Source: Sphingobacterium wenxiniae (GTDB lineage Bacteria; Bacteroidota; Bacteroidia; Sphingobacteriales; Sphingobacteriaceae). Taken from it: a stretch of 64,000 bases of DNA. The DNA is taken from positions 372,001-436,000 of the forward strand of contig NZ_FOZZ01000002.1 in NCBI RefSeq assembly GCF_900116225.1, read 5' to 3'. A model generated the notes under the pieces. It saw only the letters and a list, made by a program, of their open reading frames with translations, was not told the origin of the DNA and made no database searches. A program made the translations under genes and the position numbers. Positions 1-64,000 of this stretch are shown in pieces (within the stretch, counting starts at the first letter, position 1; each line of letters opens with the position of its first letter).

Positions 1-455
1 CCTTTTAATTGTGTATCAGCTATAGGGAAGAGCTGAGAGCTTAATTTCTCACGACTTTGCGCCACATGCGACATGATATCCGAATGCTCACTGATTTCCC
101 AAAGGATGGCTTTCTGCATTTCCGTGTTCTCGGAAAAATTCTCCATTTGGTTAAGAAGCATACCCTCTAGAAGACCTCTTATCTCATCTGTGGTTAGATT
201 TTGTTCTATTTTCACGGTGTCTTGTTCAAGAGAAATCCAATAATCTTTCCTTTTGATATAGGTCTCTATCAGATTTTCGACCGATCCAAAATATAAAGTA
301 ACGAGTTTCCTATCCACACCTGCAGCCCGAGCTATATTCGCAATGGTAAGTGCTGTGTATCCGCTATTTTCCAATACCGTTCCTACACCCTGAATCAGCT
401 TGTTCATGGTGCGTTCTTTATTGTTTTTTTCTCCGTTATATATTTTTCTTGCCAT
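1..455 (-). CDS. TetR/AcrR-family transcriptional regulator (3' end outside window)
   Basis: The minus strand reads open from an ATG at 455 to the window edge without a stop. The N-terminal part has the layout of a TetR DNA-binding domain: a first helix ending in NSGYTALTIANIARAAGV, then the recognition helix region DRKLVTLYFGS, close to the family pattern (G-T-x-I-A-x-x-A-G-V-x-x-x-x-x-Y-x-H-F). The following helical part would be the ligand-binding domain, whose end is not visible. No target gene can be assigned because the downstream neighbour lies outside the window; ribD is transcribed in the same direction upstream, with its own promoter. The family call is fairly sure; the ligand is unknown. 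Confidence 0.8.
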   Translation of the reverse strand, partial: MARKIYNGEKNNKERTMNKLIQGVGTVLENSGYTALTIANIARAAGVDRKLVTLYFGSVENLIETYIKRKDYWISLEQDTVKIEQNLTTDEIRGLLEGMLLNQMENFSENTEMQKAILWEISEHSDIMSHVAQSREKLSSQLFPIADTQLK

Positions 456-518
456 TGGGTTATACGAGTTGATTGCCAAAAATAGTGAAAATTTCTTTTC
501 AGTTATAAACTATTTCTG

Positions 519-1571
519 TTAACGTCGCTCATAAACGACCAATTTGTCTTGTGCAATTTTCTCTTCTCTGCAGATTGTTCCTTCAAATGTAGGAGCCTTT
601 ATACCTGTTTCCCATTGCTGTGGAGAAATAAATATGCGCGCTTCATCCCAGACTTTGGCATCGATGAAAGATTGTAAAGTTTTTGCACCACCTTCGATGA
701 TAATAGACTGTACATCCATAAGATAGAGCTGATAAAGGATGTTTTGTGGAAGGTACAATCCAAAATTTTCCAATTCAATATACTTTATATGTCCCTGCCA
801 ATCGGTTTTCACAGCGTTGAAGATAATGGTTTCCGCATCCGAACTAAATATAGCCGAATCTATGGGAAGAGACAAATCGCGGTCTATGAGGATACGTTTC
901 GGGTGTTTGCCTTTCCAAAGCCTAACGGTCAACGATGGGTTATCGACCAGTGCTGTTCGGGTTCCGACGAGGATAGCGTCTTCTTCAGCACGCCATTTGT
1001 GGACCAATTGCTTACTGGCATTATTACTGATCCATCTTTGTTCGTTTTCTTCTGGGGCAAATTTGCCATTTTGGGTTTGAGCCCATTTAAGAATAACATA
1101 AGGGCGTTGCTGCTGTATACGGGTAAAAAAACGTCGGTTAATATACTTACATTCTTCCTCCAATAGTCCTACTACCGTATCTATCCCAGCCACTTTTAGC
1201 TTGCGGATCCCTTCTCCATTCACCTTTGCAAAGATATCCATACAACCTATTACTACTTTTTTGAACCGTAACCGTACGATTAGGTCTGCACATGGCGGTG
1301 TTCTGCCAAAATGGGCGCAAGGTTCTAGGCTAACGTACAGTGTCGATTGCTGAAAAAGACAGTTGGCTTCCGTTTCACCATAGCATTGTATCGTATCATT
1401 TACGGCATTTACTTCCGCATGCGGACCACCATAGGGGGAGGTGTATCCTTCTCCTATAATTTTGTCTTCATGAACAATCACGGCACCCACCATAGGGTTA
1501 GGACTCACTGAACTGCCCCCAAGTAGAGCCAGGTCCAAACAGCGCTTCATATACTTCTCATCCTGCGTCAT
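519..1571 (-). CDS. ribD: Riboflavin biosynthesis deaminase/reductase RibD
   Basis: RibD carries out two consecutive cytosolic steps of riboflavin synthesis: deamination of the pyrimidine made from GTP, then NADPH-dependent reduction of its ribosyl side chain. The N-terminal deaminase domain has the zinc signature HAEVNA (about residue 51) and SLEPCAHFGRTPPCADLI (about 81-99), with the catalytic Glu and the zinc ligands His, Cys, Cys. The C-terminal half (from about residue 155, YVILKWAQTQNGK) is the reductase domain and ends in the IIIEGGAKTLQSF motif. The length of 350 aa is normal for the bifunctional enzyme. A consensus promoter lies just 4 nt before the chosen ATG, so the mRNA is either leaderless or starts at Met8. 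It is divergent from prmC. Confidence 0.95.
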   Translation of the reverse strand: MTQDEKYMKRCLDLALLGGSSVSPNPMVGAVIVHEDKIIGEGYTSPYGGPHAEVNAVNDTIQCYGETEANCLFQQSTLYVSLEPCAHFGRTPPCADLIVRLRFKKVVIGCMDIFAKVNGEGIRKLKVAGIDTVVGLLEEECKYINRRFFTRIQQQRPYVILKWAQTQNGKFAPEENEQRWISNNASKQLVHKWRAEEDAILVGTRTALVDNPSLTVRLWKGKHPKRILIDRDLSLPIDSAIFSSDAETIIFNAVKTDWQGHIKYIELENFGLYLPQNILYQLYLMDVQSIIIEGGAKTLQSFIDAKVWDEARIFISPQQWETGIKAPTFEGTICREEKIAQDKLVVYERR

Positions 1572-1575
1572 AGTA

Positions 1576-1605
1576 CAAACTTAGTATTTACAAAACAATA
1601 TCAAA
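1576..1605 (-). promoter_or_regulatory. Bacteroidota promoter of ribD
   Basis: On the minus strand TTTG (1602-1605), 18 nt, then TAAGTTTG (1576-1583) matches the Bacteroidota consensus TTTG-N19-TAnnTTTG. The -7 box ends only 4 nt before the ribD ATG. Confidence 0.65.
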
Positions 1606-1622
1606 AATAGTATAGGCTTTCG

Positions 1623-1630
1623 TATGTTTG
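1623..1630 (+). promoter_or_regulatory. Probable -7 box for prmC
   Basis: TATGTTTG fits the TAnnTTTG -7 consensus and stands 4 nt before the prmC ATG, mirroring the ribD promoter on the other strand. No clear TTTG -33 element is visible at the right distance, so this is the weaker of the two. Confidence 0.5.
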
Positions 1631-1634
1631 CGGA

Positions 1635-2501
1635 ATGAGAAAGTATGGAGAAATAGCAGAGCTATATGCGGAAGGATTAAAGGAAATCTACCCGAAAGAG
1701 GAAGCGCAACAGCTTTTCTTAATGACTTATTCTCATCTTACCCATAGAAAAAGTGTCTATTTTGGCTTAGATCGTAATCAAGTCGTAGGGGAGGACAAGG
1801 AGAGAGGATTTATCCGTATTCTGGAAGAACTCATGACTTCCAGACCTCTGCAACATATTCTCGGAATGGCAGATTTTTATGGTATGCATTTACAGGTCAA
1901 TGAACATACGCTTATACCCCGACCAGAAACAGAGGAACTGGTCGATTTGATTATCAAACAACATCGACAGGAAAGCACGCTTAGCGTAATAGATATAGGC
2001 ACTGGTTCTGGCTGTATAGCCATAGCCTTAAAAAAGCATCTGCCACAAGCGGAGATAAGCGCGATGGATATTTCAACAGAGGCAGTCCAATTAGCACGGA
2101 AAAATGCTTTGAACCAAGAGGTCGATATAGCATTTATGGAAGCTGATGTATTGGAATGGGATGTTTTTATGCCAGAGGAACTGCAATTTGATGTTGTGGT
2201 CAGCAATCCGCCGTATATTACTCCTCAGGAAAAAGAACAGATGCACCGTAATGTTTTACTATTTGAACCGCATACTGCTTTATTCGTGGAGGAGCATGCA
2301 CCCTTGCTTTTTTATGATGTTATAGCGCAAATGGCAAAAAAACATTTACGTCCCGAAGGAATGTTGTATTTTGAAATTAATCAATATTTAGGAAAAGAAA
2401 CGGTCGATTTATTGGAGAAAAAGGGGTTTGTGAACGTTCAATTATTGCAGGATATTAATGGCGTAGATCGCATGGTGTGCGCCAGTCAATATTTAAGGTG
2501 A
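1635..2501 (+). CDS. prmC: Release factor glutamine methyltransferase PrmC (HemK)
   Basis: PrmC methylates the glutamine of the GGQ motif in peptide chain release factors using SAM, which improves termination. The sequence has the helical N-terminal release-factor-binding domain, then a class I methyltransferase fold with the SAM motif VIDIGTGSGCIAIALKK (about residues 118-134) and the diagnostic NPPYI motif (about 191-195) that holds the target glutamine. The length of 288 aa is typical. The gene is divergently paired with ribD and followed by tRNA-Lys, which has its own promoter. Confidence 0.95.
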   Translation: MRKYGEIAELYAEGLKEIYPKEEAQQLFLMTYSHLTHRKSVYFGLDRNQVVGEDKERGFIRILEELMTSRPLQHILGMADFYGMHLQVNEHTLIPRPETEELVDLIIKQHRQESTLSVIDIGTGSGCIAIALKKHLPQAEISAMDISTEAVQLARKNALNQEVDIAFMEADVLEWDVFMPEELQFDVVVSNPPYITPQEKEQMHRNVLLFEPHTALFVEEHAPLLFYDVIAQMAKKHLRPEGMLYFEINQYLGKETVDLLEKKGFVNVQLLQDINGVDRMVCASQYLR

Positions 2502-2560
2502 TTTTTTTGTTCTGAATAACAGTGTTTTAAAAGGTAATCTTAAAAATAAAGCGCAATAGA

Positions 2561-2592
2561 TTTGGTGGAAGTGAACAATTTTTCTACCTTTG
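2561..2592 (+). promoter_or_regulatory. Promoter of tRNA-Lys
   Basis: TTTG (2561-2564), 20 nt, TACCTTTG (2585-2592) is a near-perfect Bacteroidota promoter, about 42 nt before the tRNA 5' end. Confidence 0.7.
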
Positions 2593-2634
2593 CATCACTT
2601 CAAACAACGAAGGTTACTTCCAAAAAAGAAGTAG

Positions 2635-2707
2635 GATTCCGTAGCTCAGCTGGTAGAGCAATACACTTTTAATGTATGGGTCCTGGGTTCGAGTCCCAGC
2701 GGGATCA
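2635..2707 (+). tRNA. tRNA-Lys (anticodon TTT); ICE integration target
   Basis: The 73-nt cloverleaf has acceptor arms GATTCCG/CGGGATC with discriminator A, D arm GCTCAGCTGGTAGAGC, anticodon stem ATACA/TGTAT with loop CTTTTAA (anticodon TTT), and T arm CTGGG-TTCGAGT-CCCAG. CCA is not encoded. The integrated element begins right after its 3' end, and the recombinase frame reads antisense through most of it. Confidence 0.95.
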
Positions 2708-4247
2708 CATCTTGGGACAAGTCTAAAAATGATAGACTTGTCCCATTTTTTTTGCCTTGTAACTTACTGTTATTCTGATAGATAAGAGCAATCGCAGAAT
2801 TTAGCCTCGGAGTTCGATGTTGTGTTCCGTCAAATTCCAAAAAATCAGGGAACATCGAACTCACTATAAGCCTTTTTTCCTCAATATCGCCGTTTTCATA
2901 GCGTCTATCAATGTTTGCAACCTTTTTTAAGGTGGATGCTACCAAGTCTTTTATCTCCGTTCCCACTACTGCCAAGTCGTTTAATCTACGTTCCAAAACC
3001 TCAATCTTTCCTTTGGTCAATTTCTTTACTTCTTGGAAATCGTCATCTGCCATTTCTCCATCGGCATTTTTCAAAAGCGAATTTTGATAGCGTTTGTTCA
3101 ACGCATCAATCTCACCTATGATATTTGCCCGTTCCGTGTTTTGGGCTTTGGTTTTGTTATTGAAGTCTTTTATAAAGGCTTCGATAAAAACATCGACCAT
3201 ACCCTCTTTTGGTGATAGATGCCGTAACTGTTTTAAGAAAGCCTCATTGGTGGTTTCGGCTTTGAACCGTACTCCGCAGGAAGAAGTGCAATGATAGTAG
3301 TAATAGTAATTGCCCATCTTGCCCTTTGAGGCACTTCCTGTGAGCATCCTATTACAATTAGGATTAGGGCATTTAATAAACCCTCTAAGCGGTAGATTGT
3401 CCATAGCCACGATTTTAGGCTTTACAGCCCTCTTTCTCCCATCGAGAATATCCTGTACATCCGCAAATGTCTTTTCGCTGATTAATGGCTCATGCTGTCC
3501 TTTGACAAAATATCCCTTTTCCTCTTTGTAGGGAGGAATGAATATTTTGCCACAGTACAAGGGGTTTCGGACGGCTACCCAAAAGTTATTTTTGCTGAAC
3601 CGACCTTTTCCATCGGCTTTCTCCCGAACCATTTTCCATATCTGTTCCGTATTGAAGTTATTGGAAACGATTTGCTCAAACGCCCATTTTAATATGGGTG
3701 CTTCAAAATCATGGGGTGCAATGAACTTCTTTTTGCCCTCTGTTATCTTATTGACATATCCCAAAGGAGCAGTTCCCATATACCGCCCCTCTTTTTTCGC
3801 CCTACGCATTCCGTGAAAAACATTTAATGCACGCCTGTCGTTCTCAACTTCCGGTGAAGCGAGATAGAATGCAAGCATGATTTTATTTTCGGGAATGGTA
3901 AGGTCTAAGGGCTGTTCTATCGCAACAGGCTCAACGCCATGTGTCCGTAACTGGTTAATCATTTGGTACGCATCACCTGCGTTCCTACTGAACCTATCCC
4001 ATTTGGTAAATAATATTATTGACCCCGCTTTGTTGTTTTTTGTTTTACGCAGGTTGGACAAATATTTCTGCCACTCTGGACGTTTGAAAGATTTTGCCGA
4101 ATGGTCTTCTATGTAAACATCCCTTACCGGAATGCCTTTTATCTCGCAATATTTTCTTAATCGATCTTCTTGGTCACGTTGCGAATATCCCTTGTCCGCT
4201 TGCTCGTCTGTCGATACACGTATGTATAAATCTGCCTTTCTCATCAC
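2646..4247 (-). CDS. Large serine recombinase (ICE integrase)
   Basis: This enzyme should integrate and excise the ICE by site-specific recombination at tRNA-Lys. The N-terminal resolvase domain begins ADLYIRVSTDEQADKGYS, containing the catalytic serine (S13), and the hinge region has the family motif KWDRFSRNAGD (about residues 82-92). The middle recombinase domain includes PLGYVNK and NPLYCGK. A zinc ribbon follows (CPNPNC then CTSSC, about 294-328), then a coiled coil (about 360-440). The length of 533 aa is normal. The last residues (from about GLEPRTHTLK) are encoded by the antisense of tRNA-Lys and the stop codon lies in the tRNA D arm, so this C-terminus exists only in the integrated state. 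A 53-aa gene sits directly upstream. Confidence 0.93.
   Translation of the reverse strand: MMRKADLYIRVSTDEQADKGYSQRDQEDRLRKYCEIKGIPVRDVYIEDHSAKSFKRPEWQKYLSNLRKTKNNKAGSIILFTKWDRFSRNAGDAYQMINQLRTHGVEPVAIEQPLDLTIPENKIMLAFYLASPEVENDRRALNVFHGMRRAKKEGRYMGTAPLGYVNKITEGKKKFIAPHDFEAPILKWAFEQIVSNNFNTEQIWKMVREKADGKGRFSKNNFWVAVRNPLYCGKIFIPPYKEEKGYFVKGQHEPLISEKTFADVQDILDGRKRAVKPKIVAMDNLPLRGFIKCPNPNCNRMLTGSASKGKMGNYYYYYHCTSSCGVRFKAETTNEAFLKQLRHLSPKEGMVDVFIEAFIKDFNNKTKAQNTERANIIGEIDALNKRYQNSLLKNADGEMADDDFQEVKKLTKGKIEVLERRLNDLAVVGTEIKDLVASTLKKVANIDRRYENGDIEEKRLIVSSMFPDFLEFDGTQHRTPRLNSAIALIYQNNSKLQGKKNGTSLSFLDLSQDVIPLGLEPRTHTLKVYCSTS
2713..2757 (+). terminator. Rho-independent terminator after tRNA-Lys
   Basis: A 12-bp perfect stem, TGGGACAAGTCT with AGACTTGTCCCA, and a 9-nt loop are followed by a run of eight T. 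A diverged copy of the same hairpin sits at the right ICE junction (42594-42632), so it is probably part of the element end rather than the host. Confidence 0.8.
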
Positions 4248-4270
4248 AACAGTTTTCCTTGTTCATTAGG

Positions 4271-4432
4271 TTAAAGTTTTCCTCTTAGATACTGGTTAAC
4301 TGCAATGTCAGCTATCTTCTTTACAAACTCCAAGATGGTTTTTGCTTCCTCTAAATCGACCTCTGTTCCTTTCTTTTTCAAGATTTGCACAACTCTTTCG
4401 GGAGTTAAATCGTTCGCTTTTTCTTTCTCCAT
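4271..4432 (-). CDS. Small conserved-looking protein upstream of the recombinase (53 aa)
   Basis: A short frame runs from an ATG at 4432 to a TAA at 4271 and encodes a charged, helical 53-aa protein (MEKEKANDLTPERVV... ending NQYLRGKL). It lies 23 nt upstream of the recombinase start, in the same direction. The frame stays open about 100 nt upstream of the ATG, so a longer start is possible. I do not recognise the family. Its position would suit an accessory or directionality factor for the recombinase, but that is inference from context alone. Confidence 0.55.
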   Translation of the reverse strand: MEKEKANDLTPERVVQILKKKGTEVDLEEAKTILEFVKKIADIAVNQYLRGKL

Positions 4433-5091
4433 CTTCAACTCTATTTTGCTTGTTAACCGAGCGGAATAATCCGCATCACGAACAAACTTATAGATATGAT
4501 GGAATGGCTCTTTGAATATGTCTTTGGATTGAATTACTTGGCTTAGATTGGCTCAAAGCGTTAATATAGCCAAAGCACATTTACGGCATTTACTCCGCTA
4601 CTTACCGTAAAAGAGCTTATGGCTATGATTGGGAACAGGAGATTGAAGATGTCGCTCCACAGAGTAGCTGTTTCACTCCAAACTTCAACCACCTGTTGCT
4701 GTATGGATTAACATTAAATTCTTTCTGAACCATTTCGGCAATGCTATCCTCATTACTTCCACGATTTGTTTTATCCGAAAGCCAGTATGCCTGTTGTTCA
4801 CGTTTCATGGAGCAAAGGTTGGACGTGTTCTTAACGGAGGCAAAAGGTCATGCAAGTTTGAAAAAAAATCTCCACCCGTTGGGTAGTATTTGTTTTCCAA
4901 AACCTTGTGCATCCTAAACACTAACCTAAACTGCTCCCGAAACGAAACACAGCATACTCCGGCTCTTTACACGAATAAAAAAAATGTCAGGCATGAGGAA
5001 TAGAAGCATTGGAAATGGTATTGAAACAAAACAACAGCACCACCTCTCATTGCCGAATAAATCAAAAAAATTAATTCAAAACAGTAAAGAA
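4433..5091. other. Gene-poor, probably decayed stretch between recombinase and ardA
   Basis: No convincing gene is visible. Short open stretches on both strands (for example 4623-4808 minus) look like fragments of lost genes. The part from about 4805 to 5075 has a diverged second copy at about 42800-43065, just outside the right end of the ICE, showing that it belongs to the conserved left end of this element family. Confidence 0.5.
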
Positions 5092-5625
5092 ATGACACAT
5101 CAAATAATCACATCGGAAGCAAGGGTATATGTCGGCACATACGCAAAATATAATGACGGTTCAATCTTCGGGGAGTGGCTAACGCTATCCGACTATGCGG
5201 ACAAAGACGAATTTTACGATGCTTGCAGGGAGTTGCACGATGACGAGGAAGACCCCGAATTTATGTTTCAAGATTACGAAAATATCCCCAACGGCTTAAT
5301 CGGCGAATGTTGGATAAGCGACAGCATATTTGACGTTTTAGAGGCTTTGGAAGATATGGACGAGAGCCGACAAGAAGCATTCCTAATATGGTGCAACAAT
5401 GGACACCGTAAGCTATCCGAAGGCGATATTGACGACCTAATAAGCGACTTTGACGATGACTATATAGGCGAATACAAGGACGAGGAAGATTTTGCCTATG
5501 AGCAGGTAGAACAAATGGACTTGCCCGAATTTGCAAAAAGGTACTTCGATTATGAGGCTTATGCCCGTGACCTGTTTTGCGGTGATTATTGGAGCGATGG
5601 AGGTCATGTATTTTACAATTCCTAA
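5092..5625 (+). CDS. ardA: Antirestriction protein ArdA
   Basis: ArdA proteins mimic B-form DNA and block type I restriction-modification enzymes, protecting incoming conjugative DNA. The 177-aa product is very acidic (many DDE, EED and DDY runs) and starts with the typical ARVYVGTYAKYNDGSIFGEW, followed by EFYDACRELHDDEEDPEFMFQDYE and a C-terminal FDYEAYARDLFCGDYW. The ATG at 5092 is chosen because the family similarity starts immediately after it; the open frame upstream (to 4984) lacks acidic character and overlaps the duplicated end region. As one of the first genes behind the recombinase it is well placed for early entry protection. Confidence 0.88.
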   Translation: MTHQIITSEARVYVGTYAKYNDGSIFGEWLTLSDYADKDEFYDACRELHDDEEDPEFMFQDYENIPNGLIGECWISDSIFDVLEALEDMDESRQEAFLIWCNNGHRKLSEGDIDDLISDFDDDYIGEYKDEEDFAYEQVEQMDLPEFAKRYFDYEAYARDLFCGDYWSDGGHVFYNS

Positions 5626-5630
5626 CCCAC

Positions 5631-5658
5631 AGGCGACCGCCTGCAAAGGTGGTCGCCT
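5631..5658. terminator. GC-rich hairpin after ardA
   Basis: AGGCGACCGCC pairs with GGTGGTCGCCT (10 of 11 positions) around a 6-nt loop, 6 nt after the ardA stop. No T tract follows, so termination is plausible but not certain. Confidence 0.45.
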
Positions 5659-5757
5659 ATCAAAAATCAAAGCTATGATAATAGAAACTTATAGAGCGAC
5701 CGTAAAACATGATACGGGCGTGATACGAAAAAAATCTTTAGCCTAAAATTCGGTCGG

Positions 5758-5800
5758 GCAAAAAGACAGATCCTCCCCCAGGTCGGAACCGTCTTTTTGC
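5758..5800. repeat. 10-bp perfect inverted repeat
   Basis: GCAAAAAGAC (5758-5767) and GTCTTTTTGC (5791-5800) are perfect reverse complements separated by 23 nt, in the non-coding stretch 5659-5893. On either strand the right arm could act as the T-rich side of a terminator. No gene is visible in this stretch. Confidence 0.4.
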
Positions 5801-5893
5801 GGACAGCGGAACAACCCTTTTGTAAATGCTACGCTCCAAAATGCCAACACATCTGCATTTACCAAATAGGTTGGTCGTGGACTACTTTCTTTC

Positions 5894-6007
5894 ATGAGTG
5901 AGACGAAAAAGAAAGTAGCAAAGAAACCAGAGTATTATCAATTAGCTCTTTTTGAGGATGTAAAGGACGTTATTTTTACTAAATTTGTTGTTGACAAATT
6001 ATTATAA
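5894..6007 (+). CDS. Small hypothetical protein (37 aa)
   Basis: A short frame runs from ATG 5894 to TAA 6007. It encodes a lysine-rich start (MSETKKKVAKK) and then PEYYQLALFEDVKDVIFTKF. It lies 14 nt before the next gene, in the same direction, and seems to head a three-gene group. Function unknown; it may be a remnant of a longer protein. Confidence 0.4.
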   Translation: MSETKKKVAKKPEYYQLALFEDVKDVIFTKFVVDKLL

Positions 6008-6021
6008 ACCCAAGTAAAGCA

Positions 6022-6267
6022 ATGGCGGTAATTTTAAAAAAAGATGAAAAAATTGGTAACGTGGTAAACAGCCTAGCTAAAGAGTTTGGTATCGAAGATT
6101 TTATTGACAAGTTTATCGAACTATATCCAAAAGACTACGCTAAAATTAAAAAAACTTATGCAGAACACACCAAAGACCTAAAGTTGGGAAAAAAGCAACC
6201 TATGCCCAACCCAAAACAATATTTGACAAATGCTTTAAATGTATGGACAAAAGCCAATAAAAAATAA
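6022..6267 (+). CDS. Hypothetical small helical protein (81 aa)
   Basis: The product is a basic, predicted helical protein with no signal peptide or membrane segment: GIEDFIDKFIELYPKDYAKI in the first half and PMPNPKQYLTNALNVWTKA near the end. It is followed after 2 nt by a membrane-anchored coiled-coil protein, so the two are probably cotranscribed. I do not recognise the family. It sits in the ICE cargo zone near ardA, where anti-defence or addiction functions are common, but nothing in the sequence proves such a role. Confidence 0.6.
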   Translation: MAVILKKDEKIGNVVNSLAKEFGIEDFIDKFIELYPKDYAKIKKTYAEHTKDLKLGKKQPMPNPKQYLTNALNVWTKANKK

Positions 6268-6269
6268 CT

Positions 6270-6989
6270 ATGACAGGAGAGCAATTTATTCAAATAATAA
6301 TCGAAGTAATACTATTTTTAATAGTCTCATACTTTCTTTTCTATAATTCATGGCTAAAGCAACTTGGCAAAGAGACTGCCAAGCTATCAACGGCAGAGGA
6401 GTTAACACGATTGACCGAAAATGTCAAAAAAGATTTTCATGAACAAATTGAGAGTTATAAAAGCAAACTGAATGAAGAATTAACTTTGAAAATTGAACCA
6501 ATCAAATCAGAACTTGCTAAAGCCAACATTACGCATCAAATTCAATTTGGTTTTTTGCATCAAGAAAGAGCCAAAGTTATAGTTGCACTCTATCAGAAAC
6601 TTGTAGAATTACATTCTGCAATGATTGACTGGACAAACTTTATGCATGAAATAAGAGAAGATGCCGAAAAGGAAAGCCAAGAGAGAAATAGACGAGCAAG
6701 TACCGCACTATATGATTTTAGAAATTTCTACCTCCTTAATAAGCTCTTTTTTCCTCAATCAATCTGTGCGTATATTGATGAAGTATTTACAGAATATTGG
6801 GATAAAGGCTGGGATTTTGGATATCGTCAAGACAGAATAAGAAGTGGGAGTTTAACAGGGGATTATTATAAATCTTACCTTGAAGATATGTCTAAAATTT
6901 CAGATGAACTAAAAAACAAACTACCCATAAAAATTGCGGAGCTTGAAACAAAATTTCGTAAGATTTTGAATGTTGAAGATGAGTTATAA
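6270..6989 (+). CDS. Hypothetical membrane-anchored coiled-coil protein (239 aa)
   Basis: An N-terminal transmembrane helix (about residues 8-26, IIIEVILFLIVSYFLFY) is followed by a charged coiled coil (about 35-85, with the heptad-like LTENVKKDFHEQIESYKSKL) and a helical C-terminal domain of about 140 residues rich in aromatic residues. This is an inner-membrane anchor with a cytosolic domain. It forms a tight pair with the 81-aa gene before it (2-nt gap). No family assigned. A cell-surface or phage-exclusion role is possible but not supported by a motif. Confidence 0.65.
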   Translation: MTGEQFIQIIIEVILFLIVSYFLFYNSWLKQLGKETAKLSTAEELTRLTENVKKDFHEQIESYKSKLNEELTLKIEPIKSELAKANITHQIQFGFLHQERAKVIVALYQKLVELHSAMIDWTNFMHEIREDAEKESQERNRRASTALYDFRNFYLLNKLFFPQSICAYIDEVFTEYWDKGWDFGYRQDRIRSGSLTGDYYKSYLEDMSKISDELKNKLPIKIAELETKFRKILNVEDEL

Positions 6990-7023
6990 TAAATGAGGTT
7001 TTTAGAGCCTCTTTAATAGATAA

Positions 7024-7404
7024 TTAGCCATTGACCACCCCGTCAATGGCTTTTTTCATGTCATTGCCAATCAGCACATATTTTGAAAAGCCAAGCTCCC
7101 CAAGTTCTCTGATAATTTTTTCATCATCCATATCACTATGGGCAATTAGCTTCAATTTAGGGTATTGACTTCTTAATTCCCGTAAATGTTTCATGATGCC
7201 TTTATCAGAAAAATCGAGGTCGATGATGCAGATATTGGGTAACGATTTTAATGCTGACAGTTGATTTATCCCATCCACAACGTTATCTGAACGAAAGACA
7301 ATGTCTACCCCCGAAGAAACGAGGTCATCATGCATTAAATCCATCACTGGGCTTCTATCATTGATAAATACTGTGGTAATTCGGTTTATGTTCTTAGTCT
7401 CCAT
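7024..7404 (-). CDS. Stand-alone response-regulator receiver-like protein (126 aa)
   Basis: The product has the alternating strand/helix layout of a CheY-like receiver: TTVFINDRSP at the N-terminus (acidic residue D16), the phospho-acceptor strand NICIIDLDFSD (probably D62), LKLIAHSD with S90, and GFSKYVLIG at the end. The lysine expected in the last strand (as in GYLLK of LuxR-type receivers) is replaced by isoleucine, so phosphorylation signalling may be altered. No output domain is present. I chose the ATG at 7404; the open frame beyond it is low-complexity and unrelated. Partner kinase unknown. Confidence 0.65.
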   Translation of the reverse strand: METKNINRITTVFINDRSPVMDLMHDDLVSSGVDIVFRSDNVVDGINQLSALKSLPNICIIDLDFSDKGIMKHLRELRSQYPKLKLIAHSDMDDEKIIRELGELGFSKYVLIGNDMKKAIDGVVNG

Positions 7405-7701
7405 ATGGACGTAGTTTTTTATTCTGTATGGAGTGCCTGCAATAAAAAAGCGCAGGCAACTACACTTACCGACATTAAGGCACTGGTACGCCCGACCACC
7501 GAATAAGAGAGTACCCACGCCTATAGCATGAGCATTCTTACTTATTGCCTCGGGGTCTAAAAATTACCAGTTTTTAATGTCGAGACTTAAAGCAAAAACA
7601 CTTTAAGAATTTTAATATTTTACAATAGCAAAGATAGTGAACGCAACATTATGAGGCAATACCATCACGATGAAATTCTATCTCCGTAATTTCATTTCTC
7701 A
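7405..7701. other. Intergenic stretch, nothing recognised
   Basis: AT-rich sequence between two minus-strand genes. I see only short inverted repeats (for example TGAAATT...AATTTCA near 7670-7693) and no convincing gene. Confidence 0.4.
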
Positions 7702-8595
7702 TTATTTTTGGAACCACGGCAACTTTTCTTTTTGATAGTTACCAAAAGATTTTAGATATTTTTTTGCCCATTCTATTCCAATATTAATATTATCTTCCAA
7801 GGTGTCATTAGTGTATTCAAACTTTTCTACATTATTTAGTTTGTGATACAAATCTTCAAACATCCATGTAGCACCATCACCCTGTCTTTGCAAAACAATA
7901 GTCGTCAGTTCGGCGAATTTTGTAATGTGAGGAAATTCGTAAAGATGTCCTGTCGGTTCGCTATTTTCTACTATTACAAATCTTGAAGATAATCCAAATC
8001 TTAAAACCTTTTGCATAACACTTTCACCAATTACATCAGGTTGTTCCTTGATGATGTAGGTATAAAAGCCTAAGTTTTCAAGATGTGCTTGGATACGCTT
8101 TAATAATGCCAGCCCATCACCAGTATCTTTTCCCAAGATTAAGACACTATCAGAGTTTTCTAACATTGCGTTGGCTCTTTCAAATACACTGTCAAAAGCA
8201 TAATTGACGCTTTCCGACAAACTTTCTATGTCAATATTGGATGGAACTTTAAGTGTCCATCTAACAAAAATATGAACATCATCATCTTCGTCAAGTTCTT
8301 CGTCAGAAAATGGGAAGCCATCAAGCCTTAACCTTTTTATGGCTTTAATCATTGCCTCTGAAAACACAGAAGCATGGTATTTATGAAACCAATATTTAGT
8401 ATAAATGTGTTCTTCTATTCTGATAATCAAAGTTTCGCCAACCCTATTTATATAGCATTGAGGAAAATTGTCCTCAAATATATTGTACGTTATATTTTCA
8501 TCAATAGACGTTAGGTCAAGTTGACTTAGTTCTGATAAATTGATGTCTTCCATGTCATCATATTCCTCGCCATCTATATTATGAATATCAGTCAT
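7702..8595 (-). CDS. Hypothetical protein with TIR/deoxyribosyltransferase-like C-terminal domain
   Basis: The 297-aa product has an acidic N-terminus (residues 1-45), a middle region of unknown fold, and a C-terminal half that looks Rossmann-like: strand VLILG (151-155), helix LLKRIQAHLENLGF, strand YTYIIKE (178-184), then RFVIVENSEPTGHLYE (205-220) with a glutamate in the place where TIR and nucleoside deoxyribosyltransferase-like enzymes carry their catalytic Glu. A later strand TTIVLQRQ and a GATWMFEDLY segment complete the domain. NAD or nucleotide binding is therefore possible, but this is a by-eye fold guess. It sits at the tra-operon end of the cargo zone, consistent with an abortive-infection type factor. 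Confidence 0.5.
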   Translation of the reverse strand: MTDIHNIDGEEYDDMEDINLSELSQLDLTSIDENITYNIFEDNFPQCYINRVGETLIIRIEEHIYTKYWFHKYHASVFSEAMIKAIKRLRLDGFPFSDEELDEDDDVHIFVRWTLKVPSNIDIESLSESVNYAFDSVFERANAMLENSDSVLILGKDTGDGLALLKRIQAHLENLGFYTYIIKEQPDVIGESVMQKVLRFGLSSRFVIVENSEPTGHLYEFPHITKFAELTTIVLQRQGDGATWMFEDLYHKLNNVEKFEYTNDTLEDNINIGIEWAKKYLKSFGNYQKEKLPWFQK

Positions 8596-8635
8596 GAGGT
8601 TTAAGCTATTTGGTAAATGAAAACTGTATCGTTAC

Positions 8636-8998
8636 TTATCGTGGGTTCTGTATTTCCATATTTTGGGAAGCCTTTTCTTTTTCCTTTTTCTGTCTTGAAT
8701 AACTCCACAGAAAAAGCACTCCGAATATAATCAAAGCATAAGCTATCCATTTGCCCAAACGTTCAGAAGTTTTTATAATAACCGACTTCTCATAAGATGA
8801 AAAGCCCTCTGCTCCGGTGGGGCTACGCCTGTAAAACTTCCTACGGTTAATCCAGTAACGCAGACCCAAACCTAAAACCAAAAATATTATGCCTAAAACT
8901 AATGATGCCCCCATAACGATAGCTATTATAATTCGACCCTTTGAATTTACGAAAAAGCACCGAATAACAGGCTTAAAAAATGAAAAATCCCGCCACAT
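8636..8998 (-). CDS. Small membrane protein at the end of the tra cluster (120 aa)
   Basis: Two hydrophobic helices are visible: about residues 24-46 (IIIAIVMGASLVLGIIFLVL) and about 86-104 (WIAYALIIFGVLFLW), with a basic loop between them (YWINRRKFYRR) and a lysine-rich tail. It follows traQ by 20 nt in the same direction and is probably the last gene of the transfer operon. It is a membrane protein of the transfer region whose role is unknown; a start at Met30 would remove the unusual first 29 residues. Confidence 0.6.
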   Translation of the reverse strand: MWRDFSFFKPVIRCFFVNSKGRIIIAIVMGASLVLGIIFLVLGLGLRYWINRRKFYRRSPTGAEGFSSYEKSVIIKTSERLGKWIAYALIIFGVLFLWSYSRQKKEKEKASQNMEIQNPR

Positions 8999-9018
8999 CG
9001 GGCAGGATATTTCTGTCT

Positions 9019-9465
9019 TTAATCACGGCTGTTAAACTGGAAACTTATCTGTTTTTCGTTCCCGAAATTGTCCGAAATCCAAATATCAAACGACTGTGAT
9101 ACGGTCGATTGGGAAGTGTAATACAATCTAAACTGTGTCTGTGGCAATACGTACAGGTCATTGGGCATATACGGCGGTTCGCTGTAATACCGCAATGCTC
9201 CCTGTCCGTCAAACTGGAAATAGCGGATAAAGTATTTCGCATCGCTGAAATTGCCCGACCGTTGAACGGTAATCCGTATTTCAACGGTCTGCCCGTTTGT
9301 CACCTCTTTGGGTACAGGCATCACCTGTACCTCAAAAGGGTAATTCTGCCTGATGTCGAGTTCATCTTTTTCGCACGAGGTCAGCACTATGGAGCAGACC
9401 AACATCGCCAAGAGCATGAACGATGCCTGTAAATGAAGCCTGTATTTTCTGATTAATGTTTTCAT
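9019..9465 (-). CDS. traQ: Conjugal transfer lipoprotein TraQ (DUF3872)
   Basis: The 148-aa product has a lipoprotein signal (hydrophobic helix then SIVLTSCEKDELD, lipobox cysteine about residue 31) and a beta-rich domain matching the TraQ/DUF3872 family of Bacteroidota conjugative elements (NYPFEVQVMPVPKEV, FNSRD end). It probably sits in the outer envelope as an accessory part of the transfer channel. It is the last recognisable tra gene of the operon, 11 nt after traO. The usual traP primase and traR lysozyme genes are not seen. Confidence 0.82.
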   Translation of the reverse strand: MKTLIRKYRLHLQASFMLLAMLVCSIVLTSCEKDELDIRQNYPFEVQVMPVPKEVTNGQTVEIRITVQRSGNFSDAKYFIRYFQFDGQGALRYYSEPPYMPNDLYVLPQTQFRLYYTSQSTVSQSFDIWISDNFGNEKQISFQFNSRD

Positions 9466-9476
9466 TGCAAATCAAT

Positions 9477-10034
9477 TTAAAAGTTAAACCTTAGTCCAAT
9501 CCCTGCCGATGGACGAAACTGTTTCAAATCCGTACCCCATAGCACTTTTGTCCGCCCTTGCAGGAGCAGGACAAAACGGTCGGACAGGTACGTTTCAAGT
9601 GTGAGCCGTCCGCCTGTACCATAGACAAAATTGTCTTTGTCAAGGATGGTTGAGCCGTCCGGTAGCACTGCCTCGCTCCGGTTGATGGTTTCGTAACCTG
9701 CCACGGTTGTAAGCCCTGCATTCAGCGTGATGGTCTTCCGTGCATCGCCCAATAGCTGAAGACTGTAACCCACCTCGCCCGTATAGGTTTCGAGCGGTAT
9801 CTGTACATCCCTGTAATCCGAGAGCTGATGCGTGTACTCCGCACCCCATATCCAGTAATTGCCGTTCTTTCCGTTCACGGTAAGGGTCAAATTCAGATAG
9901 TAATTGTCGCTTACTTCTTTGGACAGCATACCTGCGTTTACTTCCAATCCCTTTTGTTTGGGGAGCATTCGCTGTGCCTGTACCGCCGTGATGCTCCACA
10001 TGGCAAGCACCACGGCAAAAATGTATTTTATCAT
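9477..10034 (-). CDS. traO: Conjugative transfer protein TraO
   Basis: The 185-aa protein has a signal peptide (MIKYIFAVVLAMWSITAVQAQ) and a beta-barrel-like pattern of alternating strands ending in an aromatic C-terminus (GIGLRFNF), as expected for an outer-membrane protein. Its order between traN and traQ and its length fit the TraO family. It is likely an outer-membrane component of the mating channel. Confidence 0.88.
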   Translation of the reverse strand: MIKYIFAVVLAMWSITAVQAQRMLPKQKGLEVNAGMLSKEVSDNYYLNLTLTVNGKNGNYWIWGAEYTHQLSDYRDVQIPLETYTGEVGYSLQLLGDARKTITLNAGLTTVAGYETINRSEAVLPDGSTILDKDNFVYGTGGRLTLETYLSDRFVLLLQGRTKVLWGTDLKQFRPSAGIGLRFNF

Positions 10035-10051
10035 TGTTCTTTCGTTTTGGG

Positions 10052-10954
10052 TTAATTAATCTTTAGGTGCATATCGTTTATCAACTTGGCATTTACGAGG
10101 TCTGAATTTTCCACCTGCAATACCTGTTGTCTGCCACCGTTCTTTTCAAAGATTTCAATCACGAGTACCTTGTCATCCGTGATGGTAAACTGGTCGAGCA
10201 GGAACACGTTTTGGTCTGTCGTATTGCCCGTGATTTCACCGAGCGTTTTGTACGTCCGCAGTGGTTGCATTGCCTTTTCCTGTACCACGGTACGCTTGGC
10301 GACTTTCTTGTCCACCACCTTGAAATTCACAAAATCAATATTGAACGGCACATTGCTTTTGTTGCGCAGTTCCGTATGGAAATAGAATTTTCCATGATGC
10401 ACGTAGATACCTTTCAGCAGGAATTGTATGCCGTAGCTTTTCGACCCGATATGCTTTACAATCCGTTTGTTTTTCCTGTAAATCGTCTCCATGAGCAAGC
10501 CTGCCAGTGACGGAGAATTGCCCCCCAATTCCTCAAACAGAACATCGTTCCCGTTTTCCCTGTCCGACGCCTTTTGCATCGTCAGCAAATCATAATTCAG
10601 CGTTGAGGGATAAGCACTGTAAAAGACGTTGAAATTGTAGAAACGACCATCGTCCGTAATAACCGAAAAATTGGTTTCCTCGTCAAAATCCCTCACGCTT
10701 GCCTTAATGCGCAAGACGTTTTCCGCATCTTCGGCTTTGCCTGCGATAAGGTATTCACTGCCCAAATCCACGTAGCGGATAGCGGACGGGAATATCAGAT
10801 GCGAGGTTTTGCTGTACGTCACCTGCATTTCGTAAGGCTCTACCTTGCCCATGCTCAATTTTGTGGTATTGGATGCAACTTGCTGTGCATTTGTACCTGT
10901 GATAAAGAGGGTCAAACATACCATTGCCAAGAGTCTTTTAAATATTGCTTTCAT
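10052..10954 (-). CDS. traN: Conjugative transfer protein TraN (DUF4138)
   Basis: This 300-aa exported protein (signal peptide ending TGTNAQQ) belongs to the TraN/DUF4138 family, the proposed VirB9-like component of the Bacteroidota mating channel. Typical segments are the early beta-rich region TSHLIFPSAIRYVDLGSEYLIAGKAE and the central LKGIYVHHGKFYFHTELRNKSNVPF. It lies between traM and traO with short gaps. The role in the outer-membrane core complex is taken from the family. Confidence 0.92.
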   Translation of the reverse strand: MKAIFKRLLAMVCLTLFITGTNAQQVASNTTKLSMGKVEPYEMQVTYSKTSHLIFPSAIRYVDLGSEYLIAGKAEDAENVLRIKASVRDFDEETNFSVITDDGRFYNFNVFYSAYPSTLNYDLLTMQKASDRENGNDVLFEELGGNSPSLAGLLMETIYRKNKRIVKHIGSKSYGIQFLLKGIYVHHGKFYFHTELRNKSNVPFNIDFVNFKVVDKKVAKRTVVQEKAMQPLRTYKTLGEITGNTTDQNVFLLDQFTITDDKVLVIEIFEKNGGRQQVLQVENSDLVNAKLINDMHLKIN

Positions 10955-10978
10955 TTTCGTTTTTATTTTAGTTGAACA

Positions 10979-12304
10979 TTAGTTTTTTGAAACAAGGAAA
11001 ATTTGATGACCGGCTTTGACGGTTACTTTGGGTGTTCTTACTTTCTTGGAGAAGTAACCCGACACACCCTGTACCACGCCACGGGAAAGGTCGCCTGCCA
11101 CCTGTTGACCTGCCGAGCGTGTCATCATAATGGACGTGCCGGAGGTTTGGCTCATGTTGGAGGCTATCTCACTTAGGGCGTTCATTTCGGGAGAATATGG
11201 CACATATAGCCCTTGCTGTCCGTCCACATCGTACACGGTTATATCGACCGGAATAATGTTGCCCTCATATTCGATGGACGTTACCTTTAACTGCAATCTG
11301 CCACCTTGAAATTTGGCATTTGCCGTTAGTACCGTTCCTGCCGGAATGGAGCGGACAGGCGTTTGTGCCGTTTCCAACAGGCGCAAACGCACACCACTTT
11401 CGCCCGTCACGACCTGTGTTTCCTGTACCACTGCCTTGATGCTGTTTTTTGGCTGTATGACCTGTTCCGAAACACCTGCCGTATAGAAGCCACGGTTTCG
11501 GGTTTCGTTCCAGTTTGTCAAAAAAGCACTGTCGGTCGGTTCACGGTACAGTGCGGAAACCGTATTTTTCCTTACAGGAGTAAACGCCACAAAATATTCC
11601 TTTTGCGATGCACCCTTTGCCGAAGCCATTGTGTCCGTCCTGTTCGGCTGTGCAGGGGTTTGTGGCAGGTAACGGGAAGCCATTTCGTAAGACTTTTCCA
11701 TCAAAGCCAGTTGGTCATCTATGGTCGTTACAGGCGGTACGTCTTTTTCTGCCAACTGTTCTTTAAGTTCCTCAATCTGTCTGCGGAGTTCCTGCGTTTC
11801 GTAATCGCTGTTATCGTAGAACGAGGTCAGCGTACTTTGCGCATTGCGGTAACTGTTCAGAGCAGGGTTGCTGTTCCTGCGTGTACCACCGCCGTAAGCG
11901 TAACCGTCTTCGTAAACCTCCTCCGGTTGCTCCGCTTCCGGATCGGCGGTACTGTCCTCGCTCCAATAGTCAGATAGTGACAGGAGCGCATTGCGCTTTT
12001 CCTGCATTTTCTGTTCGAGCAGTTCCTGTTCATAAGCCTTTTGCTTATCGGATTGAAGCCCTGCATCGCTTGCCTGCGGTACGGCATCGTTCAGACCAAT
12101 ATCCTCAACCGCTTTCTTATCGGAGGACGGTTTGAAGATTAGGTACATACAGCCGAGGAACACCACGCCCATAAGGGCAAAAATGATAGGCTTCTTTAAC
12201 TTGTCGGCTTTGTTCTGCGCCCCGTCTTGGGTTGCATCCATTCCGTTTTTCGGGTCGTCATCTTCGACCAAAAAACTTACCTTTTTGTTTTCACTGTCTT
12301 TCAT
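10979..12304 (-). CDS. traM: Conjugative transfer protein TraM
   Basis: The 441-aa protein has a cytosolic start, one transmembrane helix (about 37-58, IIFALMGVVFLGCMYLIF), a periplasmic linker with charged coiled coil (ELRRQIEELKEQLAE), and a conserved C-terminal domain with RLLETAQTPVRSIPAGTVLTA and VPVDITVYDVDGQ-like strands. This layout is that of TraM, the proposed VirB10-like protein that spans the envelope. It overlaps traL by 14 nt, which suggests translational coupling. Confidence 0.92.
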   Translation of the reverse strand: MKDSENKKVSFLVEDDDPKNGMDATQDGAQNKADKLKKPIIFALMGVVFLGCMYLIFKPSSDKKAVEDIGLNDAVPQASDAGLQSDKQKAYEQELLEQKMQEKRNALLSLSDYWSEDSTADPEAEQPEEVYEDGYAYGGGTRRNSNPALNSYRNAQSTLTSFYDNSDYETQELRRQIEELKEQLAEKDVPPVTTIDDQLALMEKSYEMASRYLPQTPAQPNRTDTMASAKGASQKEYFVAFTPVRKNTVSALYREPTDSAFLTNWNETRNRGFYTAGVSEQVIQPKNSIKAVVQETQVVTGESGVRLRLLETAQTPVRSIPAGTVLTANAKFQGGRLQLKVTSIEYEGNIIPVDITVYDVDGQQGLYVPYSPEMNALSEIASNMSQTSGTSIMMTRSAGQQVAGDLSRGVVQGVSGYFSKKVRTPKVTVKAGHQIFLVSKN

Positions 12305-12575
12305 GATTTTTATCTTTTAAGATTGTTTTAATACTGTCCTGCGGTGAAACCGAGGAATTGTTTTGCCTAATGGGGTTTTCGATATGCTCAATGGTCATGG
12401 TATTATCGGAATGCGCTACATCGTAGCACACTTTCAACAGTACGATGACGGACAGCAGTGCATAGCCTGCAAAGAGCAGTAGCGTATAGCGATGCTGTTT
12501 TCGGGCAGGCATCGCTCGCCACTGTCCATCGAGCTTGTTAAACCAATTACTGATTGCTGTTCTTAGATTTTTCAT
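12291..12575 (-). CDS. traL: Conjugative transfer protein TraL (DUF3989)
   Basis: A 94-aa protein with one membrane helix (about residues 27-50, YTLLLFAGYALLSVIVLLKV) after a basic cytosolic N-terminus (WFNKLDGQWRAMPARKQHR) and a short periplasmic tail. Length, topology and place between traK and traM identify it as TraL. It overlaps traM by 14 nt. Confidence 0.83.
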   Translation of the reverse strand: MKNLRTAISNWFNKLDGQWRAMPARKQHRYTLLLFAGYALLSVIVLLKVCYDVAHSDNTMTIEHIENPIRQNNSSVSPQDSIKTILKDKNHERQ

Positions 12576-12578
12576 GTT

Positions 12579-12974
12579 TTAATTGTTATTCCGTTCCACT
12601 GCATCACTGACCATAGCGATTGCCTCTTTTGCTTTGGGAGCGGTTACGACCGACAGGTCGGTCAGTTCCGATTGTTTCAGCACCTGCCCATAACGGTCTT
12701 TTTTTGCAATCTCCATTCTGCCCAAGAAGAATTTGCCGTTTAGGTACTTCACCCACATAAGGCATTCTATCCTGGGCAGGGCTTCGCCTGCCCATTGCAG
12801 AAAGCAGGATAGCAACAACTCCTTTTTAGCTACACCTTTGGGGCAGTTAGCGAGATATTCGCTGATGCTTGCTTTCAGTTTTCCGGCATACGCACCCTGC
12901 GTATGGAAATCGCCGTCATACCCCTTTGCAGTAAGGATTTTGGCGAACGTGTTCAAATCTGATATTGCTTCCAT
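12579..12974 (-). CDS. Hypothetical protein between traK and traL (131 aa)
   Basis: A cytosolic-looking protein without signal or membrane helix; segments include CPKGVAKKELLLSCFLQWAG and RIECLMWVKYLNGKFFLGRM. It is separated by 3 nt from traL and 10 nt from traK, so it is translated with the transfer operon. CTnDOT has no gene here that I recall, so it may be a lineage-specific accessory to the mating channel. Function unknown. Confidence 0.65.
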   Translation of the reverse strand: MEAISDLNTFAKILTAKGYDGDFHTQGAYAGKLKASISEYLANCPKGVAKKELLLSCFLQWAGEALPRIECLMWVKYLNGKFFLGRMEIAKKDRYGQVLKQSELTDLSVVTAPKAKEAIAMVSDAVERNNN

Positions 12975-12984
12975 AATTTTGGCT

Positions 12985-13608
12985 TTAGCGGTCGATGACT
13001 TCTATATCCCTGTTTTCCAACACGGCAAACTTTTCGATATTGAAGCCCTGCGGGTTGTTGTCCGAGCGGACGGAGTTCACGAGATAACAGGAGGTCACAA
13101 GGTTTCGCCTTGTAACGTTGCTTGACCGGATGATAAACTGTTTGGCATACGTCCGTACTGCATAGGGATAGGTATCGAAGTTGCAGACTACGCTGTCCAC
13201 TTCGATGCGCTGTTGCACGTTGCCCGAAATGATACGGTTATAATAGCCTTTTTCCGAAAGGTCTTTGTAGTAATCGAATGCCGATTTGTCGGCAAGATTA
13301 AAAGCCCTTTTCATGTTGCTTTCGATAGCGTTCTTATCCGGCGCGAGCGTAAAGAAAAGTTCATGGAAACGCTTAACGTGTTCCCTTGCCTCAACAGGTC
13401 TGTTGAGGCTTGCATCCTGTGACAGTGCCAACATCAAGGATTTGCCGTTGTCCAGTACGTAAACCTTTTGGCGTTGTGCTTCCGCAAACTCATAGGCTTT
13501 CCATACGCTAAAGCCTACCACACTGGTACAGAGTACCGCAAATACGATGGCATACAGCCGTATTTGCCTAAAGCTGTTTTCTATGTTTCTTAGTGTTTTA
13601 AATTCCAT
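12985..13608 (-). CDS. traK: Conjugative transfer protein TraK
   Basis: The 207-aa protein begins with the signature MEFKTLRNIENSFRQIRLYA, has one membrane helix (about 21-38) and a periplasmic domain of the VirB8-like type; RSSNVTRRNLVTSCYLVNSVRSDNNPQGFNIEKF near the end is conserved in Bacteroidota TraK (quoted here in parts: TRRNLVTSCYLV, RSDNNPQGFNIEKF). It is the scaffold of the inner-membrane complex. A fragment of about 115 bp of a related traK gene is fused to an integrase at 53831-53945. Confidence 0.92.
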   Translation of the reverse strand: MEFKTLRNIENSFRQIRLYAIVFAVLCTSVVGFSVWKAYEFAEAQRQKVYVLDNGKSLMLALSQDASLNRPVEAREHVKRFHELFFTLAPDKNAIESNMKRAFNLADKSAFDYYKDLSEKGYYNRIISGNVQQRIEVDSVVCNFDTYPYAVRTYAKQFIIRSSNVTRRNLVTSCYLVNSVRSDNNPQGFNIEKFAVLENRDIEVIDR

Positions 13609-13621
13609 TGCTTTCTGATTT

Positions 13622-14617
13622 TTATTTGTTCATTAACCTGCCACCGATATTGCCTGCCACAGCACCCGTTCCGGCTCCGGCGATGTTTCCTGTTTTCGAT
13701 GCCGTCTGATTGACGTTGCGCATGAAGTTTCCTGCGCCTCCGGCTTGGATAACCCAACCTGCCACCGTTGGCACGGTGAAGTAACCCACTATGCCAATTA
13801 TCATGAAGATGACATACACCGTATTGGATGTGTCGGGGATATAGGTCGGGTCGGCAAGCATATCAATATCCCGTTCGATGATGAGGGTCTGTATCTTGGC
13901 GAGCATGGAACTGAACATATCGGCAATGGGCAACCATAGATACACGCTGATATATCGGGTCAGCCATTGCGTGAGTGTGGACTGAAAACCATCCCACACT
14001 GAAATCGCAAAGGCTATCGGCCCGAGTATGGACAACACGATAAGGAAGAACGTCCGTATGGTATCTATGACCAGTGCCGAGGCTTGGAAAAGGACTTCCA
14101 GTAGTTCCCGAAACCAATCACGGATGCTTTTCTTTAAATCGTACATTCCACGCTCCATGTACATACCGGATATGGCAACCAAATCGGACGGTGACCATCC
14201 CAATTCTTCGAGTTTCTTGTCAAATTCGGCATCACTTACGAGGTAAGCGGTTTCGGGGTTGCGGAGCATCGCCTCCCTTTCCAACAGGTCTTTTTGTTCC
14301 TGTAACTTGTTCAAGTCAAGCACTTGGTTTTCGAGCATGGCATTTGTGCCTTTTACTACCGGACTTAGCACCGCATTGATAGTTCCCAATACGATGGTCG
14401 GGAAGAACATAATGCAAAGCCCGATGGCGAACGGTCGCAGGAGCGGAAACACGTCTATCGTTTCGGCACGGCTCAATGCCTGCCACACTTTCAGTGCTAC
14501 GTAGAACAGTGCGCCCAATCCGGCGATGCCCTTAGCCACTGTCGCCATATCGGCGGACAGTGGGAGCATCTCATCGTAAAGCGAGCGCAGGAGTTCGTGA
14601 AGATTGTTCCATTCCAT
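13622..14617 (-). CDS. traJ: Conjugative transfer protein TraJ
   Basis: A 331-aa polytopic inner-membrane protein with about five to six hydrophobic helices (for example around 22-42, 72-95, 185-215 and 270-295) and a glycine/alanine-rich tail (GNIAGAGTGAVAGNIGG). The start MEWNNLHELLRSLYDEMLPL and the segment DTIRTFFLIVLSILGPIAFA are typical of TraJ, the proposed VirB6-like channel component. It follows traI by 3 nt. Confidence 0.92.
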   Translation of the reverse strand: MEWNNLHELLRSLYDEMLPLSADMATVAKGIAGLGALFYVALKVWQALSRAETIDVFPLLRPFAIGLCIMFFPTIVLGTINAVLSPVVKGTNAMLENQVLDLNKLQEQKDLLEREAMLRNPETAYLVSDAEFDKKLEELGWSPSDLVAISGMYMERGMYDLKKSIRDWFRELLEVLFQASALVIDTIRTFFLIVLSILGPIAFAISVWDGFQSTLTQWLTRYISVYLWLPIADMFSSMLAKIQTLIIERDIDMLADPTYIPDTSNTVYVIFMIIGIVGYFTVPTVAGWVIQAGGAGNFMRNVNQTASKTGNIAGAGTGAVAGNIGGRLMNK

Positions 14618-14620
14618 AGC

Positions 14621-15253
14621 TTACCAGTATTTTTGTTCAGCAGTTCCGTACAGTTCAAGCACCCTTTTGGTGTTGTTGTGTTTCTTAGCCCTCAAAATGC
14701 TTACGGAGATATTCTTGTTGGTGAAATAGCGGACAAGGCTATGGTAGTCCTTGACCTCTTTGTAAACCCTGTCGATGATGTCCATACGCTCTTTGTCGTT
14801 CAGCGAAAGCGAGGAAGAAGTGACAATCTGTTTCAGTTCTTTGAGCAACTCGGTGCTTTCGTTGAGCAGAGCAGAATAACCGTTGGCGATTGCCGTGAGT
14901 TCCTGCGGACTGAAATTGGGGTCGTTCAACATCTTGCCGAAATTGTTCACGTACATTTCGGACACATCACCCACGAGCAAAACCGTCTGTTGCACCTTAC
15001 GGGCATCTTTCACCAAGTTGTTTACGGCTTGCAGTTTGTCGTAATATTCCTTGCCCTGCTCATACACTTTTTTGACCTCGTTGAAATTCTTAACCACGTT
15101 GGACACGGTGGATGAGGTCTGCACGATTTCATTGGCGGAGTTGATAATACCCGATGCCAAATTTGAGGGGTCAACAACGACCCATTGTGCTTTTGCGGAC
15201 GGTGCAACGGCAAGCATAAGTGCCGTAAACACCAGTAACATTGTTTTTTTCAT
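14621..15253 (-). CDS. traI: Conjugative transfer protein TraI (DUF4141)
   Basis: The 210-aa protein has a signal peptide (MKKTMLLVFTALMLAVAPSAKAQW) and a long helical periplasmic domain (NFNEVKKVYEQGKEYYDKLQ, MYVNNFGKMLNDPNFSPQEL), matching the DUF4141/TraI family, similar in layout to VirB5/TrbJ proteins. It lies between traG and traJ. Confidence 0.9.
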   Translation of the reverse strand: MKKTMLLVFTALMLAVAPSAKAQWVVVDPSNLASGIINSANEIVQTSSTVSNVVKNFNEVKKVYEQGKEYYDKLQAVNNLVKDARKVQQTVLLVGDVSEMYVNNFGKMLNDPNFSPQELTAIANGYSALLNESTELLKELKQIVTSSSLSLNDKERMDIIDRVYKEVKDYHSLVRYFTNKNISVSILRAKKHNNTKRVLELYGTAEQKYW

Positions 15254-15274
15254 TGTTTCTGATTTTTAAAATGA

Positions 15275-16468
15275 TTAATAACTATTTGTGCTTTCACGTC
15301 TCTGTTGGGCAATGCGCTTTATCGCCAGTTCCACATTGCCGTCCAGTTCGGAAGCCAGTTGCATGACTTCCATTTTTTCGGTTTCCTCTGTGGTGTATGC
15401 GAAATACTCTTCGAGCGAAACCTCTGTGGCATACACGGCGGAATGCGTACCGCCAAGCCCAATCCATACCTCTTTGTAAAGCCTTGACGGGTCGTTGTTC
15501 TGATTGATGGAAAGGATTTGGGATTTTTCCTTTTCTGTAAGCCCCAACATTTCCTGTATCGCATCGAATTTGTTCATGTACTTGCGTTGGTCAAGCAGGA
15601 TTTTACAGTCGGAATTGTTGATGATACTTTCCTTTACCACGGGTGACTGGATGATGTCGTCCACTTCCTGCGTGACCACGATAGCCTCACCAAAAAATTT
15701 GCGGACGGTCTTAAACAGGTACTTGATGTACTCCGCCATTCCCTCTTTGGCTATGGCTTTCCACGCTTCCTCAATCAGTATCATTTTGCGCACACCTTTG
15801 AGCCTGCGCATCTTGTTGATGAATACTTCCATAATGATGATGGTCACTATGGGAAAGAGGATTTTGTGGTCTTTAATCGCATCAATTTCAAACACGATAA
15901 AGCGTTTGGAAAGCAGGTCAAGTTGCTTGTCGGAGTTCAACAGATAGTCGTATTCTCCACCCTTGTAATAGGGTTCAAGCACGTTCAGAAAATTTGCGAG
16001 GTCAAAGTCTTTTTCCCTTACCTGTTTGTCTTCTAGTACCTTTTTATAGTCACCCTTTACGTACTCGTAAAATCCGTTGAAAGAGGGATATTCATCGCTT
16101 TGCCTGATACGGTCGATGTAACCGCTCACGGCATTGGACAATGCCACTTCCTCTGAACGGGTCGGCGGTTCATCGTCACGCTTCCAAAGCGTAAGGATGA
16201 GCGTTTTGATACTTTCCCTTTTCTCGATGTCGAATACGCCGTCATCCGTATAAAATGGATTGAATGCTATCGGGTTGTCTTCGGTGTAGGTAAAATACAC
16301 ACCGTCTTTGCCCTTTGTCTTCCCCTTAATCAGTTCGCACAATCCTTGATAGGAGTTGCCCGTATCGACCAATAGTACATGAGAGCCTTGCTCATAATAC
16401 TGCCTCACCATGTGATTGGTGAAGAATGATTTTCCACTTCCAGTTTGGAGGGTTGGCGGGCTACTCAA
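15275..16468 (-). pseudogene. traG: traG 3' part: C-terminal half of VirB4-like transfer ATPase
   Basis: This frame carries the C-terminal ATPase half of TraG: the end of Walker A (GSGKSFFTNHMVRQYY), Walker B (MILIEEAWKAIAKEG, about residues 231-245) and later motifs (IVVTQEVDDI, CKILLDQR). In intact elements it is one protein of about 830 aa with the preceding frame. Here a 50-bp insertion (16444-16493) in the Walker A codons breaks the gene. The half can only start from a TTG that overlaps the upstream stop (TTGA), which would give LQTGSGKS and lack the first Walker A glycine. I consider it a disrupted gene, though coupled re-initiation giving a split protein cannot be excluded. Confidence 0.85.
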
Positions 16469-16493
16469 TTAAGAATAGCCCGCCAACCCCCAG
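16444..16493. repeat. 50-bp hairpin insertion in the Walker A codons of traG
   Basis: Perfect 14-bp arms (GGGTTGGCGGGCTA at 16450-16463, TAGCCCGCCAACCC at 16476-16489) flank a 12-nt loop. CCAG occurs on both sides (16440-16443 and 16490-16493), like a 4-bp target duplication. Removing 16444-16493 restores the frame and a standard GPSGSGKS Walker A. Confidence 0.85.
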
Positions 16494-17832
16494 ATGGGCC
16501 TAACACGAAGCGGTTCCGATTTGTGATAATGCCCCGCTTCATAGGCAAATCTGATATATCCAAATGGATGGGCTTTCCTGTCAATCGGTCTGCCATCTTG
16601 ATACCGAAAGGCGATGGCGAATTTTGGTAGTTGGTTTCCTCGGTGAAGAAACACAGCGCAGGTTCAATGAACGTGTAAAAACTTTCCTCTGCCGGAAAGT
16701 CACCTGCATTTCCTGCCATGCCTGCCCAATACAGTGTGGCAACATCCACCGTGTTATGCCTCGGCTTGCATTCCATCAAAGCGAGCGCACTGCCCGTGTC
16801 GTTCTTTAGCTGTTTGAGTTCGTTCGGGTCATCCGACCACGCCATCACGTTGAAATGCGCACGGATAGAGGACAGCCCGAAGCTGTGCGCTTCGTTCAGA
16901 TACCTTTCTATCCATTCTTTGTTAATCTGATTGGCACGGCTGTACCTCGCCAGTGAGTGCATATTACGGGCTGACTTTTCAAACTTGCGCAGGTTCTCAT
17001 CGCTGTTGTCCAAAAACAGATACTGGTTATAGATATGGTTACAGCTAAGGAACAAGCCAACCGGAGAGGCAAAGGACAACAGGCAATCGCTCCTGTCCGT
17101 GGACAGCTTTTCATACCTCGAATTGGACGATACCGTATTGGGCAAATCGTCCGTATCGGACAGCGTGTGCAGGCACAGCCTTTTGTTTCCGATACGCACA
17201 TCCTCACTGCCCAAAGCTATATCCTGCATAGGCGTTCCGGCTTCCCTTGACAGGGTAAGGTACTGTTCGAGCAATCCCTGCCTGTCGCCTGTTCCGATGA
17301 TGTCATCCTCGGTCAAGCGTTCCAGTTTCACAAAACCGCTGTCATTGATAATGCGCTCAAACTGTGCGACCGCTTCCATAAACCTGCGGACGGTTTCTTT
17401 ATCCCTTATTTCTTTCGGAATAAGGACACCTTTGCAAAGCGAACTAAAGTTGCTCTGCATCCGCATCCGCTCTTTGGTCGTCTTGGTCAAAAAAAGATAG
17501 CAGTAATGGTTTAAAAAAGGACGTTCGTTGAAATGTTGCTGATAGGATTTGGCAAGGAAACTCAACCCGTCCTGTGCCATATCCGGCGCATAACTTTCCT
17601 TGATGTACCAGTCCTGTTTGTGGACAATGGTGTAATCCGGCAATGTCTTGATAGCCTTATGCCAAGCCGAATGGATGGCATCGTACTCTGCCGATGCTAC
17701 CGTGAACAGTTCCGGCAGTTGTACCCGAAAGCAAGCCGTGATGTCTGCATCCTTTGATATGATGCAGTTCTGTTCCACCGCCAGTAATGGAAACTTGCTC
17801 TCCAACGTTGTGGCTTTTCCTGTATTTCTCAT
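16465..17832 (-). pseudogene. traG: traG 5' part: N-terminal half of VirB4-like transfer ATPase
   Basis: The 455-aa frame has the N-terminal TraG/VirB4 domain (MRNTGKATTLESKFPLLAVE, IISKDADITACFRVQLPELF) and runs into the start of Walker A (RFVLGPSG), where translation enters the 50-bp insertion and stops after GWRAILN. The start at 17832 overlaps the traF stop by 4 nt. TraG powers substrate transport and pilus assembly in the mating channel, so the break predicts a transfer defect unless the halves complement each other. Confidence 0.85.
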
Positions 17833-18161
17833 AAATGACTGGATTTAGAAGTGAATTTTAAATAGCGATGTACGGCTCTGCGACAGATGATGTATTTCGG
17901 ATGCCTTTTCTTTGCCCCGACTTTCATTAGTCCGTGTTCGCCGTACTTGCCGTTCAATGCGAATGTTTGCCAAACGATGAGCGATGCACCGCCCGCCCCG
18001 ACGAACAGGCAGATGTAAGGGTTTACGCCTGCCATGTACATGACCATGACGAGGATAAGCACACCGAGCAGACCACCTACGAAGATGAAAAGGTACTGTG
18101 CTTTCAGTCCTTTGAACTCTACCGTCCTGCCGATACCTTTATTGATATTGTAATTGCTCAT
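17829..18161 (-). CDS. traF: Conjugative transfer protein TraF (DUF4133)
   Basis: The 110-aa protein starts MSNYNINKGIGRTVEFKGLK, the hallmark of the TraF/DUF4133 family, followed by two close membrane helices (about 21-60) and a basic C-terminus (KKRHPKYIICRRAVHRYL). It is the VirB3-like inner-membrane component that works with TraG. The ATG at 18161 is chosen because the longer open frame upstream is unrelated and overlaps traE. Confidence 0.9.
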   Translation of the reverse strand: MSNYNINKGIGRTVEFKGLKAQYLFIFVGGLLGVLILVMVMYMAGVNPYICLFVGAGGASLIVWQTFALNGKYGEHGLMKVGAKKRHPKYIICRRAVHRYLKFTSKSSHL

Positions 18162-18172
18162 AGTACGCCAGG

Positions 18173-18478
18173 TTAAAGGAAGAATGAGCGGAGAATGGTC
18201 GCCGCAACGATTAAGAAGATACAAGCCCCAAACCACGACGCCGCCGTCTTGCTTGTATCGGGGTCTCCGCTACTAAATTTGTTGTACACTTTTACGCCTC
18301 CGATTAACCCGACCACCGCCCCGATGGCATAAATCAACTGCGTTGCAGGGTCGAAATAACTCGTTACCATCTGCGTAGCCTCTTGGATGCCTGCCGAGCC
18401 GTTGCCCTGTGCGATTACACCAAATGCAGACAGTAACGCAACGCCTGTCAGCAACACTTTTTTGCTTTGTTTTTCCAT
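18173..18478 (-). CDS. traE: Conjugative transfer protein TraE (DUF4134), VirB2-like
   Basis: A 101-aa protein with a signal peptide (cleaved near VIAQGNG) and two hydrophobic helices (about 49-65 and 80-98) separated by KVYNKFSSGDPDTSKTAASW, as in DUF4134/TraE, the proposed VirB2-like pilin or channel subunit. It is the first gene of the traE-traQ block, which here is separated from traA-D by a 3-kb cargo gene. Confidence 0.9.
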   Translation of the reverse strand: MEKQSKKVLLTGVALLSAFGVIAQGNGSAGIQEATQMVTSYFDPATQLIYAIGAVVGLIGGVKVYNKFSSGDPDTSKTAASWFGACIFLIVAATILRSFFL

Positions 18479-18796
18479 GATTTAACTGAATTAAATTGTT
18501 ATTGCCTACCCACCCCGTGTGGGCTTTCGCAACAAAAGTCTTATGGAAATCGAAGTGGTACGGGAAAGTGGAAATCCGTGGAATTAGTTGGCAGTTAGTG
18601 GCGTTTTGAGTTTGAAAAGGGCATAAAGAAACTTGAAAGCTTGTTTGCATTACAACTATAAAGTAGTCTTGGAATTAATAATGCTAATGAGTTTTGTATT
18701 AGCTTTTTGTGTAAATTAGCCAATTAGACAACAAACGTTAACTTGCGTCTATATTACTGTTAGAACTAAGATTAAAACAAAAAACCATATCAATAT
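18479..18796. other. Regulatory or junction region between traE and the inserted cargo gene
   Basis: About 160 bp next to traE have the base composition of the tra genes and should contain the leader or promoter of the traE-traQ block. I see no clean TTTG/TAnnTTTG pair. From about 18640 the sequence becomes AT-rich, marking the transition to the cargo gene. Confidence 0.4.
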
Positions 18797-21700
18797 ATGA
18801 AAATAGGTATTTTACATTTGACTGATTTACACATAGAAAATGAGATATTTTCCGAGCGAATTGATAAACTAACTAAAGCAATAGAATACGATATAAAACA
18901 GATAAGTCACATTTACTTAGTGTTGTCTGGTGATATTGCCAATTATGGAAGAAAATCTGAATTTGACAATGCTAAAGTTTTCATAAGTAAGCTAAAAGAA
19001 AATTTGAAATCAATTGGTAAGCTTTTGCAAATCGAAATCATTGTAGTACCTGGAAATCACGATTGTTGTTTTGATAATGTTAAAAAGACTAGAAAATCAA
19101 TTCTAAATGATTGTAAAACTGACATTATTGAGGAAGAAGATTATTTTCTTGATGCTATGGCAGTTCAATCTGATTTCTGGAACTTCACTAATGAATTGAC
19201 CAACATTAAAGAACAATATCTCGCTTCATATAAATATGATTTTAGACCTCATATTGACTTCAAAGTTTCATTTCATTGTTATAATACAAGCTGGTTAACC
19301 GAAATTCATGAAAAACAGGGTAGCTTAATTGTTCCCGAAAACAAATTTTTACAAAATGAAAATGGAGAATATGTTATATCTGTTTTTCACCATCCAATTG
19401 ATTGGCTGTCAGCAAATACCTCAAGAAATAATAAACAAAGGTTTGAAGAGCATTTAATAAACACTTCCAATCTAGTAGTCTATGGACATGAACACGATAA
19501 AGGCAAATCGAAAGCAATAATTCAACAAAAGCAAAATGTAGTTTTTTGTGGAGGAAAAGCATTTAATATTTCTGACTTGAGAAACACAGGATTCTCTTAT
19601 TATGAAATTGACTTAACCGATAAGTCTATTAATATAAAGTCGTTTAATTTTAATAATGATATATATGAGGTTGAGTTTGAGGATAATCATAAAATAATTG
19701 CAAAGAATAAACGAAATTTTGTTTTAAGTGAGGATTTTGAAACTAAGATTTCAAGTCTCAATATTCCATTAAAACATTCTAAAAAAGAAAGGTTATTAAT
19801 TTCTGACGTTTTTGTTTACCCTGATCTTGAGCCACTAATTGATGATGATATCGTTCAATATCCTAATTCGTCCGAATTAATTGAAAAGGTTAAAAATAAC
19901 AACTCTTCCAAAATATTGATTGAAGGTGCCGATCAGTGTGGTAAGACATCATTACTGTATGTATTATATAATAGATTTTATGAGTTAGGATTTAATCCGC
20001 TATATTTAAGGGGTAAGTATTGCAATGAGACAAACATTAAAAAACTGATAAAAAGGTCTTTAAAAGAACAGTATGATAGCGACAACGTAGATTTATATTT
20101 TCAACAGGATAAGAGAATAATTCTTTTGGATAACTTTCATAAATCTTCTTTAAATTCAAAGTATAAAAAAAATTTAATTGAGTCAATAAACGCTCATTTT
20201 GATTACATTATATTAACATCAGATAATACTTACAGCTCAAGAAATGTTACTGAAGAAGCAACGAGTTTAAAGGATTATTCAAAATACAAATTGCTTCCAC
20301 TGGGTCATGAAAAAAGAAGTGAACTAATTGAGCAATGGTTAATGATAGGTGAGAATAAACTCACAGTTCAAGAAGAAGTAATTTTATCCGAAGTCAAGTT
20401 ACGATTCAATGAAATTGACGCATTGATCGGAAATCGTTTAATGCCATCATATCCTATTTTTATTTTAACACTGCTTCAAAGTTTAGATGAGAACTTGCAA
20501 AACTTCTCTCAAACTTCATATGCCAATATTTATTTGGTTTTAATTAAATCCGGTCTAATCAAGGAAGGTATTAAGGATAGTGTTTTAACTAGTTTACTTA
20601 ATGTATTAAAGGAATTATCATTTTATTTATACAGTGAGTTGAAAGCTTCGACTTTTACCCCAACTCAATTTGAAGAATTTGTGCATGAATATTCTAAAAA
20701 ATTTTTTAGACATGAAAAGCTTACGATTCATAAAATTCTTTCTGTACTATGTAATTCAAATATTTTAAAATTTGACGATGAACATTATACATTCTCATAT
20801 AAATACATATATTATTTCCTTATTGCTCAAAAAATTTCATCGGAAATTGATAGCTATCAAGAATTAATTTATGAACTGTGTAATAATATTCATCTTGAAG
20901 TAAATGCTAACATACTAATATTTTTATCACACCATTCTAAGGCACAAATTTTAATTGATAATATTGTATTAACTAGTCAAATACCGTTTGAAAAATACAC
21001 TCCTATAAGCTTAAATAAAGATGATGAGTTTGTACAATTTATAACTGAATTTACAAATGAAATCAAACATGAGATAATTGAAGAAATTAATCCAAAAGAT
21101 GAAGTAAAGAAAGATCTTAAAAGAAGAGATGACAATGAAAGAAAAAGAAATAAAAGTGCTGATTTAGATTTAGAAGAGGATGACGACAGCGTTTTACCAA
21201 TTGAAGTAATTGAGATGAGCCAGGCTTTTAGAACCGTTAAAATAATAGGTCAAATTGTAAAAAATCAAAGCGGTGATTTTGAAAAAGATAAATTAATAAA
21301 TCTAGTTGAATCCGCTTATAACACTATGTTCAGATTTTTAGGCTTTTATTCCGAAATATTAGTAAGAGATAAAGAATTATTAATCGACTCACTGGTTGAA
21401 AATATTATAGAAAAAGAAAGTCATAAGCAACAAGTCAGTATTGATAATAGAGTAATTGAAAAAGCTGTAAAGAAAATGCTTCAATTCATTTCCTGGAGAA
21501 TTTGTATAGACAGTATGTCGAATCTTATGTTTTCAGTTGGAACAAAAGGTCAAAATGAATTATTTGAAAAAGTCAACTTAAGAATGGACTCAACAGCATC
21601 AAAACTCGTAACATTTGCCATAAAAACTTTCTATGATAAAATTGATACAAAAGAACTTTCAAAGCTATTCGACGACGTTAAAGATAACTATTTGGCTCAG

Positions 21701-21829
21701 TGTATTTTACGAGAATATATAAAAAGATATTTATATACGAACTATATTGAACGTAGTAAAAGAGATCAAATAATTAATATTGCTGGATTTAGTAAACAAA
21801 AATTAATACCGAAAATGAAAACGGTATAA
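18797..21829 (+). CDS. Metallophosphoesterase fused to a STAND-type P-loop NTPase (1010 aa), candidate defence protein
   Basis: The N-terminal 300 residues form a complete calcineurin-like phosphoesterase: TDLHIE (D10, H12), LSGDIANYG (GD 45-46), PGNHD (86-89), FHHP (197-200) and GHEH (230-233). A P-loop NTPase follows, with Walker A GADQCGKT (377-384) and Walker B IILLDNFH (441-448), and then about 500 residues of mostly helical sequence with a very charged stretch near 775-797. An effector, STAND switch and helical sensor in one chain is the layout of many NLR-like antiphage proteins. The gene is strongly AT-rich, opposite in direction to the tra genes, and splits the traD-traE junction, so it is acquired cargo. 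Substrate unknown; a defence role is inferred. Confidence 0.75.
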   Translation: MKIGILHLTDLHIENEIFSERIDKLTKAIEYDIKQISHIYLVLSGDIANYGRKSEFDNAKVFISKLKENLKSIGKLLQIEIIVVPGNHDCCFDNVKKTRKSILNDCKTDIIEEEDYFLDAMAVQSDFWNFTNELTNIKEQYLASYKYDFRPHIDFKVSFHCYNTSWLTEIHEKQGSLIVPENKFLQNENGEYVISVFHHPIDWLSANTSRNNKQRFEEHLINTSNLVVYGHEHDKGKSKAIIQQKQNVVFCGGKAFNISDLRNTGFSYYEIDLTDKSINIKSFNFNNDIYEVEFEDNHKIIAKNKRNFVLSEDFETKISSLNIPLKHSKKERLLISDVFVYPDLEPLIDDDIVQYPNSSELIEKVKNNNSSKILIEGADQCGKTSLLYVLYNRFYELGFNPLYLRGKYCNETNIKKLIKRSLKEQYDSDNVDLYFQQDKRIILLDNFHKSSLNSKYKKNLIESINAHFDYIILTSDNTYSSRNVTEEATSLKDYSKYKLLPLGHEKRSELIEQWLMIGENKLTVQEEVILSEVKLRFNEIDALIGNRLMPSYPIFILTLLQSLDENLQNFSQTSYANIYLVLIKSGLIKEGIKDSVLTSLLNVLKELSFYLYSELKASTFTPTQFEEFVHEYSKKFFRHEKLTIHKILSVLCNSNILKFDDEHYTFSYKYIYYFLIAQKISSEIDSYQELIYELCNNIHLEVNANILIFLSHHSKAQILIDNIVLTSQIPFEKYTPISLNKDDEFVQFITEFTNEIKHEIIEEINPKDEVKKDLKRRDDNERKRNKSADLDLEEDDDSVLPIEVIEMSQAFRTVKIIGQIVKNQSGDFEKDKLINLVESAYNTMFRFLGFYSEILVRDKELLIDSLVENIIEKESHKQQVSIDNRVIEKAVKKMLQFISWRICIDSMSNLMFSVGTKGQNELFEKVNLRMDSTASKLVTFAIKTFYDKIDTKELSKLFDDVKDNYLAQCILREYIKRYLYTNYIERSKRDQIINIAGFSKQKLIPKMKTV

Positions 21830-21961
21830 AAATTCAGTTAAAAAACAGAACTCGATTAAGTGTCAACATTCGTGTTTTCTATCTTCAAGAATATTTTTTA
21901 TTTGCTCTTTTTGGAGATAATGTGGAGCCGTAAAAAAGGAGATTTTAGAAATTATTTCTAA

Positions 21962-21989
21962 AAAAGGGAGTTTGTTTACACAAACTCCC
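21962..21989 (-). terminator. Rho-independent terminator at the end of traD
   Basis: On the minus strand GGGAGTTTGT pairs with ACAAACTCCC around a short loop and is followed by TTTTTT. The stem contains the last codons and stop of traD, so transcription of traA-D should end here instead of continuing into traE. Confidence 0.75.
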
Positions 21990-22614
21990 CAATATCGAAA
22001 CCATCTAAATCACTTTTCCGCAAATCGGGAGAACTGAAATCCGTTCCGGCGGAGAGGCTCTTGTCCAACAACTCTGCAATCTTCCGTGAAGCTCCATCCA
22101 TTGAGTTTTCGAGCAGACTTAACAATTCCGTTCCCTGTAATCGCTGAACTATATCCACCGCTTTTTTTTGCAGGGCAGGTTCGAGCGTATCTTGCTCCAA
22201 CCATGTCCCCACGGTCGTCAGTTCATCAAAGGTAACCCCTGTGGCAAACTCATTGTCGCTGTCCTCAAACCCGTATTCATCCCATTCGTCTTCCTCATTT
22301 TCAAAATCGGTCATACTTCCGAAGACTTCATCCGGTTCTCCCTCAATCTGCGGATTTTCCAATCCTAAACCTATCCCGTAGGTTTCTGCATCAAAATTAT
22401 CAGCTATCCCGTCACGTTCGCCGGATTGGCACTTTGTGGCATTCATGGGCAACGTGTGTCGTTCCACGGGCTTAGGAAGCCCCATAATATCCGGCAGGTC
22501 GGGTCTTTGCTTTTCCGGCTTTATCTCCCTGCGGACGGTCTTATTGATGACCACCCTATCTTTCAGCAAAAGGATAATGACGATGATAAGGCATATTACA
22601 ATCAATGTTTCCAT
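21976..22614 (-). CDS. traD: Conjugal transfer protein TraD (putative)
   Basis: The 212-aa protein has an N-terminal membrane helix (METLIVICLIIVIILLLKD) and an acidic, probably flexible cytosolic part (EDEWDEYGFEDSDNEF), ending in a helical segment. Its position at the end of the traA-B-C-D group, just after the small DUF3408-like gene (2-nt gap), fits TraD of CTnDOT-type elements. The role in transfer is not established. The assignment rests mainly on order and topology. Confidence 0.65.
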   Translation of the reverse strand: METLIVICLIIVIILLLKDRVVINKTVRREIKPEKQRPDLPDIMGLPKPVERHTLPMNATKCQSGERDGIADNFDAETYGIGLGLENPQIEGEPDEVFGSMTDFENEEDEWDEYGFEDSDNEFATGVTFDELTTVGTWLEQDTLEPALQKKAVDIVQRLQGTELLSLLENSMDGASRKIAELLDKSLSAGTDFSSPDLRKSDLDGFDIGEFV

Positions 22615-22616
22615 AG

Positions 22617-22898
22617 CTATAATATTGGCTTTTGGTTTCGGGCATGGATGGTATTTATTTCCTCGCCGAAATCCTCAAAGTGGTTTTTCAATACGCTGTG
22701 CAGATAATCGGTAAGCGTAATTTCCCCGTCTCCGAGAATACAGACGATACGGGATAACTTCTTGTGAAAATCGGTGCAGATGTACACCGACTTTCCACAT
22801 CTTGCGACAACTCCGGTCGGTTTTAGAAACACCGACTTATATCGGGTTATGCGCAGTACCTTTTTCGGTTGTTTTTGCTGTTGCTTGTTCATAATCAA
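22617..22898 (-). CDS. traC: TraC-like small protein (DUF3408-like)
   Basis: The 93-aa basic protein contains the segment KSVYICTDFHKKLSRIVCILGDGEITLTDYLHSVLKNHF (quoted in parts: VYICTDFHKKLSRIV, LTDYLHSVLKNHF), clearly related to the C-terminal half of the next gene upstream, so the two are paralogues of the DUF3408 type. Such proteins resemble ribbon-helix-helix-like DNA-binding partners of ParA. Start could be Met1 or Met3. Confidence 0.7.
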   Translation of the reverse strand: MIMNKQQQKQPKKVLRITRYKSVFLKPTGVVARCGKSVYICTDFHKKLSRIVCILGDGEITLTDYLHSVLKNHFEDFGEEINTIHARNQKPIL

Positions 22899-22903
22899 AT
22901 GTT

Positions 22904-23317
22904 TTAAAAAATGGGTTTAAACTTATCGTTGAAATCCTCGGTGATAGCTTTTTCAAACTGTACAAAGTGATGTTCGAGAATATTGTCCAAATAGGCATAC
23001 AAGGGTATCTTATCCTCGCCGATAACCTGCACGATACGGGAAAGCCGTTCGTGGTATTCCTGCCGGATGTAGATGCTCTTATCGCCTCGGCGTGTCATGG
23101 TATGGCTGTTGAGAAACCGCTCGCCATAGCCTATATCGGAAGTCCTCTTTTGCCGTGTTCGTTCTTTGGCTACGGGCTTTTCCGTGGGTATTTCCTTTGG
23201 CGGTTCTGCCGTTGGCTCATGGGGTGCTACCACCTGTTGGGGCTTCTTTGTTTCACCTGCCATAATCGACATGAGATAAGCCTCGTCAATCGGCTTTTTC
23301 TTATTTTCGTTTTCCAT
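22904..23317 (-). CDS. traB: TraB-like protein (DUF3408)
   Basis: The 137-aa protein has a proline/lysine-rich variable N-terminal half and a conserved C-terminal half with TMTRRGDKSIYIRQEYHERL and LYAYLDNILEHHF, the DUF3408 pattern. It lies 4 nt after traA (ParA-like), forming the usual ParA/DUF3408 pair of Bacteroidota conjugative elements, perhaps acting in element maintenance or positioning. Paralogue of the downstream gene. Confidence 0.78.
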   Translation of the reverse strand: MENENKKKPIDEAYLMSIMAGETKKPQQVVAPHEPTAEPPKEIPTEKPVAKERTRQKRTSDIGYGERFLNSHTMTRRGDKSIYIRQEYHERLSRIVQVIGEDKIPLYAYLDNILEHHFVQFEKAITEDFNDKFKPIF

Positions 23318-23321
23318 AGCT

Positions 23322-24089
23322 TTACAGGTTAATGGTTCTTAAAAACTCACTGATGAACAAATCCAAGCCGGAGGATTTTAGCAATCTTTTGTCGGGTGGC
23401 AATAGCGTAGAGCGGAAGACGGTCTTTGCCGTTGCCTCGCTTTCCTTTCGGAAGCGTTTGCTATCCCTGATGCGTGTTTCCATCGCTTGCAGTCCGACTT
23501 CCTTAATGACGTTGCCGTAGATTTCGTACAGGTGCGATTTTTCCCTGCCATCGACCATGTTCCAAAACAGCCGTATGGTTTCGATAGAGGTCTGCCCGTG
23601 TTTCATAAGCACGTTGGTCAGCACATCGGTAAAGCTCAATGTGCTTTCCATGACTACACGGTCTGCCGTGATGGGCGAAAAGATGTGGTGCATCCCTGCC
23701 AGTGTGTTGAGCAAGCCCGTAGTGTTCACCGTTCCGGTCAAGTCAAAGAAAACCATATCCACGGGAACAGCCGAAGCCTGTAAGAATGCCTGCGCATCCG
23801 TTATTGCATTGTCAGCCCTACTTTGCAATACCGGATAGGCTTTCTTGTTGATGGTTGAAAACTGGCGGTGCGCCAGTTTTTTCAGCACCTCGTTTTGCAT
23901 GACCGCTTTCAAATCCCGTTCCCTCATTTGGCAGATGCTGTGCTGTGGATAGTCACAGTCAAAGACGGCTACATTATATCCCATTTGGTAATGGAGTATG
24001 CTTGCCGTAACCGTTGTAAACGTGCTTTTTCCAACGCCCCCTTTTTGGCTTGAAAAAGCAATGAATTTTGTCCTGTTTGTTGCTTCCAT
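23322..24089 (-). CDS. traA: ParA-family ATPase TraA
   Basis: The 255-aa protein starts MEATNRTKFIAFSSQKGGVG and carries the deviant Walker A KGGVGKS (about residues 15-21), a second strand with VAVFDCDYPQHSI (Walker A' region) and MVFFDLTGTVNTTG (Walker B). ParA ATPases move or position DNA, and in these elements they are part of the transfer/maintenance cluster. The ATG at 24089 is chosen because family similarity begins there and the open frame upstream is cysteine/arginine-rich noise. Confidence 0.9.
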   Translation of the reverse strand: MEATNRTKFIAFSSQKGGVGKSTFTTVTASILHYQMGYNVAVFDCDYPQHSICQMRERDLKAVMQNEVLKKLAHRQFSTINKKAYPVLQSRADNAITDAQAFLQASAVPVDMVFFDLTGTVNTTGLLNTLAGMHHIFSPITADRVVMESTLSFTDVLTNVLMKHGQTSIETIRLFWNMVDGREKSHLYEIYGNVIKEVGLQAMETRIRDSKRFRKESEATAKTVFRSTLLPPDKRLLKSSGLDLFISEFLRTINL

Positions 24090-24831
24090 TTCTATTCTAT
24101 TTTTAAGTTTCTGTTTCCGTGGACTGCCTGCCGTCCTGCATGGAGCAGGGCTTTCATCCCTGCACACTGTCCGGCAGTCTTGATACAATTCCGTCTGTCG
24201 GGCTTGCCCTCATCCGTTCAGTCAGCCGTGCCGTCATTCCGGCTTTCATACAGGCAAGACCGATGGCTTGCCTATCGTCCTGCTTGTTGGAATGGCTACC
24301 GGATAGCTTTCATGCCGTCCGGCATTCCTGTCTGCCATTCGGAACTCCGTCATGCGTTCCTGTTTTCCTGCAATCCTGCGCTGCGGCTTTCCTAACTGCC
24401 ATCGGGAGCGGATGCCTGCAAACAGGCTTGCGTGACTGATAGCGCAAAGAAGCAGGTTATTCCGATGCACTCTTTTAATGCGGTAGTTCGGGGCATTTGT
24501 TGGCAATGTTTGGTTGTGGGCAACAGGGCAATCGTTCGGAAAAGCTACCCTTACTTTGTAAGGACTTAAATGCAAGGGGTAAATGGAAAAATCATTGGCG
24601 TATGGAAGTTGTGGGCGGAACGGCGAAAAGCCGTTTTTTTCCGCTTTACCCAATCCGACCCGTAGGGCGGATTTTCTGTTCACCCGAACAGAGCAAGTTA
24701 TGTTTTGAGGCACTCGAAACCCGTTTCGTGCCTCAAAACCACTTGCCCTTGCAGGGGGCTTGGTAAACACCCTCCGAAGTCGGGGTTTATGTTAATTAAC
24801 TAAAGTTGAGCTCGCTGAAGCTCGGTTATTA
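24090..24831. other. Long non-coding stretch between traA and mob genes, likely holding oriT
   Basis: This 740-bp divergent intergenic region has no convincing gene. The traA-proximal half (24115-24430) is built of degenerate, pyrimidine-rich short repeats (gccgtcctgc / gctttcat / cctgcaat-like). A related stretch is seen in the decayed element at about 43090-43170. The mob-proximal part holds a large dyad (24693-24746), a smaller hairpin TGTTC-ACCC-GAACA (24678-24691) and a GC-rich step before the relaxosome genes. The place next to mobilization genes suits an origin of transfer; the nick site cannot be read by eye. Confidence 0.5.
24693..24746. repeat. Large imperfect palindrome, candidate oriT element
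   Basis: GCAAGT + GTTTTGAGGCA + CGAAAC on the left (24693-24720) pairs with GTTTCG + TGCCTCAAAAC + ACTTGC on the right (24723-24746), with small bulges and a tiny loop. Over 20 paired bases this close to the relaxosome genes suggests a relaxase or accessory-protein binding site. Confidence 0.5.
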
Positions 24832-25281
24832 ATGGATTTAGATATGGAAGACAACAGAAGAAACCGAACAAACAAAGGTGGGCGCAAGCCTAAAGCAGAC
24901 CCAAGCATCCACCGTTATGTATTTCGTCTTACGGACGAAGAAAATGCGAAATTCCTTACGTTGTTGGAGCAATCGGGAATGAAAGTATTGGCACATTTCA
25001 TTACAGCCTGCATCTTTCAGAAGCCAATCAAGACCGTAAAATTTGATATGAATGCAGTCGATTTTCATACGAGGCTCACCAATTTTTACAGCCAGTTTAG
25101 AGCGGTTGGCGTGAATTACAACCAAATCGTGAAGAAACTTTACCGCAATTTCTCAGAGAAAAAGGCATCGGCTTACCTCTTTAAACTGGAAAAGCAGACG
25201 GCAGAAATGGCGGACTTGTGCCGGAAAGTGATTGAGCTAACACAGGAATTTGAAAAAGAACACCTGCAAAAACACAAGTAA
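24832..25281 (+). CDS. Relaxosome accessory protein (MobC/MobA-like)
   Basis: The 149-aa basic protein begins with an RHH-like DNA-binding segment (NKGGRKPKADPSIHRYVFRL) and continues with the typical TNFYSQFRAVGVNYNQIVKKL of the MobC-type family, which helps the relaxase open oriT. It ends 1 nt before the relaxase start, so the pair is coupled. Two in-frame ATGs (24832, 24844) are possible starts. In CTnDOT nomenclature this position is MobA; family databases call such proteins MobC. Confidence 0.82.
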   Translation: MDLDMEDNRRNRTNKGGRKPKADPSIHRYVFRLTDEENAKFLTLLEQSGMKVLAHFITACIFQKPIKTVKFDMNAVDFHTRLTNFYSQFRAVGVNYNQIVKKLYRNFSEKKASAYLFKLEKQTAEMADLCRKVIELTQEFEKEHLQKHK

Positions 25282-25282
25282 T

Positions 25283-26572
25283 ATGATAGCAAAGATTGGC
25301 AAAGGTGAAAATCTGTACGGTGCAATTTCATACAACCAAAAGAAAATTGATAGTGAAAACGGGCAGGTTCTGTTACTGAACAGAATACCCGAAACGTTGG
25401 ATAATACCTATTCGACAAGTTACCTGCACCAGTGTTTTGAGCCGTACCTGTCCGCAAATATCAGAACAGAAAAACCAGTGCGCCACATATCGCTGAACCC
25501 CGATCCTACGGATAGGGTCAGCGATGGGCAGTTCATGGAAATGGCACAGGAGTACATGGAGCGCATGGGGTATGGCAACCAACCCTATATCGTTTTCAAG
25601 CATACCGATATTGAGCGTACCCATATCCATATCGTGACGGTCTGTGTGGGTTTGGACGGGAAGAAACTACCGGATAGCTACGACCATCCACGTTCAATGG
25701 CAATCTGTCGGGATTTGGAACAAACGTACAATCTTATACCTGCCGCGGAAAAACAGCGCACAGGTAATGAGCAGGTATTCCGTCCGGTCGATTACAGAGC
25801 CGGAGACGTTAAGAGCCAAATCGCTTCGGTGGTGCGAAACCTGCCGAAGTATTACGGGTACGCAAGCCTCGGAGCATACAACGCCTTGCTATCACTTTTA
25901 AATATCACCGCCGAGGAAGTCAAAGGGGAACTGTACGGACAGCCCAAAAATGGGCTTGTCTATTTTGCATTGAACGAACAGGGAGAAAAAGCGAGCAATC
26001 CTTTTAAGGCATCCCTTTTCGGCAAGCAGGCAGGACTGGACGAACTGCAAAAACAATTCGCAAAGGCTAAGGAGAAAATGAAAGCCGACCCCACAAGAGC
26101 CGTCCTCAAAAGCACCATTGAAGTAGCGATGCACACCGCTACAAACGAAGCCGATTTTAAAAAGCAGTTATTGGAGCAGGGTATCAATACCGTGGTACGG
26201 CGAAACGATGAGGGGCGTATATACGGTATGACTTTTATAGACCACGAAAGCCGTACGGTTTGGAACGGTTCAGCTTTGAGCAAAAACCTTTCGGCTAATG
26301 TCTTTAATGATTGGTGGAACGAGCAGGCAATCGGAAAACGCCAAGAAGCCGAAAAAAAATCCGTACAAAATCAGCCATCGACCACGGGCAATCCCTTAGA
26401 GAAAGAGGAAGCCCATGCACTTTTTGACTTTCTGAATAAAGGACAGCCGACCGATGATTTGTTGATAGATGGCTTGGGTGGGTTACTGCCGGAGGCACAG
26501 GGAGAAGACTACGAGGAACAGGAATTTGCCAACCGTATGAAGAAAAAGAAGAAACGAAAAAGGCTACCTTAA
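25283..26572 (+). CDS. mobB: Relaxase / mobilization nuclease MobB
   Basis: The relaxase nicks oriT and pilots the transferred strand through the channel. The 429-aa protein starts MIAKIGKGENLYGAISYNQ and has the three-histidine metal motif in HTDIERTHIHIVTV (about residues 113-126), as in the MobP/VirD2-type relaxase domain (PF03432); an N-terminal tyrosine (Y13 or Y18) would be the nucleophile. The C-terminus is strongly basic (KKKKKRKRLP). Start at 25283 is chosen next to the stop of the preceding gene. Cargo resistance genes follow immediately, separating it from the coupling protein gene. Confidence 0.88.
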   Translation: MIAKIGKGENLYGAISYNQKKIDSENGQVLLLNRIPETLDNTYSTSYLHQCFEPYLSANIRTEKPVRHISLNPDPTDRVSDGQFMEMAQEYMERMGYGNQPYIVFKHTDIERTHIHIVTVCVGLDGKKLPDSYDHPRSMAICRDLEQTYNLIPAAEKQRTGNEQVFRPVDYRAGDVKSQIASVVRNLPKYYGYASLGAYNALLSLLNITAEEVKGELYGQPKNGLVYFALNEQGEKASNPFKASLFGKQAGLDELQKQFAKAKEKMKADPTRAVLKSTIEVAMHTATNEADFKKQLLEQGINTVVRRNDEGRIYGMTFIDHESRTVWNGSALSKNLSANVFNDWWNEQAIGKRQEAEKKSVQNQPSTTGNPLEKEEAHALFDFLNKGQPTDDLLIDGLGGLLPEAQGEDYEEQEFANRMKKKKKRKRLP

Positions 26573-26612
26573 AAATAAATGGATATTTTTGTTAGATATT
26601 GGCATTTATAGC

Positions 26613-27488
26613 ATGAAGTATAGAGACGAGAAATTAAAGCGTATCATTGATTGGTCAGAAAAAAATAGAGAGATAAGAGCGGTATTACTAACAAGCTCCC
26701 TTGTAAATCCATTAGCATCTGTTGATGAATTTAGTGATTTGGATATTGAACTTGTTTTTGAGGATAACACTACATACATTTCAGACAATAATTGGATAAG
26801 CAATTTTGGAATTCCAATTGCGATGATTGAAGAAGATGAAACCTATTTTGATTACAAACACGCAATGAAAATGGTTTTATACGATGATTATGTAAAAGTA
26901 GATTTCAAACTATATAGCAAAAAAGAATTTTTAGAAGAAGTTCAGCAAAATGAATTGTGCGAAGATTGGGATATTGGTTATAAAGTTTTGATTGATAAAG
27001 ACAACTTAACCCAAAATCTGAAAAAACCGACATATCAGGTTTCTATTATTATAAAACCAACCGAACAAAAATTTGAACAGCTTTTAAATGATTTTTGGTG
27101 GGATACCACTTATGTAGCAAAAAGCCTTGCAAGAGATGAGTTGTTTTATGCAAAATTTATGTCGGAAAACAATATCAGAACCGACTACTTGATACCTTTA
27201 ATTGAATGGCATATTGCCATTCAACACGATTGGAAAATAACAACCAATAAATTTGGAAGACTTTTTAAAAATTACCTCACATCTGAAATGTGGCAAAAAG
27301 TAGAGCAGACATTTTCGGGAAGTATCATTGAAGATAATTGGAATGCATTATTTGCAATGGCAGATTTAGTATCAGAAATTGGTAAAGAATTGTCAGAAAA
27401 ATTGGGGTTTGAATATCCTATAAAGTTAGAGACTGATATAAGAAAGTATTTGCTCGATTTAAAAGAAAGCTACTTGGACAAACAATAA
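26613..27488 (+). CDS. aadS: Aminoglycoside (streptomycin) 6-adenylyltransferase, AadS-like
   Basis: The 291-aa product belongs to the ANT(6) family, which inactivates streptomycin by AMP transfer from ATP. The nucleotidyltransferase core is at 22-49 (RAVLLTSSLVNPLA, FSDLDIELVF: the S-S variant of the usual G-S, and the D-x-D metal pair), with the family's later segments IGYKVLIDKD, EQLLNDFWWDTTYVAKSL and WHIAIQHDWK. Among known members it most resembles AadS of Bacteroidota transposons, from memory. Whether it confers resistance is not certain, since aadS is known to be cryptic in some hosts. It is AT-rich relative to the mob genes, so acquired. Confidence 0.78.
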   Translation: MKYRDEKLKRIIDWSEKNREIRAVLLTSSLVNPLASVDEFSDLDIELVFEDNTTYISDNNWISNFGIPIAMIEEDETYFDYKHAMKMVLYDDYVKVDFKLYSKKEFLEEVQQNELCEDWDIGYKVLIDKDNLTQNLKKPTYQVSIIIKPTEQKFEQLLNDFWWDTTYVAKSLARDELFYAKFMSENNIRTDYLIPLIEWHIAIQHDWKITTNKFGRLFKNYLTSEMWQKVEQTFSGSIIEDNWNALFAMADLVSEIGKELSEKLGFEYPIKLETDIRKYLLDLKESYLDKQ

Positions 27489-27500
27489 GATTTCTATAAA

Positions 27501-27541
27501 AACCACAAAGACCAGGATTAACATCTTGGTCTTTGATGGTT
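27501..27541. terminator. Hairpin terminator after aadS
   Basis: AACCACAAAGACCA pairs with TGGTCTTTGATGGTT (one mismatch) with inner GAT/ATC pairing, 12 nt after the aadS stop and before a TTTT run. It likely ends the aadS transcript. Confidence 0.6.
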
Positions 27542-27649
27542 AGCTTTTAATGTCCACGTTTAACAGAGTGGATGGGTTAACCGCATTTGTCGGAATAGAT
27601 TACAAACAATAAACATTTCCCAACCACATAAAGAAGTAGAAAACTTCGG

Positions 27650-28420
27650 TTATTCAATCCTATTTAGTAGTCGTTTTAGGTCTGTCTTAACACCTAATTC
27701 ATCAAACAGCTTTTTTGATAAGTTCAATGAATTTTGGAAAGCTACTTTTAAATTGCCAGTGTCCAAATCAGATGTTGTCAATTTAAATTCTGAATACCAA
27801 TCTTTGTCAATATCTTTCTCTAAACTTTTTGTCGGACTTTCCCAATGATGGGTTTGATTTGTTGCTATTCGTATTAACCAAAGTAAATACTTTTGTACGT
27901 TTGACAGACTTTGGTAAGCGTGAGCGTATTCCTTTCTTTTAATCAAGTTACTTGTTGTCAACAATACATTCAGTAATGATTGGCTTAAAAATAAGATATT
28001 TTCATTTGTAGTTCTGTCGGGCAATTTTGTTTTTATTTGATTAAGTGTGTCAGCCAAAAGACCGTCTTTGTCAATGATGTTCATTTGGTCAAAATCGCTG
28101 AACGCCACAAAGCCCTCCCACGATTTTATAACGTCAATCTCATTTATTGTTAAAAAATGAAATTCACCTCTAATCAGGTTCTCAAAAATTGCGACCTCAC
28201 TGCCATATTCATTCGTAAAATATAACGCTGTCGGATAAATCTGATTTACCCACTTTTCGGCAGAAAAATTTTCTTTGTTTTTCAGAAAGATATAAAATTC
28301 GATGTCAGAATATTGGTCGCCCTCGTTTTTGGTAAACGAACCATACATTAAAACTGCGGAAACATTTTTGTCCTTTTGAGCGATTGATTTGGTCGTATCA
28401 ATCATTTGTAACTGTGTCAT
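27650..28420 (-). CDS. Lincosamide nucleotidyltransferase, Lnu(B/F/H)-like
   Basis: The 256-aa product matches the Lnu(B)/Lnu(F)/Lnu(H) group, which inactivates lincosamides by adding a nucleotide to the drug hydroxyl. Seen motifs: VLMYGSFTKNEGDQYSDIEF (G-S, then D-x-E metal ligands), NEYGSEVAIFENLIRGEFHFL, and QSLSNVQKYLLWLIRIA in the helical C-terminal domain. The Bacteroidota gene lnu(H) is the closest one I know of, but identity cannot be measured here. Start at 28420 (MTQLQMIDTTK) is preferred to the longer frame. It is convergent with aadS; together they form a resistance cassette between relaxase and coupling protein. Confidence 0.82.
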   Translation of the reverse strand: MTQLQMIDTTKSIAQKDKNVSAVLMYGSFTKNEGDQYSDIEFYIFLKNKENFSAEKWVNQIYPTALYFTNEYGSEVAIFENLIRGEFHFLTINEIDVIKSWEGFVAFSDFDQMNIIDKDGLLADTLNQIKTKLPDRTTNENILFLSQSLLNVLLTTSNLIKRKEYAHAYQSLSNVQKYLLWLIRIATNQTHHWESPTKSLEKDIDKDWYSEFKLTTSDLDTGNLKVAFQNSLNLSKKLFDELGVKTDLKRLLNRIE

Positions 28421-28705
28421 TGTGCTAAATTTAAAGTTTGGAATGCATTTATTCATCACTTGTACAAAGTGATGGATTGTCAATTCTCTTTTAGAACAGT
28501 TACTTACAGCTTCATTGGATTAAATATTTTAGTTTTTATTAGGAACAAAGTTACAAAATTTGCTCTTGATATTCAATAGCGAGTTTTACCTTTTCGGCTT
28601 CTACGATACTCTGCCAAACTAAGCCACCAAAAGCCATCCGCCCCCCTTTTGTATAAGTGCTTTTAAATAACCTCTAAATTTCCTGCATCACTAAAAATTT
28701 TTGTT

Positions 28706-30703
28706 ATGCAAGGAGAAGACGATTTGAGAGGATTAGCCAAAATCATGGCTTTTATGCGTGCCGTAAGTATTCTGTTGGTACTGATGCACTTTTATTGGTT
28801 CTGTTACGGGTTCTTTGCCGAACGGGGATGGACACTGGAAATTATCGGTAAGATATTGACCAATTTCAACCGTACTGCAGGGTTTTTTGAACACACGCTT
28901 TACACCAAGATTTTTGCACTGGTATTATTGGCGTTAAGCTGTCTCGGTACTAAGGGCGTAAAGAATGAAAAGATAACATGGGGCAAGATTTACACCGCCT
29001 TAGCCATTGGCTTTGTCCTGTTCTTTCTGAACACGCCATTGTTAAAGCTTTCGGCAGGGATTGCCACAACGCTTTATATCCTTACAACGGGCTTGGGATA
29101 TATAGCCCTACTCATGGCAGGGGTATGGATGAGCCGACTACTCCGCAACAATCTGATGGACGATGTTTTCAATAATGAAAACGAGAGTTTTGGGCAGGAA
29201 ACCCGTCTGATGGAAAATGAATACTCCGTCAATCTTCCTACGAAGTTCTATTATAAAGGCAAATGGAATGACGGTTGGATTAATGTCGTCAACCCATTTC
29301 GAGCCTCGATTGTACTTGGTACTCCCGGCTCTGGAAAATCCTACGCCATCGTAAACAACTACATCAAGCAACACATCGAAAAGGGGTTTGCGATGTACAT
29401 CTACGATTTCAAGTTTGACGACCTCTCCACCATTGCCTACAATCATTTGCTGAAACACTCCGATAAGTATAAGGTAAAGCCCAAGTTTTATGTTATCAAT
29501 TTCGATGACCCACGCCGAAGCCACCGATGCAATCCGCTTAACCCTGTCTTTATGACGGATATATCCGATGCCTACGAAGCGGCATACACTATCATGCTTA
29601 ACCTCAATCGTAGCTGGATAACCAAGCAAGGGGATTTTTTCGTGGAAAGCCCAATTATATTGCTTGCTTCCATCATTTGGTTTCTGAAAATCTATGAAGA
29701 CGGAAAGTATTGTACGTTTCCCCATGCTATTGAATTGCTGAATAAAAAATATGCAGATGTTTTTACGATACTTACCTCATATCCCGAACTTGAAAACTAT
29801 CTTTCGGCTTTCATGGATGCGTGGCAGGGCGGAGCGCAAGACCAGTTGCAGGGGCAGATAGCATCGGCAAAAATTCCATTGTCACGGATGATTTCGCCAC
29901 AGCTTTATTGGGTGATGACGGGTGATGATTTTTCACTGGACATCAACAACCCCCAAGAACCGAAAATCTTGTGCGTGGGTAATAATCCCGACCGCCAAAA
30001 CATTTATTCCTCCGCTTTGGGATTGTACAATTCAAGGATTGTAAAACTCATCAATAAGAAAGGACAACTTCAAAGTTCCATTATCATAGATGAGTTGCCC
30101 ACAATTTATTTTAGAGGTTTGGATTTTATCAGTACGGCACGTTCAAATCGGATTTCGTCACTTTTTGGCATCCAAGATTATTCGCAGTTAACGAGGGATT
30201 ACGGCGATAAAGAAAGTAAAGTTATACAAAACTTGGTCGGTAATATCTTTAGCGGACAGGTCGTTGGAGAGACAGCAAAAACACTTTCTGAACGCTTTGG
30301 TAAGGTCTTGCAGAAACGTCAGAGCATCACCATTAACCGCAATGATAAATCCACATCCATATCCACCCAATTGGACACCCTTATACCTGCATCCAAAATA
30401 TCTACCTTGACACAGGGAATGTTCGTGGGGTCTGTTTCAGATAATTTTGATGAGCGTATCGAGCAGAAAATATTTCATGCTGAAATTGTCGTGGATAATG
30501 AAAAAGTTTCTGCCGAAACCAAAGCCTATAAGAAGATACCGCAGATATTGTCCTTTACCGATGAAAACGGCAACGATAATATGAAGCAGGTCATTGAAGC
30601 CAATTATAGGCAGGTCAAAGCGGACGTTGTGCAGATTGTGGAAAGCGAAATGCAGCGCATCAAGAATGACCCCGATTTACAGCATTTGATACAGCAAGAT
30701 TGA
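28706..30703 (+). CDS. Type IV coupling protein (VirD4/TraG-like, MobC of CTnDOT nomenclature)
   Basis: The 665-aa protein links the relaxase-DNA complex to the mating channel and pumps DNA. It has two to four N-terminal membrane helices (about 15-45, 70-85, 95-150), Walker A LGTPGSGKS (about 210-218), Walker B SIIIDELP (about 460-467), and the T4CP-specific GIQDYSQLTRDYG region (about 490). Length is typical. It would normally follow the relaxase directly; a 2-kb resistance insert now lies between. The 220 bp before it contain nothing recognisable beyond AT-rich sequence. Confidence 0.92.
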   Translation: MQGEDDLRGLAKIMAFMRAVSILLVLMHFYWFCYGFFAERGWTLEIIGKILTNFNRTAGFFEHTLYTKIFALVLLALSCLGTKGVKNEKITWGKIYTALAIGFVLFFLNTPLLKLSAGIATTLYILTTGLGYIALLMAGVWMSRLLRNNLMDDVFNNENESFGQETRLMENEYSVNLPTKFYYKGKWNDGWINVVNPFRASIVLGTPGSGKSYAIVNNYIKQHIEKGFAMYIYDFKFDDLSTIAYNHLLKHSDKYKVKPKFYVINFDDPRRSHRCNPLNPVFMTDISDAYEAAYTIMLNLNRSWITKQGDFFVESPIILLASIIWFLKIYEDGKYCTFPHAIELLNKKYADVFTILTSYPELENYLSAFMDAWQGGAQDQLQGQIASAKIPLSRMISPQLYWVMTGDDFSLDINNPQEPKILCVGNNPDRQNIYSSALGLYNSRIVKLINKKGQLQSSIIIDELPTIYFRGLDFISTARSNRISSLFGIQDYSQLTRDYGDKESKVIQNLVGNIFSGQVVGETAKTLSERFGKVLQKRQSITINRNDKSTSISTQLDTLIPASKISTLTQGMFVGSVSDNFDERIEQKIFHAEIVVDNEKVSAETKAYKKIPQILSFTDENGNDNMKQVIEANYRQVKADVVQIVESEMQRIKNDPDLQHLIQQD

Positions 30704-30747
30704 AAGGGTTGAAATTTATATCATAAACGGCAAAAACATGAGCGGTA

Positions 30748-30778
30748 TTTGCCAAATAAAATTTGTTTCGTACATTTG
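30748..30778 (+). promoter_or_regulatory. Consensus Bacteroidota promoter of the MarR-GNAT cassette
   Basis: TTTG (30748-30751), exactly 19 nt, TACATTTG (30771-30778): a perfect match to the consensus. The chosen start codon is 31 nt downstream. A regulator-first operon with a strong promoter suggests autoregulation by the MarR domain. Confidence 0.75.
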
Positions 30779-30809
30779 CATAACTGGTTATGTAATTATT
30801 TATGTGTTT

Positions 30810-31766
30810 ATGGACTTTTTTAACAAAACGGGAAAAATGGCGTTGGGTAGCAGAATGAGGCTACTAACTGCTAAAATTACAGATGATGCAACGAAAATCT
30901 ATGAGTTATATGATGTTGAGTTTTCACCAAAGTGGTTTCCTGTGTTTTATACGCTTTCTTTAGACGGAGCAAAAACGATTACGGAAATAGCTAACGAAAT
31001 AGGGCATTCTCAACCATCCGTTACAAAAATCATTAAAGAAATGGCGGTAGCAGGATTGGTTAAAGACAATCTTAAATCAAAAGATAAGCGTAGAAACGTT
31101 GCAGGATTGACCGAAAAAGGGATAAAGCTATCAGAAAGAATAAAGGTACAGAGTGCCGATATAGACAATGCTATTAACGGTATTATCAGCGAAGCCACAC
31201 ACAACCTTTGGGAAGCTCTTGCAGAATGGGAATTTTTATTGGAACAAAAATCACTGTTGAAAAGAGTACAGGAACAAAAGAAACTGCGGGAAAGCAAGGA
31301 CGTACAGATTGTAGCTTACGAGCCAAAATATCAATCGGCTTTTAAATCCCTCAACGAAGAATGGATTTCGACCTATTTTGAAATAGAAGAAGCCGACCGC
31401 AAAGCCCTGGATAATCCCGAAGAATACATTTTGAGCAGGGGCGGAAAAATTTTTGTCGCTCTTTACAACGGCGAACCATTGGGCGTTTGTGCCTTAATCA
31501 AAATGGACGACCCCGACTATGATTTTGAAATGGCTAAAATGGCGGTATCCCCCAAAGCACAAGGTAAAAATATAGGTTGGTTGCTTGGGCAAGCGGTTAT
31601 CAATTCAGCCAAAGAATTAGGAGCTTCAAAAATATACTTGGAAAGCAACACCATTCTAAAACCTGCAATCAATCTGTATTACAAATTGGGATTTCAAAAA
31701 ATAGCAGGACACCCCACACCTTACAAGCGTTGCAATATTCAAATGGAATTAAACTTAAAAGATTAA
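30810..31766 (+). CDS. MarR-type regulator fused to GNAT acetyltransferase
   Basis: The 318-aa protein (from the ATG at 30810) has an N-terminal winged helix of MarR type (KTITEIANEIGHSQPSVTKI recognition region, then DKRRNVAGLTEKG wing) and a C-terminal GNAT domain with MAVSPKAQGKNIGWLLGQAV (acetyl-CoA loop, normally Q/R-x-x-G-x-G/A) and a final LYYKLGFQKI. Such fusions exist as a known family. It heads a six-gene run with gaps of 3-44 nt. The upstream 24 residues of the longer frame overlap the promoter and are excluded. Confidence 0.85.
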   Translation: MDFFNKTGKMALGSRMRLLTAKITDDATKIYELYDVEFSPKWFPVFYTLSLDGAKTITEIANEIGHSQPSVTKIIKEMAVAGLVKDNLKSKDKRRNVAGLTEKGIKLSERIKVQSADIDNAINGIISEATHNLWEALAEWEFLLEQKSLLKRVQEQKKLRESKDVQIVAYEPKYQSAFKSLNEEWISTYFEIEEADRKALDNPEEYILSRGGKIFVALYNGEPLGVCALIKMDDPDYDFEMAKMAVSPKAQGKNIGWLLGQAVINSAKELGASKIYLESNTILKPAINLYYKLGFQKIAGHPTPYKRCNIQMELNLKD

Positions 31767-31769
31767 AAA

Positions 31770-32180
31770 ATGTACGATAAAAAAGTAGCAATAGTTATCA
31801 AAGGCGATTTATTGCCGTGGCAAAAACTAAATGTAGTTTCATTCTTGGCAAGTGGCATTGCCATTCAGTTTCCCGAAACACACGGTAAAGATTTCATTAC
31901 TGCGGACAATGTAAAATTCCTGCCTTTTTTAAAGCATCCAATCCTTGTTTACAAAGCCGACACACAGGAAAAAATACAACGTGCGTTCCAGCGTTCCAAA
32001 GACCGAGAGCTTGCAATCGGCATCTACACAAAACCACTCTTTGATACACGTTCGGGCGAAGAAAACATTTTGGAAATCGCAAAACACACAACAGACGATT
32101 TGGACTTGGTGGGTATTATCGTTTATGGCGAAAATAAGAAAGTGGATAAGGCACTGGACGGATTAAGGTTTCACGAATAA
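31770..32180 (+). CDS. DUF2000 family protein
   Basis: The 136-aa soluble protein starts MYDKKVAIVIKGDLLPWQKLN and contains FASGIA-like VVSFLASGIAIQFPE and VGIIVYGENKKVDKAL, matching DUF2000, a family related to peptidyl-tRNA hydrolase 2-like folds. Function unknown. It is 3 nt after the MarR-GNAT gene. Confidence 0.75.
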   Translation: MYDKKVAIVIKGDLLPWQKLNVVSFLASGIAIQFPETHGKDFITADNVKFLPFLKHPILVYKADTQEKIQRAFQRSKDRELAIGIYTKPLFDTRSGEENILEIAKHTTDDLDLVGIIVYGENKKVDKALDGLRFHE

Positions 32181-32189
32181 ACATTTAGA

Positions 32190-32513
32190 ATGAAAAACAT
32201 CGTAAAAAAAGAAAACGCAGTATCAAGACAGTTCTTAGGTGTTGATTTCGTAGTGCTTTCCATTGGAAAAGATACAATGGTTACAAAAATGTTGTATAAA
32301 ACAACCGATAATGTTCCCTTTCATAATCACCCAAATGAACAAAGCGGATATATTATTTCCGGTCAATACAGGTTAAAGTTTGGAGGAAGTGAATACTTAT
32401 TATCAGAGGGCGACACCTATTCCATTCCTGCCGATGTATCGCATTCCATAGAAATCATTGAAGCAGGTGAAGTGGTTGATGTATTCAGCCCCATACGACA
32501 GGATTATTTGTAG
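32190..32513 (+). CDS. Cupin-domain protein
   Basis: A 107-aa single-domain cupin. The two cupin motifs are visible: FHNHPNEQSGYIISGQYRL (His, His, Glu metal ligands) and SIPADVSHSIEIIEAG (final His). Small cupins bind metal and often small ligands. It could act on the same substrate as the neighbouring lyase-like and thioesterase-like proteins. Substrate unknown. Confidence 0.82.
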   Translation: MKNIVKKENAVSRQFLGVDFVVLSIGKDTMVTKMLYKTTDNVPFHNHPNEQSGYIISGQYRLKFGGSEYLLSEGDTYSIPADVSHSIEIIEAGEVVDVFSPIRQDYL

Positions 32514-32557
32514 TCCGATAAGTGAGCTTTTATAATCTTAAAACAAAGTATATTATA

Positions 32558-33238
32558 ATGATAACAAATTCAAATCTACATTATTCCATCATTCGTGGAA
32601 TAATTGATAACGGGTTCGCACCGAGCGTAGACGACTTGGCTGAAACCTTAAAAGCGGACAAAGAAGAAATAATTAAAGGATTGTACGACTTACAAGAATA
32701 TCACGGTGTCGTACTGCATCCAAACGAGCCAAAAGTTTGGGTAATCCATCCTTTTTCATTAGCACCAACCAATTTTTATGTAAAATCAAGTAAAGGCGAA
32801 TGGTGGGGTAATTGTGCTTGGTGTTCGTTAGGAGTAGTAGCCTTACTAAAAGATGATGTAAAAATAACTACAACGGTCGGAGCGGAAACCAAGCAAATCG
32901 AAATCAATATTATCAACGGAGAAATTCAAGAGAAAAACTATTATATACATTTCCCCATACCAATGAAAAACGCATGGGATAATGTGATTTACACTTGTAG
33001 CAATATGCTGATTTTTGAAAATGAGCAACAAGTTGATGAATGGACTAAAAAACATAATATTCCCAAAGGGGATATTCAACCCATCGAAAAGATTTGGAAT
33101 TTTTCAAAAAAATGGTACGGCAATCATTTAAACCCAGAGTGGACAAAATGGACGATTGAAGAAGCCAAACAGATATTTAGAGAGTTTGAATTGGAAAATA
33201 AAATTTGGGATTTGGGCAGTTCAAACGAAAGATTTTAA
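32558..33238 (+). CDS. Alkylmercury lyase (MerB)-family protein
   Basis: The 226-aa protein has the MerB layout: an N-terminal winged-helix part (DDLAETLKADKEEIIKGLYD), then the core WWGNCAWCSLGVVALL (C86, C89) and VIYTCSNMLIF (C147). In MerB the catalytic residues are Cys96, Asp99 and Cys159; here the first and last Cys align, but the Asp position is Cys89. It therefore may not be a standard organomercurial lyase. No mercuric reductase, MerR or transporter is nearby, and the operon has a cupin and a thioesterase instead. The start at 32558 is chosen because the frame upstream contributes a non-homologous 12 residues. Confidence 0.78.
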   Translation: MITNSNLHYSIIRGIIDNGFAPSVDDLAETLKADKEEIIKGLYDLQEYHGVVLHPNEPKVWVIHPFSLAPTNFYVKSSKGEWWGNCAWCSLGVVALLKDDVKITTTVGAETKQIEINIINGEIQEKNYYIHFPIPMKNAWDNVIYTCSNMLIFENEQQVDEWTKKHNIPKGDIQPIEKIWNFSKKWYGNHLNPEWTKWTIEEAKQIFREFELENKIWDLGSSNERF

Positions 33239-33247
33239 TAGCGGATT

Positions 33248-33649
33248 ATGTACGATAGAATAAAACAGAGTTTTGAAAAACAGGGGATAATGAAAACCCT
33301 CAATGCACAATTAGCAGAGGTTGAAAAAGGACAAGTGAAAATCACTTGCGAATTTTCTGAAGCATTAACACAGCATAACGGCTTTTTCCACGCAGGGGTA
33401 ATTACAACTATTGTTGATAGTGCTTGCGGTTATTCCGCCTTAACGACAATGCCCGAAAATGCGAACGTGTTAACCGTAGAGTTTAAAGTTAATTTTATGA
33501 AACCTGCAAATACAGACAAACTAATTGCCATTGGTAAAGTATTGCAGGCAGGCAGAACATTAACCATTTGCGAGGGCTATGTCTACGACAGCAACGAAGA
33601 AAAGTTAATAGCGAAAATGACAGCTACAATGATAGCCGTCCAACAATAA
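33248..33649 (+). CDS. PaaI-family hotdog thioesterase
   Basis: A 133-aa hotdog-fold protein with the PaaI/YdiI pattern: QHNGFFHAGVITTIVDSACGYSAL (quoted in part HNGFFHAGVITTIVDSACG; catalytic Asp), VEFKVNFMKPA and the strand CEGYVYD. These enzymes hydrolyse acyl-CoA or related thioesters. It follows the MerB-like gene by 9 nt. Substrate unknown. Confidence 0.82.
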   Translation: MYDRIKQSFEKQGIMKTLNAQLAEVEKGQVKITCEFSEALTQHNGFFHAGVITTIVDSACGYSALTTMPENANVLTVEFKVNFMKPANTDKLIAIGKVLQAGRTLTICEGYVYDSNEEKLIAKMTATMIAVQQ

Positions 33650-33661
33650 CAAAACCTTATT

Positions 33662-33898
33662 ATGGTACAGGTCATTGGTTATACAGCCCTATCACTCAAT
33701 CTTATTTCCATGTCAATGAAAAATATACTCTATTTAAGAGTATTGGGATTAGTGGCAAATGCTGTTTATGTTGTGTATGGTGCAATGCTTGATGCACCAC
33801 CTGTTTTCATCGGTTGTGCTATTGGTGTGCTACTGCATTCGTACAGGATATACAAAGCAGTGAATGAGAAAAAAAAAGCAAATGAATTGAAGTATTAA
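33662..33898 (+). CDS. Small inner-membrane protein, YgjV/SemiSWEET-like (78 aa)
   Basis: Three short hydrophobic helices are visible (about 3-17, 24-42, 48-64), with MKNILYLRVLGLVANAVYVV and PPVFIGCAIGVLLHSYRIY. This resembles the repeat unit of YgjV-like proteins and, more loosely, SemiSWEET transporters. It is the last gene of the cassette, 12 nt after the thioesterase. It could export a product of the operon; not testable from sequence alone. Confidence 0.6.
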   Translation: MVQVIGYTALSLNLISMSMKNILYLRVLGLVANAVYVVYGAMLDAPPVFIGCAIGVLLHSYRIYKAVNEKKKANELKY

Positions 33899-33974
33899 AA
33901 ATGAGTAATGCCTAAGCACCAAGATTTAGACATTTTTTCAAAAACCAGCGTATCAAGATTTCAAGGTAATAAAA

Positions 33975-34802
33975 ATGGATAAATTTTATAATGAAACTCT
34001 GCACAAACTGGAAATTGCAATCAAAGATTACGAAATTGAAACCGATTGCTCCATACAACGGATGGAGGCTGTAATACACCTAATTGTAGAATGCCTTTCC
34101 GATGTAAAAGGATATGTCTTAAAAAAAGGGTTTAAAAATGTGAATGAAGAAATCCGTTTTTTCAAATATCAGAAACCTGCCATTGTTGCGAAACTCATTT
34201 ACTACAATGCCATTTATAAAATCGAGACAAAGAAACCTTATGGTGCAAAGCCCATAAGGAAATACCTTAACAAAGAACTGAAAAAGCTAAAAAGGTTCTT
34301 TGACAACAACCTCGATTTTTACAAGTATTACCGTAGCAATAACTCGTTCCTTGACGAGAAAATGTTTTTAAGGGGCAACCACGATATAAAGCTATGGTTG
34401 GACACTTATTATTTTCAGTCTGACCAGTCCTTTTCCACCTCACATGATTACAAGGTCGCCAAGATAATAGCAAACGATTTGATACAGGTTTACATCGAAG
34501 ACCTGTTATATAACAAATTCCAAAAAGACAAATCGAAAGCCCAAAAGAAGCTGAAATGGACAGATAGCAAAGTAGCCTTGATAGAACTGATTTATGCCCT
34601 GCACTATCAAAATGTATTTGACAACGGGAACAACGACATAAGGGAAGTCGCCCAATATTTTGAAAGTGCCTTTGGTATTGACTTGGGCAATTTCTATCAG
34701 ACCTATTTGGAGTTGAGAAACCGGAAGATGAACCGTACTAAATTCCTTGATGCGCTTCGGGAGGAACTTATACGGAGAATGGACGAGCAGGACGAAAAGT
34801 AG
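33975..34802 (+). CDS. rteC: RteC-family regulator (copy 1)
   Basis: The 275-aa protein matches RteC, which in CTnDOT activates excision genes in the tetracycline cascade. Typical segments are NVNEEIRFFKYQKPAIVAKLIYYN (quoted in part EIRFFKYQKPAIVAKLIYYN) and the C-terminal DSKVALIELIYALHYQNVF and KMNRTKFLDALREEL. A second, clearly diverged copy is at 39257-40105 on the other strand. No rteA/rteB two-component genes or tetQ are present in this element, so its inducing signal is unknown. Confidence 0.85.
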   Translation: MDKFYNETLHKLEIAIKDYEIETDCSIQRMEAVIHLIVECLSDVKGYVLKKGFKNVNEEIRFFKYQKPAIVAKLIYYNAIYKIETKKPYGAKPIRKYLNKELKKLKRFFDNNLDFYKYYRSNNSFLDEKMFLRGNHDIKLWLDTYYFQSDQSFSTSHDYKVAKIIANDLIQVYIEDLLYNKFQKDKSKAQKKLKWTDSKVALIELIYALHYQNVFDNGNNDIREVAQYFESAFGIDLGNFYQTYLELRNRKMNRTKFLDALREELIRRMDEQDEK

Positions 34803-34819
34803 GGTTTGGGCGTGCCACC

Positions 34820-34915
34820 GTCTGCATTTTAACCCCCATGCCCAGGCTAACGAAAAAATGCAGACGGGTCGGGCTATCCGCTATATCTTTTGCGGATCTG
34901 CGAGGACCGCAAAAG
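34820..34915. terminator. Two adjacent hairpins between convergent rteC and topB
   Basis: GTCTGCATTTT (34820-34830) pairs with AAAATGCAGAC (34855-34865), and CTTTTGCGG (34887-34895) pairs with CCGCAAAAG (34907-34915). They lie between convergent genes and may act as bidirectional terminators. Confidence 0.5.
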
Positions 34916-34964
34916 GATGTCGCTTCTATCCCTCACGCTGTATGCCGTCCAAAAAACAAAACAT

Positions 34965-37049
34965 TTATTTCCTTTTTGGTTTCCTGTTTTCAAACTCAAA
35001 GGAGGTTTCGGCTTTATCATTCATGACGATATAGGCATTGAATTTATTGCCCGAATTGCTTTTCATGCCTTTGATAAGGTTGGTCTTTCCTTTGGTCACA
35101 AGGCTCTCTATATCGGCAACGCTCAACGGCACTCCGCACACGATACGGAATTGAAGCCAACCACAAGCCTCATCGGGGCATTTTACAACCTTGTTCCAAA
35201 TCAATAGCTGACGGCTCTTACATTTGGGGCAGGTCAGTTCCAGTTGTTTTTCATTGGCAATGCCCGTGTCCAAAAGTTCCCGTGTAATGGAAGTGGCATA
35301 GGCTTCCATTTCACGGTGAAAAGTACCTGCATCCGCCTCGTTGCTTTCGATTTTCTGCAATGCCATTTCCCATTCGGCGGTCATGGCTACATCGGCAATC
35401 TTTTTGCCTTTTACTGCCCCGTAAACCTGCAATCCCTTATCGGTAGGGATAAGGGATTTCTTTTCACGCCTAATGTAATCCCTCTTAAAAAGCGTTTCTA
35501 TAATGGATGCTCTTGTAGCAGGTGTACCGATACCGATGTCTTTTAGGGCTTTCCGTTCGTCCTCGTTATCAATTTCCTTTCCGGCATTTTCCATTGCGGA
35601 CAACAGACCTGCCTCGGTGTAAAGCACAGGCGGTTTGGTCTTCTTTTCCAGTACGGATGCCTCTTTGATTTTCAGCTCATCGCCGACCTTTAATTCCGGC
35701 AGTTCCTGCACAGGTTCGCTGTCCTCATCAGTAAATTTTTCTTTGATGCCACGCCAGCCGGCTTCGAGGATTTTACAGCCTTTCAATGTAAAATCATAGT
35801 GAAAAGCCTGCAATCCGATGTCCGTTATTTCTTTGGTACAGGCAAGTGAAAGGGCTTCCAACAGGCGGTACGCAATCATATCATAGATAACGTTTTCGTG
35901 TGCCGTTAATTCGGACGGGATTTTTTCGGTAATCAGCAGACCGTGGTGGTCTGTGACCTTTACATCATTCACGATGCGTTTGTTGAAACGCCCCCATTTC
36001 ACTTTTCCGACCGCTTTTTTGCAGGAAGCCCGTGCTTCCAAATTCCTTACCAGTGCAGGGATTTCCGACCACATATCTTCGGGGATGTACTTGCTCCCTG
36101 TACGGGGGTAGGTGATAAATTTCTTTTCATATAGGCTTTGGGCAATGTTCAATGTTTCCTCGGCAGTATAGGATGCTCTTTTATTGGCTTCTTTCTGTAA
36201 TTCCGTAAGGTCGAACAGCAAAGGCGGTTGCTCCGTAGCTGTTTTGGTTTCCACTGCCGTAACGGTTGCTGTTCCGTTACGCTGAATAGATTTCAGCGTA
36301 TCGTCAGCGAGTTTCCTGTCATCCCATTTGGTCTTTGAAAGGCTCTTAAAGTCTGTAAATTCCTTGCGGTGTTCCAACTGGATTTGAAAGTATTTCTTGA
36401 CGGCAAAGTCTTTGTTTTCCAAATACCGCTTGCAGATGAGGGCAAGCGTTGGCGTTTGTACTCTACCAAGCGAGTAAACGCCACGCCCTGCCGAAATACT
36501 CAATGCCTGCGAGGCATTGATGCCCACAAGCCAGTCGGCTTTGCTCCGCCCTTGTCCGGCACGGTATAGCCCGTCAAATTCGCTTCCGGCTTTTAAGTTG
36601 TCAAAGCCCTGTTTAATCGCCTTTTCCGTGAGTGAGCTTATCCATAGACGTTCAAAGGGCTTACGGCATTTTAGATATTCATAGATGTACCTAAAGATGA
36701 TTTCGCCCTCACGTCCGGCATCGGTGGCCACGATGATACTATCGCATCTACCGATGACCTGTTCGATAATCTTTAACTGTTTTAATGCCCCGTTATCGGG
36801 AACATAACTTTTGTCCTTTTTTATCTTCCGTACCGTAAGTATAAAAGGGTCGGGCAATATGGGCAGGGCTTCCCTTTGGAAGCCCGATACCCCGTAATCT
36901 TCGGGCATCGCCAGTCCGACCAAATGCCCCAATGCCCACGTAACTTCATAGCCGTTCCCTGTTAGGTAGCCATCCCGTTTTTCCGTTGCTCCCAACAGGG
37001 TAGCTATTTCCCTCGCCACACTTGGCTTTTCTGCAATGATTGCTTTCAT
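34965..37049 (-). CDS. topB: DNA topoisomerase III (TopB)
   Basis: A type IA topoisomerase of 694 aa. The Toprim domain starts MKAIIAEKPSVAREIATLLG and includes IIVATDAGREGEIIFRYIYE (the D-x-G-R-E-G-E variant of the Toprim metal site). The active-site region is YEKKFITYPRTGSKYI, with the nucleophilic Tyr about residue 314. A C-terminal zinc-finger-like part has CPKCKSRQLLIWNKVVKCP. Element-borne TopB is common in Bacteroidota conjugative elements and is thought to resolve DNA during excision or transfer. It heads the backward-reading topB-DUF3945-HTH group. Confidence 0.95.
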   Translation of the reverse strand: MKAIIAEKPSVAREIATLLGATEKRDGYLTGNGYEVTWALGHLVGLAMPEDYGVSGFQREALPILPDPFILTVRKIKKDKSYVPDNGALKQLKIIEQVIGRCDSIIVATDAGREGEIIFRYIYEYLKCRKPFERLWISSLTEKAIKQGFDNLKAGSEFDGLYRAGQGRSKADWLVGINASQALSISAGRGVYSLGRVQTPTLALICKRYLENKDFAVKKYFQIQLEHRKEFTDFKSLSKTKWDDRKLADDTLKSIQRNGTATVTAVETKTATEQPPLLFDLTELQKEANKRASYTAEETLNIAQSLYEKKFITYPRTGSKYIPEDMWSEIPALVRNLEARASCKKAVGKVKWGRFNKRIVNDVKVTDHHGLLITEKIPSELTAHENVIYDMIAYRLLEALSLACTKEITDIGLQAFHYDFTLKGCKILEAGWRGIKEKFTDEDSEPVQELPELKVGDELKIKEASVLEKKTKPPVLYTEAGLLSAMENAGKEIDNEDERKALKDIGIGTPATRASIIETLFKRDYIRREKKSLIPTDKGLQVYGAVKGKKIADVAMTAEWEMALQKIESNEADAGTFHREMEAYATSITRELLDTGIANEKQLELTCPKCKSRQLLIWNKVVKCPDEACGWLQFRIVCGVPLSVADIESLVTKGKTNLIKGMKSNSGNKFNAYIVMNDKAETSFEFENRKPKRK

Positions 37050-37153
37050 GATACTATTTCTTTTAATGGATTATGTGGTGAACATTTCTCTTTGAGAAAC
37101 CCCTTCGTATTCTGTGAAAGGGGATTTCCAAAGAAAAATGTTTTTTGATGGTG

Positions 37154-38596
37154 TTATCTTCTTACCCCTCTGGATTTTGCCGGAGCGATGGGAGCGTTCT
37201 GTCGTTGCTGTTGCCTTGTATTTTTCGGCGTTTGTTGCTCCGGTTTTAGAGGCTCGTTGATATGCTTGGTTGCCTCGTTGGTTTTCCCGTTGGAGTTTAC
37301 GGCAACCTGTGTTTTGTGCGCTTCGGCAGGCTGTACCTTATTTTTCAGCGCATTGGGTTTTTTAAAACTGAAATCATAACCCCCTGTTTCCTTGTTCAGC
37401 GTAACGTAGCCTTTGTAGGCATTTCCCTGTCCGTCTTTGAAATCCGAAATATAAAGGGTCTTGCCCTCGGTGAGTTGCTTGTACTGTTCATCGGAGAACA
37501 CCTTATTTCGGAACATTTTCGGGTCGTTTTCCTGTGCCTGTTTGGGGGCTTTATCGCCAAAAAGAAACTCCGTATATTTTTTGTCGGCGTTGAACTGCAC
37601 ATGGGCATTTTTGTTCGTACTGTTCTTAAAATCCAACCCCTCTAAATAAATGGCTTTCCCATCTTTTAAATCCCGTTTTTGGTCTTCGGTCAACTTTACG
37701 CCCTTAATCTCATCGGGTACTTTTATCCTGTCCTGCCGGAATGCAATAACCTCATTCGTTAGGTGGTCAATACTGATAATGGACGGTATCTTTTCGCCTG
37801 TCTTGCGGTTGGTCAATTCCACCACACGCCCCATGTTTCCGGTTTTGAGCAGGTTTTCCCTGTCCTCTTTGGTAAACTCGTGACCAAAGAAAGGGGCTTT
37901 AAGGTTGGGTTCATGGCGTACACCATACATCATAAGTACAGGTTTTCCGTCTTCACCGTCTTGGAAACCGAGCCTTGCATCCGAGCGCATGATAACCGCA
38001 CCGAAATTGACACTTGTGGGATATACTTTATTGGTCTTATAGCCCTTTAACAGCAAATCCAATTGCCCGTCTTTTTCAAGCCTCTCTTTGTTTATCCCAA
38101 ATTGCGCTAAATAATTCCAGTCCACATCTTCCGCCTTATAGCGGTATTCGCTTTTTTCCGGTGCTTGCTGTGTTTCCGGTGTCGCCTGTGGTGTTTCCAC
38201 ATCCTTTTTGGTTTCCTGTTGTTGCTCCTTTGGCTCTTTGACCTCATGCTTTGCCATGACAGCCTCGCCCTCTTTGGTGGGGGCATTGACCTGTTTCTGC
38301 ATTTCTTTGGCGGTTTCGACCGCTTCCTTTGCAGGTACTTTGAAAAATGAGAAATGGGTTGGGTCTTTAAGCTGTCGCCAAAAGTTGGAGAAGAAATTTG
38401 TAAACAAATCTCCGGCTCTGTCAACCCGCATAAATTGGCTTTGGTTTTTCTTGGTGGCATCAACGGTTTTCAGATTACCGTTTTCGTCAACGCCCGTAAC
38501 GGCTTGGATTTTCTTTTTTTCCTTGTCCATCACCAACAGCACATCCGAAAGCTGTTCGGGATATTGCTGTGGATTTTCATTTGTCTGTTCGCTCAT
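37154..38596 (-). CDS. DUF3945-domain protein
   Basis: The 480-aa hydrophilic protein has a short conserved N-terminal region (SDVLLVMDKEKKKIQAVTGV), a low-complexity Glu/Lys/Gln linker (about 118-150), and repeated DUF3945 units (KLTEDQKRDLKDGKAIYLEG; QYKQLTEGKTLYISDFKDGQG), ending in a basic proline/glutamine tail. It is standard in Bacteroidota conjugative elements next to topB, but its role is unknown. It is 104 nt upstream of topB in the same direction. Confidence 0.85.
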   Translation of the reverse strand: MSEQTNENPQQYPEQLSDVLLVMDKEKKKIQAVTGVDENGNLKTVDATKKNQSQFMRVDRAGDLFTNFFSNFWRQLKDPTHFSFFKVPAKEAVETAKEMQKQVNAPTKEGEAVMAKHEVKEPKEQQQETKKDVETPQATPETQQAPEKSEYRYKAEDVDWNYLAQFGINKERLEKDGQLDLLLKGYKTNKVYPTSVNFGAVIMRSDARLGFQDGEDGKPVLMMYGVRHEPNLKAPFFGHEFTKEDRENLLKTGNMGRVVELTNRKTGEKIPSIISIDHLTNEVIAFRQDRIKVPDEIKGVKLTEDQKRDLKDGKAIYLEGLDFKNSTNKNAHVQFNADKKYTEFLFGDKAPKQAQENDPKMFRNKVFSDEQYKQLTEGKTLYISDFKDGQGNAYKGYVTLNKETGGYDFSFKKPNALKNKVQPAEAHKTQVAVNSNGKTNEATKHINEPLKPEQQTPKNTRQQQRQNAPIAPAKSRGVRR

Positions 38597-38683
38597 GATA
38601 TTGATTTTTTAAAGTTTACATTGTCCGAAAGTAGGCGAAGCAGGTACGGCATAGCCGTACCCGTCTTTTCGTGGTAGGGTTTG

Positions 38684-38992
38684 TCATCGGTTTTCTTTTG
38701 TACGCCGTAAGGGGGCTTTAAAACTTTCCCTAATGAACTGGTGTACATCCGATAGTTTGTAGTACAGCTTTCCGCTAATGGTGTAATATGGTAGCTTGCC
38801 CGTGGAGCGGTATCGTTGCAGAGAACGGTGGCTGATTTTCAGCATGAGAAGCAGGTCTTGGTTGTCCAGTAATTCCTCGCCGTCTATGCTGTGCCGTTCT
38901 TTCTTGATGTTTAGGACGTACTCTTTCAAAATATCGAAACGCTCCATTATACGTTCCATCCATGCGATAAATTCCATTCTGTCGATGTTCAT
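38684..38992 (-). CDS. Helix-turn-helix protein, excisionase-like
   Basis: The 102-aa protein ends in a MerR/excisionase-type HTH: LLMLKISHRSLQRYRSTGKL and then PYYTISGKLYYKLSDVHQFI, the wing pattern of Xis-like proteins. The N-terminal part is a short helix. It is upstream of the DUF3945 and topB genes and may be the recombination-directionality or excision factor of the element, as similar small HTH genes (exc/xis region) are in CTnDOT. Assignment to excision is inference. Confidence 0.72.
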   Translation of the reverse strand: MNIDRMEFIAWMERIMERFDILKEYVLNIKKERHSIDGEELLDNQDLLLMLKISHRSLQRYRSTGKLPYYTISGKLYYKLSDVHQFIRESFKAPLRRTKENR

Positions 38993-39256
38993 AGCAATAC
39001 TTTTTAATGATTTCTAACACCACAAAATTGGAGCGATTGGCGCAGGCTGTCTTCCGATACGTGTCTATCAAAAAGGCACTTTTTTCATTTTTTTACAATT
39101 CGTGTAAAGTGCTGTTTTTGGAGGCTTTTCGCACTTTTGGTCAATCGGTCGGCATCCAAATCAATTGATTTGCCGATAGACACATATAGGCAAACGGGCA
39201 AAAAAAAGACAGCACCGATTGATGCTGTCCTTTTTGATGGAAAGAGAAGACAAAAA
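38993..39256. promoter_or_regulatory. Regulatory stretch between rteC copy 2 and the HTH gene, with dyads
   Basis: Two dyads stand out: TTTACA-N5-TGTAAA (39092-39108), operator-like, and a 9-bp inverted repeat GTGTCTATC (39061-39069) / GATAGACAC (39175-39183) spaced 105 bp apart. Repeated GCACTTTT-like words lie between them. The stretch is non-coding and upstream of the HTH-DUF3945-topB operon, so it probably controls that operon; RteC or the HTH protein are natural candidates to bind. Confidence 0.45.
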
Positions 39257-40105
39257 TTATAGGTTGTCTTCCCTGTCCATATATTCCTCTAAACTGTATT
39301 TGAGTTGGTCTAAAAACAATGTGCGTGAGCCTGCACGGGTCTTCATCCGGTGGAAGCTGTTATGTATGTCGTTCAGTGATACACGGAACAGGATTTGGAA
39401 AACCATGCTGATTTTGCGGATGCCTATTTTCCCATGTGAAATGGCATCGCAGGCGTAAAGAGCATAAATCAATTCGATAAGGGCATTTTTTGTCTGTGTC
39501 CAAAAGAAGTCTTTTGTTTCCTCGTGTTGTAGCAGTACATCGGGATTTTGTTCGGGGCTTAGCTTTGTCGTCAGATAGTTATAGATTAATTCGTTGGCTA
39601 TGATTTTCGCCACTTTGTAATCAAAGTAGGTCGAAAATTTGGGGTCGATTTCAAATACAAAGCTGTTCAGCCCGTCATAGCAGTTGATTTTGCCAAGAGT
39701 AAAGTATTGTTCATCTCGGTCGGTTCTGCCCGAACGGTAATAGCGGTAAAAATCGGAATTGCAGACATGCTCGGTATATTCCAGTTTCAATTCACGCAGG
39801 TGCATGGCAAAATAGCTCTCATACATATTTCCATTGCTTGCTGGGCAGGCAGTTTCAATTCTAAACACTTTGTTATAATAGATGAGCTTACCAAGAACGG
39901 AGGGTTTTATCTGCTTAAAGAAAAGGATTTCGTCTTCTAATGTTGTGAAGCCCTCGTTTATAATATCTTCTTTGATGTCTGCGAGAACCTCTTTCAGATA
40001 GACCGTCATCCTGTATGCCTCGTCCATAAAACTCGAAGCCTCCGCCGACAATTTACGTTCCTGTTTCTGTATGTCGGAGACGATTTTGTGTAATAAGTGT
40101 CTCAT
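39257..40105 (-). CDS. RteC-family regulator (copy 2)
   Basis: The 282-aa protein shows the RteC pattern: TLEDEILFFKQIKPSVLGKLIYYN (quoted in part ILFFKQIKPSVLGKLIYYN), FDYKVAKIIANELIYNYL and the C-terminal TKNALIELIYALYACDAI. It is aligned end to end with the copy at 33975-34802 but clearly diverged, so this is not a recent duplication. It sits upstream of the excisionase-like gene in the same direction, the arrangement expected for an activator of excision genes. Confidence 0.82.
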   Translation of the reverse strand: MRHLLHKIVSDIQKQERKLSAEASSFMDEAYRMTVYLKEVLADIKEDIINEGFTTLEDEILFFKQIKPSVLGKLIYYNKVFRIETACPASNGNMYESYFAMHLRELKLEYTEHVCNSDFYRYYRSGRTDRDEQYFTLGKINCYDGLNSFVFEIDPKFSTYFDYKVAKIIANELIYNYLTTKLSPEQNPDVLLQHEETKDFFWTQTKNALIELIYALYACDAISHGKIGIRKISMVFQILFRVSLNDIHNSFHRMKTRAGSRTLFLDQLKYSLEEYMDREDNL

Positions 40106-40373
40106 AATACTAAAGGTTTAAAATGAAGCCAATATGCCTCTCCAAATTTTACGATTAGTACCGAGCTTTTTTCATGAGACAGGACGAAGTAGGGGAAGAT
40201 AATTAAAGATTAAATGAGCATCTTATTCCTTGTTTACGCTTTGACAACATCATTTTTATGATATTTTTATCTATATTGTCAATATTTTTTGTTTCAGCCG
40301 TCTTTACTGATTTCTTTTAATCTGTAAAAACGTTATCAAACCGTATGTAACTTTTAAAACCAACAAATTAAAT
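40106..40373. other. Intergenic region before the GAPS4-like locus
   Basis: AT-rich divergent region between rteC copy 2 and the defence-like pair. It should contain both promoters, but I see no clean consensus pair. It also marks a drop in GC toward the right end of the ICE. Confidence 0.35.
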
Positions 40374-41309
40374 ATGGGAGAATGGTCGAAATCCATTGGA
40401 GAAAAGGGCGAATATATAGTCAAATTTATTTTTGAAAATATCTTGAACTTCAACTCTTTAATAGAAAACCCTTCAATCGACTGTATTAAGGGCTTTAAAC
40501 ATAAAGACAAATATGCAGAATCAAACAAATCGTCTCACGGAATAGACGGGCTGATTAGCTATAAAAGTCCATTAGAAGACTATAGTCTTGACATCGGCAT
40601 TATTTCATCTAAGTATGTAGGAGGTGAATACCCCAAATATCCGTCAACCCTATTCAAATCCCACATAAAAGATTTAGCTCAGACTTTAGAGTGTTTTTAC
40701 AACTCTAAATTAAAAAACAATATAAATCAGAATTTTACAGGTGTTAACAAAACAGAAATTTTCGGCATTTTAGTTTGGTTGTCAAATACAAGTGATTTGA
40801 ATTTTGATTTAGTCTCAAAGGTTGATAACATTCAAATTGATACGGACTTAGTTTTTGATAAAATAATACTATTGGACAATAGCAAAGTCAATTTCTTATA
40901 TGAGAGTATCTTTAGAACAAAAGAAATATTTGGGAACGATAATGTTGATTTTGTCTACCACAATAGTGGTCTAAACTTCACTTCCATTCAAGAAAACTCT
41001 TATGGAAAAATCTTTCCTTTAAACTATTTATACTCCGACATAATTGCACTAAGGACAGCAAAGAACAACAGAATTACATTAAGTATATTCATAAATGATG
41101 ACTTCGAAGAAGAACAATTTGTACAACTTTTAAATTTTGCAAAATCATTTGACCATTTAAATGCAGTTGATAAAATAATCTTGAGCTATAAGACGTATGA
41201 TTATTTGACAAATGAAAATATTGTGAAAGAAAAGCTTGTAAAATTTCCGATGTATAAGCTCGGTGAAAATTTAGAAATAAAGAAGTTCCCGTCTGATTTT
41301 AGAAATTAA
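40374..41309 (+). CDS. GapS4a-like protein with PD-(D/E)xK nuclease-like N-terminus, candidate defence
   Basis: The 311-aa protein begins MGEWSKSIGEKGEYIVKFIF and has a restriction-endonuclease-like pattern: E13 in the first helix, D58 in HGIDGLISY, and IGIISSK (K80), where the usual E/D-x-K reads S-S-K. Together with its 368-aa partner it resembles, from memory, the two-gene GAPS4 antiphage system (GapS4a plus GapS4b). The gene is AT-rich, opposite to its rteC neighbour and at the extreme right end of the ICE, a usual spot for exchangeable defence cargo. The nuclease call is by motif only; the family name needs a profile search. Confidence 0.6.
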   Translation: MGEWSKSIGEKGEYIVKFIFENILNFNSLIENPSIDCIKGFKHKDKYAESNKSSHGIDGLISYKSPLEDYSLDIGIISSKYVGGEYPKYPSTLFKSHIKDLAQTLECFYNSKLKNNINQNFTGVNKTEIFGILVWLSNTSDLNFDLVSKVDNIQIDTDLVFDKIILLDNSKVNFLYESIFRTKEIFGNDNVDFVYHNSGLNFTSIQENSYGKIFPLNYLYSDIIALRTAKNNRITLSIFINDDFEEEQFVQLLNFAKSFDHLNAVDKIILSYKTYDYLTNENIVKEKLVKFPMYKLGENLEIKKFPSDFRN

Positions 41310-41313
41310 TGAT

Positions 41314-42420
41314 ATGAATAAAGATATTTTACCTCAAGGAGATTATATAAGACAGCTACTTGTTAAATCTAATGTCACAAACGCAAACATAAACTTTCTT
41401 ATGAGAGAAAAAGGAGTGTTTCTTGGTCATAACGAGAAGAATAACTCTGTTCCATTGTTAATGAAAAGTGTTATAAGTCCGAGGGATTATTCTGTTTTAT
41501 ACGACACGCAAAAAACGAAAGAAGAAAGTATAAAATATAGGACTTCTTCAATCAAATGCAATTCAGACTTTGATTTTACAGATATTTTTGATACTGCAAT
41601 TGACTTGCATACTCTAATTGTTGACAAACATACATACAAACCAAATTATAAAATCATTGGTAATCCAACTTTCTATTTCGAAGACGAAAACACTGCAATA
41701 TTTGAATATCAGATAGAACGAGAGAACCTACTTAGTGATTGGACAAATAATAAAACCTATCACAACGGAGCGATAACACTGAAGAAAGTTTCTGAACAGG
41801 ACATTCAGATTTCAGTGCAACAAAACTCAACATCAAAAGAGACTTTTGAAGTCAATAATTTGATTATGAATGTGGTGAAAGAAAAGCTCTTTCAAAAATC
41901 AATAGTCAGTTCAAATGATGATATTATTACCGTTAAATTTAATCATTTTGATAATTCTTCAAGAATTAAATTTTTCTATTCCTTTGCAAGTGACTTCAAT
42001 ATTTATCTCGAATTCAAATCTATAACTGACATTGATGTTTATTTAGATGAGAATGTTGAAAGCCATAACGATGTAAAGATATTTTTAGATGAAATAGACA
42101 ATTTAAAACTGAATGGAAAAGGGCTACAGAACCACATATTACTTAATAAGGTCGAATACTTTCCCAAATTAATATTTGGCGCAGTAAAATTTAGATATAA
42201 ACTGAATTATAGTGGTATTGAAGGCTTTGCAATAATTAATCTTGGCTTTCCTGATTATGTGAAATCTAAAGACGAAAATTCAGATTTTCAAATTTCAATC
42301 GACTTAGTTCTAAGTAAACAGGACAAAAATCAAAAAACTGACAATGCTATAAGAAAAAAACTACTGGAATTATTTGAAATTAAAAAAGTTGAAAGCTATG
42401 AAAAATTCAAAATAATATAG
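41314..42420 (+). CDS. GapS4b-like partner protein (368 aa)
   Basis: The 368-aa product starts MNKDILPQGDYIRQLLVKSN and continues with INFLMREKGVFLGHNEKN, an N-terminal helical domain, followed by a beta-rich middle and a C-terminal domain with no motif I recognise. Its start is 4 nt after the stop of the nuclease-like gene, so the pair is surely cotranscribed and likely forms a complex. The order and sizes fit the GAPS4 two-gene system as I remember it. No membrane segment or signal. Function beyond that inferred. Confidence 0.6.
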   Translation: MNKDILPQGDYIRQLLVKSNVTNANINFLMREKGVFLGHNEKNNSVPLLMKSVISPRDYSVLYDTQKTKEESIKYRTSSIKCNSDFDFTDIFDTAIDLHTLIVDKHTYKPNYKIIGNPTFYFEDENTAIFEYQIERENLLSDWTNNKTYHNGAITLKKVSEQDIQISVQQNSTSKETFEVNNLIMNVVKEKLFQKSIVSSNDDIITVKFNHFDNSSRIKFFYSFASDFNIYLEFKSITDIDVYLDENVESHNDVKIFLDEIDNLKLNGKGLQNHILLNKVEYFPKLIFGAVKFRYKLNYSGIEGFAIINLGFPDYVKSKDENSDFQISIDLVLSKQDKNQKTDNAIRKKLLELFEIKKVESYEKFKII

Positions 42421-42560
42421 CTGAGGATATTACCTTTTAAATTTTCTCCCTTTAATGGTAGATATGGATTCTTTAGTTTTATTAATCTTTTCCACGAATA
42501 TATCAGATTGGTACGGACTGTCTTTAAGTTGGTTTAATCGTCTTAAATCTTCCAGAAAGG

Positions 42561-42593
42561 AGTTCGAGTTCTGTACCAACGGGTTCACCTCCA
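42561..42593. other. tRNA-3'-end-like sequence at the right ICE junction (putative attR)
   Basis: GAGTTCGAGT...ACGGGTTCACCTCCA aligns with the T arm and acceptor of tRNA-Lys (GGTTCGAGT...GCGGGATCACATC) with several mismatches and a 5-nt insertion. It is directly followed by the same terminator hairpin and recombinase 3' end as at the left end, which fixes it as a junction. Confidence 0.55.
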
Positions 42594-42632
42594 GGGACAA
42601 ATCTGAAAACAACAGGTTTGTCCCTTTTTTTT
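42594..42632 (+). terminator. Terminator hairpin, diverged copy of the one at 2713
   Basis: AGGGACAAATCTG pairs with CAGGTTTGTCCCT, followed by a run of T. It is homologous in position and sequence to 2713-2757. Confidence 0.65.
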
Positions 42633-42778
42633 TCTTGTAACTTACTGTTATTCTGACAGATATACGTTGACTCTGAAATTATTTTCGGGGTTCGATGTTG
42701 TGTCTCGTAAAATGATCGAAATTTAGGGAACATCGAACCCAATTTTGCCCATATTCTTGAGATATAATTGATTTTCAA
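42600..42778 (-). pseudogene. C-terminal remnant of a second serine recombinase
   Basis: Translated on the minus strand this reads GSMFPKFRSFYETQHRTPK then YICQNNSKLQEKK, matching the end of the intact recombinase (SSMFPDFLEFDGTQHRTPR ... IYQNNSKLQGKK). The DNA is also alignable (42636-42745 with about 2755-2862). All the rest of the gene is deleted. Confidence 0.8.
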
Positions 42779-42799
42779 TTTATTACACCATTTTATTAA

Positions 42800-43065
42800 A
42801 AAGTAGGCATGCTATTCGTTTCATTTTCACGGGCAAAGGTAAATCAGTGTTTTTACGCTTTACAAGGTCAAGCCTTCGGTTTGCTAAAAAAATTCCATCC
42901 GCTTTTGGCGGATCGTATTTTTCAGTCAAAACCTTGCTTCAGCGAAACACTGACCTTTTTGACCCATGAAACGAAACATAGCATACTCCGACCTTTGAAC
43001 GAATAAATGGTAGTGATAGAGAAACAAAACAGCACCTCCTCTCATTACCGAATAAATAAAAAGAA
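42800..43065. pseudogene. Remnant of the ardA upstream region of a related element
   Basis: The stretch aligns with about 4805-5075 of the ICE: shared words include GAAACGAAACA-AGCATACTCCG and CAGCACC-CCTCTCATT-CCGAATAAAT. The ardA gene itself is absent. With the recombinase remnant it defines a collapsed left end of a second ICE. Confidence 0.7.
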
Positions 43066-43252
43066 GTTGTCAGACTGATATATAGAAAGCCGTCATGCCT
43101 TCCTGCAATCTTGCCCTCTGTCTATCAAGGCAGACGTATGGCTTGAACGCAAGCAAGCTCGGCTGATGGCCATCCTAAAAACTTAGAAACTTGCTATAAA
43201 GCTGGTAGAGAAAGTCCGCTCGGACAACCCTATGATGCTCCTACAGTACGGA
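43066..43252. other. Short non-coding remnant region
   Basis: No gene is seen. The words GCCGTCATGCCTTCCTGCAAT and GGCTTG resemble the pyrimidine-rich repeats before the mob genes (24300-24420), so this may be another piece of the decayed element. Confidence 0.35.
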
Positions 43253-43505
43253 ATGACACCAAGATCAACATTCCTAGTCATCGTAGCAGCAATCGCAGCA
43301 TTGAGTATTCTTGTGGTATTGCATTTTGGTATTGCATTTTGGTATTGGCGATAGCCAGGCTACGTCATTTTTCAGCCTTATTATCGTTCCGCTTGTCGGT
43401 ATTATGGTTTGGTTTACGTTCAAAGACCGACTACATACCGTTGCCCGTGGGGAAACCGTTCCGCAAAAAGTTTTCCCGGGTGATATTGATAGATTGAAAA
43501 AATGA
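43253..43505 (+). pseudogene. Small membrane-protein gene broken by a 13-bp tandem duplication
   Basis: From ATG 43253 the frame reads MTPRSTFLVIVAAIAALSIL and then hits a stop after a duplicated 13-mer ATTGCATTTTGGT (43318-43330 and 43331-43343). Removing one copy joins it to a downstream frame (GIGDSQATSFFSLIIVPLVG, then WFTFKDRLHTVARGETVPQK) ending at 43505. The restored protein would be about 79 aa with two membrane helices. Its stop overlaps the start of the next gene (ATGA), so they were an operon. Confidence 0.7.
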
Positions 43506-43957
43506 AAAAAGACGATAAAAACCATCGGATATACGAGAGCAAACGACAGCCGACCCTTTATTTCATCAGCATTATCACGGTGGCATTGTCCATCTTTGTG
43601 TTTTATATGATATTCTCGGATTGGGAAGAATTTGCTTTGGAATACAGTTCCGAATTTTCGGCAGTGGCTTGGACAGTATATATGCTCGTTGCAGGAAATG
43701 CAATGTTAGTCTGTATGCTTTGGATGAACGGTAGATATATTTTACAGATAAAAAAAGCTGACGAAAATTATATTTTTATAAAAACATGGTCAATTCTTGG
43801 ATTTCATAAAACACGTAAATACCCTGCCGATATACTCAAAACGACAGTTTTTCATAAAGGTATTTCCAAATATCCGAATACACCTGTTGTGGTTGCACCT
43901 TACTCGGTGATAAAGACTCCCAAAGGCAAAAAGTTGATTTTGGATGAAGCAAGATAA
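43502..43957 (+). CDS. Hypothetical membrane protein with PH-like C-terminal domain (151 aa)
   Basis: Two membrane helices (about 19-40 and 55-76) are followed by a beta-strand-rich cytosolic region (YILQIKKADENYIFIKTWSILGF) and a short motif HKGISKYPNTPVVVAPYSVI. This layout resembles bacterial PH-domain membrane proteins, but I cannot assign a family. It overlaps the broken gene upstream by 4 nt. Confidence 0.55.
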   Translation: MKKDDKNHRIYESKRQPTLYFISIITVALSIFVFYMIFSDWEEFALEYSSEFSAVAWTVYMLVAGNAMLVCMLWMNGRYILQIKKADENYIFIKTWSILGFHKTRKYPADILKTTVFHKGISKYPNTPVVVAPYSVIKTPKGKKLILDEAR

Positions 43958-44024
43958 TTTATATCTGTAATATGGTTTATGACTTTTAGATTATATGCAT
44001 TCTACTAATTTTGAAACTGTTTTT

Positions 44025-45137
44025 ATGATGAAAAAATTTTTAATTAGAAGTATGCAGATTTTACTTATCCTCGTGGTACTTATAGTCGTTGGAGGATTTT
44101 TATATATGTTTCATCCACGCTTTGGTACAAATGCATCAGGGGAGCGTCTTACGCTTATGGAGGGGAAACCTAATTTCAAGAATGGATCTTTTGATAACCT
44201 GGAACCTACACCTGCATTGGCCGAGGGAACGACATATAGTGATATTATGTTGAGCTTCTTCAAAAAAAGAGAACGTAATGTCCCTAAAGATCTTATTCCT
44301 GTAGTGAAGAGCAATCTACACGCTCTTCCATTGGACAGTAATGTATATGTGTGGTTCGGGCACTCATCTTATTTCATGCAGTTGGATGGAAAACGAATTC
44401 TGGTTGATCCTGTTTTTAGTAAGTATGCTACCCCAGTACGCATTAGTGTACGGGCATTCAATAGCACGTATGATTATACCGCTGCAGACATACCTGAGGT
44501 AGATATACTTTTCATTTCGCACGATCATTGGGATCACTTGGATTACAACACCTTTATGCAGCTGAAAGGTAAAATCAAACATATTGTTACTGGGATAGGA
44601 GTAGGGGCTCATTTGGAAAAATGGGGATATCCTGCCAATCAGATTACGGAGTTATATTGGGGAGAAACAGCTGAAGTAGCCGGTTTTTCAATAACTTCAA
44701 CGACAGCAAGACATTTTTCCGGCCGTGCATTCAAAAGGAACACGAGCCTTTGGTCTTCGTTTGTATTGAATGGAAGCAAAAAAATCTTTGTAGGTGGGGA
44801 TAGTGGTTACGGCAAACATTTCAAGGAAATTGGAACGCAATATGGTCCATTTGATTTTGTAATTTTAGAAAATGGGCAGTACGACAAAATGTGGCATTAT
44901 ATCCACATGATGCCGGAAGAGGTTGTCCAGGTCGCACAAGAGTTACAAGCTGCGTATCTTATTCCTGTCCACTCATCCAAATTTCCATTGGCGAACCATT
45001 CCTGGGACGATCCGCTTATTCGTGTTACCACAGCGGCACATGCAAAGCACGTGGATATAATCACTCCACAGATAGGGCAAGTCGTCTCTCTGGATAGTGT
45101 TCCTGAAACCAGTGCCTGGTGGGAAGGTCTTGATTAA
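44025..45137 (+). CDS. Membrane-anchored MBL-fold hydrolase (NAPE-PLD/UlaG-like)
   Basis: An N-terminal hydrophobic anchor (about residues 8-27, ILLILVVLIVVGGFLYM) precedes a metallo-beta-lactamase domain: VWFGHSSYFMQLDGKRILVD, the zinc motif SHDHWDHLDY, a later histidine in TTARHFSG, GGDSGYGKHF, and IPVHSSKFPL. The order matches the NAPE-phospholipase D-like and UlaG-like group, which act on phosphodiesters or lactones. It acts outside the inner membrane. ATG at 44025 or 44028 are equally good; the one at 43995 is unnecessary. Confidence 0.85.
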   Translation: MMKKFLIRSMQILLILVVLIVVGGFLYMFHPRFGTNASGERLTLMEGKPNFKNGSFDNLEPTPALAEGTTYSDIMLSFFKKRERNVPKDLIPVVKSNLHALPLDSNVYVWFGHSSYFMQLDGKRILVDPVFSKYATPVRISVRAFNSTYDYTAADIPEVDILFISHDHWDHLDYNTFMQLKGKIKHIVTGIGVGAHLEKWGYPANQITELYWGETAEVAGFSITSTTARHFSGRAFKRNTSLWSSFVLNGSKKIFVGGDSGYGKHFKEIGTQYGPFDFVILENGQYDKMWHYIHMMPEEVVQVAQELQAAYLIPVHSSKFPLANHSWDDPLIRVTTAAHAKHVDIITPQIGQVVSLDSVPETSAWWEGLD

Positions 45138-45165
45138 ATTTGATGGAATTCCACAATAAGCTGTA

Positions 45166-46506
45166 TTAATAGACTATATTTCCTTCGTGTATAAGTGATT
45201 TCACTTCGGAAATTCGAGATACTGCTTCAGCTGAGCAACTTGCATCAACTAACACAATATTGGCTGCATCACCGGATTTAGGCCATTGCTGTTCACCCAT
45301 ATTGTCCAATGGAAGTATATCGCCTGTAGCTAATTTTAAGCATCTGGAGAGTGAAAATTCAGTCGTATAACCATAAAGCTGTGCCATGAGATTAGCTTTT
45401 TGGAGAACGCTTCCGCTTCCAAAGGTATTCCAATGATCGATTATACTGTCATTACCGGTCAATACTTCAACGTTATGCTTATATATCATAGGTATTGGCA
45501 TAATCAAATTTCCAAATGGTATAGTAGAAACAATCCCTATTTCAGCAGCCCCCAACTGTTCGATAGTATCTTCTTGTACGTTTTTATCTAATTTTCCCAG
45601 AACAAAAGCATGACTTATATAAGTTTTACCCTTGAGAAAAGGGTTTTCGTTGACCTTTTGTATAAGATATTGCACAGTCTTTAGCCCTGATTCGCCGGTT
45701 TCATGTAGATGTAAGTCTATTCCTTTTTGGTTATCCAGTGCTAATTGAACCGTAAAATCTATGGTTTTCTCAATGGCACCATCGATCGTGTAAGGGTCGA
45801 CCCCACCAATAAAGTCGATATCCATTTGCGCAGCTTCCTTTAAATAGGGAGCTGAATCTGTGTAAAATACACCATGCTGCGGGAAGGCTACAATCTCAGC
45901 ACCGAAGCTGTCTTTTCTATTTTCAAGCGCCTTCTGTAGATTTTTGAGTGACTGTAACTTTGACGTAGGTTCGATATTTACATGACTTCTGGCAAACGAA
46001 GTTCCTTTTGATTGAAGTAGCACAATAAGTTTTTCAGCACGTTCAGTCGATGTCTTTAACATTCTAGGAAGTATTTCCTTTTCCAATGCAATCATCCCTT
46101 TGACACCTCCTGTTCTCCTTTGGGTAGCTTGCCAAGCGCCACCATAAAAGGTCTTGTCCAAATGGATATGCATATCTTTAAATGCCGGTAGCATTAAATA
46201 TCCTTTTGCATCAATGGCTTCAGAATCATCTGGTCTATTGGTTGATATTTTTTTTATCTTTCCCTCGGCAATAGTAATACAGTATAACTCCGTTTTCGTG
46301 CGGGTAACCTCGTCATCCATGTACTCAAAACCAGTCTCTAAACGGACATTCTTCAACGTATAATTTTTTGAGGGATATTCCGCCATGCCATCTTTTGTTT
46401 CATCGGTAGTTTGTGCATTCACTGTCTTTGGTACGAAGGCTAATCCCATAAGTCCTAATCCCGATTGTCTTATAAAATTCTTACGGGATAATACTTGTTT
46501 GCTCAT
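45166..46506 (-). CDS. Exported amidohydrolase, cytosine-deaminase-like
   Basis: The 446-aa protein has an N-terminal Tat-like signal (LSRKNFIRQSGLGLMGLAF, with R-K instead of R-R). The amidohydrolase metal site is visible as DMHIHLDKTFYGG, then DLHLHETGESG, SHAF and TGNDSIIDHWN. The closest layout is the cytosine deaminase/N-isopropylammelide hydrolase group. It would hydrolyse a C-N bond of a small amide or ring amine in the periplasm. It converges on the MBL hydrolase (28 nt between ends) and is divergent from an AraC-type regulator gene, suggesting regulation by that protein. Confidence 0.83.
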   Translation of the reverse strand: MSKQVLSRKNFIRQSGLGLMGLAFVPKTVNAQTTDETKDGMAEYPSKNYTLKNVRLETGFEYMDDEVTRTKTELYCITIAEGKIKKISTNRPDDSEAIDAKGYLMLPAFKDMHIHLDKTFYGGAWQATQRRTGGVKGMIALEKEILPRMLKTSTERAEKLIVLLQSKGTSFARSHVNIEPTSKLQSLKNLQKALENRKDSFGAEIVAFPQHGVFYTDSAPYLKEAAQMDIDFIGGVDPYTIDGAIEKTIDFTVQLALDNQKGIDLHLHETGESGLKTVQYLIQKVNENPFLKGKTYISHAFVLGKLDKNVQEDTIEQLGAAEIGIVSTIPFGNLIMPIPMIYKHNVEVLTGNDSIIDHWNTFGSGSVLQKANLMAQLYGYTTEFSLSRCLKLATGDILPLDNMGEQQWPKSGDAANIVLVDASCSAEAVSRISEVKSLIHEGNIVY

Positions 46507-46794
46507 AAATATAAAAAAGTGTCTTTCAAAGTAAAGTTACCTAATTATCTATATATAAAGTAATGTCGGGCTATGTTATTCAGGGCAAACGCATCTTGTT
46601 TTTATGTTTATAAATATACATCCCCGCACTTCTGTGATATGGCGAATAGTCTGATGCGACATTTTTTTGATTGAATCCGTAAAAAGTATCCATTTTCCAA
46701 TGAAAAAGTATCCGAATACACTTTCTTAAATACGCAATTTTGTATATTACTTTTAAGAGAAACGGTTAAGAAAATATTTAACATACAAGAATTT

Positions 46795-47688
46795 GTGAAT
46801 TATGCACAATTTTCAACTTTGAAAAATGATAATTTGCATATAGTCAATTTCGCAAACGAAAAGGATTTTCTGCGTAAATCCCAAAAAATCAATATTGATT
46901 TATATATGATGGCTATAAAGCCTCCTTTGGAAAAGGATCAGATTATCGATCAAAAATTTGAGGATCAGGCCAATTCTTTTTTATATGTCGACTGTCCACA
47001 GAACACGATGGCTTGGGATGTGAACGAACCAGATTCAGGATATGTTATTATGGTCGATGCAAAACTGATACATCGGGTTGCGAAGGAATATAACTTTGTG
47101 CATTACAACAACCACGAAGCATTGTATTTGACTAAAGATGACGAGGTTTTATTATGGGATTTATTCAAGAAGGCGTATGACGAGTTTCAAAAACCACAGT
47201 ATTCCCAAGATGTCATCGTATCTTACATCACGCTGATATTATCTTATACCCAGATTTACTACTCTACCTATAAACAAGAAATTATAAGACATACTGTTTT
47301 GGCTGGTATTTAAGAGTTCTATACGGTTTTTGCTACAAGAATAGCATCCACAGCAAGTATAAGTAAGAACGCTGAATTTCAAGCTGCATTCTTTGACTTG
47401 GTCTATACACACTACAGAAAAGAACATCAATTAGCCTATTATGCTGATCTATTATGTTTGACCCCGAAATACTTAGCGACAAAAATCAAACATTTGACTA
47501 GCAAATCAGCCAATGATTGGATTAATGAATTCTTGATCTTAGAAGCCAAGAGTTTACTCCAATCAACCAACAAAACTATTAAAGATATTGCCTACCATCT
47601 TGGCTTTCCAGATGCCACCTCTTTCGGGAAGTTTTTCAAAAACCATGTTGCCATGTCACCTAAACGATACCGTGAAATCAAAATTTAA
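46795..47688 (+). pseudogene. AraC-family regulator interrupted by one in-frame stop
   Basis: Two open stretches (46795-47313 and 47398-47688) are in the same frame, separated by a single TAA at 47311-47313. The first has the N-terminal ligand-binding domain (VDCPQNTMAWDVNEPDSGYV); the second holds the two-helix AraC HTH domain (YADLLCLTPKYLATKIKHLT and KDIAYHLGFPDATSFGKFFK). The frame also stays open upstream to about 46741 without an ATG, so the original start may be lost; GTG 46795 is the only candidate I see. It is divergent from the amidohydrolase gene, its likely former target. Confidence 0.8.
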
Positions 47689-47781
47689 AGACAGATTCTT
47701 ATTTTGACTTTTTGATTACTATGTTCAATTAATAATGGTTTAATTTTGTAGAAATTTTGAATTTGTTTAAAAATTGCGACT

Positions 47782-48591
47782 GTGTATTATAGAATATACG
47801 TACTATTACTTTTCTTCACTGCTTTTTTCTTTTCAGCTTGTAAACGAAATTTTCAGTATTCAGTACTTGAAGTAAGACCTTTGGATCGGGAAATCAATCA
47901 GAAATCCATAGCGGAGATCAATCAATTATCCCCGAAAGATACCTTTAGTTTTCTGATTATGTCGGATTCACAAGTGGCCTATAAACCCCTTGAGTCTTTT
48001 GTAAGACATGTCAACAAGACTTATGCAAAGGATAGCGTTGCGTTTATCCTACATGCGGGAGACTTTACGGATTATGGAGCAAACTTTGAATACAATCTTT
48101 ACCACGAGTTGACAGAGAAACTTAACTTCCCAGTCGTTGGCTGCATAGGCAACCATGATATGCTTGGGAACGGACAAGAAATCTATAGAAAATTCTTTGG
48201 TCCGGAGAATTTTACATTTACCTATGGAGCCAACAGATTCATTCTCTTTAACAACAATGGGAGAGAAGTTGGTTTTAATGGAACATTGCCTGATTTAAGT
48301 TGGCTCAACACTGAAATCCTTAATGCTAGAGAAGACAATCTATTCTTTATTTCCCACGTACCGCCGATGTCGGATGACTTTGATCCGGCATTAAGGGATG
48401 ACTTTGTAGACCTTTTGGCAGTAAATAAAAGCACACGCTTATCAATACATGGACATACACATTCTTTTGAATATGGTGAGTTTTTTAACGATGGTGTGCC
48501 TTACCTCGTCGTTCCTACATTGCTAAAAAAAGAATATGTTAAGGTCACCGTCTTTGGTAACGAGATACTTGTACAACAAAAATACTTCTAA
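47782..48591 (+). CDS. Calcineurin-like metallophosphoesterase lipoprotein
   Basis: The 269-aa protein (GTG start) has a lipoprotein signal (LLLFFTAFFFSACKRN, lipobox Cys about residue 20) and the phosphoesterase motifs IMSDSQVAY (D-x-Q variant of D-x-H), HAGDFTDYG, GCIGNHDMLG, FISHVPPM and SIHGHTHSFE (GHTH). It should hydrolyse a phosphoester in the periplasm or on the outer membrane. Its stop overlaps the next start by one base (TAATG), so it is coupled to an outer-membrane protein gene. Confidence 0.85.
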   Translation: MYYRIYVLLLFFTAFFFSACKRNFQYSVLEVRPLDREINQKSIAEINQLSPKDTFSFLIMSDSQVAYKPLESFVRHVNKTYAKDSVAFILHAGDFTDYGANFEYNLYHELTEKLNFPVVGCIGNHDMLGNGQEIYRKFFGPENFTFTYGANRFILFNNNGREVGFNGTLPDLSWLNTEILNAREDNLFFISHVPPMSDDFDPALRDDFVDLLAVNKSTRLSIHGHTHSFEYGEFFNDGVPYLVVPTLLKKEYVKVTVFGNEILVQQKYF

Positions 48592-49166
48592 TGCGCTGCT
48601 TCGCTATTCTTATTTTGATAAGCCTACATCTCAATGTCTTGGCTAATGAACCGGACTCTACACAAAGAATAATCGATAGGTTACTTCCTAATAACGTTGT
48701 CCTCCAGTTTGCGGGAAATATTGGCATGTTCTCGACAGGCGTGCGATATGTTACCCCAAATAAACATTGGAAAGGTGGGATTATGTACGGGTTTGTGCCT
48801 GCTCGTTATGCGGACGATCCAATACATTCCTTGACTTTAAAAGGGCAATACAGTGGTTTTCATAGAGAATACGGTGCTGACACCAAAGTAGAGTGGTTAA
48901 ATGTCGGGATTTGGTACAATTCATCTTTCGGCAGCAAATATTTCAAGAAGTTACCCGGTTATTATGATAGTGGGTATTACTATTTTACGACCGCTCTTAA
49001 TGTGGGCCTAACCTTAGGAAGTGAATTGAAGTATAAAAAGTGGGGTATTTATTACGAGCTAGGAACTACAGACAAGCGCACAATAAACTATATTAAAAGT
49101 GCTAAAGCAATCACATGGCACGAAATGTGGAATATAGGATTGGGAGTAGTCTACCACCTAAAATAG
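48591..49166 (+). CDS. Outer-membrane beta-barrel-like protein (191 aa)
   Basis: A signal peptide (MRCFAILILISLHLNVLANE) is followed by alternating hydrophobic/hydrophilic strands with aromatic girdles (WKGGIMYGFVPARY, DSGYYYFTTALNVGLTLG) and an almost terminal aromatic residue (IGLGVVYHLK). This fits a small outer-membrane barrel. It is translated with the preceding phosphoesterase, so the two may handle one extracellular phosphorylated substrate. Family not known to me. Confidence 0.65.
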   Translation: MRCFAILILISLHLNVLANEPDSTQRIIDRLLPNNVVLQFAGNIGMFSTGVRYVTPNKHWKGGIMYGFVPARYADDPIHSLTLKGQYSGFHREYGADTKVEWLNVGIWYNSSFGSKYFKKLPGYYDSGYYYFTTALNVGLTLGSELKYKKWGIYYELGTTDKRTINYIKSAKAITWHEMWNIGLGVVYHLK

Positions 49167-49178
49167 TTGCTAAAGACC

Positions 49179-49901
49179 TTAATTGTTGGCGTATTGTCTT
49201 GCTGTCTCTAATCTGCGTAAAAGAGCCGCCTTCACCTGTGTATGCGTATGGTCTTTTGCTTCAGCAAAGGAAATATTATATACCCTTGTCACTTCTCGGA
49301 GCTCTTCGGGAAAACGTGTTAACAATGTATCGTAATAACTGTCCAAAAGTTCTTTAGAAGGCATTGCAAAGCGTATGCGTAGCTGAAAGCGTCTTAACAA
49401 TGCTGTATCGATAATCTCAGGATGATTGGTTGCACAGATGAGCAATGCATCATTAGGGAAATAATCTATTAACTGGATAAGCGTATTCACCAAACGGCGC
49501 ATCTCCCCAACATCTTTGTCATCATTACCTCGAGCCTTGCCAATCTGATCAAATTCATCCAAGAATAGAACAGCTTTTTCCCGTGCAGCTTTATCAAACA
49601 CTTGTTTGATATTTTGTGAAGTTTCACCGATACGGGCAGACACAATATTGCTTAGGTTAAGGATGAGAATATTCTTTCCCAAGGCCTGCGCAATTGCTTT
49701 AGCTGTCATCGTCTTGCCACAGCCCGAACTACCGTGAAGGAGCACTTTGTGATTCACAGGTAGACCGTATTGTAGCAACTCACCAACATAGGTATGCTCC
49801 TTAATTAATTGCTGTACCTGTTGTCGATTATCTTCGTCCAACAAAATATCATCCAATTCGACCTTCTCCCTGTCGTGTATAATGAAATCAAATATATTCA
49901 T
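49179..49901 (-). CDS. AAA-family ATPase (240 aa)
   Basis: A single classical AAA module: a short N-terminal segment (DEDNRQQVQQLIKEH), Walker A HGSSGCGKT (about 57-65), Walker B AVLFLDEFDQIG (about 109-120), sensor 1 LLICATNH and the arginine finger region IDTALLRRFQLRIRF. It is similar in size to ATPases that act as remodelling factors for a neighbouring partner, but no partner is evident here. It is convergent with the outer-membrane gene (12 nt). Confidence 0.82.
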   Translation of the reverse strand: MNIFDFIIHDREKVELDDILLDEDNRQQVQQLIKEHTYVGELLQYGLPVNHKVLLHGSSGCGKTMTAKAIAQALGKNILILNLSNIVSARIGETSQNIKQVFDKAAREKAVLFLDEFDQIGKARGNDDKDVGEMRRLVNTLIQLIDYFPNDALLICATNHPEIIDTALLRRFQLRIRFAMPSKELLDSYYDTLLTRFPEELREVTRVYNISFAEAKDHTHTQVKAALLRRLETARQYANN

Positions 49902-50089
49902 AAATGTCCCTTGTAAACAAAAGTCCCAGCTTTCTATGGGGAATGGCGGTAAGGTAATAAGTATTTTCCAAAAGCCAAAATTTTGTAACGGTGTGCCGAT
50001 TGTACCTAAAATCTCTCTACAAAAAACGACAAAGTATGCGCAAGGAACACCAGCTTTCCTATTAAAGACACCACCCTGTATAACTCAAT

Positions 50090-50365
50090 CGGTAGCGTTC
50101 AAGAAATATACGCTACCGTTTAGGATGGAAACGTCAGCGTGTAAATCATAAACGGTAGTGTCTGAGAAATAAACGCTACCTTTTTTTATGGGAAAGCTAG
50201 CGTATAGACCTTAAACGGCAGTGCCCTAGAAAGAAACTCTACCTTTTTTTGTGAGAAAGGTAGCGTATAGACTCTAAACGGTAGTGTTTAAGAAATAAAC
50301 GCTACCGTTTTTAATAGGAAAGGTAGCGTGTACGTCGTAAACGGTAGCTTTTCTATCAGAAACTC
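50090..50365. repeat. Tandem array of about 63-bp palindromic units (4 full plus a partial)
   Basis: Units start at 50090, 50153, 50217, 50279 and 50342 (steps 63, 64, 62, 63). Each has a dyad of the form CGGTAG-YGTN..ARACGCTACC and a second box (aaaGGTAGCGTrTA) before the next unit. The copies have diverged by several substitutions. They occupy the intergenic space between two ATPase genes. Inside one unit the CGGTAG/CTACCG arms can fold into a hairpin. No spacer-like unique sequence is present, so it is not a CRISPR. Confidence 0.8.
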
Positions 50366-50678
50366 TAGAGTTCACTTTTTCGTTTTTGGCGTGTTGTTCA
50401 AGAACAAAAACTATGTTAATGATAGTTTAAACCCTGTTTTTGCTTCTAAAATTACGAAATATATGACTTTTGAAATTGTAAAATCGTGCCAACTACTGTT
50501 TACATAATCGTGGAAATATGGCACATATTTACAATTTTTGCCTATTGTCATTACAGAACGATTGTCAAGCCAAACGCACAATTGAGAAAACATTTTTAAC
50601 AACAAAAAAGGCTTTTTCCCATAAGGAGAAGGTAGGGTCTTCCCCTATTTTTTTAATACTTCAATGAAGTAAATGTAA
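50366..50678. other. AT-rich intergenic stretch without recognisable features
   Basis: Between the tandem repeat and the end of the next minus-strand gene I see no gene. A T-rich tract after GGAAAAAGCC near 50610-50655 may serve as a terminator. Confidence 0.35.
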
Positions 50679-51872
50679 TCAATACATAAAGCCGAATAGC
50701 CATAAAGGAATTTTGGTACCAAACCCTAGTTCAATATCATCAGCTGCTATAAGATAAGAGACTTCGTCTCGAACCTGTTTTGTCGATTTGGTTTTTCCTC
50801 CTACTTCAATTGTGATGCCGTCGATTAAAAAACCTCCACTATGTGGTTCAAACACGTCAAAACCTGCATTTAGTAATTGACCTAAAAGGAACGTTTCCCT
50901 TAGGTTACCTTTATCGGGTATTGGATGGATTGCATAAGAAAGGTTGGTGTTTTCTAAGAAAATTTTATCAGGCTTTTGGAGTCTTGAAACGCCTTTTCCG
51001 ACAACAGACAATACATTCAATAATCTAGCATCTCGTAGCTGATAGATATACTCTAGTACACGATCACGAGGTATATCTAACTTATTCGACAGTGCAGAAA
51101 TATTCGGTTTAAAAGGAGCAGACTCTGCAACAACCCCCAGTAATTTCTTTACCTTAACAGCCGTACCTGCATTATATGAAGCAATATAGGCAAGATCCGT
51201 ATCTACCACCGCATTGATAATCTGTTCTAATTTAGGTAGATATTCATTTTCGCCCTCTGTAAAAATAGGCAAATAACAACTTTTCAAATATTTAGTAAAA
51301 AAAGGTAACGGTCGAATAACAGAGACTATCTCTTGACTGATTTCACGATGACGATCACGGATTTCCATCAGCGAAATAGGAGGGAAAGTAGCGACTCCTG
51401 TAAAAGCCAAATATTCCCGCAGGGATAGGCCGGGCAGTGAATAACTAATCACCCGTCTGCTGAGGTCTGCCTGACCACGATAGATATCTAGTGCGGATGA
51501 CGCAGAAAAAATTACCTTCATCTGTGGTAACCCGTCATAAATATTCTTGAGTTCCCTCGACCAATTTGGATATTTATGCACCTCATCAATCAAAAATACT
51601 TCCCCTCCTTGTTGATGCCATTCCATTGCGGTATCTAATAAACTTTTATTATAAAACCAAGTATGATCTGCTGTAACATATAACCCTTTACCAGAATGGG
51701 GGCCTAAGTCATATTTCAAATGCTGTAACAATAGAGTCGTTTTTCCGGCTCCTCGCGGACCTTTTATACCTATCATCCGTTGATCCCAATTAATTTCATC
51801 ATGCAGATATCTCCGGAAATCGTTATTGATACTTTGTAATAATGTATCTTGAAAGTTTAATATAGCCTGCAT
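50679..51872 (-). CDS. ATPase of the AAA_14/DUF4143 family
   Basis: The 397-aa protein has Walker A GIKGPRGAGKTTLLLQ (about 35-50), Walker B EVFLIDEVHKYPNWS (about 90-104), the SASSALDI sensor region, and the DUF4143-like C-terminal domain (LSNKLDIPRDRVLEYIYQL, VGGKTKSTKQVRDEVSYLI). This layout is the common archaeal/bacterial ATPase group of unknown function, sometimes linked to toxin-antitoxin-like or mobile contexts. It has a -7-like promoter box 18 nt upstream. Role unknown. Confidence 0.85.
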   Translation of the reverse strand: MQAILNFQDTLLQSINNDFRRYLHDEINWDQRMIGIKGPRGAGKTTLLLQHLKYDLGPHSGKGLYVTADHTWFYNKSLLDTAMEWHQQGGEVFLIDEVHKYPNWSRELKNIYDGLPQMKVIFSASSALDIYRGQADLSRRVISYSLPGLSLREYLAFTGVATFPPISLMEIRDRHREISQEIVSVIRPLPFFTKYLKSCYLPIFTEGENEYLPKLEQIINAVVDTDLAYIASYNAGTAVKVKKLLGVVAESAPFKPNISALSNKLDIPRDRVLEYIYQLRDARLLNVLSVVGKGVSRLQKPDKIFLENTNLSYAIHPIPDKGNLRETFLLGQLLNAGFDVFEPHSGGFLIDGITIEVGGKTKSTKQVRDEVSYLIAADDIELGFGTKIPLWLFGFMY

Positions 51873-51890
51873 TTTGTTGTTTGTATTCTA

Positions 51891-51898
51891 CAAATATA
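51891..51898 (-). promoter_or_regulatory. -7 box upstream of the DUF4143 ATPase
   Basis: On the minus strand TATATTTG fits TAnnTTTG, 18 nt before the start codon. A good -33 element is not evident. Confidence 0.45.
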
Positions 51899-52078
51899 AC
51901 TCTATTTTGCGGTTTTAAAACAACAAAATAGCTTTATAAAAATAGTATTTCAACAAACTCAAAATGAGTACAGAAATGAGCACAAAGCTCCCTAAATAGA
52001 CCAAAAATCAATCAAATTTTTATAAACCTAAAAGGATAAAAAAATCCCTTAACCTATTTAAGATTAAGGGATTTTACC
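51899..52078. other. Intergenic stretch up to the island boundary
   Basis: No gene seen. It ends with TCCCTTAA...TTAAGGGA (52044-52071), a dyad that may act as a terminator directly next to the island boundary. Confidence 0.35.
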
Positions 52079-52122
52079 TGTGCGCCCACCTGGGCTCGAA
52101 CCAGGGACCAAAAGATTATGAG
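52079..52122. repeat. Distal att site of the tRNA-Met island (44 bp)
   Basis: Identical over 44 nt to 60454-60497. It contains the T arm, variable loop and part of the anticodon arm of tRNA-Met, but the sequence then diverges, so it is not a functional tRNA. Confidence 0.85.
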
Positions 52123-52507
52123 ACTTTCGGCCTGTACCTTTTTACACGGTGCAAAATCATCGTTTCCGACTTGCAGAAGCAATATATGGACAATTTTTGG
52201 AACCGCGAAATTTTCTTCTGTTACGTATTTGTTACTGTTTATTAATAAAAAATAACGACAAAAAGCAAAAATAAGCAAAACGGTGAAGTCCGCTAAAACA
52301 CAGTAGTTTATAACACGTGGGTCTAAAATTGGAAGTCTCTGTACTTTGGTTTTTGGGCTTGAAAAGACAGGGTTAGGTTACTAAATCGTTACTGGTTACA
52401 GCCTAACCACCCATAATATAACTGATTATATTTCAGTATTTTGCACTCCTTTTCATCTTTCCTTGTAACTCATTGAAATTTAATTTTAAACATTAAACAA
52501 TTGAGTT
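52123..52507. other. Non-coding island end before the integrase
   Basis: No gene seen. The direct repeat is followed by AT-rich sequence and the upstream region of the integrase gene. Confidence 0.35.
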
Positions 52508-53902
52508 ATGGAACAAGCGAAAAGGTCAACGTTTAAGCTGCTTTTCTATCTAAAGAAAAACGAACCGAAAAAGAACGGCGCAGTCGCAATTATGGGGCGC
52601 ATCACCATTGATGGACCCCCCGCATCATTCAGCACCAAGCTGGAAATACACCCTGACAATTGGGATTTGAAGTATGGACGTGCGTTAGGCAGGAGCAATC
52701 AGGCTGTAACCCTGAATGGCAAGCTGGATAAAATACGGACACGTATTGATAAGATTTATGAGGACATGATGAAAGATGAGGGCTTTGCCACCGCCGATAA
52801 AGTGAAGCTGACGTTTCTCGGTGTCGGGGTCATGGATGATGCTATCCTAAAGGTCTTCAAGCAAGAGAACAAGGATTTTGAAAAAATGGTAGCGAAAGGC
52901 GAAAGGTCAGCAAGCACCTACGCCAAGTATAAGAAAGTTTACGAACACCTTGCAGAGTTCATCAAACTACGCTACCATCGGGAGGATATGGCTTTCAGGG
53001 AATTGAAGTCTGACTTTATCCGTGAGTTTGACTTCTTTTTGAGGATTGACAAGGAATGCACCCATAATACGGTTTGGGTTTATACGATGCCCGTTATCGC
53101 ACTGGCTAAATTGGCGGTCAAATGCAAGTTGATACGGGATAATCCTTTTGAGGATTACGAAATCAGCATGGAGGAAACCGACCGTAGTTATCTCTTAAAA
53201 AAGGATGTAGAAACGCTCATGCTTTTAAAGCCGTCCAAAAGCAGGTATGAACTTGTTAAAGACCTCTTTATTTTCAGTTGCTTTACAGGGCTTTCCTACA
53301 TTGATATTAAAAAGCTGAAATGGAGCAACATTCAGTCCTTTTTTGACGGGCATCAATGGATTATTAGCCGGAGGAAAAAATCAGACGTTGCTTCCAACGT
53401 CCGGCTTATGGAAATCCCTAAACGTATCATCGAAAAGTACAGGGGTGTTACCCGTAATGATTTGATATTTCCCGTTCCATCCAATTCAACCTGTAATGTC
53501 CACGTAAGAAAACTCACGAAGGAAGCAGGTATTGTTACCGAACAAAAAATATCGTTCCACACAGCCCGTCATACTTTCGCTACGATGTTCTTAACCGAGG
53601 GTGTGCCTCTTGAAAGCCTTAGCAAAATGATGGGACACAAGCATATTACCACCACACAGATTTACGCTAAAATCACCAGCCAAAAAATCAGCAAGGATAT
53701 GGATTTGGTTTCTCCAAAATTTGCAGCTATGGAAAACGCATTTGTTGCCATGCAAGCGGAGGCTGCTACGCAGGAAGAAACAGTTACTAACATCAAAGTT
53801 ATTGTTGATGAACAGGAGTTTGAATATAAATTTTTCGATGTTAAATCCCTGCGGGTTGTTGTCCGAACGGACGGAGTTCACGAGACAGCAAGAGGTTACT
53901 AG
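52508..53902 (+). CDS. Tyrosine recombinase (IntDOT-like) with a traK-derived tail
   Basis: The 464-aa frame has an arm-binding N-terminal domain (SFKLLF-like start STFKLLFYLKKNEPKKNG), a SAM-like core-binding domain (about 115-215), and the catalytic domain: FIFSCFTGLSYIDIKKLKW (the first catalytic Arg is Ser, as in IntDOT), SFHTARHTFATMFL (H-x-x-R), MMGHKHITTTQIYAKI (final H and Tyr). The core is complete, so it may be active. The last 23 residues (from about FFDVKSLRVVVRTDGV) are encoded by a fragment antisense to traK, showing that the natural end was replaced by recombination with another element. Confidence 0.87.
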   Translation: MEQAKRSTFKLLFYLKKNEPKKNGAVAIMGRITIDGPPASFSTKLEIHPDNWDLKYGRALGRSNQAVTLNGKLDKIRTRIDKIYEDMMKDEGFATADKVKLTFLGVGVMDDAILKVFKQENKDFEKMVAKGERSASTYAKYKKVYEHLAEFIKLRYHREDMAFRELKSDFIREFDFFLRIDKECTHNTVWVYTMPVIALAKLAVKCKLIRDNPFEDYEISMEETDRSYLLKKDVETLMLLKPSKSRYELVKDLFIFSCFTGLSYIDIKKLKWSNIQSFFDGHQWIISRRKKSDVASNVRLMEIPKRIIEKYRGVTRNDLIFPVPSNSTCNVHVRKLTKEAGIVTEQKISFHTARHTFATMFLTEGVPLESLSKMMGHKHITTTQIYAKITSQKISKDMDLVSPKFAAMENAFVAMQAEAATQEETVTNIKVIVDEQEFEYKFFDVKSLRVVVRTDGVHETARGY

Positions 53903-53945
53903 GTTTCGCCTCGTTACGTTGCTTGAGCGGATAATGAATTGTTTG
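53831..53945 (-). pseudogene. traK fragment fused to the integrase end
   Basis: The + strand aligns with 13031-13143 of the ICE (inside traK, same orientation relative to the window): common words are CCCTGCGGGTTGTTGTCCG, CGGACGGAGTTCACGAGA, GTTTCGCCT and CGTTGCTTGA. Identity is high but not complete, so it comes from a related element, not from this ICE copy. Its right end meets the SusC fragment exactly. Confidence 0.8.
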
Positions 53946-55611
53946 GCAGTACGCAGGAGCTCAATAGCTGGCTGCAGGGACTGTCTTTCTCGACACGCGT
54001 ATCCTATGCGAGCGTCGAGTCCAATGGCCGCGAGCAGGCCCGGGACGAAATCCCGGTGTACCGCTACGACCCCTCGACCAACGGTTATCTGTTAAAGGGC
54101 GGGGCGCCCTATGTACTGGGAAATTATACGCTGCGTGCCTATCAGGGCGATTACAACAACCGTGTGAACGTGCAGGCTAATTTTAACTATGCGCGTTCAT
54201 TCGGCGACCACAGCGTGACGGGACTACTGCTGTACAACCGTGAGTCGTACAAGACCAAGGGCGATCAGAAGACCAACTGGATCCCGCTGAATTTTTAGGG
54301 CAACACCTTCAGGGCGGGCTACAGTTACAAAAAGATGTTTTTGCTGGATGCCACTGCGGCCTACAATGGTTCGGACCGTTTTCGGGGGGCATAGTGCTAT
54401 GGGCTGTTTCCGGCCGTGTCGGCCGGATACAACCTGTCCAAAGAAACATTCTTTAAGGATGCCTTCGACTTTGTGGAGCTGTTCAAGCTGCGGGCCTCGT
54501 ACGACATCGTGGGTTCCGACAAGGTGATTGCTGACCGCTACCTCTATCAGCAGGTATACAACCAGGGGGCAGCTATTCTTTTGGCGAGACACACCAGCCT
54601 TCGCTGATTATCACCGAATGGGATCTGGGAAATGATAACGTGACCTGGGAAAAGCAAAAGTCTTTTGATCTGGGGCTCGATATCAACCTCTGGAAAAATA
54701 AGTTCTCGTTGACCCTGGATTACTTCAACAATATCCGCTATGATTAGCTGGTGACCTCCCAGTCGCTGTTCCAGCATATCGGGGTGGGGTATCCCCGACC
54801 AATATTGCGCGTGTGCGCTACAGGGGGCTGGAGCTGGAGCTGAACGTCAACAACAATATCGGGGCGTTTAATTACAATATCAAGGGGATGCTGACTTACT
54901 TCAAGAATAAGATCCTCTTTCAGGATGAACCCGCACCGGCATTTCCCTGGCTGCGCCTGACGGGGCAGCAGATCAACCAGCCTCTGGGCTACCTGTATGA
55001 CGGCTTTTATACTGAAGAGAATATTGCCGACAGCCCCAAGCCTTCGGGTGGTTATCAGGTGCAGCCGGGCGACCTCCGCTATAAGGATCTGAACGGCGAT
55101 GGTATCATCGATGACTACGACCGGACGGTCATCGGCAGACCCGATATTCCGAATACGAGTTTCGGCCTGACCCTGGGCGGCAGCTACAAGAGCTTTAGCT
55201 TCAACGTGCTGCTGCAGGGCACCACAGATTACAGCTTCAGCATCAGAGGCAGTGGTATCGAGCCGTTCCATAGTCAGTTTCAGCCGATCCATCTGCAGCG
55301 GTGGACACCGGAGACCGCGGCTGACCACCAACCCCACGACCATCAACAGCCCCTCGACCTATATGTCGGATTTCTGGCTGATTGATGCCACTTATCTGCA
55401 GCTCAAAACCGTGGAGCTGGGCTATCGGCTGCCCAACAGGAGGCTGCCGTTTAAAATCAACAATGCACGTCTGTACCTCAGCGGGTATAACCTGCTGACC
55501 TGGACCAACTATTCGCTGTACCAGCAGGATCCGGAGGTGACGGCCAACAGTGCTGGCGACGCCTACCAGAACCAGCGCGTTGTGAAACTGGGGATCCAGA
55601 TCGGCCTGTAG
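53945..55611 (+). pseudogene. C-terminal part of a SusC/RagA TonB-dependent receptor, decayed
   Basis: The three frames together spell the barrel of a SusC-type outer-membrane transporter: QELNSWLQGLSFSTRVSYAS, FRAGYSYKKMFLLDATAAYNG, ITEWDLGNDNVTWEKQKSFD, YKDLNGDGIIDDYDRTVIG (the conserved DxNGDGxIDxxDR), and the end YLSGYNLLTWTNYSLYQQDP ... KLGIQIGL. Stops interrupt it near 54296, 54393 and 54745 and frameshifts near 54575, 54800 and 55310. The signal peptide, plug and first half are missing; no SusD follows. GC content is far above that of the surrounding genes, so it comes from a GC-rich Bacteroidota. Confidence 0.85.
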
Positions 55612-55736
55612 GCTAGATGCGCATTGGTGTTGCGCGAGCATCAGGGCAGTAAGCAGAGCGGCCTACCTCCGGGTATATTTCCGGAAGGTAGGCCGCTGTA
55701 TTTAAAGGCTGCTGGTCAGCCATTGGGGCGGGGGAC

Positions 55737-56561
55737 TTACCTCAGTCCCAGCTGCCAGGTCTCCTGGACTTTGCCCCGGCTTTTGAGCAGCTCCAGCTGT
55801 TCGCCCGTGGCCGCCGCCAGTAGCTTGGGCAGGCTGCTGTACTTGTCAAATTCGGGCGGGTACTTTTCGAGCACCCGGAAGCCCTCATCGTAAAAGAACT
55901 GCCCGGCCTGGTCGAAAGACTCGAAGTAGTTGGCGTGCACATTGTTTTTCCGGAAGAAATCGTTCCATCGTCCGTCTCTGTCGCTGCCCACGACCTGGGT
56001 CTCATGCCGGATATAAATATCGGCGGTGGTCCAGGTGCCGCCCTGCCGCTCGAGCAGCCTGCGGATATGCTGCAGGATCTGTTTTTTGGTAGTGTCGTCG
56101 AAGTACAGCAGCAGCCCCTCATTGATGATAGCGAGTTCGCTGCTGCTCTCCGGATAGCTTTCGGCGTGCAGCACGTCGAGCGGCTGTAATTGCAGGTTTT
56201 GCGGGACGGCCTGCTGCATGGTACGCAGCATTTCACTCTTCTGGCTGATGATGGCCGGCAGGTCCGTGTCGATGTAGCTGGCGTCGGGGTGCTTGCGGGC
56301 GTAGTCCAAACCGCGCAACGAGAAGCCTGTGGAGAGCTCGAGTACGGTAGGTGCTGCGGTCTTTTCCAGAAAATAATCCAGGGAGCGGTACCGCATTTCG
56401 AAGTGCAGCACGCTGGCCCAGAAACCAAAATCCTGTTGTGGAGCGGCAGGGCTTTCGATGCCGAAATGGGCGGCTACCTCCTCCGCAAAGGGAATGGAGC
56501 CTGCGGCCGCTTTGAAAGCCAGCAAGGCGCTGGCGGTATCTGTTACGTGTTTTAATAACAT
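55737..56561 (-). CDS. LCMT/PPM1-type SAM-dependent methyltransferase
   Basis: The 274-aa protein has a class I methyltransferase core of the leucine carboxyl methyltransferase-like family: VLELSTGFSLRGLDYARKHP (SAM motif I; about 83-102), ASYIDTDLPAIISQKSEML (acidic motif II) and LAIINEGLLLYFDD (motif IV). Bacterial members often methylate small molecules or polyketide acids. It is GC-rich and follows the AraC gene by 62 nt in the same direction, so that protein may control it. The ATG at 56561 is chosen to begin the folded domain. Confidence 0.8.
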   Translation of the reverse strand: MLLKHVTDTASALLAFKAAAGSIPFAEEVAAHFGIESPAAPQQDFGFWASVLHFEMRYRSLDYFLEKTAAPTVLELSTGFSLRGLDYARKHPDASYIDTDLPAIISQKSEMLRTMQQAVPQNLQLQPLDVLHAESYPESSSELAIINEGLLLYFDDTTKKQILQHIRRLLERQGGTWTTADIYIRHETQVVGSDRDGRWNDFFRKNNVHANYFESFDQAGQFFYDEGFRVLEKYPPEFDKYSSLPKLLAAATGEQLELLKSRGKVQETWQLGLR

Positions 56562-56623
56562 GTTTGTGTGTTTTTTCTGCAAAGTAACAGCACCCCGGGA
56601 TTGCAAAATAGGAAAAAGTAGAC

Positions 56624-57421
56624 CTATCGTTTTTTGTTGAAGGCATTCCCCAGCTGGTTGGGGGCGCGCATAAACTGCCGTGGCCGCTGTGCGAATACCT
56701 TGCGGAAGTCTTGCAGGAAGTGGGATTCGTCATAGTAAAGATCATACAGATGGTCTTTGTTTTCCCTTTGCTGATCACGGATATAGAGGTTGTACATCGC
56801 CTGGAGGCGCACGATGGAAGCATATTCTTTCGGTGTCAGGCCGACCTGCTCCTTGAACAGCTTATTGAGATGCCGCTGCGAGCCGGGAATATTTTCAAAG
56901 ACCTCCCGGATGCGGATATTACCCTGATGCTGGTCGATGGCATCCACTGCGCTGATGACGCGCCCATCAGCTGCAAACTGTATCCGCTCGTCCAGCAGCT
57001 GCAGCAGCGGACCGATACTGTCCGCAGGCATACCAGTGCAGGAGTCCAGTACCATGCTGCCGTCCTGCTTCAGGCGAGAGATGGACGCTACCCCGTTGAC
57101 TAATGTGGGCATGGCAGCACCTGCGATGGCATAATAGCCATAGGGCCTGAAGGTGATGCCGATGGAGCTGACCGGGGCAGAACCGCGGAGCGCAATATTT
57201 TTGTTATGAGGGCCCACCAGATGCAGGTCGTACAGCGGATGATGGAACACCGTGTCGTCCACGACATGCTCGTAAGTACCTTGATAGTTCCACAGCAGTA
57301 CGCATTTACCGGTCGGGATCACCAAGGCCTGCTCGCGCTTGGGGAGCTGCTCCGGGCTCTCGAACGACCAGATGGACTCGATCAATGGAGATAAACTGTC
57401 AGGTACGGGATAATATTGCAT
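56624..57421 (-). CDS. AraC-family transcriptional regulator
   Basis: The 265-aa protein starts MQYYPVPDSLSPLIESIWSF and has an N-terminal sensing domain (DUF6597-like) and a C-terminal double HTH (GSQRHLNKLFKEQVGLTPKE and DLYYDESHFLQDFRKVFAQR). The PKEYASIVRLQ segment is the typical AraC signature region. It is GC-rich like its neighbour methyltransferase, and the two look like one imported operon. Ligand unknown. Confidence 0.85.
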   Translation of the reverse strand: MQYYPVPDSLSPLIESIWSFESPEQLPKREQALVIPTGKCVLLWNYQGTYEHVVDDTVFHHPLYDLHLVGPHNKNIALRGSAPVSSIGITFRPYGYYAIAGAAMPTLVNGVASISRLKQDGSMVLDSCTGMPADSIGPLLQLLDERIQFAADGRVISAVDAIDQHQGNIRIREVFENIPGSQRHLNKLFKEQVGLTPKEYASIVRLQAMYNLYIRDQQRENKDHLYDLYYDESHFLQDFRKVFAQRPRQFMRAPNQLGNAFNKKR

Positions 57422-58408
57422 GCAGTCATGTAAAAGAGCAAATATCGGAACAATATGGCAGTCGCGCAACAGGGGCTTCGTGAATTCTGATAGCGGTAAG
57501 TTATAAAAATGAATCCTGAACTATTTCTTTGGCATCATCTTCATTTTTTAGTAATATTAAATGCAAACGACACTAGTCCGAAAAAATGTAATTGATAGAA
57601 ATAATTAAAAGCACCTTCGTCCTTCAGTTTAAAAAGAGGAAAGTACTCCGATGATATATTAGATGTAGACATGTGTTAGTAAGTCAAAAATAAAGACCCT
57701 TTATTGTATGTAACAAATATAGTAAAATACCAAATAATGTATGATTTAACGGTAGTGTAAATTGAACTGTCACATCACTCCTTTTAGGGTTCGTGCTCAG
57801 AGACTGAAAGCCTCAAATTCAAACCCCAAAAGGATTTGCCGAAGGCCTTAATTCTATCTCCAGTTTAAAGGATTTAGAAGTATAAAAAAATACATACTTT
57901 TGTAAAAAAGCGGGTTGTTTTTTAATCTATAATCTTCATTTTGTATCAGTCTGCCATAGGCGATAGTTTCTTGATTGTTTTATAATGGTTCCTTATTAAT
58001 GAATTTAATAATGGGGTTATGGTATTTTGCTTTTGATCTTAGATGGAATGGCATAGAACAGTTCCCCGCTTGCGCCACAATGCAGCTCTATGATCCAACC
58101 GTCAGCACACATGCTCTCTACCACCCGGGCATATATCGGCTCATAGGGCAGCACATAAAATAAATCTGCATGGTTGTATCTGAAATATCGGTACAGGGAT
58201 GAACACAATACATCCGGATCTGCCACTGCCGCATTGGATTGTCCGGAAGAAGGCTTACCATACTCCTCGGGCAACAGACGATAAAAAGCCTACGGACAAA
58301 TTGTTGTAGTCGTTTCCACACAACTTGTTTTGTTGGTAGTGTCAGCGTTCTTCCTTTGGCACGCTGACTACCGGGTTGCATCTGATACGATGCCAATATC
58401 AAATAATT
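57422..58408. other. AT-rich non-coding stretch with weak remnants
   Basis: The GC content falls sharply after the AraC gene. On the minus strand at about 58017-58274 a frame reads SLYRYFRYNHADLFYVLPYE and then ESMCADGWIIELHCGASGEL, which looks like a real protein end, but its upstream part is broken by stops. I cannot name it. Nothing else is seen. Confidence 0.4.
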
Positions 58409-58780
58409 TTAAAAGCCTATACCGAACTGCGAGCCTGTTCCTATAGGAGCAGGTTGGTTATTGCCGAAGTGTGCAGGAAAAGGAGCAGCTACCCAATAAT
58501 TATACGCCCGCCTTTTTGCGATCACTTTATTGAACACCAGAGTAAAATCGAAACGTCCATTGGTCTCAAAGGCCAGCCGTGCGGCCCCCAAAAGCCTTGT
58601 TTAAACTTAAACACTGCTCCGGGATGAAAAAGCACAGAAGTGACTTTGGTGCTGGTGCTGTCCGAGCGGATGGCGGACGAAAGCTCAAGGTTGAATCCGA
58701 ATATTTCACTTTTCATCAGGTTAAATCCAATCGGAAAGATGACCGCATAGTTATCATTAAAATTTTACTTTATCCCTTCT
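58409..58780 (-). pseudogene. Outer-membrane beta-barrel protein remnant, frameshifted
   Basis: On the minus strand NYAVIFPIGFNLMKSEIFGF and VLFHPGAVFKFKQGFWG run in one frame, and AARLAFETNGRFDFTLVFNK continues in another, with the shift near 58585, ending at IGTGSQFGIGF just before the stop. The strand pattern and C-terminal Phe are those of an outer-membrane barrel. Only the end of the gene is left. Confidence 0.6.
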
Positions 58781-58965
58781 TTATTCCATGTCCCTACATG
58801 ATGTGTTATGCTGAAATAGTAGCCTGCTGAACGAGGATATTGCTGCTCTTGCGCCTGTATCTTTTGAACCGAGAGCAAACACTGAGTTTCATGTCAGCAA
58901 AATTTGCGATTTTATACCTATATTAAGTTGCATGGGTTAGTATTCCCATGCAACGAATTAATTAC
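58781..58965. other. Intergenic stretch before the integrase
   Basis: Contains GTTGCATGGG...CCCATGCAAC (58928-58953), a 10-bp dyad downstream of the minus-strand integrase, which may terminate its transcript. Confidence 0.45.
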
Positions 58966-60267
58966 TTATGCAGCAAACTTATCTGTATTCTTTTGCGCTT
59001 GTATCTTCTTCATCACCTTAATTTCAATTTTTCTTAGCTGCGCAATGACTTTCCGTTGTACGTCATCCACAATTTTCCAATCTTTGGCGATGTAAATATC
59101 TGTTGTACGATTGCCCTCGTCAACATGATTGAGCGCAAGAGCCACATCGTCTTTGGACATACGGCAATCATTCCTTGCTGTATTTGCAAATGTGTGTCTC
59201 GCCCAATACAAAGTAAGTTCGGGTATCCCTATCAATTTGCGTAATTGCTCCATGCCTTTACACAACGCCCAATTCAAACAGTCACTACTTGAATATCGAA
59301 CCGATAATTGACTTAAATATTTTTCCAATAAAGGTTTTGCTTCATCAACGATCTTGATACTGATAAATGCGTTGTCTTTGCGCTTATCCTCTGTTTTAGA
59401 CCGATTATAGTCCACACGACCATTTCTAATTTCACGTTCTGTCAGTTGGTAAAGGTCTACTGCGTTTATTCCGCATAAGTAGAACGAAAGCATATAAAGC
59501 TCCTTTGCCAATTCCGCACGGCTTCCGGGTTTCGTGACACAATCCCGAATAGTCAATACCTGTTCAAGTGTATTGTTTCTTTTTTTTGTTAGGGGTGGGG
59601 AGCCAACTTTATATTTCTTGAACGGATAATGCTTGATGCGGTAAATGCCAAGGTCTTCATTATTATAATGATCCCTTGCAGCATTGAATAATGTTCGCAG
59701 GTCACGCATTTGGTTATGTAGACCGCTATCAGACAATCCTTTTTCTTTCGTGGTTACCTCATGTCCTAATTGGTTGATCCGTGTCATTGTCCTTTCTGAC
59801 CGCAGATAGCGCTCATAAGCCATCAACATATTGGAATTTATCTCTTTGATGGAAACGGACGAACGGTTGAAATAATCGACCAGACTGTTACGGATTTTCC
59901 GGTGATTGTTGGCCGTTCCTGTTCGCTTTTCTTTTTTTAGACGTTCGATATGCTGATCGCAAAACTTGATAAAATCGACATCTTCATCTTTGTCCCGTAG
60001 GTAATCGCGTAGGGATTCAGCGGTGAAATAATCCAGTCGATCGTCGAGTTCGCTGATGATCTTTCGATAATCCCGTAGTTGTTGTTCGACCTTATCGGCG
60101 ATAAATGGGTCTTTGACTTTAAAGTCTTTGGTTAACTGTTTCCTGACTACGAAATGAGTTGTGTCAAGATACTTTCTTAATCTTTTGTGTTGTACACAAA
60201 TTTTCACATTGTAGGTGCCATCGGCTTTTTTGTGATGCTCGAACACCTTTGCACTAACTGTTGCCAT
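58966..60267 (-). CDS. Tyrosine integrase of the tRNA-Met island
   Basis: The 433-aa protein starts MATVSAKVFEHHKKADGTYN and has the arm-binding region, SAM-like domain (about 100-205), and catalytic domain: FYLCGINAVDLYQLT (Arg I position degenerate), LYWARHTFANTARND (H/W-x-x-R box) and LNHVDEGNRTTDIYIAKDW (final Tyr). This is the common Bacteroidota integrase type. It lies beside the intact tRNA-Met, pointing away from it. The ATG at 60267 is preferred to the longer frame that overlaps the tRNA-proximal spacer. Confidence 0.88.
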   Translation of the reverse strand: MATVSAKVFEHHKKADGTYNVKICVQHKRLRKYLDTTHFVVRKQLTKDFKVKDPFIADKVEQQLRDYRKIISELDDRLDYFTAESLRDYLRDKDEDVDFIKFCDQHIERLKKEKRTGTANNHRKIRNSLVDYFNRSSVSIKEINSNMLMAYERYLRSERTMTRINQLGHEVTTKEKGLSDSGLHNQMRDLRTLFNAARDHYNNEDLGIYRIKHYPFKKYKVGSPPLTKKRNNTLEQVLTIRDCVTKPGSRAELAKELYMLSFYLCGINAVDLYQLTEREIRNGRVDYNRSKTEDKRKDNAFISIKIVDEAKPLLEKYLSQLSVRYSSSDCLNWALCKGMEQLRKLIGIPELTLYWARHTFANTARNDCRMSKDDVALALNHVDEGNRTTDIYIAKDWKIVDDVQRKVIAQLRKIEIKVMKKIQAQKNTDKFAA

Positions 60268-60453
60268 AGTTCTCTCGAAATTGGCACGTAAAAGCTGTAA
60301 CACATTTGTAACACTTTTACGTGAAGTTCAACAAAAATCTATGCAAATCACACCGTTTCGAGGTGTCCGAAATAGCGTAGAGCAAATGCTCCTAAAGTAC
60401 CCTAAGAAACGAAAAAAGCCGTTTTTCCTTGCGAGAAAACGACTTTTTCGATT

Positions 60454-60497
60454 TGTGCGCCCACCTGGGCTCGAACCAGGGACCAAAAGATTATGAG
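60454..60497. repeat. Proximal att site within tRNA-Met (44 bp)
   Basis: The 44-bp direct repeat shared with 52079-52122. It restores the tRNA 3' half, so the tRNA stays functional after integration. Confidence 0.85.
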
Positions 60498-60529
60498 TCT
60501 TCTACTCTAACCGACTGAGCTATAGGCGC
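60456..60529 (-). tRNA. tRNA-Met (anticodon CAT); island integration target
   Basis: 74 nt; acceptor GCGCCTA/TGGGCGC with discriminator A, D arm AGCTCAGTCGGTTAGAGT, anticodon loop CTCATAA (CAT), T arm CCTGG-TTCGAGC-CCAGG. CAT could also be tRNA-Ile(lysidine); the acceptor start GCGCC favours elongator Met, not certain. Confidence 0.88.
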
Positions 60530-60617
60530 AGGTTAATAAAACCTATCAAAAACGTCTCTGTCGTTCCGTTTTGACGATGCAATTATCGATATTTGTGGTG
60601 AGAAAACAAAATTTTCT

Positions 60618-61247
60618 ATGCAAAAAATTAAAAATATTATCCTCGATTACGGCAATGTAATTTTTATGATTGACTTTGTTCGAGTACGGGAGGCATTTAT
60701 GTCGTTGGGTATCAAAAACGTAGATGATTTTTTTGGTCATCGTACACAAGATCCCTTATTTGATGCTTTTGACAGGGGAGAAATAAATGCACGAGCATTT
60801 CGTGATGGAATCCGTGAAAGAGCAGGAGTGGAGAGTTTGACCGATGAGCAAATCGATAATGCTTGGAATGCTTTGTTGATTGGTGTCCCACAAGGCAAAC
60901 ATGATGTGTTGCTGTATCTGAAAACAAAATATCGAATGTTTTTACTAAGCAATAACAACGAGATTCATTATGCTTATTGTATGCAGCACTTACAAGATAA
61001 ATACGGTATTGCTGATAACACGGTCTTCTTTGAGAAGACCTATTATTCTCACCTAATGAGATTACGCAAACCTGATCCGAGAATTTTCCAACAAGTAATA
61101 GATGAACAAGGGGTTATTCCGGAAGAGACTTTGTTCGTGGATGATAGTCCTCAGCATTTGGAAACTGCCAAAGCTATGGGCTTCCAGACTGAATTGTGTA
61201 CCAAAGAACGTCCACTGGAAAAGATCGTAACAGATTTGAATTTATAA
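60618..61247 (+). CDS. HAD-family hydrolase (subfamily IA phosphatase)
   Basis: The 209-aa protein has the four HAD motifs: IILDYGNVIFMID (nucleophile Asp, D-x-G variant), MFLLSNNNEIH (motif II Ser), MRLRKPDPRIF (motif III Lys) and LFVDDSPQHLETA (motif IV). A helical cap lies between motifs I and II. It resembles YihX-like small-molecule phosphatases. Substrate not predictable. It is a monocistronic gene after the tRNA. Confidence 0.88.
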   Translation: MQKIKNIILDYGNVIFMIDFVRVREAFMSLGIKNVDDFFGHRTQDPLFDAFDRGEINARAFRDGIRERAGVESLTDEQIDNAWNALLIGVPQGKHDVLLYLKTKYRMFLLSNNNEIHYAYCMQHLQDKYGIADNTVFFEKTYYSHLMRLRKPDPRIFQQVIDEQGVIPEETLFVDDSPQHLETAKAMGFQTELCTKERPLEKIVTDLNL

Positions 61248-61285
61248 AATAGAGTAGAAGTAATAGTATTTTTTTATTTTTTATC

Positions 61286-61316
61286 TTTCGCTTTCTATTT
61301 TTTTAAACTATCTTTG
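61286..61316 (+). promoter_or_regulatory. Promoter of rpsU
   Basis: TTTC (61286-61289), 19 nt, TATCTTTG (61309-61316): one mismatch from the Bacteroidota consensus. The transcript would have a leader of about 40 nt. Confidence 0.7.
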
Positions 61317-61342
61317 CACACACAAAAAATTAAAAGGGCACG

Positions 61343-61350
61343 AAAGGAGG
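61343..61350 (+). promoter_or_regulatory. Strong Shine-Dalgarno of rpsU
   Basis: AAAGGAGG is a full match to the anti-Shine-Dalgarno of 16S rRNA, 12 nt before the ATG. This is unusual in Bacteroidota, where the anti-SD is held by bS21, bS18 and bS6 and genes seldom use SDs. It fits the known autoregulation of bS21, in which ribosomes lacking bS21 translate rpsU preferentially. Confidence 0.8.
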
Positions 61351-61362
61351 TATATTAGCAGC

Positions 61363-61554
61363 ATGATTATCGTAAATGTAAAAGAAGGAGAATCTTTAGA
61401 CAGAGCGTTGAAACGTTTCAAAAAGAAATTTGAAAAAACTGGTGTATTACGTGAACTACGTTCCCGTCAAGCATACGAGAAGAAATCAGTAACTCGTCGT
61501 ACCCAGGTCAAGAAAGCGATCTACAAACAATCTTTAAACCAAGAAACAGTTTAA
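61363..61554 (+). CDS. rpsU: 30S ribosomal protein bS21
   Basis: The 63-aa basic protein [20 protein letters not shown] ... [20 protein letters not shown] is bS21, near the anti-Shine-Dalgarno on the 30S platform. In Bacteroidota it helps sequester that sequence. Length is typical. Expression is likely governed by the strong SD upstream. Confidence 0.97.
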
Positions 61555-61578
61555 TTTTTGTTAATTAAAGATAACAAG

Positions 61579-61616
61579 AGAAGGACACTATAGATTTAGT
61601 GTCCTTCTTTTATTTT
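61579..61616 (+). terminator. Rho-independent terminator of rpsU
   Basis: AGAAGGACACTA pairs with TAGTGTCCTTCT around a short loop, followed by TTTATTTTATT. Confidence 0.85.
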
Positions 61617-61689
61617 ATTAGGTTGCTTCTCCTTTCTTTTAAAGGATTTGCAAAATGAAAAAAAGCCCAACTTTCGTCGAGCTTCTTAG

Positions 61690-61763
61690 TCGGGTTGGCG
61701 GGATTCGAACCCACGACCTCCAGCACCCCATGCTGGCGCGATACCTGGCTACGCTACAACCCG
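61690..61763 (-). tRNA. tRNA-Pro (anticodon GGG)
   Basis: 74 nt; acceptor CGGGTTG/CAACCCG with discriminator A; anticodon stem CCAGC/GCTGG with loop ATGGGGT; T arm GTGGG-TTCGAAT-CCCGC. Confidence 0.92.
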
Positions 61764-61877
61764 GATAATATGTATGACAATTATATCAATAATTCTTGTT
61801 TTTTTCAACATGAACACACAATCATTAGGTTAATAATAAGAAAGGTTACAAATTTTTAATTTGTAACCTTTCTTTTG

Positions 61878-61962
61878 TACTCGGAGCGGGAATCGAACCC
61901 GCACTCCTTTAACGGGAACAGGATTTTAAGTCCTGCGTGTCTACCAGTTCCACCATCCGAGC
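61878..61962 (-). tRNA. tRNA-Leu (anticodon TAA)
   Basis: 85 nt with the long variable arm of class II tRNAs; acceptor GCTCGGA/TCCGAGT; anticodon stem CAGGA/TCCTG with loop CTTAAAA; T arm GCGGG-TTCGATT-CCCGC. Confidence 0.92.
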
Positions 61963-61967
61963 AACTG

Positions 61968-62040
61968 AGCGAAAGACGAGATTCGAACTCGCGACCCCAA
62001 CCTTGGCAAGGTTGTGCTCTACCAACTGAGCTACTTTCGC
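61968..62040 (-). tRNA. tRNA-Gly (anticodon GCC)
   Basis: 73 nt; acceptor GCGAAAG/CTTTCGC with discriminator T; anticodon stem CAACC/GGTTG with loop TTGCCAA; only 5 nt from tRNA-Leu, so the two are cotranscribed (Gly first). Confidence 0.93.
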
Positions 62041-62102
62041 TTAACGTGGTGCAAATATATATAGAGAAATCGTTATTTCAAGAAAAATATTAAAGAAAAA
62101 AA

Positions 62103-62597
62103 TCAATCTTCTGCTAATGACTTGTCAGCCAATATCTCCCATATTAAACTTTGTTCAAAACCTCTCCCAAAAGCGTACTGTATCAGCTTATGCCTACGTT
62201 TAAAAGGATCATTTTCTTGAAGCTGTTGATTTTTTCGTTCCAACACTTCGGTAAGTTTCTCGTAGTATTCTTCGGGATTTATGCTGCTTAGCGCCAATTT
62301 AATAAGTGGGTCGGAAACTTGCTTGAATTTAAGTCCCTGTTTAATTTTGATTTTACCCCAACCTTTCATTCGAAATTTACCTTGCGCATAAGCCTTGGCG
62401 AATCGTTCCTCGTTAAGAAAATTACCCGTAATAAGCTCAGATATTATATTTTCTACATCTGCCTGATGTAGTCCCCAGTCATAAAGCTTGTTTCGAACCT
62501 CTTGCTGCGCACGTTCTTGGTAAGCACAATAGCTTTCAGCTTTCAGTTGGGCTTGCTGTGGTGTCAACTTCTTTTTCTGAACCTTATTCTCTTCCAT
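62103..62597 (-). CDS. recX: Regulatory protein RecX
   Basis: RecX limits RecA filament growth. The 164-aa protein is built of three-helix repeats: LKAESYCAYQERAQQEVRNK (first repeat, conserved R-x-x-x-E-v), NFLNEERFAKAYAQGKFRMK (second repeat, with the typical F-A-x-x-Y/W motif and GWGKIKIKQGL) and DPFKRRHKLIQYAFGRGFEQ (last repeat). Size is normal. It is divergent from murF-alr. Confidence 0.92.
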   Translation of the reverse strand: MEENKVQKKKLTPQQAQLKAESYCAYQERAQQEVRNKLYDWGLHQADVENIISELITGNFLNEERFAKAYAQGKFRMKGWGKIKIKQGLKFKQVSDPLIKLALSSINPEEYYEKLTEVLERKNQQLQENDPFKRRHKLIQYAFGRGFEQSLIWEILADKSLAED

Positions 62598-62670
62598 GGT
62601 ACAAATGTTCGAAAAATGATGAACTTAAGGAAAAAATGATGAAATTCGCTTACATATTTTTTTCAAGCGC

Positions 62671-64000
62671 ATGTACAGTATATTAGCCATTAGCGAAATC
62701 ATCAAAGCAACCGAAACCGTATGGCAAAACCCAGAACAGCCAATACAGTATTTAGTATATGACAGTCGAAAGGTGGTTGATGCAAAACATAGCTTATTTT
62801 TCGCGCTCAAGAAAGTTCGCAATGGGCATGACTTTATTGCAGACGCTTATGATAGAGGTATTCGGAACTTTGTCGTTTCCGAACGTTCGGTTGATACGGA
62901 ATTTTATGTAGGCGCCCAGTTTCTCTGGGTGAAGGATACTTTAGCCGCTTTGCAACAGTTAGCAAAATATCATCGCGAACAATTCCACAAACCGGTTATT
63001 GGTATCACGGGCAGTAATGGAAAGACAGTTATTAAAGAGTGGTTAAGCCAGTTATTACAGCATGACAAAAAGGTCTATCAAAGTCCTAAAAGCTACAATT
63101 CCCAGATTGGAGTAGCCTTGGGTTTATGGAACCTTTCCGAAGAATATGACTGTGCGATTATTGAGGCTGGAATAAGTGAACCTGACGAAATGGAGGCCTT
63201 AGCGGATATGATACAACCGCAGATAGGTATTTTTACAAACATTGGCATAGCGCATGCCAGCGGCTTTAGCTCCAAAGAACAAAAAATCAAGGAAAAGGCA
63301 AAACTCTTTAACTCCGCAGAGGCGATTATTTTTCCCTCTAAATATGATTTGGCACCTTATTTCCCATCTTCTAAAACTCTTTTTTCCGTAGGAGAGCGGA
63401 AAACTGACCAAGTACAAGTATTGAAGATTGAGGAAACCGACAAGCTACAAACCTGTATCCAAGTATGCTATAATGGTGAAATCACAACATTTCAGATCCC
63501 TTTTCGGGATAAGGCTTCTATTGAAAACATGTTGATATGCTTGACTGTAATGTTGTTTCTAGGCTACACGCTGGATACCGTTGTTCCTCTTTTATCTAAA
63601 CTTAAACAGGTAGAAATGCGCCTGCAACTGAAAAAGGGAATCAATAACTGTTCTATCATTGACGACACCTATTCCAATGATCTGGCCTCCTTACAGATAG
63701 CTTTGGACTTCCTAAATCAGCAAAAACAGCACAGCCAAAAGACTATTGTCCTTTCAGATATGGAAGGGATGGACGAACGTTTGCGTTCAAAACTTTTGCG
63801 TGTGATGGAAAATCAGCAGCTCTTTCGTATGATATTAGTGGGAGAAGGGCTTCGCTATCTTCAGGGCAAACTTTCGACACCAATCTATTGGTATCGCACG
63901 ACCGAAAGCCTTATCGAACACATGGAGAAAATTGATTTCAGGAATGAATCCATATTGATAAAGGGGAGCAGAACGTATCAATTAGAGCAGATCAGCAATT
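62671..64000 (+). CDS. murF: MurF / alanine racemase bifunctional enzyme (5' part; continues beyond window)
   Basis: The frame is open from ATG 62671 to the window end (443 codons). The visible part is the MurF ligase, which adds D-Ala-D-Ala to the UDP-MurNAc-tripeptide: N-terminal domain (YLVYDSRKVVDAKHSLFFAL), ATP-binding loop VIGITGSNGKTVIKEWL (about 110-126), IIEAGISEPDEMEAL (Mg site), TNIGIAHASGF and IIDDTYSNDLASL (C-terminal domain). In Bacteroidota this MurF type is usually fused to a C-terminal alanine racemase; that part would lie beyond the window, so the fusion is inferred from the family. Confidence 0.9.
   Translation, partial: MYSILAISEIIKATETVWQNPEQPIQYLVYDSRKVVDAKHSLFFALKKVRNGHDFIADAYDRGIRNFVVSERSVDTEFYVGAQFLWVKDTLAALQQLAKYHREQFHKPVIGITGSNGKTVIKEWLSQLLQHDKKVYQSPKSYNSQIGVALGLWNLSEEYDCAIIEAGISEPDEMEALADMIQPQIGIFTNIGIAHASGFSSKEQKIKEKAKLFNSAEAIIFPSKYDLAPYFPSSKTLFSVGERKTDQVQVLKIEETDKLQTCIQVCYNGEITTFQIPFRDKASIENMLICLTVMLFLGYTLDTVVPLLSKLKQVEMRLQLKKGINNCSIIDDTYSNDLASLQIALDFLNQQKQHSQKTIVLSDMEGMDERLRSKLLRVMENQQLFRMILVGEGLRYLQGKLSTPIYWYRTTESLIEHMEKIDFRNESILIKGSRTYQLEQISN

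Follow-up and report, generated by a model that had tools for sequence, protein, structure and literature searches.

How can the gene of a transfer ATPase be cut within the codons of its nucleotide-binding loop and nonetheless appear intact on either side of the cut? This question is raised by traG in the window analysed here, a stretch of 64,000 nucleotides from Sphingobacterium wenxiniae (contig NZ_FOZZ01000002.1, positions 372,001 to 436,000). On the minus strand, which corresponds to the mRNA sense, a 50-nt insert cuts the gene within the Walker A motif (GPSG^SGKS). The site reads GGC CCA TCT GGG [GGTTGGCGGGCTATTCTTAATTGAGTAGCCCGCCAACCCTCCAAACT] GGA AGT GGA AAA TCA, and when the bracketed stretch GGTTGGCGGGCTATTCTTAATTGAGTAGCCCGCCAACCCTCCAAACT and one Gly codon are taken out, the Walker A motif G P S G S G K S is obtained; the 50 nt comprise 47 nt and one of the two Gly codons. 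The plus strand carries perfect 14-mer arms, GGGTTGGCGGGCTA at 16450-16463 and its reverse complement at 16476-16489, separated by a 12-nt loop. Within two mismatches of the arm, three 14-mers were observed (two of them the arms themselves) versus 0.17 expected by chance. The tetranucleotide CCAG stands at 16440-16443 and again at 16490-16493. The upstream ORF stops at a TGA 21 nt past the GGG codon (16467-16465), with a TTG overlapping the TGA, and the downstream ORF is in a different frame. The earlier note on this DNA was exact as to the 14-bp arms, the loop, the 50 added base pairs, the stop that they cause, and all coordinates. Its description of an otherwise intact traG of about 830 codons, broken at the nucleotide-binding loop, agrees with the NCBIfam profile TIGR03783 (TraG, 829 positions), of which the upstream ORF covers positions 1-451 and the downstream ORF 447-828, so that nothing is lost at the junction. 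The PF19044 profile is split by the insert at positions 43/38, and the insert-free relatives L178 and L183 contain a single traG ORF of 836 codons.

Table 1. Features of the interrupted traG in the window, with the proposed roles of its parts
Feature	Position	Strand	Basis or remark
traG 5' part, 448 codons, ATG to take-off GGG, ending ...NRNRFVLGPSG	16489..17832	-	TIGR03783 1-451/829
Proposed take-off codon GGG (Gly, 4th residue of GPSGSGKS)	16489..16491	-	GGG at all inserts found
Proposed 47-nt untranslated gap (50 nt including landing codon)	16442..16488	-	Relatives have 46-50 nt; no gap in insert-free traG
Gap hairpin, 17-bp stem, arms 16473-16489 and 16450-16466, loop UUAAUU (6 nt)	16450..16489	-	Folds, covariation
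In-frame TGA, which would stop ribosomes that fail at take-off	16465..16467	-	In-frame stop in all 29 rows
Proposed landing codon GGA; decoding would restart at AGT (SGKS...)	16439..16441	-	GGA in all insert-bearing alleles
traG 3' part, SGKS and remaining P-loop ATPase domain	15275..16441	-	TIGR03783 447-828/829; PF19044 38-412/413
Putative additional stem-loop upstream, reaching to the take-off codon; seen in clade 1 only	16490..16554	-	Pairing and covariation

An assembly error, which the earlier note had entertained, is refuted by the presence of the same insert in about 23 genomes, several of which are single-contig. After removal of identical records we count about 26 loci in these genomes, which represent several bacterial families; some of the genomes were equated with named records on the grounds of identical sequence. 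A scan of 84,980 species genomes yielded 12 insert loci, and the further genomes were found with a covariance model and a DNA search. Seven genomes of the window's genus, including the window's own, carry the insert at the same traG codon. The hosts comprise S. psychroaquaticum, S. multivorum, S. corticibacter and S. humi (two copies) in Sphingobacterium, and also Parapedobacter defluvii, Niabella defluvii, a Chitinophagaceae MAG, Flavobacterium erciyesense, Chryseobacterium pennae, Chryseobacterium sp. ZHDP1 and Myroides sp. 1354. The most remote carrier, G633 (allele L079), encodes, within a diverged yet broadly collinear tra operon, a TraG whose identity to that of the window is 45% in the N half and 64% in the C half. 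The search of the window's own genome and of related elements, proposed as a check of the locus, showed that the insert recurs, always at the same codon of traG; over all searches, the above-threshold matches are confined to that codon, save for an antisense echo of the hairpin. The insert is not a dispersed repeat. In 145 genomes of the genus of G633 the core pattern occurs only once, two hairpin patterns had no match in IMG/VR, and the insert matches no Rfam family at gathering thresholds. In PLSDB, 25 records match the traG flanks, mostly in two pieces or in one half, at about 65-80% identity. The open-access literature (subscription journals were outside the scope of the search) yielded no report on bypassing in traG or on the insert.

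The 13 distinct inserts are 49, 50, 51, 52 or 53 nt long, and therefore the two halves of traG stand in all three relative frames. Each variant has an in-frame stop ahead of the 3' half, including the 51-nt insert, where the halves share one frame with an in-frame TGA between them. This stop (TGA or TAG) begins 24-27 nt from the start of the take-off codon in all 29 rows, i.e. 21-24 nt after that codon, and the codon that directly follows the GGG is GGT, GGG or GTT. Over 700 nt downstream, the alleles of strain ZHDP1 (52 nt) and S. multivorum (53 nt) share 97% identity, and apart from the insert both are intact. Common to all inserts are GGG before the gap, GGA after it, the in-frame stop and the stem; at the take-off position insert-free genes have GGT (16), GGA (9), GGG (3) or GGC (3). 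The border repeats differ among alleles, from CTGG down to GG. The CCAG duplication of the earlier note is thus present in the window allele, but it is not a feature of the element, since other alleles have CCGG..TTGG or CTGG..ATGG; likewise, the TTGA overlap of stop and start is genuine in the window, but some alleles lack the TTG. Among the 48 tRNA genes found in the genome of the window (collapsed ones may be missing from the assembly), the Gly anticodons are UCC (1) and GCC (3), with no CCC, so that a single tRNA would read both GGG and GGA. An insert-free traG is also present on another contig of the same genome; for this reason the insert-bearing copy might be dispensable in the host strain, which we count against bypassing.

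Both halves show the signature of a maintained gene. Nearly all comparisons among insert-bearing alleles give dN/dS of 0.02-0.06 in either half (0.03-0.06 in the 5' half of clade 1), with dS often near or above 1; the range for insert-free pairs is the same. For the pair L038/L039, the values are 0.026 in the N half (dS 1.35) and 0.028 in the C half (dS 1.17), and for L083/L039 the C half gives 0.023 at a dS of 1.44. Values outside this range come from L084/L086, for which the N half gives 0.127 and the C half 0.013. The motif SGKSFFTNH directly past the gap is identical in all 22 alleles examined. These values point to strong purifying selection on both halves of traG while the insert is present, and the low dN/dS among insert-bearing alleles therefore argues that ribosomes read the 3' half in the frame of TraG. 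Some insert-bearing copies are dead, as L051, L058 and L080 have damaged 3' halves. One of these, L058 from Flavobacterium erciyesense, breaks off 85 codons past the gap and has a transposase-like ORF close by.

In four insert types (L039, L052/L163, L059/L159 and L079), no ATG, GTG or TTG lies in frame from the last stop to Walker A, which leaves no restart that would keep the motif. Selection combined with the lack of a restart codon thus implies that the halves are joined, in translation, in RNA or in DNA. These alleles also weigh against a split gene, in which two TraG polypeptides would be made, the second by re-initiation at the TTG overlapping the TGA, as the earlier note had contemplated. 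Such an arrangement would account for the selection on both halves, and a TTG in frame with the 3' half is indeed available in the window and in most alleles. However, the 3' halves of the four types without a start are intact, that of L039 being equally constrained, and the relative frame of the halves varies. Moreover, restart at the TTG would yield ...LQTGSGKS, from which the first Walker A glycine is missing, and would leave the invariant GGG/GGA and the compensated stem unexplained. We consider a split gene very unlikely.

When the insert is folded as RNA, its stem lengthens to 17 bp and its loop shrinks to 6 nt; two more G-C pairs follow beyond a bulge at the base of the stem. The folding of a 161-nt region has a z-score of -7.8, with none of 200 shuffles being as stable. 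Over 12 variants, the gap hairpin has 17 pairs with 99% of cells paired and 3 compensatory pairs, a result reached by none of 500 shuffles. The 51-nt insert of G633 (L079) forms the stem with three double compensatory changes; since all three double changes come from L079, they testify to one lineage only. In clade 1, an upstream stem-loop of 19 pairs can be drawn (98.8% paired, 2 compensatory pairs, 14 of 500 shuffles), and it is moderately more stable than synonymous recodings, of which 7-35 in 1000 equal the natural sequences, the insert-free F_L002 giving a similar 23 of 1000. Because this stem-loop is not present in clade 2, we treat it as a lead only. Eight residues before take-off, all insert-bearing alleles of clades 1 and 2 encode NRNRF, and insert-free genes and L079 encode NRNKF; the Arg codon of NRNRF belongs, in clade 1, to the upstream stem.

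We propose, going beyond the possibilities raised in the earlier note, that the insert is a translational bypass element, which ribosomes skip as they do in gene 60 of phage T4, and we would put the probability of this reading at roughly three in four. Frameshifting, re-initiation, decay and precise excision fit the data poorly, and programmed ribosome bypassing fits best. The features of bypassing found at traG are two ORF parts with a frame-independent non-coding gap, border codons matched to one tRNA, and a conserved structure at take-off; a stop directly after the take-off codon is absent, and so we regard the case as a variant of the T4 type rather than a strict likeness. According to the proposed scheme, traG would be translated up to GGG, the fourth Walker A codon, where peptidyl-tRNA-Gly(UCC) would occupy the P site (the codon and the tRNA content being observed). 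The very stable hairpin that starts at GGG would then stall the ribosome, and the in-frame stop located 21 nt on would end failed take-offs; here the structure and the stop are observed, and stalling is the presumed consequence. Next, the peptidyl-tRNA would release GGG, the ribosome would cross 46-50 nt, mostly hairpin, and the same tRNA would re-pair with GGA. Finally, decoding would restart at the Ser codon to give an unbroken GPSGSGKS within a complete TraG some 836 residues long, as the selection on both halves suggests; it is from this selection that we infer, indirectly, a joined TraG made from the gap-containing mRNA. Inserts of 49, 50, 51, 52 and 53 nt could all work, because the codon and not the frame would set the landing.

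The halves could alternatively be joined by removal of 47-53 nt from the mRNA and ligation of the ends, as in a minute intron-like element. Frame independence, selection and a hairpin with the junctions at its base are all compatible with such removal. Nevertheless, the insert is shorter than group I or group II introns and lacks the Rfam match mentioned above, and removal does not require tRNA-matched border codons. We know of no bacterial splicing machinery for an element this minute, and we regard removal at the RNA level as very unlikely.

A joining in DNA has to be considered together with the history of the insert. In the N-half tree, its distribution calls for five gains or losses, of which well-supported branches force at least three, and the window allele is 90-95% identical to the insert-free L010 and L019. 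Between clade 1 and its nearest insert-free relatives, codon identity falls to 0.17 in the eight codons directly upstream of the insert, although more than 25 codons away it is about 0.55. When clade 1 is compared with clade 2, it is 0.94 in the first 8 codons downstream and 0.57 upstream, compared to about 0.35-0.45 in most bins farther off. This flank pattern is the expected trace of transfer of the insert with short flanks, although RNA constraint could also contribute, and recombination in place of homing could likewise produce it. Together, the phylogeny and the altered flanks suggest that the insert moves between ICEs, being repeatedly gained or lost, with recombination, or homing to the same conserved codons, as the probable route. 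A palindrome flanked by short direct repeats is a classic substrate for slippage, and the repeats at the site (CTGG in the window) would permit a phase switch, in which occasional precise deletion of the palindrome restores traG. The divergence near the site speaks against it, as does the lack of any insert-less allele with insert-type flanks in the genomes of the genus that were searched and in 296 genomes of a second family; since rare restoration would also be unable to keep dN/dS at 0.03, a phase switch appears highly improbable. Equally little credence can be given to a parasitic insertion that has recently killed the gene, for which the further damage in L051, L058 and L080 might be adduced, but which is at odds with the strong purifying selection on the 3' half among insert-bearing alleles at dS above 1, with the compensatory changes in the stem, and with the absence of further damage, in the stretch examined, from the other sequence-distinct loci. 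The idea of a tiny inverted-repeat element holds insofar as a small element in the gene has been repeatedly gained or lost, but not in the sense of a transposon footprint with a 4-bp target duplication, and the footprint of an insertion sequence or MITE can be dismissed, since the searches gave no copies at other sites and the alleles have no constant target-site duplication. Programmed frameshifting or readthrough fails as well, since the inserts stand in three frames, the frameshift product would have 16-17 extra residues in Walker A, and no fixed event could serve all five lengths.

The surroundings of traG were inspected in gene maps, in which we saw neither a homing endonuclease adjoining traG nor any extra neighbour gene common to the insert-bearing elements. 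A D12-class adenine methyltransferase (PF02086) is encoded between traE and traF in L038, L039, L058, L080, L181 and L182, which make up a part of clade 2 only; it was rejected as a partner gene, as clade 1, clade 2b and L079 lack it. The traD-traE interval is a variable cargo slot, which in the window (18797-21829, plus strand) is occupied by a DS8-family anti-phage protein (NF053861, 928 bits), and in L033-L037 and L054 by different genes, including, as judged by eye, a pair of UvrD-like and OLD-like proteins and PHP-like proteins. Elsewhere in the window, a Flavo-1 RNA (RF01705, 53.9 bits) is located at 34863-34943 on the minus strand. The traG stretches of L038 (S. multivorum) and L160 (genome G1327, from the genus of G284) are identical in spite of their different families, which suggests a recent transfer of the ICE.

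It is instructive to compare the traG insert with known systems. In T4 gene 60, the ribosome with peptidyl-tRNA-Gly passes a 50-nt gap between two GGA codons, helped by structures at and upstream of take-off (PMC11194080, PMC5009743), and its processivity is high and constant for gaps up to 56 nt (PMC11194080). The traG site has in common with it a non-coding insert that is 50 nt long when counted with the landing codon, a Gly-to-Gly transition, stops in the gap, a stem-loop at take-off, the need for both halves, and a tie to mobility, which on the T4 side is a homing endonuclease (PMC5009743, PMC11194080). On the other hand, the codons of traG are GGG/GGA rather than GGA/GGA, so that the tRNA is common but the codons are not identical; there is no stop in the first A site and no known nascent-peptide signal; and the gap forms one long 17-bp stem, while that of T4 is described as largely unfolded. 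Furthermore, the traG insert varies in length and occurs in many cellular genomes, as opposed to one phage gene, and it resides in a different gene with no sequence relation seen. Given these differences, we claim for it a mode of action like that of gene 60, but no homology with that gene. In the mitochondria of Magnusiomyces capitatus, 81 bypassed inserts occur in many genes, and their bypassing seems, according to a review, to be independent of mRNA context (PMC5009743). They resemble the traG insert as short out-of-frame blocks in essential genes that are passed over in translation, but they concern mitochondrial ribosomes and many genes, whereas the traG insert keeps to one codon, a compensated hairpin and fixed codons. 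A 29-nt hop has been reported for an adhesin gene of Prevotella loescheii (PMC5009743). This bacterium also belongs to Bacteroidota, but its hop is shorter and a single case without follow-up, and is set beside the traG insert by description only. Inteins and self-splicing introns, too, occur in nucleotide-binding motifs, in the most conserved codons of ATPases, with a scattered distribution and a requirement for precise neutralising; in contrast to them, the traG insert has only 49-53 nt and is devoid of catalytic domains, be they RNA or protein.

Programmed bypassing of high efficiency has been described for one phage gene and for a few yeast mitochondria, and other cases have long been expected (PMC5009743). 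It is tempting to view the inserts as a family of mobile bypass elements of cellular bacteria, which would target the Walker A codons of ICE transfer ATPases by homing and survive there since ribosomes skip them, possibly tuning the amount of TraG and so conjugation, a view on which we are evenly divided. The 13 natural variants, with their compensatory changes and indels, occur in bacteria that can be cultured, and the phenotype of the gene concerned is measurable, which makes it possible to test the skipping of a gap folded as a long stem, the determinants of the landing site, and the spread of the inserts. If the inserts are bypassed, gene callers would label working transfer genes as pseudogenes.

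Follow-up and report, generated by a model that had tools for sequence, protein, structure and literature searches.

The GAPS systems were reportedly first described in Gamma-Mobile-Trio elements, and later work is said to deal with DNA-end sensing by GAPS4, which is given no weight here. For the fold of the second protein of the pair described below, the relevant known proteins are lambda RexA, RdgC, IML3 and CHL4, which have one common fold (PMC11077077; PMC4080450). RdgC dimers are described as rings with non-specific DNA binding (PMC11077077; PMC4080450) and lambda RexA as a phage-exclusion protein with the same fold as RdgC (PMC11077077).

The window analysed here is a stretch of 64,000 nucleotides from the genome of the soil-type bacterium Sphingobacterium wenxiniae. 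Judged by their profile matches, two adjacent genes in it belong to GAPS4, an antiphage system that already has its name.

The gapS4a-gapS4b pair and its linkage across genomes

The gene gapS4a (40374..41309, +) starts with ATG, encodes 311 aa and was assigned by its match to NF047933.1, its invariant residues and a structural model. The gene gapS4b (41314..42420, +), assigned by its match to NF047934.1 and a model, also starts with ATG and encodes 368 aa. Both lie on the same strand with gapS4a in front, and the spacer between them is 4 nt long (TGAT). Of the libraries used for the pair (NCBIfam, Pfam, PADLOC and PHROGs), NCBIfam was decisive. GapS4a matched antiphage_GapS4a (NF047933.1) with 301.3 bits at a cut-off of 270 (E 6.8e-90) and GapS4b matched antiphage_GapS4b (NF047934.1) with 390.4 bits at a cut-off of 300 (E 6.2e-117), the matches spanning positions 1-302 of 302 and 1-355 of 355 of the models, respectively. 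The Pfam scan of both proteins gave one row below and nothing above the cut-off, the PADLOC scan nothing above the cut-off, and the PHROGs scan a single, non-significant row (E 0.079). By sequence, no match to the pair was found in the PDB, a further search yielding one row only (E 0.37); the phage records searched held no match to it, and Rfam gave none over 38000-60000. On the sequence level, the pair is a complete GAPS4 locus with an intact catalytic motif and both frames at full length.

The sequence-only reading of this DNA had proposed a GAPS4-like pair of low GC content, made up of two ORFs 4 nt apart with a 368-aa partner as the second. Both ORFs are present as described, and in the HMM search that it had suggested both proteins exceed the curated NCBIfam cut-offs over the full models. 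The GC content of the pair is indeed low (0.292), compared with 0.406 in the ICE and 0.408 over the whole window. It had also named independent occurrence of the homologues as evidence against a GAPS4 pair, and the co-occurrence survey described in the following led to the rejection of that possibility.

The GapS4a profile search (E <= 0.001) resulted in matches in 5 of 296 phylum, 6 of 395 class and 11 of 251 family genomes; these draws overlap and comprise 18 distinct genomes with any GapS4a match. In 15 of the 18, gapS4b is adjacent or fused to gapS4a. The remaining three contain a fragment (G597), a stretch of 59 residues inside a 426-aa ORF that was dropped as a chance match (G753), and a very distant cousin (G811). 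The reverse search with GapS4b gave matches in 5 of 296 phylum and 10 of 251 family genomes, all of them among the 15 linked ones except G658, whose match of 45 residues (E 6.4e-4) was likewise dismissed as chance. Outside the draws, both genes are present in all five further genome contig loci (two of which come from the strains of G863 and G661), in both plasmid records and in all four viral contigs, the fourth of which, L049, was judged from ORF coordinates alone. The four viral contigs were obtained by an alignment search, single-protein scans of viral contigs having given no match. Tail-type genes upstream of the pair were read from the translations in L048-L050 (in L049 from ORF lengths only), and a relative of the L050 pair, annotated in RefSeq as GapS4a/GapS4b, is present in 4 of 5426 complete E. 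coli genomes.

The GapS4a-like protein of G811 (L046 8928-11593) carries D...E-S-K, scores 30 bits at the cut-off of 270 and is encoded beside a 356-aa gene. The N-terminus of this neighbour is similar to that of GapS4b, and its hhalign probability against GapS4b is 0.5%. In another relative, G812 (L041 9779-10636), a gene for an Mrr-type restriction endonuclease (Mrr_cat, 8.7e-10) is located upstream of gapS4a.

The carrier ICE and exchange of the pair

The carrier of the pair is a CTnDOT-like ICE at tRNA-Lys. The tRNA-Lys gene (2635..2708, +), detected with ARAGORN, is the insertion site and marks the left end; the homologous ICE of Pedobacter sp. BS3 (G661) also starts at tRNA-Lys. A large serine recombinase, the probable integrase, is encoded at 2646..4247 (-; Pfam Resolvase 6e-24, Recombinase 4.4e-11), making the carrier a serine-recombinase ICE. 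The conjugation genes found in the window are those for TraG, TraJ, TraM, a relaxase, a coupling protein, a TopB-type topoisomerase and two RteC proteins. One RteC-family regulator (39257..40105, -; Pfam RteC 1.5e-71) adjoins gapS4a. The right end lies past gapS4b (42421..42588, unstranded) and was placed by the identity limits to two other ICEs: identity ends at 42588 in the comparison with the ICE of Sphingobacterium humi (L001/G863) and at 42585 in that with the BS3 ICE, and the flanks diverge beyond these limits. Based on the tRNA-Lys at the left and the stop of identity at the right, the ICE extends over approximately 2709-42588 (~40 kb), and gapS4b ends 168 bp short of its right end (~42588). 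At and just past this end, positions 42524-42860 repeat parts of 2709-2880, where the serine recombinase gene encodes its C-terminal end; they look like what is left of another element at the same tRNA-Lys site.

Between the window and the S. humi ICE, gapS4a is 99.8% and gapS4b 99.9% identical, whereas their left neighbours are 81-87% identical (next RteC gene 81.2%, intergenic stretch 87.3%); topB is 94.7% identical and the backbone of the S. humi ICE differs by 5-10%. In the comparison with the BS3 ICE, the values are 95.7% for gapS4a, 95.6% for gapS4b and 76-90% for other genes. A near-identical pair on a diverged backbone implies that the module moves as a block, by recombination. The earlier placement of the pair at the distal end of an ICE, as swap-in defence cargo, therefore agrees with both the identity limits and the identity values. 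All three ICEs compared carry the pair; as they were located via gapS4a, no frequency follows from this.

Decay of such loci does occur, as gapS4a of G771 contains an in-frame TAG and G597 retains a fragment only. That the locus in the window is likewise silent or decayed in function, although intact in sequence, is improbable in view of its full-length frames, the presence of all invariant residues and the 99.8-99.9% identity to the S. humi copy.

The ICE carries a second antiphage gene, DS8_antiphage (DS-8; 18797-21829; NF053861, 927.7 bits at a cut-off of 790), which encodes a metallophosphatase plus NTPase and is low in GC. Resistance-type cargo is located at 26589-28483 and 32522-33235 and comprises Adenyl_transf (aminoglycoside adenylyltransferase family), a lincosamide nucleotidyltransferase-like protein and a MerB alkylmercury lyase. 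An ArdA antirestriction protein is encoded near the left end (4984-5622). The traG gene (15275-17832) is split into two ORFs overlapping at TTGA, owing to an insert of ~50 bp (around 16451-16488) at the Walker A motif. The insert contains an inverted repeat of 13 bp, and the second ORF still reads GSGKS. This palindrome is present as a single copy in the genome of the window. The same insert lies in traG of two other genomes, whose regions are ~94.6% identical (3 of 151 family-draw genomes, that of the window included), and traG of the BS3 ICE is intact (835 aa).

Active site and predicted folds of GapS4a and GapS4b

GapS4a carries E13, D58 and S78-S79-K80. Across 21 aligned GapS4a-like sequences, near-duplicates included, the E13 column is E in 17, the D58 column D in 20, and the S78 and K80 columns S and K in 18 each. 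The exceptions all stem from three fusions and from L046, the distant cousin, which has E-S-K at the S-S-K site. All four residues are invariant among the 14 distinct two-gene members and in all eight sequences of a set including prophage members. Because S78 and K80 are invariant in the 14 distinct members, S-S-K is the family's own motif. The initial description as a PD-(D/E)xK-like protein with E13, D58 and K80 thus stands, but S-S-K is not a substitution for E-S-K, S-x-K being the normal motif here; the idea that it indicates an unusual or broken enzyme was rejected for the same invariance.

The AlphaFold2 model of GapS4a, calculated from an 8-row alignment, has a pLDDT of 73 and places E13 in helix 2-23, D58 just ahead of strand 59-64 and K80 in strand 71-82. 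The model shows the alpha-beta core of the PD-(D/E)xK superfamily, in which the central strands bear D and (D/E/S)xK. In VIA-align, residues ~1-220 matched PD-(D/E)xK enzymes of the PDB, namely McrC (Z 8.2, 4.4 A over 137 residues), Nt.BspD6I (7.6), FokI (7.5), Shedu SduA (7.1) and Hachiman HamA (6.6), and residues 168-311 matched ASFV RNA polymerase chain E (Z 9.4), CBASS Cap4 (7.1), BamHI (6.5) and the nuclease domains of Avs3 (6.4) and Avs4 (6.2). The Foldseek results are weak: the best row (E 3.8e-3) is an unrelated fold, Cap4 follows at 8.1e-3, and the nuclease rows range from 8e-3 to 0.15. Motif and model together point to a PD-(D/E)xK-type nuclease in the N-terminal part of GapS4a. The matching of the two regions to separate nuclease-like sets suggests two nuclease-like domains, of which the second (~168-311) is apparently inactive, its sequence having no evident active site.

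The GapS4b model (AlphaFold2, 8-row alignment, pLDDT 72.6) is of low confidence in residues 1-71. Its best VIA-align row is RdgC 2owl, matching residues 71-364 with Z 9.0 over 231 residues at an rmsd of 5.3 A, followed among others by RdgC 2owy (8.1), Iml3 (8.0 and 7.9) and CENP-L (7.1, 7.0 and 6.6). Among the 50 matches listed, all seven rows with at least 180 aligned residues are RdgC, Iml3 or CENP-L, spanning 182-231 residues of the model; a Z of 9.0 is barely above 7-8, the typical range of the tool for models without a clear match. The sole unrelated row to exceed Z 8 is that of spermine synthase (8.6), which extends over 98 residues. Foldseek returned unrelated folds in several other top rows. 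In BFVD, a phage protein named 'Exonuclease' matches GapS4b over its full length (probability 1.00, E 1.8e-4, TM 0.47 by target length), and the same word appears in the Pfam title of RdgC, 'Putative exonuclease, RdgC'. On the sequence side, GapS4b is without any Pfam match, none of 15 members matched Pfam RdgC (PF04381) up to E 10, and hhalign of GapS4b with RdgC gave a probability of 0.2%. From residue ~71 on, GapS4b is described here as having a predicted RdgC/Iml3-like DNA-binding fold, a model-based assignment with no sequence support.

The missing sequence similarity would also fit a different origin of the match, in which GapS4b is no kin of RdgC and merely has two TBP-like alpha/beta halves common to many unrelated proteins; START, AMPK and phosphoglucomutase domains indeed reach Z 6-7 with the model. 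These rows, however, cover 84-123 residues compared with 182-231 for RdgC, Iml3 and CENP-L, which moreover form an already recognised fold group, and a chance resemblance of this kind is considered a real but lesser possibility.

Variant loci, proposed action and comparison with known systems

In three relatives, G012 (895 aa), G688 (892 aa) and G736 (882 aa), a single ORF consists of an N-terminal domain, GapS4a and GapS4b. In G012, the fusion that was scanned, the N-terminal domain matched 'Effector', an endonuclease model of PADLOC (E 2.9e-14). The domain retains a V-D-I...Q-(I/V)-K-S motif in all three and is presumably Cap4-like. In the GapS4a part of each fusion, E13 is replaced and the K80 column gapped, so that by its residues the GapS4a active site is decayed in 3/3; the fusions score under both NCBIfam cut-offs. 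The FastTree tree does not place them (support 0.505), and a derived state of the fused form does not follow from it. The fused locus of G012 (L018 4915-12267) lies beside a retron-like pair of a reverse transcriptase (RT_III-A, 1.8e-162) and PRTase_III-A (1.5e-139).

Directly after the GapS4 genes, 6 of 15 loci (G012, G688, G253, G285, G333 and G493) have a gene for a nucleoid-associated protein of the NA37 type (PF04245; E 2.1e-34 in G012). By BLAST, no NA37 was found among the ORFs of the window from 30000 to 50000 or of the other loci. As a control, NA37 was counted in 59 of 296 phylum genomes, with two copies in only four (G012, G253, G285 and G160), and for three of the four the second copy is the one beside gapS4b. 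A YejK-type domain is reported to be newly validated in defence (PMC13092281). The literature search, of partial coverage, found neither a mechanistic GAPS4 paper nor one linking NA37 or RdgC to GAPS4.

With a probability of about 0.8, the locus is read as a complete GAPS4 locus and exchangeable module at the ICE end, in which GapS4b would grip DNA, GapS4a would cut it and infection-type DNA might act as the trigger. That the pair protects against phages is suggested by its family name. From its fold and motif, GapS4a would be a metal-dependent DNA nuclease, and GapS4b, in analogy to RdgC and RexA, may enclose DNA in the manner of a ring or horseshoe, keeping GapS4a on it. The complex of both would be held quiet on host DNA, and phage (or plasmid) DNA might be cut once GapS4b meets infection-type DNA, for which free ends or replication and recombination intermediates are a guess.

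A nuclease acting by abortive infection would differ from this in that GapS4b senses a phage product and GapS4a attacks all DNA of the cell, which then dies. The matches of GapS4a 168-311 to Cap4 (Z 7.1) and to the Avs3 and Avs4 nuclease domains (6.4 and 6.2), together with the Cap4-like nuclease fused ahead of GapS4a-GapS4b in three relatives, speak for such a mode; Pfam, PADLOC and PHROGs, however, gave no signalling or phage-protein sensor domain in either protein, and the GapS4b model matches DNA-gripping proteins. Abortive infection is thus regarded as the weaker candidate, albeit one to be taken seriously.

The fusions also bear on the possibility that GapS4b is an antitoxin to GapS4a in a toxin-antitoxin pair that stabilises the ICE, with a secondary antiphage effect. 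The strict linkage of both genes would be expected of such a pair, as would their carriage by plasmids, by viral (prophage) contigs and at the end of an ICE. GapS4b, however, is bigger than its nuclease and still covalently attached in all three fusions that have lost the GapS4a active site, and its retention beside a dead GapS4a argues against an inhibitor and for a functional component. A toxin-antitoxin function is accordingly judged unlikely.

For the family as a whole, a modular organisation is put forward tentatively, at slightly below even odds: an RdgC-fold clamp would be combined with an exchangeable nuclease, GapS4a serving in one lineage as a dead scaffold under the Cap4-like fusion, and in several lineages a dedicated NA37/YejK paralogue would be the third component, which may mark or mask host DNA. 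If the RdgC-like reading holds, GAPS4 would join lambda RexA as phage exclusion built on a DNA-gripping fold of nucleoid and recombination proteins that also serves at the kinetochores of eukaryotes. The variants with NA37 or a Cap4-like domain would then be a natural test of host-DNA sparing. The locus adds to a known system, confirming GAPS4 in Bacteroidota, where it is traded between ICEs, and the family as a linked gene pair whose motif does not vary. What merits further study is the RdgC-like partner, together with the NA37 and fused variants.

The locus agrees with GAPS4 in both proteins, gene order, close spacing, full-length profile coverage and the active-site residues, which are invariant among the two-gene relatives gathered. 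It differs in its carrier, a CTnDOT-like ICE at tRNA-Lys instead of the Gamma-Mobile-Trio elements, a setting on which membership does not depend, and its GapS4a shares ~32-36% identity with the GapS4a proteins collected from gammaproteobacterial plasmids and viral contigs. DS-8 (NF053861), its neighbour on the ICE, is a single protein unrelated to GAPS4. Among the PD-(D/E)xK defence nucleases, SduA, HamA and McrC resemble GapS4a ~1-220 in the nuclease core and Cap4 resembles residues 168-311 in fold, whereas GapS4a has a serine instead of an acid two residues ahead of the lysine, a glutamate in the first helix (E13), and no helicase, SAVED or AAA+ partner. The group of RdgC, lambda RexA and Iml3-Chl4 (CENP-L/N) is similar to the GapS4b model at 71-364 but without detectable sequence similarity, and GapS4b differs from it by the additional N-terminal ~70 residues and by its nuclease partner.
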